Origin: Thiomonas sp. FB-6
GTDB taxonomy: Bacteria; Pseudomonadota; Gammaproteobacteria; Burkholderiales; Burkholderiaceae_C
Length of the DNA: 37,698 bases
Direction: 5' to 3'
NCBI RefSeq assembly: GCF_000377645.1
Contig: NZ_KB898501.1
Span: 1-37,698, forward strand
Every line of letters begins with the position of its first letter. Positions within the stretch are counted from its first letter, which is position 1. Below are positions 1-37,698 of this stretch, piece after piece. A program made the translations under genes and the position numbers. Under the pieces are notes generated by a model, which worked only from the letters and a program-made list of their open reading frames with translations, did not search any database and had not been told where the DNA came from.

Positions 1-331
1 GGTCGAGGATGGTGGTGGCCATGGTGGCGTCGCCGAGGTACTTGCCCCAGTCTTGCACCACACGGTTGGAGGTGACGATGATGGAGCGGCGGTGCTTGTA
101 GCGCTGGTGGACGATGGCCTGCAGCAACTCGGCTGCGGCGTCGCCGATGCGCCGGGCCAGGAACAGGTCGTCGAGCACGAGCAGGTCGGGCTCGACCCAG
201 GCGCGCAGCAGCGTGGCCTGCTCCGGGGAGCTGGCCAGGGCGTAGTGGGCGAACTCGGTGTCGGCCTCGACGTAGCGCACGTCGAAGCCCTGCAGCGTGG
301 CTTGGGGACGAGATCGACCTGCGGCTGCCAT
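1..331 (-). pseudogene. istB: IstB-like IS21-family ATPase, fragment
   Basis: The minus strand reads into the left edge with a sequence typical of the IS21 transposition helper ATPase: a Walker B-like LLVLDDL, then the VTSNRVVQDWGKYLGD block and ATMATTILD. In full proteins this is followed by about 40 more residues, which lie outside the window. The N-terminal third with the Walker A loop is missing. The first dozen residues after the ATG at 331 do not look like IstB, so the 5' part seems lost at about position 300, close to the rhodanese gene. The start given is only the most upstream ATG. This is most likely a truncated insertion-sequence remnant. Confidence 0.75.
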
Positions 332-391
332 TGATCCTGCAAGCCGCATGGAGCCCGCGCGCGGTGGCCTGCGCGGCGACGCGGGCTTCGC

Positions 392-1258
392 TCAGACGTC
401 GAGCACGGCTGCGTCGACGGGCAGCTCGGGGTCGCGCGACCATTCGTTCCAGGAGCCGAAATAGATGCGCACCTTGTCGAATCCGGCTTGCTTGAGGGCG
501 AGGTACGTGTTCGACGCGCGCGCGCCCTTGAAGCAGTAGAGGTAGATGTCGTCGTCCGCGTCGATGTCCGCGGTGGCGCATTCGGCGCGTACCTCGGCCG
601 GCGATTTGATGACCGGGCCGTGGGGGCCTGGCTTCATGAATCGGTACCACTCGATCCAGCGTGCCCCGGGCAGGCGGCCCTTGCGGGGCGCGAAGTCCTT
701 GCCGTAGGGCGACGAGCTCTCCCCGATCCATTCGTCGATGTCCCGCACGTCGAGCAGCACCTTTTCGGTGCCCAGCGCGGCTTGCACATCCTCCTTGGTG
801 AGCATTACGTCGGCCGTCGGGAGATGCTTTGGGAAAGCCTTGGGCGTGGCTTGCGGAATCTCCGTGGTGCTCGGCAGGCCGGCGGCTTTCCAGGCCGAGA
901 AGCCTCCGTTGAGAACATGGACCTGGGGGTAGCCCAGCCAGGTGAGCAGGTAGTAGCCGCGGCAGGACTGGCCGTAGCCCGTGTGCATGGCGTCCTCGTA
1001 GAGCACGGCGCCTTCGGCGCCGGACAGTCCGATGGCCCCGAAGTGGTTGGCGAAGCTGTCCTTGAGTTCCTGCAGCCCTTGGGGCGAGGAGGTGGCGAGG
1101 AAGGTGAAGATGTCGCGCAGGTTGAAGGCGCCGGGAATGTGCCCCGCCGCGTAGGCCTCCGGATCGCGTGTATCGATGAGCACGATGGACCCCTCCGACT
1201 GGCGGGCGGCGAGCTCTTCGGGAGACAACAGCACAGGCAGGATGGTCGGAGTCGTCAT
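392..1258 (-). CDS. Two-domain rhodanese (thiosulfate/3-mercaptopyruvate sulfurtransferase family)
   Basis: This 288-residue protein has two tandem rhodanese domains, about residues 8-130 and 148-285, the usual size of the SseA/thiosulfate sulfurtransferase family. The N-terminal domain has DTRDPEAYAAGHIPGA. The C-terminal domain has LLDVRDIDEW and the active loop CFKGAR, with the presumed persulfide-forming Cys242. Family members move sulfane sulfur from thiosulfate or mercaptopyruvate to thiols or to cyanide, giving thiocyanate. The loop is not the textbook CRxGVR/CGSGVT, so the donor cannot be assigned. A perfectly spaced sigma-54 promoter lies 45 bases upstream on the same strand. The gene is divergent from a sigma-54 activator and a cyanase operon, which suggests a role in cyanide, thiocyanate or cyanate metabolism (inference). 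The start is the ATG at 1258; longer in-frame extensions cross the promoter. Confidence 0.9.
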   Translation of the reverse strand: MTTPTILPVLLSPEELAARQSEGSIVLIDTRDPEAYAAGHIPGAFNLRDIFTFLATSSPQGLQELKDSFANHFGAIGLSGAEGAVLYEDAMHTGYGQSCRGYYLLTWLGYPQVHVLNGGFSAWKAAGLPSTTEIPQATPKAFPKHLPTADVMLTKEDVQAALGTEKVLLDVRDIDEWIGESSSPYGKDFAPRKGRLPGARWIEWYRFMKPGPHGPVIKSPAEVRAECATADIDADDDIYLYCFKGARASNTYLALKQAGFDKVRIYFGSWNEWSRDPELPVDAAVLDV

Positions 1259-1303
1259 GGCGTCCTCGCAGCTTGAAAGGGTGGATCGGATGCCCTCGCT
1301 CTT

Positions 1304-1319
1304 GCAATGGATGTGCCAG
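1304..1319 (-). promoter_or_regulatory. Sigma-54 promoter of the rhodanese gene
   Basis: The minus strand reads CTGGCACATCCATTGC, matching the consensus YTGGCAC-N5-TTGC. The invariant GG (1317-1316) and GC (1305-1304) are exactly 10 bases apart. Transcription would start near 1292, about 35 bases before the ATG at 1258. Such a promoter needs an enhancer-binding activator, and one is encoded by the divergent neighbour. Confidence 0.8.
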
Positions 1320-1337
1320 ACAGGCTTGTAGCCCTGC

Positions 1338-1383
1338 GCCCCGGGCCTGCAGGGGGCGGAGCCCCCAGCGCCCGGCCCGGGGC
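1338..1383. repeat. Nested GC-rich inverted repeat between divergent promoters
   Basis: GCCCCGGGCC (1338-1347) pairs perfectly with GGCCCGGGGC (1374-1383). Inside lies a second hairpin, GGGGGC-GGA-GCCCCC (1352-1366). It sits between the two divergent sigma-54 promoters. It could be a repeat element, or a structure that insulates the promoters or helps DNA bending. No function can be assigned. Confidence 0.6.
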
Positions 1384-1402
1384 CGGTCAATCTGTGTGCG
1401 CT

Positions 1403-1413
1403 TTGTCTGCAAT
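1403..1413. promoter_or_regulatory. Candidate activator-binding site (TTGTCTGCAAT)
   Basis: TTGTCTGCAAT shares the pattern TTGTNNGCAAT with two tandem copies at 3186-3207 ahead of the third sigma-54 promoter. It lies about 75-80 bases upstream of the predicted activator transcript start and about 110 bases upstream of the rhodanese transcript start. That is normal enhancer distance for both, so one site could serve the divergent pair. The assignment is inferred from recurrence and position only. Confidence 0.5.
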
Positions 1414-1457
1414 GTGCTCGTTGGCGGCAGCGGCCGGCGCGTCCGCGCGAGGTCCGA

Positions 1458-1473
1458 CTGGCACCGAAATTGC
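1458..1473 (+). promoter_or_regulatory. Sigma-54 promoter of the activator gene
   Basis: CTGGCACCGAAATTGC matches the -24/-12 consensus, with GG (1460-1461) and GC (1472-1473) separated by 10 bases. The predicted start is near 1485, leaving a leader of about 55 bases. The palindrome TTGCTAGCAA (1471-1480) overlaps the -12 element. It has the same TTG-N4-CAA shape as the candidate enhancer sites, so self-limiting autoregulation is possible (inference). Confidence 0.75.
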
Positions 1474-1538
1474 TAGCAAATTGGCAGCCTTTGGCGGTTC
1501 TGCTCAGGCCCGCGGGTGTCCCGCGTACTCGGAGCGTG

Positions 1539-3185
<1,647 letters not shown>

Positions 3186-3191
<6 letters not shown>

Positions 3192-3207
3192 GCAATTTGT
3201 GCGCAAT
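3186..3207. promoter_or_regulatory. Tandem candidate activator-binding sites (TTGTNNGCAAT x2)
   Basis: TTGTGAGCAAT (3186-3196) is followed directly by TTGTGCGCAAT (3197-3207), a direct repeat of exactly 11 bases, or one helical turn. Each copy is a TTG-N4-CAA dyad. They overlap the activator stop codon and lie about 85-105 bases upstream of the predicted operon transcript start, which is typical enhancer spacing. A third copy is at 1403-1413. Confidence 0.55.
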
Positions 3208-3264
3208 GCCTGCCAGGGCTTCCCGGACGACGGCCTAAGTCCTTGATTCACCGATGGAGCAGTC

Positions 3265-3280
3265 CTGGCACGCGGCTTGC
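3265..3280 (+). promoter_or_regulatory. Sigma-54 promoter of the flavoprotein-cyanase operon
   Basis: CTGGCACGCGGCTTGC is an essentially perfect match to YTGGCACG-N4-TTGC, with GG (3267-3268) and GC (3279-3280) 10 bases apart. The predicted transcript start is about 3292, some 44 bases before the first gene, which has a strong AGGAGG ribosome-binding site at 3324-3329. Confidence 0.85.
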
Positions 3281-3335
3281 GAAGCAGGGGGCAAGGGTCG
3301 CATCCGGGCCCGATGGGCCACACAGGAGGATTGCC

Positions 3336-4547
3336 ATGCCGGTTTCAGCAGCCGTCGTTTCGAACACGGTGTCGGAGCTTTCCGGAATTGCAGCGCAGGG
3401 GGGTGTCGCGGATCCGGTGGTCGTGGCGGTGCGCGAACTGGTCCGGACACGCCTGGCGCCCAAGGTGCTCGACGTCGATCTGAAGGCCGAGTACCCCGAG
3501 GACCTGCTGCGGGAGATCGGCGCGATGGGCGGCTACCGGGGCGCGGCGAGCCCGGCCCACGGGGGCGACGGCCGCGGGCTGCGCCAGGTCGTGCAGGTGA
3601 TGGAGGAGGCGTCCCGGGAGTGCCTGTCCACCGGGTTCATGATCTGGTGCCAGACGGCCTGCGCCCGCTACATCACCCTGTCGGACAACGCCTGGGTGAA
3701 GGAGCGCTACCTGCCGCGCATCGTCTCCGGCGAACTGCTGGCCGGCACCGGGTTGTCCAACACCATGAAGTCCGCCGACACCATCGAGGACTACCGGCTG
3801 TGCGCGCGCCGGGCCGAGGGCGGATACGTAATCAACGGCGTGCTTCCCTGGGTGTCGAACCTCGGGCCCGACCATGTGTTCGTCACCGGCTGCCCGGTGC
3901 GCGGTGCCGACGGGGAGCTGGAGGGGCTGGCCTTCGTGCTCGTGGACTGCGGGCAACCGGGTTTCCGACTCGTGGACTGCGCGCGGTTCATCGGGCTGGA
4001 CGGCACGCGCACCCTGGCCTGCCAGTTCAAGGAGTGCTTCGTTCCCGACGCCATGGTGCTGGCGCAGCCCAGCCGGTCGGCCGCCTATCTCGCCCGCATC
4101 AAGCCCGGCATGATCCTCGCGCAAATGGGCATGGGCCTGGGGTTGATCGACGGCTGCGCGCTGCTGATGGCGCAGTCCAACCGCACGCATGGGCACGTCA
4201 ACCAGTATCTGGACGATCAGGTGGGCGAGGTGGTCGAGGCCCTCGAACAGGCGCGCGCCACCACCTACGAACTGTGCGACGCCGTGGATGCCGACCCCGA
4301 TGGGGGCGCCGCCCGCACCCTCGAGGTGCTCAAGCTGCGCCTGGCCGGTGGCGAGCTGTCGGTGCGCGCTGCGCACGCCGCGATGCTGCACCAGGGCGCC
4401 AAGGGCTACCTGGTGCGCAATGCCGCGCAGCGGCGCCTGCGCGAGGCGTATTTCGTGGCCATTGTCACGCCGGCCACCAAGCATCTGCGGCGGGAGATTG
4501 CCCGCATGGGCTGCGCGACGCCGGCCGTGCCGGCCCGCGCGGCCTGA
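3336..4547 (+). CDS. Acyl-CoA-dehydrogenase-fold flavoprotein (possible flavin monooxygenase)
   Basis: This 403-residue protein has the three-part acyl-CoA dehydrogenase fold: a helical N-terminal domain, a middle beta domain (about 135-235, including YVINGVLPWVSN) and a C-terminal helical bundle. The FAD/substrate segment of ordinary dehydrogenases is changed to GTGLSNTMKSAD. The family also contains oxygen-using flavoenzymes such as DszC, SfnC-like monooxygenases and nitroalkane oxidase. No acyl-CoA pathway genes are nearby. Instead rubredoxin follows 22 bases later and a rubredoxin reductase closes the operon, so it is best read as a redox enzyme fed by rubredoxin and acting on a small nitrogen compound (inference). 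It is the first gene after a sigma-54 promoter. The start is the ATG at 3336 behind AGGAGG. A true dehydrogenase is the alternative. Confidence 0.75.
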   Translation: MPVSAAVVSNTVSELSGIAAQGGVADPVVVAVRELVRTRLAPKVLDVDLKAEYPEDLLREIGAMGGYRGAASPAHGGDGRGLRQVVQVMEEASRECLSTGFMIWCQTACARYITLSDNAWVKERYLPRIVSGELLAGTGLSNTMKSADTIEDYRLCARRAEGGYVINGVLPWVSNLGPDHVFVTGCPVRGADGELEGLAFVLVDCGQPGFRLVDCARFIGLDGTRTLACQFKECFVPDAMVLAQPSRSAAYLARIKPGMILAQMGMGLGLIDGCALLMAQSNRTHGHVNQYLDDQVGEVVEALEQARATTYELCDAVDADPDGGAARTLEVLKLRLAGGELSVRAAHAAMLHQGAKGYLVRNAAQRRLREAYFVAIVTPATKHLRREIARMGCATPAVPARAA

Positions 4548-4569
4548 GCCCGAACCCAGGAGAAACACC

Positions 4570-4764
4570 ATGACCGAAGCGCTTGCGACCCTGACCGAGA
4601 CGACCCCGTGGGTGTGCCTGGTCTGCAACTGGATCTACGACCCCGCGGTGGGGGCGCCCGAGCACGGCATCGCGGCGGGCACGGCCTTTGCCGACATTCC
4701 GGAGGACTGGTACTGCCCGGAATGCGGCGTCACCAAGGCCGACTTCGAGCCGATGTTGCCTTGA
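4570..4764 (+). CDS. Rubredoxin
   Basis: This 64-residue protein has the two iron-binding knuckles of rubredoxin: C16-L-V-C19 and C49-P-E-C52, with the conserved Y-D-P (23-25), F-x-D-I-P-E-D-W (40-47) and the start of the second knuckle, YCPECG. It carries one electron on a mononuclear Fe(Cys)4 centre. A short N-terminal extension of about 13 residues precedes the domain. It sits between the flavoprotein and the transporter, while a matching NAD(P)H-dependent reductase is encoded at 9121-10290 in the same operon. This supports an NAD(P)H to reductase to rubredoxin to flavoenzyme chain. The ATG at 4570 follows CAGGAGA. Confidence 0.95.
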   Translation: MTEALATLTETTPWVCLVCNWIYDPAVGAPEHGIAAGTAFADIPEDWYCPECGVTKADFEPMLP

Positions 4765-4853
4765 GCCCCGCCGGCGGGCCGGGCCGACGCGCCCGGCGCG
4801 ACGGATGCCTTCCTGAGCGATTTTCCTGACCGATGTTTTCGATGGGACCTGCG

Positions 4854-6224
4854 ATGAACCCGAACGATGACCCGTTTGAGCCCTCCGTGCGCCTTCCCGG
4901 CTGCAGCTGTGGCCGCCACGCCGACCAGGCGGCGCATGACGCGCAGAGCGGCCGCCCCATCGACCACGGCGACCTCGGGCAGCTCACCCGCCGGGGGCTC
5001 GAGGGCGCGGTGATGCGCGCCTTGTTCCCGAGCGACGCGCAGCGGCGGCGTTTCCTGCGCGCCGTGGGCAGCGGCACCGCCCTGGCGGCGATCTCCCAGC
5101 TGATTCCCTTCGGCATGCTGCAAGCCCAGGCCGCCGAGCCGGCGGCGCCGCCGGAAAAGCGGAACCTGAAGATCGGCTACCTCCCGATCACCTGCGCCAG
5201 CCCCCTTCTGATCGCGCAGCAGAACGGTTACTTCCACGACGCCGGCCTGCAGGTCGAGCTGCTGAAGACGCCGGGCTGGGCGCTGGTGCGGGACAAGACC
5301 ATCAACCGCGACTTCGACGCCGCGCAGATGCTCGCGCCGATGCCCGTGTCCATGGCGCTCGGCGCCGGGTCGAGCGCTGCGCCCACCGTGGCCGCCCTGA
5401 TGGACAACGTCAACGGCAGCGCCATCACCCTGGCGATGCGCCACAAGGATCGCCGCGATCCCGCGCAGTGGAAGGGATTCCGCCTGGCCATCCCCTTCGA
5501 CTACTCCATCCACAACTTCCTGCTGCGCGAATACCTTGCCCAGCACGGGCTCGATCCCGACCACGACGTGCAGCTGCGCGTTATGGCGCCTCCGGACATG
5601 CTGGCCAACCTGGCCGGCGGCAACCTCGACGGTTTCATCGTCGCCGAGCCCTTCAACCAGCGGGCGGTGTTCGAGGGCATCGGCTTCATCCATACCCTCA
5701 GCGTGGACCTCTGGCGCGGGCACCCCTGCTGCACCCTCGCGATGGAGGCCGACTTCGCGAGCCGGCAGCCCAACACCTATGCGGCGCTGGTCCGCGCCAT
5801 GCTGCGCTCGGCGGCCTACCTGAACGTGCCCGCCAACCGCGACGCCATCGTCGACACCCTGGCGCAGCCGAAGTTCCTCAACCAGCCGAAGATCGTGGTC
5901 AAGCAGGTGCTTACCGGCACCTATGCCGACGGGCTCGGCCAGGTGCGCAGCGAACCGCAACGAATCGGCTTCCAGCCCTTCCCGTGGCCGTCGATGGCAG
6001 TGTGGATCCTGGCGGAGATGAAACGCTGGAACTACATCAAGGGCGACGTGGACTACCGGCAGATCGCCGAGCGCGTGTTCCGTGCCACCGACGCGCGCGC
6101 CGCCATGCGCAAGGCGGGCATGCATGCGCCGGACGAGGACATGCAGGACTACCAGATCCTCGGCCGCAAGTTCGACCCCAAGAAGCCCGACGCCTACCTC
6201 AAGGCGCTGAGCGCGAAGGCCTGA
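4854..6224 (+). CDS. NrtA/CynA-like ABC transporter substrate-binding protein, Tat signal
   Basis: This protein of about 456 residues belongs to the nitrate/bicarbonate/cyanate-binding family (NrtA, CmpA, CynA). The ligand-binding part starts at about residue 103 (NLKIGYLPITCASPLLIAQQ). A twin-arginine motif, RRRFLRA (64-70), precedes a hydrophobic stretch ending at AQAAEP, so it is probably exported folded. Unusually, about 60 residues precede the Tat motif and include C17-S-C19-G-R-H22. This may be a metal-binding or cofactor motif, or it may mean that the true start is further in. ATGs at 4833, 4842 and 4854 are all possible and none has a strong ribosome-binding site. The permease and ATPase follow directly. 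Cyanase downstream suggests cyanate or a cyanate precursor as ligand (inference). Confidence 0.85.
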   Translation: MNPNDDPFEPSVRLPGCSCGRHADQAAHDAQSGRPIDHGDLGQLTRRGLEGAVMRALFPSDAQRRRFLRAVGSGTALAAISQLIPFGMLQAQAAEPAAPPEKRNLKIGYLPITCASPLLIAQQNGYFHDAGLQVELLKTPGWALVRDKTINRDFDAAQMLAPMPVSMALGAGSSAAPTVAALMDNVNGSAITLAMRHKDRRDPAQWKGFRLAIPFDYSIHNFLLREYLAQHGLDPDHDVQLRVMAPPDMLANLAGGNLDGFIVAEPFNQRAVFEGIGFIHTLSVDLWRGHPCCTLAMEADFASRQPNTYAALVRAMLRSAAYLNVPANRDAIVDTLAQPKFLNQPKIVVKQVLTGTYADGLGQVRSEPQRIGFQPFPWPSMAVWILAEMKRWNYIKGDVDYRQIAERVFRATDARAAMRKAGMHAPDEDMQDYQILGRKFDPKKPDAYLKALSAKA

Positions 6225-6234
6225 GGGGGCGGCC

Positions 6235-7083
6235 ATGACATCCCGCAACGCTTCGCGCCTTCAGTCCGCGGCGCTGACCCTGCTGATCGCCGCCATGCTG
6301 CTGGCGATCTGGCAGTTCCTGACCCTGCCCAAGCCGCCCAAGCTGCCGCCCGGCGTCAGCGCCGAGTACGCCGAGCTGATGGGCCAGGGCAGCGCCACCC
6401 GGCAGGGCTTTCCCACCCCGGCGCAGGTGATCCATACCTTCGTGCAGGAGTTGCGCAACCCCTTCTACGACCACGGGCCCAACGACAAGGGCATCGGCCT
6501 GCAGCTCGGCTATTCGCTGGCCAGGGTCGCCGGAGGTTTCGCGCTGGCGGTGCTGGCGGCACTGCCGCTGGGCTTCGTGATCGGCATGTTCCCGGTGCTC
6601 TACCGGGCCTTCGATCCCTTCATCCAGCTCCTCAAGCCGATCTCTCCGCTGGCCTGGATGCCTATCGCGCTGTACACGCTCAGGGACGCCAATGTCAGTG
6701 CGGTGTTCGTGATCTTCATCTGCTCGGTCTGGCCCATGCTGATCAACACGGCCTTCGGTGTGGCGGGCGTGCGGCGCGAATGGCTGAACGTGGCGCGCAC
6801 GCTGGAGCTCAGGCCCATGCGCAGGGCCTTCGGGGTGATCCTGCCCGCGGCGGCGCCGACCATCCTCACCGGCATGCGCATTTCCATGGGCATTGCCTGG
6901 CTGGTGATCGTGGCGGCGGAGATGCTGGTGGGCGGCACCGGCATCGGCTACTACGTCTGGAACGAGTGGAACAACCTGGCTCTGCCCAGCATGCTGTTCG
7001 CGATTTTCCTGATCGGCCTGGTCGGCATGCTGCTCGACCTGTCCTTCGCGCGTCTGCAGCGTGCGGTGACCTACGCGGAGTGA
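6235..7083 (+). CDS. ABC transporter permease, NrtB/SsuC type
   Basis: This is a 282-residue inner-membrane protein with about six hydrophobic segments. The first is at about 12-29, and the rest lie from about 85 onward. The periplasmic loop of about 50 residues after the first segment is longer than in many relatives. The cytoplasmic ATPase-contact (EAA-like) loop is seen as NVARTLELRPMRRAFGVILPA. It starts 10 bases after the binding-protein gene and 4 bases before the ATPase gene, so the three make one transporter. It belongs to the nitrate/sulfonate/taurine permease family. The substrate cannot be read from the sequence. Confidence 0.9.
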   Translation: MTSRNASRLQSAALTLLIAAMLLAIWQFLTLPKPPKLPPGVSAEYAELMGQGSATRQGFPTPAQVIHTFVQELRNPFYDHGPNDKGIGLQLGYSLARVAGGFALAVLAALPLGFVIGMFPVLYRAFDPFIQLLKPISPLAWMPIALYTLRDANVSAVFVIFICSVWPMLINTAFGVAGVRREWLNVARTLELRPMRRAFGVILPAAAPTILTGMRISMGIAWLVIVAAEMLVGGTGIGYYVWNEWNNLALPSMLFAIFLIGLVGMLLDLSFARLQRAVTYAE

Positions 7084-7087
7084 TGCC

Positions 7088-8014
7088 ATGAGCCCGGCCT
7101 TTGTGCGCGTCGAAGAGCTGTGCAAGCGCTATCCGGATGCCAGGGGGCGCTTGGGGGAAGCGGTGTTCGAGCATGTCCATTTCGAAGTCGAGCGCGGCGA
7201 ATTCATCGCCGTGCTCGGCCATTCGGGCTGCGGCAAGACGACCATCCTCAACATCCTCGCCGGCCTGGAGCAGGCGTCCTCCGGCGTGGTGCTGATGGAA
7301 GGGCACGAGGTGTCGGGGCCCTCGCTGGACCGCGGCGTGGTGTTCCAGGGCCACGCGCTAATGCCTTGGCGCACGGTGTTGGGCAACGTCGCCTTCGCGG
7401 TGCAGTCGCGCTGGCCGCGGTGGACGCGCGAGCAGGTGCGGGAGCACAGCATGCGGCAACTGGAGATGGTCGGCATGGCGGGCGCCGCGGACAAGAAGCC
7501 GCATCAGTTGTCCGGTGGCATGAAGCAGCGCGTGGGCATCGCGCGGGCCTTCGCGATCCAGCCCAAGATGCTGCTGCTCGACGAGCCCTTCGGTGCGCTG
7601 GACGCGCTGACCCGCGGCACCATCCAGGACGAGTTGCTGCGCATCGTGCAGGCCACGCGACAGACGGTGTTCATGATCACCCACGACGTGGACGAGGCGA
7701 TCCTGCTGGCCGACCGCATCGTGCTGATGAGCAACGGCCCGCTGGCCAGGATCGCCGAGATCGTGGAGATCACCATGCCGCGCGAGCGCACGCGTGCCGG
7801 GATGCACCACGACCCGCAGTACTACCGCATCCGCAACCACCTGGTGGACTTCCTCGTGAACCGATCCAGGGGCTATGCGGCCGACGGGGAGCTCGCCGTG
7901 CTGCACGACCCGCGCCAACCGCCCGTCGTGCGTCCGGGGCTGGTCGTCGAAGAGGCCCGCGACGAGCCGGGCGGCGGCGATGTTCCGCGTCTCCGGCAGG
8001 TCATCAATCTGTAG
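7088..8014 (+). CDS. ABC transporter ATP-binding protein, NrtD/SsuB type
   Basis: The 308-residue ATPase has all motifs: Walker A GHSGCGKTT, Q-loop VVFQGHALMPW, signature LSGGMKQR, Walker B MLLLDEPFGALDA and the switch His in ITHDVDEA. After the domain there is a C-terminal tail of about 50 residues (GELAVLHDPRQ onward) without a recognised domain. It energises the importer formed with the two preceding genes. Cyanase begins 25 bases downstream. Confidence 0.92.
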   Translation: MSPAFVRVEELCKRYPDARGRLGEAVFEHVHFEVERGEFIAVLGHSGCGKTTILNILAGLEQASSGVVLMEGHEVSGPSLDRGVVFQGHALMPWRTVLGNVAFAVQSRWPRWTREQVREHSMRQLEMVGMAGAADKKPHQLSGGMKQRVGIARAFAIQPKMLLLDEPFGALDALTRGTIQDELLRIVQATRQTVFMITHDVDEAILLADRIVLMSNGPLARIAEIVEITMPRERTRAGMHHDPQYYRIRNHLVDFLVNRSRGYAADGELAVLHDPRQPPVVRPGLVVEEARDEPGGGDVPRLRQVINL

Positions 8015-8039
8015 TTCTCACCCAGCAAGGAGCCAGACC

Positions 8040-8483
8040 ATGAATCGAAACGATGTGACGGAAATGATCGTCGCGACCAAGATCAGCAAGGGCCTCAAGT
8101 GGGCCGACGTCGCGGCCAGGATCGGCCTGTCCAAGGAGTGGGTCACGGCCGGATGCCTGGGCCAGATGACCTTCGACGCCAGCCAGGCGGCCATCCTGGG
8201 GGAGGTGTTCGACCTTCCGGAGCAGGCCGTGGCGCTGCTGCAGCAGGTTCCCTACAAGGGCTCGCTGCCGACGGCCGTTCCCACCGATCCGCTGATCTAC
8301 CGCTTCTACGAACTGGTCAACGTGTACGGGAGCACATTCAAGGCCCTGATCCACGAGGAATTCGGGGACGGCATCATGTCCGCTATCGATTTCCGTATGG
8401 ATCTGCAGCGCGAGGCGGACCCGAAGGGCGACCGCGTGAACATCGTGATGTCGGGCAAGTTCCTGCCCTACAAGACCTATTGA
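8040..8483 (+). CDS. cynS: Cyanase (cyanate hydratase)
   Basis: Cyanase converts cyanate and bicarbonate to two CO2 and ammonia in the cytoplasm. The 147 residues match the family length. The N-terminal half is the helical DNA-binding-like domain. The C-terminal half carries the active-site block PTDPLIYRFYELVNVYG and FGDGIMSAIDF. By alignment with the E. coli enzyme the catalytic residues are Arg88, Glu91 and Ser114, all present. The start is the ATG at 8040 behind AAGGAG. In most bacteria cynS lies with cynTS/cynABD under a LysR regulator. Here it sits in a sigma-54 operon with a flavoprotein and a rubredoxin chain, so cyanate may be made by the operon and not only imported. Confidence 0.97.
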   Translation: MNRNDVTEMIVATKISKGLKWADVAARIGLSKEWVTAGCLGQMTFDASQAAILGEVFDLPEQAVALLQQVPYKGSLPTAVPTDPLIYRFYELVNVYGSTFKALIHEEFGDGIMSAIDFRMDLQREADPKGDRVNIVMSGKFLPYKTY

Positions 8484-8524
8484 TCGGCGCGTGCTTGCTC
8501 GATCGTTCCAACCCGGAGATTTCC

Positions 8525-9076
8525 ATGCTTGCTGACACGAAGACCGAAACCCAGTATCTGCGCCCGATCGACCGCGAGGGCCTGCTCAAGTTCGCCCAGG
8601 CGGGACGGGACAACCCCGAGCGCAAGGGCACGAACAAGGTGCATACCGTGATGCAGGGGCAGTTCCGCTCGTGGAGCTTCGTGGGCACCCACAACCCGGT
8701 CGTGGTGGATGAGCCTTTGCACCTCTTTGGCGAGAACACCGAGCCCGCGCCGGGCGAGATCGCGTTGTCCGCGCTGGGCGGTTGCCTGTCGGTGGGCATC
8801 ACCGCGGTGGCGACGGAGCGGCAGGTGCGCCTGTCTCGCCTGGAGATCTTTCTGGAGGCGGACATCGGCAACTCGGCGGCGTGGGGTGCCGGAGGCGCGG
8901 ACCGCAAGCCGGCGCAGATGGGCTTTCAGGAAATCCGCGTGAAGGTCATCGTCGAGGGCGACGCCTCGCGCGAGGAACTCGACGACATCGTGCAGACCGC
9001 CAACTACTACTCCCCGGTGGCCAACACCATGCGCAATCCGGTGCCCTTCACCATCGCAAGGGCGCAGGCGGCCTGA
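8525..9076 (+). CDS. OsmC-family protein lacking the second redox cysteine
   Basis: This 183-residue protein has the OsmC/Ohr fold, with the first conserved cysteine in SALGGCLSVGITAVA (Cys87). Family members reduce organic hydroperoxides through two cysteines. At the second position this protein has YYSPVANTM, with Ser163 in place of Cys, and Cys87 is its only cysteine. It may therefore use a different reductant, bind a thiol-reactive intermediate, or have lost peroxidase activity. It lies 41 bases after cyanase and 44 bases before the rubredoxin reductase. It may deal with reactive by-products of the operon's oxidation (inference). Confidence 0.85.
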   Translation: MLADTKTETQYLRPIDREGLLKFAQAGRDNPERKGTNKVHTVMQGQFRSWSFVGTHNPVVVDEPLHLFGENTEPAPGEIALSALGGCLSVGITAVATERQVRLSRLEIFLEADIGNSAAWGAGGADRKPAQMGFQEIRVKVIVEGDASREELDDIVQTANYYSPVANTMRNPVPFTIARAQAA

Positions 9077-9120
9077 GCGCGTTGCCGGCGCTTCGGGCCG
9101 TCCCACTCCTGCATACGCCC

Positions 9121-10290
9121 ATGACTCGGCGCATCGTCATCATCGGCAGCGGCATGGCGGGCATCTCCCTGGCGCGCGAGTTGCGCAGGCTCGACGACCG
9201 GGCAGAGATGGTGCTGCTGAGCCGGGAGCCGGGAGACTTCTATTCCAAGCCTGCGTTGTCCAACGCGCTGGCCGGCGGGAAGTCCGCCGCGGCGCTGGTC
9301 CTTACCCCGGCGGCCAGGCTGGCGCAGGACCTGGGCGTGCGCATCGTCGGCCATACCGAGGTCGACGCCGTCGATACCGGCGCGAGGGAGGTGCACGCGA
9401 CGGCCGGCTCATTCGCCTACGACGCGCTGGTGCTGGCCATGGGCGCCAGCCAGCGTCGGCTGCCGATGGCCGGGGAGGAGGCGGACGCCATGCTGTCCGT
9501 CAACAACCTGGCCGATTACGCCCGTTTCCGCGAGCGCCTGCAGGGCGCGAGGCGTGTCGCCATCATTGGCGCGGGACTGATCGGATGCGAATTCGCCAAC
9601 GACCTGCGCCTGGCGGGCATCGAGGTCGATGTCCACGACGTGGCCGCCCAGCCGCTCGGCCGCCTGCTTCCCGCGCGAGCCGCCGACATGTTCCGGCGGC
9701 GCCTCGAGGCGGCCGGAGTGCGATTTCACCTCGGCACGACCGTGGTGCGTATCGATCCCGCGGAACCAGGCCATGTGCTGAGCACCAGCACGGGAACTTC
9801 CGCGCGCTACGACCTGGTGCTTTGCGCGATCGGGCTGCAGCCGAACATCGGCCTCGCCCGCGACGCGGGACTGGACACGGGCACCGGCATTCGAACCGAT
9901 CGTTGGCTTCGAAGCTCGGTGGCGGACGTCTATGCGCTGGGTGACTGCGCGGAAGTGGAGGGGCTCGTGCTGCCCTACGTGCTCCCGATCACGCATGGCG
10001 CCAAGGCGCTTGCCCGAACCCTGACCGGCGAGCCCACGCCCGTGCAGTACCCGGCCATGCCGGTGGTCGTGAAGACGCCCGCGTGCCCGGCCGTCATCTG
10101 CCCCCCATTGCAGCCAGGTGGCGCATGGTCCGTGGCGGTCGATGGCGACGGCTTGAGAGCCATTTATCTCGGCGCGGACGGCGAGACTATGGATGGCTTC
10201 GTTCTGCTGGGGAGCGCCGTGAAGGAGCGCATGTCCTTGGCGGCGCGGGTGCCCGGGCCGCTGGCCGGGACCGTGTTGCCCATGCTCTAG
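9121..10290 (+). CDS. Rubredoxin-NAD(P)+ reductase-like FAD oxidoreductase
   Basis: The 389-residue flavoprotein has two dinucleotide-binding folds: FAD at the N-terminus (RRIVIIGSGMAG) and NAD(P) in the middle (VAIIGAGLIGCEFA). The second FAD contact is VYALGDCAEV, followed by a C-terminal domain. The pattern, including YSKPALSNALAGGKS, matches the rubredoxin reductase group (AlkT/RubB type). It would pass electrons from NAD(P)H to the rubredoxin encoded at 4570-4764, although five genes lie between them. It is the last gene of the operon. A general ferredoxin reductase role is possible, but the shared operon favours rubredoxin. Confidence 0.9.
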   Translation: MTRRIVIIGSGMAGISLARELRRLDDRAEMVLLSREPGDFYSKPALSNALAGGKSAAALVLTPAARLAQDLGVRIVGHTEVDAVDTGAREVHATAGSFAYDALVLAMGASQRRLPMAGEEADAMLSVNNLADYARFRERLQGARRVAIIGAGLIGCEFANDLRLAGIEVDVHDVAAQPLGRLLPARAADMFRRRLEAAGVRFHLGTTVVRIDPAEPGHVLSTSTGTSARYDLVLCAIGLQPNIGLARDAGLDTGTGIRTDRWLRSSVADVYALGDCAEVEGLVLPYVLPITHGAKALARTLTGEPTPVQYPAMPVVVKTPACPAVICPPLQPGGAWSVAVDGDGLRAIYLGADGETMDGFVLLGSAVKERMSLAARVPGPLAGTVLPML

Positions 10291-10490
10291 GTGCCCCCAG
10301 GGCCTGGGCCAAGGGTTCAGCGCCGCGACAGGCCCAGCGTGAGCGCGCGCGCCCAGCAGCGCCAGGCCGCTGCCGCACCTTCCATGCGCCGACATTGGGC
10401 ATCACGCACCACGGGCGTGCCGAGGCCTCGCTCTGTGGCGTTTGGCGGTGGGCGTGCCCCGCTCTGCCCGGCCCCGCAACAGCCTCTGTT

Positions 10491-10504
10491 TGCACGCGCG
10501 TGCA
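10491..10504. promoter_or_regulatory. Perfect palindrome upstream of sigma-54 promoter
   Basis: TGCACGCGCGTGCA is a perfect 14-base palindrome ending 29 bases before the -24 box. TGCAC/GTGCA half-sites recall NtrC sites, but the spacer is 4 bases where NtrC normally has about 7. It lies nearer to the promoter than most enhancers. The protein that binds it cannot be named, and the TTGTNNGCAAT motif is absent here. Confidence 0.4.
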
Positions 10505-10531
10505 GAGCGCGAGGCACGTCGCTCGACGGCG

Positions 10532-10547
10532 GTGGCACGACGTTTGC
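10532..10547 (+). promoter_or_regulatory. Sigma-54 promoter of the second transporter operon
   Basis: GTGGCACGACGTTTGC matches the consensus, with GG (10534-10535) and GC (10546-10547) 10 bases apart. The predicted transcript start is about 10559, giving a leader of about 50 bases before the ATG at 10610. Confidence 0.75.
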
Positions 10548-10559
10548 GTGAACCCTTGC

Positions 10560-10593
10560 ATCAAAAACCGGGAAACCCTGTCCTGGTTTTGAT
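10560..10593 (+). promoter_or_regulatory. Hairpin at the extreme 5' end of the transcript
   Basis: ATCAAAAACC (10560-10569) pairs with GGTTTTGAT (10585-10593), with one bulged A and a 15-base loop. It begins almost exactly at the predicted transcript start and ends just before the ribosome-binding site (CGGGAG). A 5'-terminal stem often protects an mRNA from decay; control of translation is the alternative. Neither is shown. Confidence 0.45.
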
Positions 10594-10609
10594 CCACGGG
10601 AGTCCTGCC

Positions 10610-11617
10610 ATGAAGCTTCGTTCCTTCCGCACCCCGCGCGTCTACGCAGGCCTGGCCTGTGCGGCCGCGGCCCTGGGCAGCGCGCACGCCGACGAGGTGG
10701 TGCGCTTCGGCGTGCAGCCGGCGACCCAGCCCATCTACATCGCGCGCGCGGCCGGGCTGCTCGCGCCCATCGAATCGCGCTTCCACGTCAAGATCCGCTT
10801 CTACAACTTCTCCTACGGCGCCCCCGAGAACCAGGCGATGGCCGCGGGCGACCTCGACCTCGCCTCGGCCGGCATGGGCCCCGCGGTGGTGGCCGCGGCG
10901 CGTCTGCCGGCCGAGCTGCTGGCCATCACCATCCTCGAGCAGACCGCGATCATCGTGCCCGCGGCATCGTCCATCCATACCCTGGCCCAGCTCAAGGGCA
11001 AGCGCATCGCCTATCCCGGCGAGGGCTCGCAGCAATACCCGCTGCTGCTCAAGGCGCTGCAGCAGGCCGGGTTGAGCGAGCACGACGTGACCCTGTTCAA
11101 GACCAAGGGTTCGGACGTATCCACGCTGGTCGAGGACGACAGCGTGGACGCCGGCATCACCTGGGACCCGCACGTGTCGCAGGCGCTGGCCTCGGGCAAG
11201 GCACGCGTGCTGGCGAAGGCTGAGTCCATCCTGCCCCTGAAGGACGGCCACTACATCGGCAACGGCGTCTACGGACGCACCGCCTTCGTCGACGCCCATC
11301 CTGCGCTGGTCGAAGCCATCCTGGGGGCGATTGTCCAGGCCGAACGCCTGGTGCTGGCGCACCCGGACGAGGCGGTGGCCATGTGGAGCCGGCAGATCGG
11401 CTTCCCGTCGCAGGTGATCCACTATTCGCTACAGGAAGGCATCTCCGTGTACGACGCCGACATCGTGCCCACCCCCAGCGTGCTCGATCAGTACACCCGC
11501 TTCCTGCAGGCGGCGCACATCCTGCAGCCCGACGACAAGCCACGCATCGCACCGCAATACGCCGAGCAGGCCGAGCACGCCGCGCAGGCGACGCCGACGC
11601 TTGGAGCGAAGCCATGA
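10610..11617 (+). CDS. SsuA/TauA-like ABC transporter substrate-binding protein
   Basis: The 335-residue periplasmic protein has a typical signal peptide with predicted cleavage at about residue 28 (GSAHA-DEVV). The mature part starts VVRFGVQPATQPIYIARAAGLL, the pattern of the nitrate/sulfonate/taurine-binding superfamily. It differs clearly from the NrtA-like protein at 4854-6224: it lacks a Tat motif and an N-terminal extension. It is the first gene of an operon with permease, ATPase, an amidase and an IclR regulator, so its ligand is probably a nitrogen compound with an amide bond, or one related to it (inference). Confidence 0.87.
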   Translation: MKLRSFRTPRVYAGLACAAAALGSAHADEVVRFGVQPATQPIYIARAAGLLAPIESRFHVKIRFYNFSYGAPENQAMAAGDLDLASAGMGPAVVAAARLPAELLAITILEQTAIIVPAASSIHTLAQLKGKRIAYPGEGSQQYPLLLKALQQAGLSEHDVTLFKTKGSDVSTLVEDDSVDAGITWDPHVSQALASGKARVLAKAESILPLKDGHYIGNGVYGRTAFVDAHPALVEAILGAIVQAERLVLAHPDEAVAMWSRQIGFPSQVIHYSLQEGISVYDADIVPTPSVLDQYTRFLQAAHILQPDDKPRIAPQYAEQAEHAAQATPTLGAKP

Positions 11618-11650
11618 GCGCCGCGCACGGCCGCTCCGAAGGGGCGCTCC

Positions 11651-11665
11651 ACTCCCTCGGGGAGT
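11651..11665 (+). other. Intercistronic stem-loop
   Basis: ACTCCC-TCG-GGGAGT forms a perfect 6-bp stem in the 73-base gap between the binding-protein and permease genes. Hairpins here often stabilise the upstream message or lessen read-through, so that more binding protein than permease is made. It has no U-tract. Confidence 0.4.
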
Positions 11666-11690
11666 CCAGAGTAGCGAGGAGGGCAGTTCC

Positions 11691-12457
11691 ATGAGTGCGC
11701 CCGCGCCGCGCTGGCTGGCGGCCTGGCCCTATGTCGCGGCCGCCTCCGTCGTGCTGCTGGCCTGGCAACTCGTGGTGCTGACCACGCACCCGAGCCAGGC
11801 CGTGCTGCCCACGCCTGGGGAGACACTGCGCACGCTATGGTCGCTGGCGCTATCCGGGCAGCTCTGGGTCGATGCTGGCGCCAGCCTCGGGCGCGTGCTC
11901 GTCGCCTGGATGCTGGGTGCCGTCGTGGCGGTGCCGCTGGGCCTGCTGCAAGGCGTGCATCCCCGGCTGCGGCGCGTGCTCGAACCTCTGTTCGAGCTGT
12001 TCCGTCCCATCTCACCGCTGGCCTGGATTCCCATGGCCATCCTCTGGTTCGGGGTCGGCGAGACGGGAAAGATCTTCATCCTGTTCATCGCCACCTTCTT
12101 CCCCATCCTTCTCAACACCCTCTCGGGCGTGCAGGGGGTCGATCCGGTACTCGTGCGCGCTGGGCGCGTGCTCGGCTGCGACAACGATGCGCGGCTGTTC
12201 CGCCGCGTCATCCTGCCGGCGGCGATGCCGCAGATCCTGGTCGGGCTGCGCGTCGCCTTCGGCACCGGCTGGGCGGCAATCATCGCCGCCGAACTGGTCG
12301 CCGCCAACAAGGGTCTGGGCTACCTGATTTCCAACGGCATGGAGATCCTGCGCTCGGACCAGGTGCTGGCGGGGATGATCGTGATCGCCGTGCTCGGCCT
12401 GCTCATCGATACCGCGTTTCGCCGGCTGGGGCGCTGCCTCGGCGTGGAGGATTCCTG

Positions 12458-12458
<1 letters not shown>
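11691..12458 (+). CDS. ABC transporter permease, SsuC/TauC type
   Basis: This 255-residue inner-membrane protein has about six hydrophobic segments (for example 13-31, 65-85 and 100-150). The ATPase-contact loop is GRVLGCDNDARLFRRVILPAAMPQ. The conserved PISPLAWIPMAILWFG stretch is shared with the permease at 6235-7083, which suggests common ancestry of the two transporters. The ATG at 11691 follows GAGGAGGG. The last base of its stop codon is the first base of the ATPase start codon. Confidence 0.9.
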
Positions 12459-13297
<839 letters not shown>

Positions 13298-13348
13298 AGC
13301 CCGCACGCCGCACAGGCTTCCTTCCGCCCAGAACCCGCCGAACCCGCC

Positions 13349-14674
13349 ATGAGTCTGTCCGAACCCGCTTGCCTGAACCGCGACCCGCACGCCGCTGCAT
13401 CCACCACCGCGCCATGCGGTGACACCGCGGGCGCCGCCGTGCGCGCGGTGGGCGCGGCGCTGGAGCGTATCGCGCGGCGCGACCGCTCCCTACGGGCCTT
13501 CGTGCATGTCGCGCCGGCCCGCGCGCTGGCGCACGCCGCCCAACTGGACCGCCTCGCCCCCGTGGCGCACGGGCCGCTGCACGCCCTGCCGCTGGCCGTG
13601 AAGGAGGTGTTCGAGGTCCAAGGCCTGCCATGGAGCGCCGGCTCCGCGCTGTATCGCGAACGCCTGGGATCTGCCACCGCGCCGATGGTCGCCGCGCTGG
13701 AGCGCGCCGGCGCGGTCGTGCTGGGCATCACCGCATCGTCCGAATTCGCCATCGCCCAGCTGCCGCCGACCACCCATCCGCTGGACCCGCTACGCGGCCC
13801 AGGCGCGTCCTCCAGCGGCTCTGCCGCCGCGGTCGGCGCCGGACTGGTACCGCTGGCGCTGGGCACGCAGACCTTGGGCTCGATCATTCGCCCCGCCGCT
13901 TACTGCGGTGCCGTCGGCTTCAAGCCCAGCCACGCGCGCTACCCCATGCTCGGCGTGGTGCCGCTGTCCGAGAGCCTGGACGATCCCGGGCTGATCGCCG
14001 ACAGCGCGGCGCGCCTGTGCGCGGTGGACGAGGTGCTGGCGCCGGCCGCGCAAGCCTCTGCCGGCGCGCTCACCGGCGTGTGCCTGGTGGCGCCCTGGTT
14101 CCCAGAGGCCGTAGCACCGGCCGTACGCGCGGCGCTCGGCGAGGCGGCCGCGCGCCTGCGCGGCCTGGCCCCGGCCTGGCGCGAGACCTCGGTTCCGCCA
14201 TGGGTCGCCGCCCGCGAACAACAGCTCGTGGACACGCTGCTGGTGCGCGGGCTCGCCCGCCTCCACGGTGAAGCCCTGCGCGCCGCGCCGCCCGGGATGG
14301 TGTCCGCGCGGCTGCTGCGGCTGCTGGGCGAAGGCGAAGCCCTACCAGCGTCGCGCATGGCAGCCGCGCGGCGTGGGCAGCAGGCTGTGGCCGAAGCGCT
14401 GCACGAGTGGCTGCGCCCCGGCGAGGTGGCGGTGACGGTGGCCACCGTCGACGTCGCGCCGCTGCTGGGCCACGGCAGCGGCTCGCGCGCGCCGCAACGC
14501 CTGTGGAGCCTCGCGGGCATGCCCGCGCTGTGCTTGCCCATGGCGGTGCGCGCCGGCACGCTGCCGATCGGAATCCAACTCGTGGCGCGCCGGGGGGAGG
14601 ACCGGCTGCTGCTGGAGTTCGCCGCGCGGGCCCAGGCGTTGCTGGCGGCGCCCGTGCCGCGAGACCTGCCATGA
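13349..14674 (+). CDS. Amidase-signature hydrolase
   Basis: This 441-residue enzyme belongs to the amidase-signature family (AtzF, allophanate hydrolase, GatA, biuret-type relatives). The Ser-cisSer-Lys triad is visible: Lys85 in LAVKEVFEVQG, the cis-Ser in GASSSGSAAA (about 154-156) and the nucleophile Ser178 in GTQTLGSIIRPA. These enzymes hydrolyse amides to acid plus ammonia or amine. Residues 1-30 are less conserved, so the start is only probable. It is encoded after an ABC importer and overlaps the IclR regulator, suggesting that it degrades the imported compound in the cytoplasm. The substrate cannot be predicted. Confidence 0.88.
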   Translation: MSLSEPACLNRDPHAAASTTAPCGDTAGAAVRAVGAALERIARRDRSLRAFVHVAPARALAHAAQLDRLAPVAHGPLHALPLAVKEVFEVQGLPWSAGSALYRERLGSATAPMVAALERAGAVVLGITASSEFAIAQLPPTTHPLDPLRGPGASSSGSAAAVGAGLVPLALGTQTLGSIIRPAAYCGAVGFKPSHARYPMLGVVPLSESLDDPGLIADSAARLCAVDEVLAPAAQASAGALTGVCLVAPWFPEAVAPAVRAALGEAAARLRGLAPAWRETSVPPWVAAREQQLVDTLLVRGLARLHGEALRAAPPGMVSARLLRLLGEGEALPASRMAAARRGQQAVAEALHEWLRPGEVAVTVATVDVAPLLGHGSGSRAPQRLWSLAGMPALCLPMAVRAGTLPIGIQLVARRGEDRLLLEFAARAQALLAAPVPRDLP

Positions 14675-15450
14675 AGGCCGAGGCCGAAGGCGCCGCCGCG
14701 GGCTCGGCCATGAGCAAGGCGCTCGCGCTGCTCGAGGCCATCAGCAACAGTGCGCAGGGGCTGAACCTGACCGACGCCGCAGCCGCCACCGGCATGCCCA
14801 AGCAGACCGCGCACCGAGTGTTGCGACAGTTGTTGGAGCTGGATCTGCTGGGGCGCGACCCCGCGACCGACCGCTACCTCTGCAGCCAGCGCATGCGCCG
14901 GCTTTCGGCGGCGGTGCTCGGCAGCGTCGGCTCCGAGGCCTACAGCCGGCGCCTGCTGCAGCAGCTTGTCGACGAACTGCACGAGACCTGCAACATTGGC
15001 GTGCTCGATGGCACGCAGGTGCTGTACGTGGACCGCGTCGAGTGCGACTGGCCGCTGCGGGTGCAACTGCAGCCGGGTAGCCGCGTGCCCGCCCACTGCA
15101 CCGCCATCGGCAAGCTGCTGCTCGCCCACGTCATGCCCGGCAGGCTGCGCCGCCTGCTCGACGAGTTGCCGCTGCAGGTGTTCACGCCGCGCACGCTGCG
15201 CACCCCGGAGCAACTGACGCAGGCGCTGCAGCAGATCCGCCAGTGCGGCTTCGCCATCAACGAGGAGGAGGACTCCCTGGGGCTGAACGCCCTGGCCGTT
15301 CCGATCTGCGACCCGCGTGGCCGCGTGGTCGCCGGCCTCGCGGTGCATGCGCCCCTGGCACGCATGGACTTGGCCACCATGGTCGGCAAGCGCGAGCGCC
15401 TGGAACGCTGCGCCGCCGACATTGCGCGGAACTGGTTCGGGCCGCAGTAG
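14671..15450 (+). CDS. IclR-family transcriptional regulator
   Basis: The 259-residue regulator has an N-terminal winged helix (about 12-75, LNLTDAAAATGMPKQTAHRVLRQLLE split as recognition region) and a C-terminal effector-binding domain (about 90-255) with the family blocks AHCTAIGKLLLA and INEEEDSLGLNALAVPI. The start overlaps the amidase stop (ATGA). Being inside the operon, it probably responds to the transported or hydrolysed compound. How it combines with the upstream sigma-54 promoter is unclear, since IclR proteins normally act on sigma-70 promoters. Confidence 0.92.
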   Translation: MKAEAEGAAAGSAMSKALALLEAISNSAQGLNLTDAAAATGMPKQTAHRVLRQLLELDLLGRDPATDRYLCSQRMRRLSAAVLGSVGSEAYSRRLLQQLVDELHETCNIGVLDGTQVLYVDRVECDWPLRVQLQPGSRVPAHCTAIGKLLLAHVMPGRLRRLLDELPLQVFTPRTLRTPEQLTQALQQIRQCGFAINEEEDSLGLNALAVPICDPRGRVVAGLAVHAPLARMDLATMVGKRERLERCAADIARNWFGPQ

Positions 15451-15462
15451 CGCCCCCCGCGC

Positions 15463-15621
15463 GCCCTCTTCGCCCTGATACCGGATGCGGTCATCCACGT
15501 CGGCGGGCAGGTTCAAGGGGTGTTTGATGCAAAGTACAAGTCGCTGCACCCGTCCGCCAGCGCGCCGAATGGACCGCAACGCGAGGATCTCTACCAGATG
15601 GCCGCCCATCTCGGTCGGTTT
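15463..15621 (+). pseudogene. McrC-like restriction-component fragment
   Basis: One reading frame from about 15463 gives PDAVIHVGGQVQGVFDAKYK and, after a short gap, REDLYQMAAHLGRF. This is the pattern near the C-terminus of McrC-like proteins, with the nuclease core D-A-K and the following DLYQM. There is no start codon or N-terminal part, because IclR ends only 12 bases upstream. After Phe (15619-15621) the similarity stops where intron-like sequence begins. It is a remnant of a restriction gene cut by rearrangement or intron insertion. The assignment rests on a short motif. Confidence 0.5.
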
Positions 15622-15867
15622 GTTCCTTCAGGGCGAAGGGTCTCATGGGGCGTTCCCAGATTGCGAAGACAGCACAGACGGTTTCGTTATGCGAGAGGCC
15701 GTCGCTCTGCCGGGGTCGAAGGCCACATCACGTACAGAAGGCAATCGTTGGAACATGAGAGGCCCGACCGGGTCCGTCGTGGTGGTTCGCGACGGGGGAC
15801 AACGACAAGGCAACGCCGAAGTCGAAGTTCGAGCTGAGGTCGGGAGTCGGATTCGCTCGTAGTACCG

Positions 15868-17286
15868 ATGAGACCGTCGAAGGAAACGAGACGTGTGGAG
15901 GGAAGGGGCGGACCCGAAGGCCACGCGCGCCCATCGAGCCAAGGCCGGACACAGAGCCGGAGCACCTTGCAGCCTCGACTGGCGCGGGTGAGCGCGGCGG
16001 CGCGAAGCGCTGCCCAGACGCAGTTCACCGCATTGCTGCACCACGTCGACGAAGAGGCGCTCGGGAGAGCGTTTGCTCGACAGCGACGGCGAGCAGCGGC
16101 GGGGGTCGATGGGATGACCGTGCAAACGTACGAACAGAACCTTGCAGCGAACCTGCAGGATCTGCACGGACGGATCCACACGGGGCTCTACCGGCCCAGT
16201 CCGGTTCGGGGCGTGCACATCCCCAAGGCCGACGGCGGTCGTCGCCCTCTTGGCATCCCCACGCTGGAGGACAAAATCGTCCAGGGTGCGGTCGCTGAGG
16301 TCTTGAGCGCGATCTACGAGGCAGACTTCCTTGGGTTCTCCTCCGGCTTTCGGCCGGGGCGCAATCCGCATCAGGCGCTGGCAGCAGTGCACACAGCCTT
16401 GATGAGCCAGCGAGTGACCTGGGTGCTCGATGCCGACATCCGCAGCTTCTTCGACTCGGTTGACCACGAGTGGCTGATGCGGATGCTGGCACACAGGATC
16501 GCCGATCCCCGCGTCTTGAGGCTCATCAGGATGTGGCTGGAGGCGGGCGTCCTTGAGAGCAACGAGTTGCGTGAAACGGACCGGGGCACGCCGCAGGGCT
16601 CTGGCATCAGTCCGCTGCTCGCCAACGTCTTCTTGCATTACGTACTTGATCTCTGGGTCCATCAGTGGCGACGGCGACATGCACGCGCGCGCGTGTGCAT
16701 CGTGCGGTACGCCGACGACTTCGTGATGGGCTTCGAGAGCAAGGCGGATGCAGACAAGATGGTGCGCGATCTGCAAACGCGACTGGGTCAGTTTGGCCTG
16801 GAGTTGCACGGGGAAAAGACGCGGCTGATCGCGTTCGGTCGCCTACCGGCGATCCAACGCGCGCAGCGCGGCCTTCCCCGGCCCCGTACGTTCGCCTTCC
16901 TGGGTTTCACTCACTATTGCGGGTAGACGAGGGACGGGCGGTTCATCGTGAAGCACAAGACGCAGAGCAAACGCATCACCCGCAAGTTGAACGAGCTTCG
17001 CCAGGACGCGAGGCGCCGCATGCACGATTCTCTGGCCGACCAGCATCGCTGGTACGTCAGCGTCCTGCGCGGCCACCGCGCGTACTACGGCATGCCGCAC
17101 AACTGGCGGGCCCTTGCCGGCTTCCGGCGGGAGCTGCGAAGGATCTGGCTCATCACGCTCCCCCGGCGCAGTCAGCGCTCGTGCCGGGCAGGGTGCGCTT
17201 GGTTCGACGCGGTGACGGCGCGTTACCCGTTGCCTGCGGTGCGGATCACTCGTTCATGGGCAGAGCAACGCATATGCCGCGCCTGA
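15868..17286 (+). pseudogene. Group II intron reverse transcriptase/maturase, interrupted by an amber codon
   Basis: The reading frame gives a group II reverse transcriptase with TYEQNLAANL, IPKADGGRRPLGIPT, the palm motif YADD (281-284), DRGTPQGSGISPLLANVFL and GFTHYCG. At 16924-16926 the frame meets TAG. It then continues in the same frame as TRDGRFIVKHKTQSKRITRK, the usual next part of the protein (thumb/maturase), up to TGA at 17284-17286. Relatives have a sense codon, usually Arg or Lys, between CG and TRDG/TRSG, so one base change can explain the stop. Without suppression the product lacks its maturase domain and the intron should be immobile. Confidence 0.88.
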
Positions 17287-17296
17287 CCTTCGGGAA

Positions 17297-17329
17297 GAGC
17301 CGAGTGCGGGAAAGCCGCATGCTCGGATC
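17297..17329 (+). ncRNA. Group II intron domain V
   Basis: A 33-base hairpin in which GAGCCGAGTGCGG pairs with CCGCATGCTCGGATC around a GAAA tetraloop, with a small asymmetric bulge as in known domain V. It lies 10 bases after the reverse transcriptase stop, the normal place, and holds the catalytic core of the ribozyme. Confidence 0.75.
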
Positions 17330-17396
17330 TGTGAGGGCGAAGCCGAATGGCCTAGCTACTCGACCGCAACCCGCGAGTGCGACCGAGGAGTAGCCC

Positions 17397-17570
17397 ATGC
17401 TTCAGCGAACGTGCGCGCATTGCTCGAAGACCTTCCTGGTACGTCCCCAGCTTCCGCATCAGGCGTTCGACACGCACCTGCACTGGAGAATGAGCGTGCA
17501 TGCCGACCCTGCACACCGCTGGCTGCGCGGCGTGGTGCACGCTTCCCTGGTCTACGCCTCGCCAGCGTAA
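17397..17570 (+). pseudogene. LysR-family regulator, C-terminal remnant
   Basis: This 57-codon frame ends with HQAFDTHLHWRMSVHADPAHRWLRGVV, which resembles the end of LysR regulators of the NodD-like group (W-H-x(5)-D-P-A-H-x-W-L-R). The N-terminal DNA-binding and most of the effector domain are absent; the first 20 residues look unrelated and are probably intron flank. It may be the tail of a regulator destroyed when the intron or an earlier element arrived. Confidence 0.45.
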
Positions 17571-17655
17571 TGCGCGCTGGACCGCCTCCGCACGAAATTC
17601 AAGCTGTGCGCAGTCCCCGCGGCGAGCACCAGCCGGCTCATCGAGCTGACTTCCT

Positions 17656-19059
17656 TCAACTCGTCGTGTCCCACCAGAGTTCGCGCATCGCATCGTCGAA
17701 GCGGTGTGCGATCTCCTCGGCGCGCGGGTGCGCGCCTTCGCGCAGCACCCAGCGGCCAGCGACCAGCACGTCGCGCCAGGCCGGGGCCGGGCTGGAGAAC
17801 ACCAGAGCGTCGAGTTGCTGCGCAGGCGCGATCCCGAGGAGACTCGACGCCCGGGAATCGAGTACAAGCGCGTCGGCGCGCGCCCCGGTACACAGCCCCC
17901 AGGCGCCGAGCCCGGCGCTGCGGCCGCTGCCAGCCTGCACGCGCGACCACAGGCGCTCCGCGGTGGAGGGTTGCGCGAGCTGCGGGGCCGCGCTGCTGTT
18001 GCGCTCGCGGCGCAGAAGCCGCTGCGCATAGTCCAGCCAGCGCAGCTCTTCGCGCCAGTCACGATTTACCTGGCTGTCCGAGCCGAGGGTGATGGGCACG
18101 TTGTTGGCGAGCATGTGCGGCAAATCGGGCACACCGTCGCCGAGGTTGGCCTCGGTGCTCGGGCACAGCACGATGCCCGCGCCGGCAGCGGCGGCGGCGT
18201 CGATCTCGGACGGCGCAGCATGCGTGGCGTGGACCAGTTGCCAGCGTGGATCGAGCAGGCCCTGCTCCGCCAACCAGGCAATGGGACGTTTCCCCGTGGC
18301 CGCCACGCATTCATCGACCTCCGCGGTCTGCTCGCTCACGTGGACGTGGATCGGGCCATCGAAGCCGTCCGCCGCCCGTGCCAGCGCGACGATGGATTCG
18401 GTGCTCGCGGCGCGCAGGGAATGCACGGCAAGCCCGGCGCGCAGCAGCGGATGTCGATGCGCCCCGATGGCGCGCGCCATCTCCCATGCGCTCGCCGCAT
18501 CGCAGGCGAAGCGGCGCTGGTCGGCTCGCAGCGTAGGCTGTCCGAAGCCCGCGCGCTCGTACAGGGTGGGCATCAAGGTCAGCCCGATACCCGCCTGCCC
18601 AGCGGCATCGCACAGCGCAAGACCCATTTCCAGCAGGTCCGGGTAGGGGCGGCCGCTCGGGTCGCGGTGCAGGTAGTGGAATTCGCACACCTGCGTGTAC
18701 CCACCGTGCAGCAGTTCGAGATACAGCATCGCGGCCACTGCCCGCAACTGTTGCGGCGTGATGCGCAGCGCGGCCTGGTACATGCGGTCCCGCCATGACC
18801 AGAAGGTATCGGCGGCGTCCTGGCGACGTTCGGCGAGGCCGGCGAAGGCGCGTTGGAAGGCGTGGCTGTGGGCGTCCACCAGCCCGGGCAGCAACGCGCC
18901 GTCAATGCGGCGCGCCTGCGGCGGCGGCGCGACTCGCGCGCGCACCTCCGACCAGTTGCCCTCCTCGTCGATGCGCAGCAGCACGTCTTCGTGCCAGCCT
19001 TCGGGCAGCCAGGCGCGCGGGGCCCACAGCAGGCGATCGGACTCAGCGGACGTCGGCAT
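17656..19059 (-). CDS. hutF: Formimidoylglutamate deiminase
   Basis: HutF hydrolyses N-formimino-L-glutamate to N-formylglutamate and ammonia, in the five-step branch of histidine degradation. The 467 residues fit the family. As an amidohydrolase it has the metal motif H64-S-H66 in LVDAHSHAFQRAF, further metal ligands in HVSEQTAEVDE and HATHAAPSE, and LGSDSQVNRDWREELR with the metal-binding Asp. It is the last gene of the minus-strand hut operon and overlaps hutG by 17 bases. With hutG next to it, the formylglutamate route is complete from urocanate to glutamate and formate. Confidence 0.95.
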   Translation of the reverse strand: MPTSAESDRLLWAPRAWLPEGWHEDVLLRIDEEGNWSEVRARVAPPPQARRIDGALLPGLVDAHSHAFQRAFAGLAERRQDAADTFWSWRDRMYQAALRITPQQLRAVAAMLYLELLHGGYTQVCEFHYLHRDPSGRPYPDLLEMGLALCDAAGQAGIGLTLMPTLYERAGFGQPTLRADQRRFACDAASAWEMARAIGAHRHPLLRAGLAVHSLRAASTESIVALARAADGFDGPIHVHVSEQTAEVDECVAATGKRPIAWLAEQGLLDPRWQLVHATHAAPSEIDAAAAAGAGIVLCPSTEANLGDGVPDLPHMLANNVPITLGSDSQVNRDWREELRWLDYAQRLLRRERNSSAAPQLAQPSTAERLWSRVQAGSGRSAGLGAWGLCTGARADALVLDSRASSLLGIAPAQQLDALVFSSPAPAWRDVLVAGRWVLREGAHPRAEEIAHRFDDAMRELWWDTTS

Positions 19060-19855
19060 CCGGCCTCCACTCGAGCATGACGTCGATCAGATCGCGCAGT
19101 GTGGGCAGCAGCCCGTCGCGCCGCGCCGCATCGATACGCCACGGGGCACGCTCGCGCATGTAGGTGGAGAAGCACATTTCCATTTGCACGGCGTGGACAT
19201 TCTCTCCTGGCTGTCCATAGTGACGTGTGATGTAGCCGCCCTTGAAGCGACCGTCGACGGCGTGCGTGAAGCCGGGCTGCCGGCGCAGCGCCGCCGCGAG
19301 CGCTGAGCGCAGGCTCTGCGCACAACTTGTCCCCTCGGCCGTGCCGAGGTTCAGGTCGGGTAGCGTTCCGTCGAACAGCCAGGGCAGACGTGACAGGATG
19401 CTGTGGCCGTCCCACAGAAGCGCAAAACCGTGCAGGTCGCGCAGGCGCTGCAGTTCGGCCGACAATGCATCGTGGTAGGGCTGCCAGTACTCCGCGAGGC
19501 GGGACGGCAGCTCCTGGGCGTTGGGCTCCTGCCCGGGACGGTACAGCGCCTCGCCGCTGAAGGCGCGCGAGGGACAGACTCCTGTGTTGTTGGAGCCAGG
19601 GTACATTGGCGTGTCCAGCGGCGGCCGGTTCAGGTCGACAACGTAGCGCGACATGCGCGGCACCAGCATGCTGCAGCCGCGCTCGAGCGCGAAGCGATAG
19701 ATCTGCTCGAGGTGCCAGTCGGTGTCGTCCACGTCGAGTGCTCGTGGCAGCAGGCGCGACGCGTACTCTTCGGGAATCAGCGTTCCCGTGTGAGGCAAGC
19801 TGACCAGCAATGGCTGACTGCCGCGATGCAGCGTGAAGATGGGTGATTCGTGCAT
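19043..19855 (-). CDS. hutG: N-formylglutamate deformylase
   Basis: HutG hydrolyses N-formylglutamate to glutamate and formate, the final step of this hut branch. The 270-residue protein has LLVSLPHTGTLIPEEYA, DVDDTDWHLEQIYRFA and the basic stretch FKGGYITRHYGQPGENVHAVQMEMC, all typical of the family. The ATG at 19855 was chosen because it lies 3 bases before the hutI stop; longer frames run into hutI. It overlaps hutF at its end. Confidence 0.95.
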   Translation of the reverse strand: MHESPIFTLHRGSQPLLVSLPHTGTLIPEEYASRLLPRALDVDDTDWHLEQIYRFALERGCSMLVPRMSRYVVDLNRPPLDTPMYPGSNNTGVCPSRAFSGEALYRPGQEPNAQELPSRLAEYWQPYHDALSAELQRLRDLHGFALLWDGHSILSRLPWLFDGTLPDLNLGTAEGTSCAQSLRSALAAALRRQPGFTHAVDGRFKGGYITRHYGQPGENVHAVQMEMCFSTYMRERAPWRIDAARRDGLLPTLRDLIDVMLEWRPDADVR

Positions 19856-19857
19856 GT

Positions 19858-21066
19858 TCAAGACCAAGGTGCACCGGCAATGAAGGGCCTGCAGGCTCCG
19901 GGCTGTCCAATCCAGTAGCAGAGCTCGTTGGGGTGGTTCAGCGGCCAGGCGACGAAGTCGGCGCGCTGCCCCGGGGCCAGCCGGCCGCGATCGTGAAGCC
20001 CGAGAGCTTGCGCGGCGTTCACGGTCATCCCGCGCAGCGCTTCCTCGGGCCTCAGGCGAAACAAGGTGCAGCCCATGTTGAGCACCAAGGTCGGGCTCAG
20101 CATGGGGGAGCTGCCGGGGTTGTGGTCGCTGGCCAGCGCGATTGGAACGCCAGCCTCGCGCAAGGCTCGCACCGGCGGAAGCTGCGTCTCCCGAAGGAAG
20201 TAGAACGCGCCGGGCAGCAGCACGGCAACGCTGCCGCCGGCCGCCATGGCCGCGACGCCCGCTGCGTCCAGGTATTCGAGGTGGTCGCAGGAAAGTGCGC
20301 CGTAGGCGGCGGCGAGTTCGGCGCCACCGAGGCAACTCAACTGCTCGGCGTGCAGTTTCACCGGCAGACCGGCACCGCGCGCAGCCTTGAACACTCGCTC
20401 TATCTGCGCCGTGTCAAAGGCGATGGCTTCGCAAAACGCGTCGATGGCGTCGGCCAAGTCCTGCTCGGCCAGACGCGGCAGCCAGGAGCAGACGTGGTCG
20501 ATATACGCATCGGCCTGTCCGGCGTACTCGGGGGGCAGCGCGTGCGCCGCCAGGCAGGTGGTGCGCACCGTAAGCGGCAGGACTTCTCCGATTCGCCGCG
20601 CCACGCGCAGGCAGCGCACTTCGTGCGCGAAGTCCAAGCCGTAGCCGGACTTGATCTCCAGCGTTGTAACGCCTCCGCGCAGCATCGCCATGGCGCGCTC
20701 CCGCGCATCGGCGAACAGGCGCTCGTCGCTGGCCATGCGGGTGGCGCGCACCGTCGACAGGATTCCACCGCCCGCGGCCGCGATGTCCGCGTAGCCGGCG
20801 CCGCCCAGGCGCAGCTCAAATTCGTCGGCGCGGTGGCCACCGTACACGAGATGCGTGTGGCAATCCACCAACCCGGGCGTGACCAGCGTTCCGCCGAGGT
20901 GGTATTCCTCGTCGATTTCGAGATGTGCGGGAAGCTCGCTTGCAGCGCCGACCCAACGCAGCGTGCCGCCTTCGGCGACCATCGCGGCGTTGTCGACGAG
21001 GCCCCAGCCCGCGTCGCCCGCAAGCGTGCACAGCAGGGCATCGCGGTAGAGGGTGCGCGTCGACAT
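19858..21066 (-). CDS. hutI: Imidazolonepropionase
   Basis: HutI opens the ring of 4-imidazolone-5-propionate to give N-formimino-L-glutamate. The 402-residue amidohydrolase carries the metal motif H70-T-H72 in GLVDCHTHLVYGGHRADEF, the substrate region IKSGYGLD, and the metal-binding ALASDHNPGSSP. It begins 1 base after the hutD stop (TGAGATG), so translation is probably coupled, and the upstream ribosome-binding site is weak. It ends just ahead of hutG. Confidence 0.96.
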   Translation of the reverse strand: MSTRTLYRDALLCTLAGDAGWGLVDNAAMVAEGGTLRWVGAASELPAHLEIDEEYHLGGTLVTPGLVDCHTHLVYGGHRADEFELRLGGAGYADIAAAGGGILSTVRATRMASDERLFADARERAMAMLRGGVTTLEIKSGYGLDFAHEVRCLRVARRIGEVLPLTVRTTCLAAHALPPEYAGQADAYIDHVCSWLPRLAEQDLADAIDAFCEAIAFDTAQIERVFKAARGAGLPVKLHAEQLSCLGGAELAAAYGALSCDHLEYLDAAGVAAMAAGGSVAVLLPGAFYFLRETQLPPVRALREAGVPIALASDHNPGSSPMLSPTLVLNMGCTLFRLRPEEALRGMTVNAAQALGLHDRGRLAPGQRADFVAWPLNHPNELCYWIGQPGACRPFIAGAPWS

Positions 21067-21067
21067 C

Positions 21068-21649
21068 TCAGGGATCCCCGACGCCGATCCAGTAGCCGGC
21101 GCCGTCGCCCTCATGGTCGTCGGCATCGACGCTCAGCCGCCGCGGCGCCCGCTCGAACCACAGAAGTGTGAATCGCGGGACGTCGGTGAAGCGATCCTCG
21201 CCCCGCGCGCAGGTGTGGCGACAACGCGACCAGCGTGTGGCGAAAAACCCGCAAGACCGCGCGTGCGGCGTCCACGACGTGCCGACGCGCGCCGGCTGCA
21301 TGAACCCTGGTGTGTCGCGCAGCATCAGGTTGAGGTCGCGGGTCGGCCCATGGAGCAGTCGACACTCGACAGGAACGTCGCCCGAGAAGCACAGCGCATC
21401 GGCACCGAGCAGCTGGTGCTGCGATGAGCTTCCGATGCGCAGCTCGACCCCGGCGCCATCGACCACGGCGAACCATCGCGTGATTCCCGGCCAGGCCGAA
21501 AACGGCCCGTCGGAAGCAATGTCGGCCACGCTGACTCGAACGCGCCAGGTCGCGACGGCTGGGCGAGCCAGCAGCTCGCGCGTGACTCCACCACCGTTGC
21601 GCCAGGGCCGCGGCGCGACGGAGTCGCATGCGAGCAGCAGCGGGTTCAA
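21068..21649 (-). CDS. hutD: HutD-family protein
   Basis: The 193-residue protein starts LNPLLLACDSVAPRPWRNGGGVTREL; PWRNGGGVTREL is the HutD hallmark, part of a cupin-like fold. HutD is needed for fitness on histidine in pseudomonads and has been proposed to limit hut activity, but its biochemical role is not settled. The only start that fits the family length is TTG at 21649, whose last bases overlap the hutC stop (TTGA), a coupling arrangement. Longer frames into hutC have no family support. Confidence 0.88.
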   Translation of the reverse strand: MNPLLLACDSVAPRPWRNGGGVTRELLARPAVATWRVRVSVADIASDGPFSAWPGITRWFAVVDGAGVELRIGSSSQHQLLGADALCFSGDVPVECRLLHGPTRDLNLMLRDTPGFMQPARVGTSWTPHARSCGFFATRWSRCRHTCARGEDRFTDVPRFTLLWFERAPRRLSVDADDHEGDGAGYWIGVGDP

Positions 21650-22386
21650 GGCTGGAACCGTCCCTCGAGCAGATAGCGGCTGCCCGGGTGCACCAGGCGC
21701 ACCAGTGTGACCGGCGTTCCGCGACTGACCGTGGAGCGGGTGACGACCAGGCAGGGCTCGGTCGCGTCGATCTTCAGGAGACGAGCCTCCTGGCGACTGG
21801 GCATGGTTGCCTCGATGGTGTAGGAGGCCTCCCAGGTCGGTGCGACCTCGAGCAGGTACTGCGTCGGCGTGGATGCCGAGAAGTCGGTGGACAGGTAGTG
21901 CGGAGCGGCCGCGGGGTTGACCCAGCGGTCCTCGCATTGCAGCGGAACGTCGCCCTCATAGTGCACCGCGAGCGAGTGGAACACGGGGGTTCCCTCCTTG
22001 AGCCCGAAGCGCTGCGCCACCATCGGCGGGGCGGACTCCTCGCGGAGCAGGTGCACGCCCATGCGGTAGGGAAGTCCGCGCGACTCGACGTGCTCGCGCA
22101 TGTCGCGGATCGATAGCGTTGCGGACAACTTGTGCAGCTGCGCGGCGAAGGTGCCGACTCCCTGCACGCGTTCGACCAGCCCCTCGCTCTGCAGTTCGCG
22201 TAGCGCGCGGTTGACCGTCATGCGGCTGACGCCGAACTGCGTGACCAGCGCGGATTCCGAGGGCATCAGCGTGCCGGGCTTCCAGCGCCCGTGCTCCAGC
22301 CCGGTCTTCAGGTGCTGCTTCACCACCTGGTAGGGGGCCGCGGCCACCGGCGTTCGGCGGGGCGGCGAAGTCGCTTCGCGTTTCAT
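21646..22386 (-). CDS. hutC: Histidine utilisation repressor (GntR/HutC family)
   Basis: The 246-residue repressor has a GntR winged helix (about 18-85, with MPSESALVTQFGVSRMTVNRAL split around the turn) and a C-terminal UTRA ligand domain (about 100-240). HutC binds hut promoters and is released by urocanate. It is the first gene of the minus-strand operon. The two TGTCTAGACA palindromes in the divergent region are its probable operators, one close to its own start. Confidence 0.95.
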   Translation of the reverse strand: MKREATSPPRRTPVAAAPYQVVKQHLKTGLEHGRWKPGTLMPSESALVTQFGVSRMTVNRALRELQSEGLVERVQGVGTFAAQLHKLSATLSIRDMREHVESRGLPYRMGVHLLREESAPPMVAQRFGLKEGTPVFHSLAVHYEGDVPLQCEDRWVNPAAAPHYLSTDFSASTPTQYLLEVAPTWEASYTIEATMPSRQEARLLKIDATEPCLVVTRSTVSRGTPVTLVRLVHPGSRYLLEGRFQP

Positions 22387-22402
22387 GGGATGATCTTACC
22401 GG

Positions 22403-22425
22403 TATAGGCGTGTCTAGACAAGTTG
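22403..22425. promoter_or_regulatory. HutC operator 1
   Basis: The perfect palindrome TGTCTAGACA (22411-22420) lies within a longer block, TATAGGCG before and AGTTG after, that is nearly the same as operator 2 in the same orientation. It is 24 bases upstream of the hutC start, fitting autorepression of the hutC operon. Confidence 0.75.
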
Positions 22426-22471
22426 ATTGCTATTGAAAAGATTGGGGTTTCCACGGAGTCCAATGCCCTTG

Positions 22472-22494
22472 TGTAGGCCTGTCTAGACAAGTAA
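22472..22494. promoter_or_regulatory. HutC operator 2
   Basis: The second TGTCTAGACA (22480-22489) is flanked by TGTAGGCC and AGTAA. Together with operator 1 it forms a 21-base direct repeat with only two differences, spaced 69 bases. It ends 39 bases before the chosen hutU start and would control the hutU operon. Confidence 0.75.
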
Positions 22495-22528
22495 AGTGCG
22501 AGCTCAGACGTTTTTCTGGAAGCCAGCC

Positions 22529-24235
22529 GTGATTGATCGCTCCACCCCTACCGCCTCGAACCGGCCGCGTGTCGTACGCGCGCCACGCGGCCCCAATCTC
22601 TCCTGTCGCAACTGGTTGATCGAGGCGGCCTACCGGATGATCCAGAACAACCTGGATCCGGAGGTCGCCGAGGATCCCGGCTCCCTCGTCGTGTACGGCG
22701 GAATCGGCAAGGCCGCGCGCGACTGGGATTGCTACGACGCGATTCTGCGCGAGCTGCGCGCGCTGCGCGAGGACGAGACCTTGCTGATCCAGTCGGGCAA
22801 GCCGGTCGGCGTGTTCCGCACCCACGTCGACGCGCCTCGGGTGCTCCTAGCCAATTCCAATCTCGTGCCGAAATGGGCGACATGGGAGCATTTCAACGAG
22901 CTGGACCGCAAGGGCCTGATGATGTTCGGGCAAATGACGGCGGGGTCGTGGATCTACATCGCCAGCCAGGGGATCGTGCAGGGGACCTACGAGACTTTCG
23001 TCGAAGCGGGGCGCCAGCATTGCGGCGGCGACCTGGCGGGGCGCTGGATTCTCACCGCCGGTCTTGGCGGCATGGGCGGGGCGCAGCCGCTCGCGGCGAC
23101 CTTCGCTGGTGCGGCGTCCCTGAACATCGAATGCCAGCAGAGTCGCATCGATTTCCGGCTGCGCTCGCGTTATCTCGACGAGCAGGCGCGCGACCTCGAC
23201 GATGCGCTTGAGCGCATTGCCCACTACACGCGCCAGAGGCAGGCTGTCTCCGTGGGCTTGCTGGGCAATGCCGCGGAGGTCCTCCCCGAGTTGCTGGCGC
23301 GTGCCCGGGTCGGGGGCATCCGCCCCGACCTGCTGACCGACCAGACCTCGGCCCACGACCTGATTCACGGTTACCTGCCGGCCGGCTGGACGGTCGAGCG
23401 CTGGAAGGCCGCCCAGGCGGACCCCGGCGCGCACGCCGAGCTCGGCGCCGCCGCCGCGCAGAGCTGCGCCGAGCACGTGCGTGCGATGCTCGAGTTCCAG
23501 GCCATGGGTGTGCCCACCTTTGACTATGGAAACAACATACGTCAGGTGGCGCTGGACCAGGGGGTGAAGCGAGCTTTCGCGTTTCCCGGCTTCGTTCCGG
23601 CCTATATCCGGCCCTTGTTCTGCCGAGGTAAAGGCCCCTTCCGCTGGGTGGCGCTCTCGGGCGATCCGCAGGACATCGCCAGGACCGACGCCAAGCTCAA
23701 GGAGCTGTTTCCGCACGATCCTCACCTGCATCGCTGGCTCGATCTGGCGAGCGAGCGCATCGCGTTCCAGGGGCTGCCCGCGCGCATCTGCTGGCTCGGG
23801 CTGGGAGAACGGCACAAGGCCGCGCTCGCCTTCAACGACATGGTGAAGTCGGGTGAACTCAGGGCCCCGGTCGTGATCGGTCGCGATCACCTGGACAGCG
23901 GATCGGTGGCGTCGCCTAACCGCGAGACCGAGGCGATGCGGGATGGCAGCGATGCGGTCTCGGACTGGCCGCTGCTCAATGCGCTGCTCAATACCGCGAG
24001 TGGGGCCACCTGGGTTTCGCTGCATCATGGTGGCGGCGTCGGCATGGGCTACTCCCAGCACGCCGGCGTGGTCATTGTCTGCGACGGGACCGAGGCCGCT
24101 GCGGCACGCCTCGAGCGGGTGCTGTGGAACGACCCGGCGACCGGGGTCATGCGCCACGCCGATGCCGGCTACGAGGAGGCCGTGGCCTGCGCCCGCGAAT
24201 CCTCCTTGCACCTACCGATGGTCGGTGCGGATTGA
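22529..24235 (+). CDS. hutU: Urocanate hydratase (urocanase)
   Basis: HutU converts urocanate to 4-imidazolone-5-propionate with tightly bound NAD+. The 568-residue product has the NAD-binding [15 protein letters not shown] and the catalytic cysteine in [12 protein letters not shown] (Cys421, matching Cys410 of the 557-residue Pseudomonas putida enzyme). [10 protein letters not shown] and [17 protein letters not shown] are also conserved. The start is GTG 22529 because GGAAG lies 7 bases before it. A GTG at 22496 abuts the operator and lacks a ribosome-binding site. It is divergent from hutC, the first gene of a three-gene operon. Confidence 0.96.
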
Positions 24236-24278
24236 AAGGCGATGGCGGCGCACCGACCACGATTTTCCGGAACCCACG

Positions 24279-25283
24279 ATGAATCCCAGCTACCTCACCT
24301 ATCTGAACGGCCCCGACGTTGAACGACTGGCGCTCACCGACGCGGAGATCCTCGATGCCGTCGAGCACGGACTACGCGCCCAGGGGGACGGGCAGACCGT
24401 CATCGAGCCGCGCGTGCATCTTGTTCCGGAGGACTCGGCCAAGGGACACTTCAACGTCCTGCGTGGTTACATCAGGCCCCTCGGACTGGCCGGGGTCAAG
24501 GTGGTGGGAGACTTTGTCGAAAACTACAAGCTGGGGCTGCCTTCGGAGTTCGCCACGCTGACCCTTCTCGACCCCCTGACCGGGGTTCCGAAAGCCTTCC
24601 TCGATGCGACCTCAATCACCGACATGCGTACCGGCGCGATGACCGCGCTGGGCGCCAAGTATCTGGCCAGGAAGGGCAGCAAGGTGCTCGGACACATCGG
24701 TGCGCGCGGAACCTCCTACTGGAACGTGCGTCTGCTCGAGCATCTCTTCGACTTCGACGAGATCCGCGTGCATTCGCGCCGCCCGGAGAGTCGAAACGCC
24801 TTCGCCGAGCGCCTGGCCCGCGATCTGGGCAAGCCGGTAAAGGTCACCGAGGACTGGGAAAGCTGCGTGCGTGGCGCCGACATCGTGGTCGAGGCTTCTC
24901 GGCTGCCGGAGCCGCGGCCGATGCTGCGCACGCAGTGGATCCGCGAGGGCGCGCTGGTCATCCCCTACGGGACCATGAGCGCGGTGGAACTCTCCCTCAC
25001 CGACATCATGAGCAAGGTCGTCGTCGACGACTGGAGCCAGTGCCGCAAGGGCTTGCCGTATGGCGCGCTGCGTCGGCATGTCGATGAGGGGCGGTTGACC
25101 GAGCAAAGCCTGCACGCTGAGCTCGGGCAAATCGTGGCCGGACACAAGCCCGGCCGGCAACGCGAGGACGAGACCATCCTGTTCTGGCACCGCGGCCTCA
25201 GTCTGAGCGACATCGCGCTTGGCCACGCCATGCTGGAAAAGGCCGCACGGCTCGGTCTCGGTCAATCCTTGAGATTCTCATGA
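24279..25283 (+). CDS. Ornithine cyclodeaminase/mu-crystallin family protein
   Basis: This 334-residue protein has the ornithine cyclodeaminase/mu-crystallin fold: a dimerisation part with PLGLAGVKVVGDF and LLDPLTGVPKAFLDATSITDMRTGAMTALGA across its middle, then a Rossmann domain with VLGHIGARGTSYWNVRLL. Members use NAD(P) as cyclodeaminases, ketimine reductases or amino-acid dehydrogenases. The nucleotide loop is GARGTS instead of the common GxGxQ/A, so its reaction is uncertain. It is 43 bases after hutU and overlaps an MFS gene, so it should be expressed with urocanate breakdown. An imine or cyclic amino-acid substrate is possible (inference). Confidence 0.85.
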   Translation: MNPSYLTYLNGPDVERLALTDAEILDAVEHGLRAQGDGQTVIEPRVHLVPEDSAKGHFNVLRGYIRPLGLAGVKVVGDFVENYKLGLPSEFATLTLLDPLTGVPKAFLDATSITDMRTGAMTALGAKYLARKGSKVLGHIGARGTSYWNVRLLEHLFDFDEIRVHSRRPESRNAFAERLARDLGKPVKVTEDWESCVRGADIVVEASRLPEPRPMLRTQWIREGALVIPYGTMSAVELSLTDIMSKVVVDDWSQCRKGLPYGALRRHVDEGRLTEQSLHAELGQIVAGHKPGRQREDETILFWHRGLSLSDIALGHAMLEKAARLGLGQSLRFS

Positions 25284-26572
25284 ACGACATCGATACCCCT
25301 GTAGGGAATGCCGGACGCCGGCGTGGCTGGGCCGTGGTGGCCCTCCTGTTCCTGTTCATGCTGATCAACTGGGCCGACAAGGCGGTGATCGGCTTGTCCG
25401 CGGTCCCGATCATCCATGAGCTGCACCTCAGCCATACCGAATTCGGTCTGATCGGCAGCGCCTTCTTCCTACTGTTTCCCGTCTCCGGAGTCATCGGGGG
25501 ATTCGTCGTCAATCGAATCCGCACCAAACCGGTGCTGGCGCTGATGGCGGTGATCTGGGCGCTGGCGCAGCTTCCTATGGCGGGGCAGGTCAGCCTGGGC
25601 TTGCTTCTGAGCAGCCGCATCGTGCTGGGCCTGGGCGAGGGGCCCGCATTGCCGGTGGCGTTACATGCCGTGTACAAATGGTTCGACGACAAGCGGCGCA
25701 CCCTGCCGACCAGCGTCGTCATCACGGGTGCTCCGTTCGGCGCCGGCATCGTGGCGCCGCTGATCGTGCTGATCATCGTCCACTACACCTGGCACGTAGC
25801 CTTCGCGGCCCTCGGCGTTGCCGGCCTGCTGTGGACGGTGGCCTGGCTGGTCGTCGGACGCGAGGGTGCAGGTGGTAACGCGCCGGTGGCAGCCGCGCCC
25901 GTTGCACCCATCTCGGCGGCCGAGCCTCGGGTCGGTTACGCCGGCCTGATCTTCAGTCGCACCGCGCTGGGGGTGTTCGTGGCCGGCTTCGCCGCCTACT
26001 GGGTGCTGACCCTGAACGTGGTCTGGCTCGCCGGTTACCTGATCCAGAGCGCGGGGTTCACCCAGATGGACGTGGGATGGATCGTCGTGCTGCCGGCATT
26101 GGCGCAGATCCTGCTGGGCCCGGCGGTCAGCTTCGTGTCGCAACGGCTGAGCCTGCGCGGTGTGTCCAACCGCATCGCGCGAGGCGGACTCGGGGGCCTG
26201 TGCGTGATGATCAGTGGCGGCGCCATGTTGCTGATGCCCATGCTTTCGGGGAGGGTCGCCGAGATTGCGACGGTTGGCGTGGCGTTTTCCGTCTGCGGCA
26301 TCATCTTCCCACTCGGCGCTGCGCTGATCGGCGAGATTACGCCGGCCCCGCAGCGCGGAGCGATGCTCGGCATCATGAACTCGGTGCAGACCGTCGCGGG
26401 GTTGATCGCGCCGGTGGTCATGGGCCGGCTCGTGGACCTTGGCGCGAACGCCGCGGCCGGATTTCGCAACGGGTTCGTGATGGCCGGCGTGTTCGTGCTC
26501 GTCTGCGGCCTGCTCGGAGCCTTGCTCATGCATCCGGATGCCGACCGCCGCCGCTTTGCCGCTCGCGCCTGA
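25280..26572 (+). CDS. MFS transporter
   Basis: This 430-residue membrane protein has about twelve hydrophobic segments in two halves, joined by a loop near residues 195-215. The first is LFLFMLINWADKAVIGLSAVPI split across its length, the pattern of the anion:cation symporter branch. Its ATG overlaps the stop of the cyclodeaminase-family gene (ATGA). In the hutU operon it is a candidate importer of urocanate, histidine or a related carboxylate (inference); family members also move sugar acids. Confidence 0.85.
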   Translation: MNDIDTPVGNAGRRRGWAVVALLFLFMLINWADKAVIGLSAVPIIHELHLSHTEFGLIGSAFFLLFPVSGVIGGFVVNRIRTKPVLALMAVIWALAQLPMAGQVSLGLLLSSRIVLGLGEGPALPVALHAVYKWFDDKRRTLPTSVVITGAPFGAGIVAPLIVLIIVHYTWHVAFAALGVAGLLWTVAWLVVGREGAGGNAPVAAAPVAPISAAEPRVGYAGLIFSRTALGVFVAGFAAYWVLTLNVVWLAGYLIQSAGFTQMDVGWIVVLPALAQILLGPAVSFVSQRLSLRGVSNRIARGGLGGLCVMISGGAMLLMPMLSGRVAEIATVGVAFSVCGIIFPLGAALIGEITPAPQRGAMLGIMNSVQTVAGLIAPVVMGRLVDLGANAAAGFRNGFVMAGVFVLVCGLLGALLMHPDADRRRFAARA

Positions 26573-26760
26573 GCGACACGGGCCGAAGGGACAGGCATCT
26601 GGTGCAAGCGCCTGGTGGAGGGCGCCGTTGCAGGCAGCGGCCTTAGTCATCATGGTCGCCAACAGGCAAGTCGGCGGGGGTCGATCTCCGTCCGATTCGT
26701 AGGTTGCACGCAAGCGTGCCGAGCTACATGCTGTGAATGTGTCATCAGCACCTGTTGAGC

Positions 26761-26838
26761 GCCCCCAGGGCCGGGCTGCGCCCAGCGCGCCCCCCGTGGG
26801 GGTCAAGAAAACTTGGGGCGGCCCGGCGTTTTCTTGAG
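26761..26838. repeat. GC-rich repeat with a perfect 10-bp inverted repeat
   Basis: In the 277-base gap between the MFS gene and the convergent antitoxin gene lies CCCCC-GT-GGGGG (26791-26802, part of a longer stem). TCAAGAAAAC (26803-26812) then pairs perfectly with GTTTTCTTGA (26828-26837) over a GC-rich loop. The arrangement looks like a bidirectional terminator or a dispersed palindromic element of the kind common between Burkholderiales genes. The rest of the gap (26573-26760) shows no gene. Confidence 0.55.
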
Positions 26839-26849
26839 AGCCGGCCCGC

Positions 26850-27179
26850 TTATAGCTTGACGAAGTCGGCGGCTGCCGGGTGCAGCGGCTGCGCGACCAG
26901 GCGTACGCCCAGGGCCGCGCACACGCGGCTGATGGTTTCGAAGCGTGGTTCGCTGCCCGGGCGCAGCGCCTTGTAAAGCGCCTCGCGCGCGATACCCGCG
27001 TCCTTCGCGACTTGAGACATTCCCCTGGCTCGTGCAATATCGCCGAGGGCCGCTGCCAGCAAGGCCGGGTCGTTCTCCTCGAGTACCGTCGTCAGGTACG
27101 CCGCGATGTCCTCCTCGCTGGCCAGGAGTTCGGAGGCATCGAATTCGGGCAGCTCTGAAACCTTGATCTTCTGGGGCAT
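26850..27179 (-). CDS. HigA-like antitoxin (helix-turn-helix)
   Basis: This 109-residue protein has a C-terminal Cro/C1-type helix-turn-helix: GMSQVAKDAGIAREALYKAL, then RFETISRVCAALGVRLV. It is typical of the addiction-module antidotes paired with phage-type Gp49/HigB toxins. ATG 27179 was chosen because GGAGGA lies just upstream; it starts 2 bases after the toxin stop. It should neutralise the toxin and repress the shared promoter at the GTAATCG palindrome. Confidence 0.87.
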   Translation of the reverse strand: MPQKIKVSELPEFDASELLASEEDIAAYLTTVLEENDPALLAAALGDIARARGMSQVAKDAGIAREALYKALRPGSEPRFETISRVCAALGVRLVAQPLHPAAADFVKL

Positions 27180-27181
27180 GG

Positions 27182-27481
27182 TCAATCCTCCAAGGACTTC
27201 GCAAGCGCGATGGCACGTCGGATGTCAGTTTGCTGCGAGGACTTCTCGCCGCCCCCGAGCATGACGAGCAACGTCTGGTCGCGGTGGACGTAGTACATCC
27301 GCCAGCCGGGGCCGAAGTGCTCGCGCATTTCGAACACGCCCTCGCCCACGGACTCGACATCACCGAGGTTTCCTAGTTGGGCCTTGCGCAGCCGTTTGCT
27401 GAGCCGTTGCCGGGTCAGGGCATCCTTCAACCCCCGGATCCAACAAGAGAACTCGTTGGTCAGCTTGAGCGTGTAAGCCAT
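27182..27481 (-). CDS. HigB-like (RelE superfamily, Gp49 type) toxin
   Basis: This 99-residue basic protein reads LTNEFSCWIRGLKD, RLRKAQLGNLGDVESVGEGVFEMREHFGPGWRMYY, and LLVMLGGGEKSSQQTDIRRA, split here by region. This is the pattern of the RelE/ParE-superfamily toxins of phage Gp49/HigB type, which cut mRNA on the ribosome. The toxin gene precedes the antitoxin gene, the usual HigBA order. Its start is just downstream of a palindromic operator. Confidence 0.88.
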   Translation of the reverse strand: MAYTLKLTNEFSCWIRGLKDALTRQRLSKRLRKAQLGNLGDVESVGEGVFEMREHFGPGWRMYYVHRDQTLLVMLGGGEKSSQQTDIRRAIALAKSLED

Positions 27482-27490
27482 GATCTGATT

Positions 27491-27506
27491 GTAATCGAAC
27501 GATTAC
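27491..27506. promoter_or_regulatory. Palindromic operator of the toxin-antitoxin operon
   Basis: GTAATCG-AA-CGATTAC is a perfect inverted repeat that begins 10 bases upstream of the toxin start codon. Its position over the promoter/leader and the paired antitoxin with helix-turn-helix make it the likely autoregulatory operator. Confidence 0.65.
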
Positions 27507-27706
27507 GGCCTCTCAAATTGCAGGACATTGCGGGCTGCGCCGGAAGCGAAAGCCGGGATTTGCCCTCACGAGGCGGCGGCCGAGACCGACCACGTCCAGC
27601 CGGCTTGACCCCGAGCCGCGCAAGTATCCTTCGGATAAAGTCTTCGGCAGCAGCAGAAGATGCACCGGCGTCCCATAGACCGGTGCCGTCGCTCCAGGGG
27701 GGAGCC

Positions 27707-29575
27707 GTGATCGTCTACGAGGCCGACAAGCGCCAGTTTCTGTTCGACAACGACCACCGCGACATCGAGGAAGTCGTGCTCGATCGCTTCGTGCGGGTGA
27801 CGGGGCATCCCGTCGGCCGCGCGGAGTTGCTGTCCTGGCGTCATTCGCTGGCCTCCTTCGCCCGCGTGCTGCGCGACGAGGATCTGCCGCAGGACATGGG
27901 CGTGGCGGTGGAGTTGCACATTCCGCAAAGCTCCAAGCGCATCGACGTCACGCTGACCGGCTTCGACCACGAAGGGGTGAAGCAGGCCGTGATCATCGAG
28001 CTCAAGCAGTGGGAGCATGCGGCGGCCACGCCGAAGGACGCCATCGTGCTCACCTACCTCGGCCACGGCGAGCGCGAGGTCGTGCATCCTTCGTACCAGG
28101 CCTGGTCGTATGCCACGCTGCTGCGCGATTTCAATGAGGCGGTGCACAGCCGCGACATCGCGATCTCGCCCTGCGCGTATTTGAACAACTACCGTCGCGA
28201 CGGGGTGCTGGATGCCCCGCACTACGCCGAGCATCTGGCCCGCGCCCCGCTGTTCCTGAAGGGCGAAGGCGAGTTGAAGGATCTGCGCGGCTTCATCAAG
28301 CATCGCGTGCGCCGCGGCGACGGCGGGGCGGTGCTGCATGAACTGGTCAACGGGCGCATGCGCCCGTCCAAGGCCTTGGCGGACAGTCTGTCGCTGATGC
28401 TGCGCGGCAACCCCGCATTCGTGCTGATCGACGAGCAGAAGCAGGTGTACGAGGCGGCCCTGGCTGCCGCACGCGAGGCCACCGACGAGCGCCCGCGGGT
28501 GTTGATCGTCGAGGGTGGTCCCGGAACCGGCAAGACCGTGCTGGCGATCAACCTGCTGGTGGCCTTGATCGAGGCCGGGCTCAACACCCGCTATGTGTCG
28601 AAGAACGCCGCGCCGCGCCGGGTCTACGAAAGCCGGCTCGCCGGGACCATCAAGCGCACGCGTTTCGCCGAGTTGTTCAAGAGCTCGGGCGCCTTCGTCG
28701 ATGCCGCGCCCAATGCCTTCGACGTGTTGCTGGTCGACGAGGCCCATCGCCTGAACGAGAAAAGCGGGCTGTACGGCAACCTGGGCGAGCATCAGGTCAA
28801 GGAGCTGATCCGTGCGGCGCGCTGCACGGTGTTTTTCCTCGACGAGGACCAGCGCGTCGCGCTGCAGGACGTCGGCACGCGGCAGCTCATCGGCGATTTC
28901 GCGCGGGACCGGCCCGGCGTGCAGCTCGGCGAGATGGCCTTGGCGTCGCAGTTCCGCTGCAGCGGGTCCGATGGCTACATCGCCTGGCTCGACCATGTGC
29001 TGGGCATCCGGGAGACGGCCAACCCCACGCTGGATGCTGGCGATTTCGACTTCCGCGTGTTCGACACCCCGCAGGAGCTTCATGCGGCGATCGCGGCGCG
29101 CAACACCCACAACAAGGCCCGCGTGGTCGCGGGCTACTGCTGGCCGTGGCTCAGCCGGAATGACCCCGCCGCGCATGACATCGTGATCGGAGACGACTAC
29201 CGCCGGCGCTGGAACCTGGACAAGGACGGCGCCCTGTGGATCATCGCGCCGGACTCGATCGACGAGGTCGGCTGCATCCACACCTGCCAGGGCCTGGAGC
29301 TCGACTATGTGGGTGTGATCATCGGCCCCGACCTGGTCGCGCGCGACGGCCAGGTGCTCACCCACCCTGCGGCCCGCGCCCCGCAGGACCGAACCCTGCG
29401 CGGCTACCGGCGGCTTGCCCGCGACGAGCCGCTGGCGGCACGGGCCCAGGCCGACCTGATCATCAAGAACACCTACCGGACCTTGATGACACGCGGCATG
29501 AAGGGCTGTTTCGTGTACTGCACCGACGAGACGACGCGAGAGTACTTGCGGCAGCGCCTGGGAAGCCCGAACTGA
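27707..29575 (+). CDS. DUF2075 helicase with N-terminal nuclease-like domain
   Basis: The 622-residue protein seems to be a fusion. Residues about 60-110 contain a PD-(D/E)xK-like pattern: Asp80 in SKRIDVTLTG and E98-L-K100 in AVIIELKQW. From about residue 260 there is a DUF2075/superfamily-1 helicase-like ATPase with Walker A GGPGTGKT (270-277), Walker B VLLVDEAH (341-348), FLDEDQRV, a SQFRCSGSDGYI motif and a C-terminal IHTCQGLELDYVGVIIG. Such proteins are frequent in defence islands, which suggests DNA degradation of invaders; the function is not established. GTG 27707 follows GGGGGGAG. It is next to a toxin-antitoxin pair. Confidence 0.85.
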   Translation: MIVYEADKRQFLFDNDHRDIEEVVLDRFVRVTGHPVGRAELLSWRHSLASFARVLRDEDLPQDMGVAVELHIPQSSKRIDVTLTGFDHEGVKQAVIIELKQWEHAAATPKDAIVLTYLGHGEREVVHPSYQAWSYATLLRDFNEAVHSRDIAISPCAYLNNYRRDGVLDAPHYAEHLARAPLFLKGEGELKDLRGFIKHRVRRGDGGAVLHELVNGRMRPSKALADSLSLMLRGNPAFVLIDEQKQVYEAALAAAREATDERPRVLIVEGGPGTGKTVLAINLLVALIEAGLNTRYVSKNAAPRRVYESRLAGTIKRTRFAELFKSSGAFVDAAPNAFDVLLVDEAHRLNEKSGLYGNLGEHQVKELIRAARCTVFFLDEDQRVALQDVGTRQLIGDFARDRPGVQLGEMALASQFRCSGSDGYIAWLDHVLGIRETANPTLDAGDFDFRVFDTPQELHAAIAARNTHNKARVVAGYCWPWLSRNDPAAHDIVIGDDYRRRWNLDKDGALWIIAPDSIDEVGCIHTCQGLELDYVGVIIGPDLVARDGQVLTHPAARAPQDRTLRGYRRLARDEPLAARAQADLIIKNTYRTLMTRGMKGCFVYCTDETTREYLRQRLGSPN

Positions 29576-29578
29576 ATA

Positions 29579-29596
29579 TCCACGGGTTGTCGTGGA
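29579..29596. terminator. Possible bidirectional terminator hairpin
   Basis: TCCACG-GGTTGT-CGTGGA forms a 6-bp stem right after the helicase stop and before the convergent LysR stop. There is no clear U-tract, so it is a weak candidate. Confidence 0.35.
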
Positions 29597-29623
29597 CATT
29601 CCCGAAGGAACATGACCCCCGCC

Positions 29624-30514
29624 CTAATCCAGCAGCGCCCGCAACTCCATCTCGAAGGCCTCCGCCAGGTGCATTCTCGAGGGAAGCCTCGGGTACACCA
29701 CCACATGTCGTGACTCGAGCGTCTCGGCCAGCGGCAGGACGTGCACGCCGTCCTCGCGGTAAGGGTCGGCCGTCCACTTGGACACGATGGTCGCGCCGAC
29801 TCCCGCGGCCGCCAGCGCGCAGGCGATGGAGGAACTGGGGGTCTCCACGATGACCTCCGGCACGGCGCCGGCCTGCGAGAAGGCCTCGTCGATCTGGTAG
29901 CGCAACACGCTTTGCTGCGAAAGCAGGATCATGCGTTCGCCGTGCAGCTGCTTGAGGGAGAGGGTTTCGTGCCGCGCCAGCGCGTGGCCGGGCGGCAGCA
30001 CGACGACCGACCGGCACTCTCCCAGCGGCACCACCTCGATGGCGGAGCGGTTGAGCGGAAGCTCCACCAGTCCCAGGTCGAACTGGCGCGTGGCCACGAG
30101 CTCCGCGATCTGGCGCGAGGGCAGGCTTTGCAGGAACACCGACACCTTAGGCCGCGAGGCCAGGAAGCGCGCGACCGCGCGCGGCACCAGGCCCTGCGCC
30201 AGGGCCGGCAGGCAGGCGATGCGCAGCGCGCCCGCCTTCTGGTAGCGCAGGTCGTGCGCGAACTGGGAAATGCGCTCGAGCCCGCTGCTCAGGTGCTCCA
30301 CCTCCCTGTACAGCGCCTCGGCTTCGGGCGTCGGAACCAGGCGGCGCCCGGTGCGATGGAACAGCGCGTAGCCCAGCCGCAGTTCCATCAGCGAGATGGT
30401 GCGGCTGACTCCGGGTTGGGTGACGTTGAGCAGGCGCGCCGCGCCGACCACCGTACCGGCGACCATGACCGCGCGGAAGGCCTCGATCTGGCGGAAGCTG
30501 AGCTGGGTTTTCAT
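29624..30514 (-). CDS. LysR-family transcriptional regulator
   Basis: The 296-residue protein has an N-terminal winged helix (LSFRQIEAFRAVMVAGTVVGAARLLNVTQPGVSRTI across about 5-45) and a periplasmic-binding-like effector domain (about 90-290). It is divergent from the PotD-type gene with a 143-base gap, the usual layout for a LysR activator of the adjacent catabolic operon. ATG 30514 (MKTQLSF) is chosen, since the longer frame adds residues without similarity. The effector is unknown. Confidence 0.93.
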   Translation of the reverse strand: MKTQLSFRQIEAFRAVMVAGTVVGAARLLNVTQPGVSRTISLMELRLGYALFHRTGRRLVPTPEAEALYREVEHLSSGLERISQFAHDLRYQKAGALRIACLPALAQGLVPRAVARFLASRPKVSVFLQSLPSRQIAELVATRQFDLGLVELPLNRSAIEVVPLGECRSVVVLPPGHALARHETLSLKQLHGERMILLSQQSVLRYQIDEAFSQAGAVPEVIVETPSSSIACALAAAGVGATIVSKWTADPYREDGVHVLPLAETLESRHVVVYPRLPSRMHLAEAFEMELRALLD

Positions 30515-30657
30515 GTATAACAATTGGGCATCAACAACGAGCGCATTTTCACTGTTTTTCGCTTCCTGTTCCACCTAGGATGGGCCCATCCGCAGCAGCC
30601 ATGCGCCATGACGGCGCGCGAAAGCGGCGCGGAACAATCCATAGACAGGAGGCATAG
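30515..30657. promoter_or_regulatory. Divergent promoter region, LysR gene / transporter operon
   Basis: This region must hold both promoters and the LysR sites. An AT-richer block with CAATTG at its centre (about 30515-30530) is the best place for a LysR site but is not a clean T-N11-A dyad. The ribosome-binding site of the transporter operon is ACAGGAGG at about 30645-30652. No sigma-54 promoter was found. Confidence 0.5.
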
Positions 30658-31698
30658 ATGAAGGCGAAGCACTCGGTTGTGGGGCTGCTGGCCGCGCTGG
30701 CGGTGTCGGTTCCCGTGGTGTCGCAGGCCGCGGGCACCTTGTACGTGGGCGGCTATGGTGGGTCCTTCCAGGACGTGCTGCAGAAGTCGGTGATCCCCGG
30801 CTTCGAATCCGCCACCGGAGCCCAGGTGGTGTACGTACCCGGCAACTCCACGGACACGCTGGCCAAGCTGATGGCCCGCAAGGGTCATGAGGACCTGTCG
30901 GTGGCGATCATCGACGACGGCCCGATGGCCCAGGCGGTTCAGCAGGGGCTGTGCGCCAAGTTGTCCGACGAGGGCGCGATCCGGGAGATCTATCCCCTGG
31001 CCAGGCTGCCGGAGGGGCAAGCGGTCGGCATCGGGCTTCTGGCGGTGGGCCTGGGCTACAACACGGCGGTGTTCGCCAAGCACGGCTGGAAGGCGCCGAC
31101 CTCGTGGATGGATCTGGCGAATCCGAAATACAAGGGGCGCGTGGTCATTCCGCCAATCACCAATGGCTACGGGCTGCTGACCCTGGTGATGATGGCCCGC
31201 ATCCACGGCGGCGGCGAGAAGGACATCGCGCCCGGCTTCCAGGTGCTCAAGCAGCAGGTCGCGCCCAACGTGGTGGCGTGGGTGGGCTCGCCCGGCACGA
31301 TGGCGCAGATGATGCAGACTGGACAGGCGGCCCTGGTGGTATGGGGCAACGGGCGGGTGCAGGCCGTGGCCGACCAGGGCGCCCCGGTGAAGTTCGTCTA
31401 CCCGAGGGAGGGAGCGCCGGTGCTGATGTCAGAGGCTTGCGTGGTGCAGGGCGGGCCGCAGCAGGCGCTGGCGCAGAAGTTCGTGCAGTACCTGGTCTCG
31501 CCGAAGGTGCAGGCGCTGCTGGCCGAGAAGGCGGGATTCGGGCCGGTCAATCCCAAGACCACGTTGTCGCCGAAAGTGCAAAGCCGCGTGGTCTTCGGCC
31601 CGGAACAGGTCAAGCAGCTGGTCCAGCCCGACTACGCGATCATCAACAAGCAGCGCGCCGCCTGGACCTCCAGCTGGGACCGCACGCTGGAACAGTGA
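30658..31698 (+). CDS. PotD-like ABC transporter substrate-binding protein
   Basis: This 346-residue periplasmic protein has a signal peptide cut at about SQAAG and a start TLYVGGYGGSFQDVLQKSVIPGFE. This is the pattern of the spermidine/putrescine/opine-type binding proteins, with no lipobox. It is the first gene of an operon with ATPase and two permeases, followed by a three-part amino-acid/opine-type dehydrogenase. The ligand is more likely an amino-acid derivative or opine-like compound than a polyamine (inference). Confidence 0.9.
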   Translation: MKAKHSVVGLLAALAVSVPVVSQAAGTLYVGGYGGSFQDVLQKSVIPGFESATGAQVVYVPGNSTDTLAKLMARKGHEDLSVAIIDDGPMAQAVQQGLCAKLSDEGAIREIYPLARLPEGQAVGIGLLAVGLGYNTAVFAKHGWKAPTSWMDLANPKYKGRVVIPPITNGYGLLTLVMMARIHGGGEKDIAPGFQVLKQQVAPNVVAWVGSPGTMAQMMQTGQAALVVWGNGRVQAVADQGAPVKFVYPREGAPVLMSEACVVQGGPQQALAQKFVQYLVSPKVQALLAEKAGFGPVNPKTTLSPKVQSRVVFGPEQVKQLVQPDYAIINKQRAAWTSSWDRTLEQ

Positions 31699-31722
31699 GT
31701 CCGTCCGCGGCTTCCGACCATC

Positions 31723-32760
31723 ATGGCCTTTCTCGAGTTGCACGGTCTGAGCAAGCGCTTCGGCGGCACGGTCGCGGTCGACGAGCTCAGCCTTTCCATC
31801 CCGAAGGGTGAGTTCGTCTGCCTGCTCGGGCCCTCCGGTTGCGGCAAGACGACCACCCTGCAGATGATCGCCGGCTTCGTCCAGCCCACCGCCGGGCAGA
31901 TCCGCCTGGACGGCAAGGACATCACGGGGCTCAAGCCTTGCCGCCGGGGCCTGGGCATCGTATTCCAGAGCTATGCCCTGTTCCCGCACATGACCGTGGC
32001 GCAAAACGTGGCCTTCGGCCTGGAGATGCGCAAGGTGCCGGCGGCGCCGCGCAGGGAGCGCGTGGCGCAGGCGCTGGAGGCGGTCAATCTGTCGGGTCAG
32101 GCCGACCGCTACCCGCGGGAACTCTCGGGCGGGCAGCGCCAGCGCGTCGCGCTCGCCCGGGCCCTGGTGATCCAGCCGCCGGTGCTGCTGCTGGACGAGC
32201 CCATGGGGGCCCTGGATGCCAAACTGCGCGAGGACATGCAGGTCGAGCTGCGGGCCCTGCAGCACCGCGTGGGCATTACCACCATCATGGTGACCCACGA
32301 CCAGGCCGAGGCCATGAGCCTGGCGGATCGGGTCGTTCTGATGAACAAGGGCCGCATCGAACAGGTGGATGCGCCCTATGCGATGTACGAGCGTCCCAAC
32401 GGGCGCTTCGTGTCCACCTTCCTGGGCAAGGCGAACGTGCTGTACGGCAGGGTCGGCCGGGGCGCCTTCCTGATCGATACGCTGAGCCTGCCGGTCCTTC
32501 CCGGCGCGCCGGACGGCGACTGCGACTACATGGTGCGGCCGGAACGCATCCGCCTGGTCGCCGCGAACGCGCTGCTCACGGGCCGCGTCCGTGCCCGCAG
32601 CTTCCAGGGCAACCACTGGATGTACCTGCTGGAGACCCCCGTGGGCGCGCTGCAGGCAGCGCAGGCCAACGCAGGCACGGCGATGCCCGAGGAAGGCGCG
32701 CAGGTGGGGATCTCCTGGTCGGCGGAGGACGTTCGCCTGCTGCCGAGGCAAGCCTCATGA
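31723..32760 (+). CDS. PotA-like ABC transporter ATP-binding protein
   Basis: The 345-residue ATPase has Walker A GPSGCGKTTT, Q-loop VFQSYALFPHM, signature LSGGQRQR, Walker B VLLLDEPMGALDA and switch His in VTHDQAEAMS. A C-terminal TOBE-type regulatory domain follows (about 280-340, DYMVRPERIRL). It starts 24 bases after the binding-protein gene and overlaps the first permease gene (ATGA). Confidence 0.94.
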   Translation: MAFLELHGLSKRFGGTVAVDELSLSIPKGEFVCLLGPSGCGKTTTLQMIAGFVQPTAGQIRLDGKDITGLKPCRRGLGIVFQSYALFPHMTVAQNVAFGLEMRKVPAAPRRERVAQALEAVNLSGQADRYPRELSGGQRQRVALARALVIQPPVLLLDEPMGALDAKLREDMQVELRALQHRVGITTIMVTHDQAEAMSLADRVVLMNKGRIEQVDAPYAMYERPNGRFVSTFLGKANVLYGRVGRGAFLIDTLSLPVLPGAPDGDCDYMVRPERIRLVAANALLTGRVRARSFQGNHWMYLLETPVGALQAAQANAGTAMPEEGAQVGISWSAEDVRLLPRQAS

Positions 32761-33620
32761 GCCGCGAGCCGTCCTCGGTGGTGCCCTACGGGCTGGCGGC
32801 CCCCGCCACGCTCGCGGTCGCGCTGTTCGTGGCCGTGCCCCTGCTGCTTACGTTCGCGCTGAGCTTCCATCCCTTCCTGCCCTCGGGGCAGATCGGCCAC
32901 GGCACGACCCTGGCCAACTACGTGGAGATCGGCTCGGACTCCTACTACGGGGTGATCTTCGCGCGCACCTTCGCGGTCGCGTTGATGGTGACGGCCGTCT
33001 GCATCTTCATCGGGGTGCCCGAGGCCTACGTACTCAGCCGGCTCCCCAAGCGTTGGCGCGCCCTTTCACTGCTGCTGGTGCTGGGTCCGCTGCTGGTGTC
33101 GGTGATCGTGCGCACCCTGGGCTGGGCCATCCTGCTGGGCGCCGGCGGATTGCTGGACCAGCTCGTGCGCGCGCTGGGCATCAGCGATCGGCCGGCGCCC
33201 CTGATGTACACCTATACCGGCGTGGTGATCGCGCTGGTTCATGTGCTGGTGCCCTATATGGTGCTGGCGGTGTGGGCTTCGCTGCAGCGCATCGACCCGG
33301 CCACCGAGCAGGCGGCCGAATCGCTGGGCGCGGGCGCGTCCAGGGTGCTGTGGCGCATCGTGCTGCCGCAGATCGTCCCGGGCGTGCTGTCGGGCGGGCT
33401 GATCGTGTTCGCGCTTTCGGCCAGCGCCTTCGCCACCCCGGCGATCATCGGCGGGCGGCGCCTGAAGGTGGTCCCCATGTCCATCTACGAGCAGTTTCTC
33501 AACACCCTCAACTGGCCTCTGGGGGCGGCGCTGTCCGCGGCCCTCGTGCTGCTGGTGGTGGGCATTTCCATGGGCCTGAACCGGGCCGTGGAGCGACGTT
33601 TCAGGCAGGTGTTCCAGTGA
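32757..33620 (+). CDS. PotB-like ABC transporter permease
   Basis: This is a 287-residue inner-membrane permease with about six hydrophobic segments, beginning at APATLAVALFVAVPLLLTFA and including LVLGPLLVSVIVRTLGW. The ATPase-contact loop is EQAAESLGAGASRVLWRIVLPQ. It overlaps the ATPase gene by ATGA and the next permease by GTGA, so the transporter genes are translated in coupled fashion. Confidence 0.93.
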   Translation: MSREPSSVVPYGLAAPATLAVALFVAVPLLLTFALSFHPFLPSGQIGHGTTLANYVEIGSDSYYGVIFARTFAVALMVTAVCIFIGVPEAYVLSRLPKRWRALSLLLVLGPLLVSVIVRTLGWAILLGAGGLLDQLVRALGISDRPAPLMYTYTGVVIALVHVLVPYMVLAVWASLQRIDPATEQAAESLGAGASRVLWRIVLPQIVPGVLSGGLIVFALSASAFATPAIIGGRRLKVVPMSIYEQFLNTLNWPLGAALSAALVLLVVGISMGLNRAVERRFRQVFQ

Positions 33621-34411
33621 GGCGCATCCATCCGCTGCTGTTGGCCTTCCACGTGGCGTTCCTGGCCTTCATCGTGTCGCCGCTGCTCATCGTGGTACTG
33701 GTCTCCTTCACGGGCAAGGGTTACATCGCCATGCCCTTCGGCGACGCCTCGCTGCGCTGGTACCGCGACATCGCCGACCACCCCGGATTCATCTCGGCCT
33801 TCTGGCGCAGCATGGAGCTGGGCACCACCGCGGCGACGCTGTCGGTGCTGCTGGCGGTTCCCGCGGGCCTGGCGATCGCCTGGTACCGGTTCCCGGGCCG
33901 CGGTGCGCTCCTGGGGCTGCTGCTGTCACCGCTGGCGGTACCGCCTGTGGTGCTGGGCATCGGGCTGCTGAGCTTCCTGACCCGCATCGGCGCCGAGGAC
34001 ACCATGTTCAGCCTCGTCGTCGCCCACGTGGTGGTGGTGCTGCCCTATGTCGTGCGCCTCGTCGTAGCTGGGGCCACCGGGGTCGATGGGACCGTGGGCC
34101 AGGCCGCGCAGTCGCTGGGCGCCTCGGCCTGGACAACCTTCCGCCGGGTGCAGCTTCCCATGATCCTTCCGGGGGTGGCCGGAGGGTGGCTGATCGCCTT
34201 CATCACGAGTTTCGACGAGTTGAGCATGACCATTTTCGTGGCCTCCCCCAGGACGCAGACCCTGCCGGTGAAGATGTACGCCTATATCGCGAACACCATA
34301 GATCCCCTGTTGGCCTCGGTCTCGACCGTGCTGATGGTCATGGCGCTTGTGTTGATGCTGCTTCTGGAGCGCTTCTACGGCGTCGAGCGCGTGCTGGGAG
34401 GCTCGGCATGA
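33617..34411 (+). CDS. PotC-like ABC transporter permease
   Basis: The 264-residue permease is the second membrane subunit, with about six hydrophobic segments and the contact loop GQAAQSLGASAWTTFRRVQLP. The start is GTG 33617 overlapping the previous stop. Its own stop overlaps the next ATG (ATGA at 34408), joining transport and catabolic genes in one transcript. Confidence 0.92.
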   Translation: MRRIHPLLLAFHVAFLAFIVSPLLIVVLVSFTGKGYIAMPFGDASLRWYRDIADHPGFISAFWRSMELGTTAATLSVLLAVPAGLAIAWYRFPGRGALLGLLLSPLAVPPVVLGIGLLSFLTRIGAEDTMFSLVVAHVVVVLPYVVRLVVAGATGVDGTVGQAAQSLGASAWTTFRRVQLPMILPGVAGGWLIAFITSFDELSMTIFVASPRTQTLPVKMYAYIANTIDPLLASVSTVLMVMALVLMLLLERFYGVERVLGGSA

Positions 34412-35526
34412 GCCCGCACAGCCCCTGCGATACCCTGGTCATCGGTGGCGGCGTCGTAGGCATGGCGATCGCCTACGGCCTGGCCCGCTCCGGCGCCTCG
34501 GTCGAGGTGATCGACGAGGGGGACGAAGCCTTTCGCGCGGCCCGGGGAAACTTCGGGCTGGTGTGGGTGCAGGGCAAGGGCGCGAGCTGTCCGGACTATG
34601 CCCGGTGGAGCCGCGAATCGGCACGACTCTGGCCCGACTTCGCCAGGCAATTGAGCGCGGATTCGGGGGTGGAACTGGAGCTCTCGCAGCGTGGTGGCCT
34701 GATGCTGTGCCTCGGCGAGTCGGAGCTCGCGCAGCGAGTGAAGCTGCTGGAATCCATCGCCGGCGAGGCCGGGGAGCCCTACCCCTTCGAGGTGTGGGAC
34801 AGGACCACGCTGGGTGAGCATGTATCCGCTATCGGACCGGAAGTCGTGGGCGCGACCTATACGCCCATGGACGGGCACGTCAGCCCGTTGCGCCTCTTGC
34901 GCGCCCTGGTCGAGGCCTTTCACAGATTGGGCGGGTGCTTGCGCAGCGGTTTGAGTGTTCGCGACATCCGCCGGGTGGGCGAAGCCTTCCACGTCAGCAC
35001 AGGGGGCCAACCGCACGTGGCTCGCCGAATCGTCTTGGCGGCCGGCCTGGGAAATCGCCAACTCGCTCCCCTCGTGGGCCTGGAAGCGCCGGTACGGCCG
35101 AATCGTGGACAAGTGATGGTGACCGAGCGCATGGCACCGTTCCTGGACCTGCCGACGGGTCAGGTGCGCCAGACCGGGGAAGGCAGCGTGCAAATCGGCG
35201 ACTCCCTGGAGGACGTTGGCTTCGACGACCGAACGACCACGCGCGAGTTGGCCCGTATCGCGGATCGGGCGCTGTCCTGCTTTCCGCGCCTGCGCGATGT
35301 CAACGTGGTCCGAAGCTGGGGAGCCCTGCGCGTGATGACGCCCGACGGAATGCCCATCTATCAGGCTTCCAGGCAATGCCCCGGTGCCTTCGTAGCCACC
35401 TGCCACAGCGGGATCACCCTTGCTGCTCAACACGCCGGCGCCATCGCCGGCTGGGTTCGCGGCGGCGAAGCTCCCCGCGAGCTGGCCTCTTTCCAAGCCG
35501 AGCGATTTCATGTTCAAAGCTCTTGA
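34408..35526 (+). CDS. FAD-dependent amino-acid/opine dehydrogenase, DAO-type (beta) subunit
   Basis: The 372-residue flavoprotein has the FAD fold at the start (TLVIGGGVVGMAIAYGLARSG) and the D-amino-acid-oxidase-type layout, ending with WGALRVMTPDGMPIY and TCHSGITLAAQHAGAIAGWV. With the next two genes it forms a heterotrimer of the type found in nopaline/octopine oxidase (NoxB/OoxB), D-hydroxyproline dehydrogenase and hydrogen cyanide synthase HcnC. HcnC is about 415-420 residues, so this shorter protein fits the opine/imino-acid branch better. It oxidises a C-N bond to an imine, passing electrons to the other subunits. It overlaps its neighbours on both sides. Confidence 0.9.
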   Translation: MSPHSPCDTLVIGGGVVGMAIAYGLARSGASVEVIDEGDEAFRAARGNFGLVWVQGKGASCPDYARWSRESARLWPDFARQLSADSGVELELSQRGGLMLCLGESELAQRVKLLESIAGEAGEPYPFEVWDRTTLGEHVSAIGPEVVGATYTPMDGHVSPLRLLRALVEAFHRLGGCLRSGLSVRDIRRVGEAFHVSTGGQPHVARRIVLAAGLGNRQLAPLVGLEAPVRPNRGQVMVTERMAPFLDLPTGQVRQTGEGSVQIGDSLEDVGFDDRTTTRELARIADRALSCFPRLRDVNVVRSWGALRVMTPDGMPIYQASRQCPGAFVATCHSGITLAAQHAGAIAGWVRGGEAPRELASFQAERFHVQSS

Positions 35527-35815
35527 AACGGCCGTTCCCGCGCAGGTGGTGACTATCTACGTCGACGGCACACCGGTCGCCGTGCGCGAAGGCGAGACCT
35601 TGGCTCTCGCCTTGCTCGAAACAGGCATGGACGATTTTCGAACGACCCCGGTGTCGCGCGCGAAGCGCGGCCCCTTCTGTCTGATGGGTGCCTGCTTCGA
35701 CTGTCTTGTGGAGCTCGACGGCCATGCGAACGTGCAGGCTTGCTGCGTGGAGGTTCGCGCAGGGCAGCAGGTACGCAGGCAGCGCGGTGCTCGCAGCCCG
35801 GAGTCCGGCGCATGA
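35510..35815 (+). CDS. Small [2Fe-2S] subunit (gamma) of the dehydrogenase
   Basis: The 101-residue protein has a ferredoxin-type cluster pattern: Cys57, Cys62 and Cys65 in FCLMGACFDC, plus a further Cys in QACCVEV (78/79), with the beta-grasp start VTIYVDGTPVAVREGETLA. It resembles HcnA/OoxC/LhpF-type subunits and would carry electrons between the two flavin subunits. It overlaps both neighbours, by 17 bases upstream and by ATGA downstream. Confidence 0.92.
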   Translation: MFKALETAVPAQVVTIYVDGTPVAVREGETLALALLETGMDDFRTTPVSRAKRGPFCLMGACFDCLVELDGHANVQACCVEVRAGQQVRRQRGARSPESGA

Positions 35816-37254
35816 GCCCGGACTGCATCGTCATCGGCGGTGGGCCGGCGGGCATGTCCGCGGCCTTGGGTTGCGTCTCCCATGGCCTGCGCACTGTTTT
35901 GCTGGACGAGCAGCCCCGGCCGGGCGGCCAGATCTACCGCAACGTCGGCCGGGCCACCCCTGAGGTGCGCGGCCTGCTGGGCAAGGATTACGCGCGTGGC
36001 GCTGCACTGGTGGAGCGCCTGGAGCGCTCCGAGGTCCAGGTGCATCGGGGGGCGTTGGTCTGGGACGTGGCCGAGGACCTGACGGTCTCCGTGCTGGCCG
36101 AGGGGCGGAGCGTACAGATGCGCGCGCCCCGGCTTCTTGTGGCCAGCGGCGCGCTCGAGCGGCCGTCGCCTATGCCCGGATGGACGCTTCCCAGGGTGAT
36201 GAGCGCCGGCGCGGCGCAAATCGCCCTCAAGGCCTCGGGTTCGATTCCCGAAGGAAGGGTGGTCCTGGTCGGCTGCGGCCCCTTGCTTCTGCTCGTGGCG
36301 TGCCAGTTGCTGGATGCCGGGGCGACGCTGGCCGGCATTCTGGAGACGGCCCCGGCGAACAATCGGCGCGAGGCCCTGCGCCACCTGCCCAAGGCGTTGG
36401 CGGCGCCCGAGTATCTGCTCAAGGGCCTGCGCATGTTGCGCAGGCTGCGGCGCGCGGGGGTTCCGCACCATGCGGGTGTCTCCCAAGTCCGTGTCGAGGG
36501 GACGGACGCGGCGAGCGGGGTGCGCTTCGTGTCCAGGGGGCGGGAGCAGCTGCTGGCCGCCGACGTGGTGCTGTTGCACCACGGAGTCGTGCCCAACACG
36601 CAGCTCAGCCGATTGCTGCGCATTGATCATGCATGGGACGAGGGCCAGCTGGCGTGGCGGCCTGTCGCAGATCCGTGGGGCCGCACATCGCGGCCGGGTG
36701 TGCACCTCGTGGGCGACGGCGCTGGCATTTCCGGGGCGTTGGCCGCGCAGCTCGGTGGGGATCTCGCGGCGCTGGATGTGGCCTGCGCGATGGGCAGGAT
36801 CACGCAGTCGCAGCGGGATCGACTGGCAGCCCCCTTGCTCAGGCGCAGGCGCCGCCAGCACAGCGTGCGCCCCTTTCTCGACGCGCTGTACAGGCCGCCT
36901 GCGTGGATCGCGTGCCCGCCGGACGACACCACGATCGTGTGCCGCTGCGAGGAGGTCACGGCAGGCCGCATCCGCGAGATGGCGAGCCTGGGCTGCCGCG
37001 GCCCGAACCAGACCAAGTTCTTCAGCCGCTGCGGCATGGGGCCCTGTCAGGGCCGCATGTGCGGCCTGACCGTGACGCAGTTGCTGGCGCAGCAGTTGGA
37101 TCTGGAACCTGCCGAGGTCGGCGCCTACCACGTGCGCTCGCCGCTCAAGCCGATTCCCCTGTCGGCATTCGCAACGATGACCTTTCTCGATGGAGACGCT
37201 TCGCACCATGAGCACCAGGATCCAGCGCTATCAACCCGGCCCACGGATGAGTAA
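35812..37254 (+). CDS. FAD/NAD(P)-type dehydrogenase alpha subunit with BFD-like cluster
   Basis: The 480-residue subunit begins with an FAD fold (CIVIGGGPAGMSAALG), has a second nucleotide fold near 150 (VVLVGCGPLLLL) and LVGDGAGISGAL, and a C-terminal BFD-like [2Fe-2S] domain: C377-R-C379 and C407-x4-C412 (CGMGPCQGRMCG). This is the HcnB/OoxA/NoxA-type alpha subunit. It makes the third part of the complex. Its last 47 bases overlap the start of the ridA gene. Confidence 0.92.
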   Translation: MSPDCIVIGGGPAGMSAALGCVSHGLRTVLLDEQPRPGGQIYRNVGRATPEVRGLLGKDYARGAALVERLERSEVQVHRGALVWDVAEDLTVSVLAEGRSVQMRAPRLLVASGALERPSPMPGWTLPRVMSAGAAQIALKASGSIPEGRVVLVGCGPLLLLVACQLLDAGATLAGILETAPANNRREALRHLPKALAAPEYLLKGLRMLRRLRRAGVPHHAGVSQVRVEGTDAASGVRFVSRGREQLLAADVVLLHHGVVPNTQLSRLLRIDHAWDEGQLAWRPVADPWGRTSRPGVHLVGDGAGISGALAAQLGGDLAALDVACAMGRITQSQRDRLAAPLLRRRRRQHSVRPFLDALYRPPAWIACPPDDTTIVCRCEEVTAGRIREMASLGCRGPNQTKFFSRCGMGPCQGRMCGLTVTQLLAQQLDLEPAEVGAYHVRSPLKPIPLSAFATMTFLDGDASHHEHQDPALSTRPTDE

Positions 37255-37480
37255 GGCCGTGTGCCACGGCGGCCAGATCTACCTCTGCGGGCAGACTTCG
37301 GCGGGCAGCGAGGCCGTGGGAATCGCGGCGCAGACGCAGGAGGTGCTGGCGCGCGTCGATGCGTTGCTGCAAGCCCAGGGCAGCGACAGGTCCCGCCTGC
37401 TGGCGGTGACTGTGTGCGCCGATGCAATTCTGAGCCACCGTGCCGACCCAATAGTGAGCCAGGGATGGGAGCCGGTCTGA
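37208..37480 (+). pseudogene. RidA-family gene truncated by an IS21-type element
   Basis: From ATG 37208 (GGAGAC upstream) the frame is clearly a Rid/YjgF protein: MSTRIQRYQPGPRMSKAVCHGG, split before QIYLCGQTSAG, and ending SRLLAVTV. At about 37411 the frame enters IS sequence and stops at 37480 after 90 residues. The missing second half holds the catalytic arginine of RidA-type imine deaminases, so the product should be inactive. Rid proteins hydrolyse reactive imines/enamines, exactly the type of product that the preceding dehydrogenase releases. Confidence 0.88.
37425..37463. repeat. IS21 terminal transposase-binding repeats
   Basis: Two copies of a CAAT-x2-TGAGCCA-type block start at 37425 and 37449, a 24-base spacing. 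Such multiple internal repeats are typical of IS21-family ends. Confidence 0.65.
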
Positions 37481-37548
37481 TGATGTCCGGCGGTGGATAA
37501 GTGTAGGTCGTGGCCTGGGTCGGTGATCTCCTGGTGGTCGGTTTGATC

Positions 37549-37593
37549 GAGGGGGAAGCCGTGGAGGGCGTAGCCCGGAACGGCTTCCCCCTC
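37549..37593. terminator. Hairpin downstream of the istB tail
   Basis: GAGGGGGAAGCCGT (37549-37562) pairs perfectly with ACGGCTTCCCCCTC (37580-37593) around a 17-base loop. It starts 7 bases after the istB stop on the minus strand, so it is probably the element's transcription terminator. Confidence 0.6.
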
Positions 37594-37599
37594 GGTGTC

Positions 37600-37698
37600 T
37601 TAGGTGGTCTGTGCTGGCGCCTTGCGAGCCTGTTCCCGGCTCTTGATCCGCGTCCTGGCGTCGGCACTGGAGCGCATGAAGCGGATCGACTCGTTGCC
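37600..37698 (-). CDS. istB: IstB-like IS21 helper ATPase, C-terminal part (runs off the edge)
   Basis: The minus strand from the right edge gives 32 residues, GNESIRFMRSSADARTRIKS then REQARKAPAQTT and TAA. It resembles the tail of IstB proteins (xETGNESxRF type). Its place just inside an IS21-type end supports the call. The tail type differs from the one expected for the fragment at 1-331, so the two are probably different IS21 members. Confidence 0.6.
   Translation of the reverse strand, partial: GNESIRFMRSSADARTRIKSREQARKAPAQTT

What the first reader, a model, noticed from the sequence alone, without database searches (positions are those of the whole stretch)
392..10290. Sigma-54-controlled flavoprotein-rubredoxin-cyanase system
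Seen: one operon joins an acyl-CoA-dehydrogenase-fold flavoprotein, rubredoxin, an NrtABC-type importer, cyanase, an OsmC-like protein and a rubredoxin reductase. It is flanked by a NifA-like activator and a rhodanese with matching promoters. Known: cyanase removes cyanate, and enzymes with the ACAD fold include oxygen-using monooxygenases. Inference: a compound with a C-N (or S-C-N) unit is imported and oxidised to cyanate, then turned into CO2 and ammonia. Cyanide, thiocyanate, cyanamide or a formamide-like molecule are candidates. I do not recognise this as a described pathway; it differs from Nit1C cyanotrophy clusters and from classic cynTSX.
Basis: partly seen in the sequence, partly recalled or inferred. 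Interest (0 to 1): 0.88.

Follow-up and report, generated by a model that had tools for sequence, protein, structure and literature searches.

The report
Probable flavoprotein route for thiocyanate breakdown
A widespread bacterial gene set, seen here in a Thiomonas genome, probably takes in thiocyanate, turns it into cyanate with an unusual flavin enzyme and then into ammonia; if so, it is a new way for bacteria to use thiocyanate.

Summary
In detail: sigma-54 activator, ACAD-fold flavoprotein, rubredoxin, NrtABC/CynABD-type importer, cyanase, OsmC-like protein and rubredoxin reductase lie in one run beside a divergent rhodanese, with sigma-54 sites. Relatives in Proteobacteria and cyanobacteria keep much of the set. 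A sigma-54-driven cynABDS is published (PMC6627978); I found no paper on the flavoprotein-rubredoxin part. The flavoprotein lacks the ACAD catalytic glutamate (Thr in 68, Ser in 1 of 69) and has an invariant cysteine. Some relatives use another importer whose binding protein elsewhere sits beside thiocyanate hydrolase: of 17 such proteins in 369 genomes, 8 lie with the flavoprotein, 7 with the hydrolase, 2 with neither, and the hydrolase ones group with the flavoprotein ones in a tree. No biochemistry was done. O2 use and electron direction are inferred, and the window itself has the cyanate-type importer, so the inference passes through the shared enzyme.

The parts
392..1258 (-). two-domain rhodanese (sulfurtransferase), divergent
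   Evidence: PF00581 4.8e-38; best PDB match 1e0c sulfurtransferase; homologue in 20 of 73 loci
1303..1318 (-). sigma-54 promoter-like site of the rhodanese, perfect match to TGGCACRNNNNTTGCW
1459..1474 (+). sigma-54 site upstream of the activator gene, 1 mismatch
1539..3191 (+). GAF-AAA+-Fis sigma-54 activator (NifA-like in sequence but below the NifA cut-off; CynF-like in its setting)
   Evidence: PF00158, PF01590, PF02954; nifA 480.2 bits vs cut-off 528.85
3266..3281 (+). sigma-54 site before the flavoprotein operon, 1 mismatch
   Evidence: 36 of 49 loci with the activator have such a site within 900 bases upstream of the ACAD gene, 1 of 24 without it
3336..4547 (+). ACAD-fold flavoprotein, proposed thiocyanate-to-cyanate enzyme; no ACAD catalytic Glu, invariant Cys
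   Evidence: PF02771 7.6e-17; model pLDDT 93.8; Foldseek ACADs TM about 0.8
4570..4764 (+). rubredoxin
   Evidence: PF00301 1e-21; four Cys conserved in 34 homologues
4854..6224 (+). CynA/NrtA/CmpA-type binding protein (C-type importer)
   Evidence: PF13379 9.5e-74; best PDB matches are of the NrtA/CmpA family
6235..7083 (+). importer permease
   Evidence: TIGR01183 213.5 bits, cut-off 209.05
7088..8014 (+). importer ATPase
   Evidence: TIGR01184 307.5 bits, cut-off 291.8
8040..8483 (+). cyanase CynS
   Evidence: PRK02866 225.9 bits (cut-off 150), TIGR00673 174.2 (cut-off 113.3)
8525..9076 (+). OsmC-like protein with a single conserved cysteine
   Evidence: PF02566 2.5e-19; Cys87 is the only Cys conserved at 95% in 101 homologues
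9121..10290 (+). rubredoxin reductase
   Evidence: NorW 299.1 bits (below its cut-off 392), Rbx_binding PF18113 5.2e-23
10533..10548 (+). sigma-54 site before the next importer operon, 1 mismatch; membership of the system uncertain

Best explanation
The operon lets the cell use thiocyanate (and cyanate) as nitrogen and perhaps sulfur source. The ABC importer brings in the pseudohalide anion. The ACAD-fold flavoprotein, which is not an ordinary acyl-CoA dehydrogenase, converts thiocyanate to cyanate, the sulfur leaving as sulfane sulfur that is taken over by cysteine proteins: the flavoprotein's own invariant Cys, the single-cysteine OsmC-like protein and, where present, the rhodanese. Cyanase turns cyanate and bicarbonate into ammonia and CO2. 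Most likely electrons run NAD(P)H - rubredoxin reductase - rubredoxin - flavin and O2 is activated. A sigma-54 activator of the CynF kind switches the operon on. Shown here: gene content, conservation, sigma-54 sites, loss of the catalytic Glu, an importer shared with thiocyanate hydrolase clusters. Inferred: substrate, product, electron direction, sulfur relay. The confidence covers thiocyanate-to-cyanate by this flavoprotein with either electron direction.
For: Importer link: binding proteins of the T-type (TauT-like) importer of flavoprotein clusters are 54-57% identical to those next to thiocyanate hydrolase, CynA-type and background ones 28-32%; a clade of support 1.0 holds the 7 hydrolase-cluster proteins and 43 of 45 T-type ones, with none of 65 C-type and none of 19 background proteins. 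Hydrolase identity, checked on one of nine (L202): 383 bits to T. thioparus thiocyanate hydrolase gamma 2dd4, best nitrile hydratase 195; the other eight are closely alike. 0 of 9 nitrile-hydratase control loci carry such a protein (two of these contigs are under 4.2 kb). Specificity: of 17 T-type proteins in 16 of 369 genomes, 8 sit with the flavoprotein (one truncated N-terminal part, one more distant), 7 with the hydrolase, 2 with neither. The window's flavoprotein is 57% identical to one of a T-type cluster (L107). Cyanase: 12 of 12 flavoprotein genomes of the class sample have one, 25 of 262 others; in 10 of 12 it lies within 10.5 kb; family sample 29 of 37 against 94 of 262. An importer in 68 of 73 loci speaks for an anion rather than HCN. 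Sulfur oxidisers, among them Guyparkeria sp. SCN-R1, a thiocyanate oxidiser (PMC6504805), are among the 80 kept loci. Against a dehydrogenase: the catalytic Glu is Thr in 68 and Ser in 1 of 69.
Against: The window's operon has only the cyanate-type importer, so the thiocyanate link is by homology of the enzyme. That the importer of hydrolase clusters carries thiocyanate is itself inferred from position. Guyparkeria SCN-R1 also has a copper thiocyanate dehydrogenase (PMC6504805), so its thiocyanate use does not prove this enzyme. Nearest folds and profiles are dehydrogenases; DszC and HsaA monooxygenase models score only about 22 bits. 17 of 73 loci have neither rubredoxin nor reductase. 8 of 37 carriers in the family sample have no detected cyanase, so cyanate cannot be assimilated by cyanase everywhere. 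In two sibling proteins (Agrobacterium, Roseomonas plasmids) the invariant cysteine is missing. Two same-genus genomes (G429, G511) lack the gene.
Confidence: 0.6

Rival explanations
1. Same overall reaction, opposite electron flow (a part of the 0.6 above): the flavoprotein is an O2-independent thiocyanate dehydrogenase (SCN- + H2O to OCN- + S0), passing electrons to rubredoxin as ordinary ACADs pass them to ETF.
For: ACAD dehydrogenase-type fold; the known copper thiocyanate dehydrogenase does this reaction with cytochrome c550 as acceptor (PMC6504805 passage); the invariant cysteine could take the sulfur.
Against: Rubredoxin reductases usually feed electrons towards O2-using or O2/NO-reducing enzymes (recalled).
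Confidence: 0.25
2. Cyanide is the substrate: the flavoprotein is a cyanide monooxygenase (HCN to cyanate), the rhodanese a side route to thiocyanate.
For: Cyanase and, in some loci, rhodanese nearby; a cyanide monooxygenase activity followed by cyanase is recalled from old P. fluorescens biochemistry, no gene known to me.
Against: An importer is kept in 68 of 73 loci though HCN crosses membranes; the importer type is shared with thiocyanate hydrolase; rhodanese in only 20 of 73; among the 31 gene clusters found in 5 or more loci none is a nitrilase or a cytochrome bd type oxidase (Pfam scans of window genes and cluster representatives).
Confidence: 0.12
3. The flavoprotein acts on an organic molecule (organosulfur, nitrile, formamide-like) that releases cyanate or has nothing to do with it, cyanase serving general cyanate use.
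For: The T-type importer belongs to the NitT/TauT family, other members of which take up sulfonates (family names); only 6 of 25 T-type loci have a cyanase nearby.
Against: Cyanase association at genome level and importer sharing with thiocyanate hydrolase.
Confidence: 0.15
4. It is an ordinary acyl-CoA dehydrogenase that happens to lie next to a cyanate operon.
For: Pfam ACAD domains and dehydrogenase-like fold.
Against: Catalytic Glu absent in 69 of 69; no ETF among gene clusters found in 5 or more loci; similar neighbourhoods in Proteobacteria and cyanobacteria.
Confidence: 0.02

Closest known systems
cynFABDS cyanate operon of Pseudomonas pseudoalcaligenes CECT5344 (PMC6627978, passages read)
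   Same: sigma-54 activator, ABC importer CynABD, cyanase, putative sigma-54 promoter
   Different: there cynF is divergent from cynABDS and the cluster as described has no flavoprotein, rubredoxin, OsmC or reductase; it is required for cyanate but not cyanide use
Copper thiocyanate dehydrogenase (TcDH) 'cyanate pathway' (PMC6504805, PMC5744179, passages read)
   Same: the proposed overall reaction, thiocyanate to cyanate plus sulfur; a sigma-54 regulator nearby
   Different: TcDH is a periplasmic copper protein with a seven-bladed propeller, not an ACAD fold; the Thioalkalivibrio that use it lack cyanase activity
Thiocyanate hydrolase (SCNase) clusters (PMC5328954 passage; PDB 2dd4)
   Same: homologous T-type NitT/TauT importer in 7 of 9 loci found; cyanase in 4 of the 9 loci
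   Different: cobalt hydrolase making carbonyl sulfide, not a flavoprotein
ACAD-fold flavin monooxygenases (DszC, HsaA)
   Same: fold superfamily
   Different: about 22 bits only; fed by flavin reductases, not rubredoxin (recalled)
genes of plasmid pANL, Synechococcus elongatus PCC 7942
   Same: ACAD-family gene beside a T-type importer, with the Cys and the TP motif; the plasmid carries many sulfur-related genes (PMC8049743 passages, which do not mention this gene)
   Different: 29% identity; no cyanase or rubredoxin annotated in the 10.9 kb shown

Membership tests
acyl-CoA dehydrogenase (enzyme) | ACAD fold | tested here: met
acyl-CoA dehydrogenase (enzyme) | catalytic Glu in the YEGT segment | tested here: not met
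   Thr 68, Ser 1 of 69; two own-genome ACADs have Glu in that column
acyl-CoA dehydrogenase (enzyme) | catalytic Glu at the isovaleryl-CoA dehydrogenase position | tested here: not met
   the matching position, read off the alignment, is residue 263: L34 A18 T8 G6 N1 M1 S1 of 69; which IVD residue is catalytic is recalled
cynFABDS cyanate assimilation operon | sigma-54 activator, CynABD-type importer, CynS, sigma-54 promoter | tested here: met
cynFABDS cyanate assimilation operon | growth on cyanate | not testable with these tools
classic cynTSX | CynT carbonic anhydrase, CynX, LysR regulator beside cynS | tested here: not met
   none among the ten proteins of 392-10290
Nit1C cyanotrophy cluster | NitC nitrilase | tested here: not met
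   no nitrilase domain in the ten proteins
thiocyanate dehydrogenase (TcDH) | seven-bladed copper beta-propeller | tested here: not met
   predicted fold is ACAD
two-cysteine OsmC/Ohr peroxidase | two catalytic cysteines | tested here: not met
   one Cys (87) conserved in 101 homologues; Ser163-Pro-Val where the second is expected (the two-Cys rule is recalled)
NifA | NCBIfam cut-off | tested here: not met
   480.2 vs 528.85 bits

The most novel reading that the evidence does not exclude
A third, non-homologous class of thiocyanate-degrading enzyme, next to cobalt thiocyanate hydrolase and copper thiocyanate dehydrogenase: an ACAD-fold flavoprotein with an invariant cysteine that makes cyanate in the cytoplasm, usually fed by rubredoxin and always paired with a thiol protein (OsmC-like or AhpD-like) as sulfur acceptor. 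It would be the missing gene set for thiocyanate use as nitrogen or sulfur source in heterotrophs, sulfur oxidisers and cyanobacteria.
Probability: 0.6. Interest if true: 0.86.

Novelty: new variant of a known kind. Interest (0 to 1): 0.78.

Why it matters
[quoted passage not shown] in the passages that I read, the only enzymes named for breaking thiocyanate are the hydrolase and the copper dehydrogenase. If right, a gene set present in 37 of 299 sampled genomes of this family and 12 of 274 of the class gets a function, treatment of thiocyanate and cyanide waste gets new marker genes, and the ACAD fold gains a new chemistry with a new redox partner. It is testable in tractable strains.

Tried and rejected
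Literature: searches (cyanase with rubredoxin and ACAD, or with rubredoxin and thiocyanate) gave 0 papers, one search (3 of cyanase, OsmC, thiocyanate, ACAD) gave 1, where the terms were unrelated. Searches gave lists, of which I read passages of PMC6627978, PMC6504805, PMC5328954, PMC5744179, PMC2907700, PMC6934394 and PMC8049743; none of the passages describes this flavoprotein. The library lacks most subscription journals, so novelty in print is not proven.

The window's second importer (10610-13297) as thiocyanate importer: rejected for its binding protein, 38 bits to the T-type profile against 501-525 for hydrolase-cluster ones; its permease scores higher (270), unexplained. Extra conserved enzymes were sought by clustering neighbours (32 was spoiled by antisense frames and redone): clusters in 5 or more loci beyond the known parts were DUF302, AhpD-like CMD, regulators and genes of local synteny (Pfam). 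Rhodanese and DUF302 as core parts: rejected (20 and 19 of 73). A link between CysR and thiocyanate growth in S. elongatus is recalled only; the papers are not held. The family profile alone does not separate this flavoprotein from ordinary ACADs (an own-genome ACAD, L250, scores 194 bits), so the labels rest on phmmer scores to the window protein (ordinary ones in the neighbourhoods scored 20-53) and, for the aligned 69, on motifs.

Of 128 loci with the flavoprotein 114 remain after removing those 95% alike, and 73 have 6 kb on both sides. Related genomes are not independent, so the Fisher values (6e-12, 1e-6) overstate.
Full report
Where the window lies. The window is a whole 37.7 kb contig of a 4.2 Mb genome. 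The genome is very likely a Thiomonas: a Thiomonas MAG carries the flavoprotein at 94% identity, and the 'same genus' genome G305 has a 2,021,470-base contig, the length of NZ_LT592170.1 of Thiomonas delicata.

The observation. The regulator has GAF, sigma-54-interaction and Fis domains; it resembles NifA most (480 bits) but stays below that family's cut-off. Four sigma-54 sites with at most one mismatch occur in the window, none of 100 shuffles has as many, and they lie before the rhodanese, the regulator, the flavoprotein and the next importer operon. Across relatives, 36 of 49 loci with the regulator have such a site within 900 bases upstream of the flavoprotein gene, against 1 of 24 without it.

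What was known. A sigma-54 regulator, CynABD importer and cyanase make up cynFABDS of P. pseudoalcaligenes, which assimilates cyanate (passages of PMC6627978). So that half of the finding is a known system. The flavoprotein, rubredoxin, OsmC-like protein and reductase are the addition. No paper of the held library contains cyanase, rubredoxin and acyl-CoA dehydrogenase together, or cyanase, rubredoxin and thiocyanate.

Conservation. The flavoprotein is found in 12 of 274 genomes of the class and 37 of 299 of the family at E 1e-60, and in at least 594 stretches of named species genomes, of which 80 were kept, from Thiobacillus, Thioalkalivibrio, Guyparkeria, Halothiobacillus, Thiohalocapsa, Aromatoleum, Azoarcus, methanotrophs, Leptolyngbya-type cyanobacteria, Neisseria and a Ktedonobacter MAG among others. 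In 73 non-redundant loci with 6 kb on each side: OsmC-like 65, AhpD-like 185-residue CMD 8, one or the other 73, both 0; importer binding protein 68 (cyanate-type 47, T-type 25, both 4); cyanase 43; regulator 49; rubredoxin 53 (31 fused to the reductase); rubredoxin or reductase 56; rhodanese 20; DUF302 19. A second, 114-residue CMD protein sits beside OsmC in some betaproteobacteria and is not in those figures. At genome level 12 of 12 carriers in the class sample have a cyanase, against 25 of 262 others; in the family sample 29 of 37 against 94 of 262.

The flavoprotein. AlphaFold2 gives pLDDT 93.8; the best PDB folds are short-chain/isovaleryl-type acyl-CoA dehydrogenases, TM about 0.8. Aligned with two ordinary ACADs of the same genome, the catalytic Glu is replaced by Thr in 68 and Ser in 1 of 69 family members; a Cys (residue 97 of window:3333-4547) is invariant in 69 of 69, a second (106) is in 61. 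It is therefore not an ordinary acyl-CoA dehydrogenase. It scores poorly on known ACAD-fold monooxygenase models, so the oxygenase reading is an inference from its rubredoxin and reductase partners.

The substrate. A published description puts a NitT/TauT importer in thiocyanate hydrolase clusters (passage of PMC5328954). I used that as a test. Of 369 genomes, 24 had an NHase_alpha match; 9 of them form a closely similar group, one member of which, L202, matches thiocyanate hydrolase gamma 2dd4 at 383 bits against 195 for nitrile hydratase. Seven of the nine loci carry a binding protein of the same type as the T-type importer of flavoprotein clusters; the other two loci are a 5.0 kb and an 8.1 kb contig. 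In a tree of 65 cyanate-type, 45 T-type, 19 background and 7 hydrolase-cluster proteins, a clade of support 1.0 holds 43 T-type and the 7 hydrolase ones and nothing else; identities of the hydrolase ones are 54-57% to the T-type and 28-32% to the rest (best hits). None of 9 nitrile hydratase loci has one (L205 was checked against the PDB; two of the contigs are under 4.2 kb). Conversely, a T-type protein searched in 369 genomes gives 17 hits in 16 genomes: 8 beside the flavoprotein, 7 beside thiocyanate hydrolase, 2 beside neither, one of these at a contig end. Two of the eight are weaker cases: in G241 only the N-terminal part of the flavoprotein is on that contig, and the one of G620 is more distant, though it has the TP motif and scores 302 bits to the family profile against at most 194 for the own-genome ACADs tested. 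On plasmids, the three annotated records among the more distant T-type hits that I opened (of 46 records with a hit) also have an ACAD-family gene next to the importer, including plasmid pANL of S. elongatus; a fourth that I opened has no annotation. The window's enzyme is 57% identical to one from a T-type cluster (L107), so the reaction should be the same although the window's importer is of the cyanate type.

Mechanism proposed. Import of thiocyanate; conversion to cyanate by the flavoprotein; sulfur passed as sulfane sulfur to cysteine proteins; cyanase. The partner found in 73 of 73 loci, OsmC-like or AhpD-like, has conserved cysteine in both cases; the OsmC-like one has a single conserved cysteine and Ser-Pro-Val at the usual second site, which fits a sulfur acceptor better than a two-cysteine peroxidase. 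That is inference. The direction of electrons is open: NADH-rubredoxin-flavin-O2 (favoured) or thiocyanate-flavin-rubredoxin.

Weak points. No experiment; importer specificity inferred; 17 of 73 loci without rubredoxin or reductase; 8 of 37 family carriers without cyanase; nearest folds are dehydrogenases; sampling biased to close relatives. I put 0.6 on thiocyanate-to-cyanate by this flavoprotein, with either electron direction.

Verdict. Not a wholly unknown operon, but a widespread and, as far as I could search, unassigned enzyme module joined to a known cyanate operon, with a concrete and easily tested function.

Noticed in passing
window 10533-14674: A second NMT1/SsuA-like importer (binding protein 10610-11617, permease 11691-12458, ATPase 12458-13297) starts behind a one-mismatch sigma-54 site and is followed by an amidase (13349-14674). 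Its permease resembles the T-type permeases (270 bits) though its binding protein does not (38 bits). It may belong to the same regulon.
   Followed up: partly
G000:C4:47236-47436 (L090): A second cyanase gene of the same genome, on another contig, without other genes of the described set nearby except an ABC ATPase of another kind.
   Followed up: partly
window 17656-24235: Amidohydrolases, a GntR/UTRA regulator and urocanase: looks like a histidine utilisation cluster.
   Followed up: no
window 27377-29575: Large protein with a Schlafen group 3 DNA/RNA helicase domain (PF09848, 6.5e-99).
   Followed up: no
L122:11126-11512 and 35 relatives: A DUF302 protein lies between the flavoprotein and rubredoxin in part of the loci (36 of 128 before removing duplicates); no function assigned.
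   Followed up: partly
L266 (plasmid pANL) 3426-7885: ACAD-family gene with a T-type importer next to a DUF4242 gene on the plasmid of S. elongatus PCC 7942 that carries sulfur-regulated genes; a likely model for genetic tests.
   Followed up: partly
L267:5023-6096 and L268:5108-6112: A sibling ACAD subfamily with the T-type importer and a CMD protein but without the otherwise invariant cysteine (Agrobacterium, Roseomonas plasmids).
   Followed up: no
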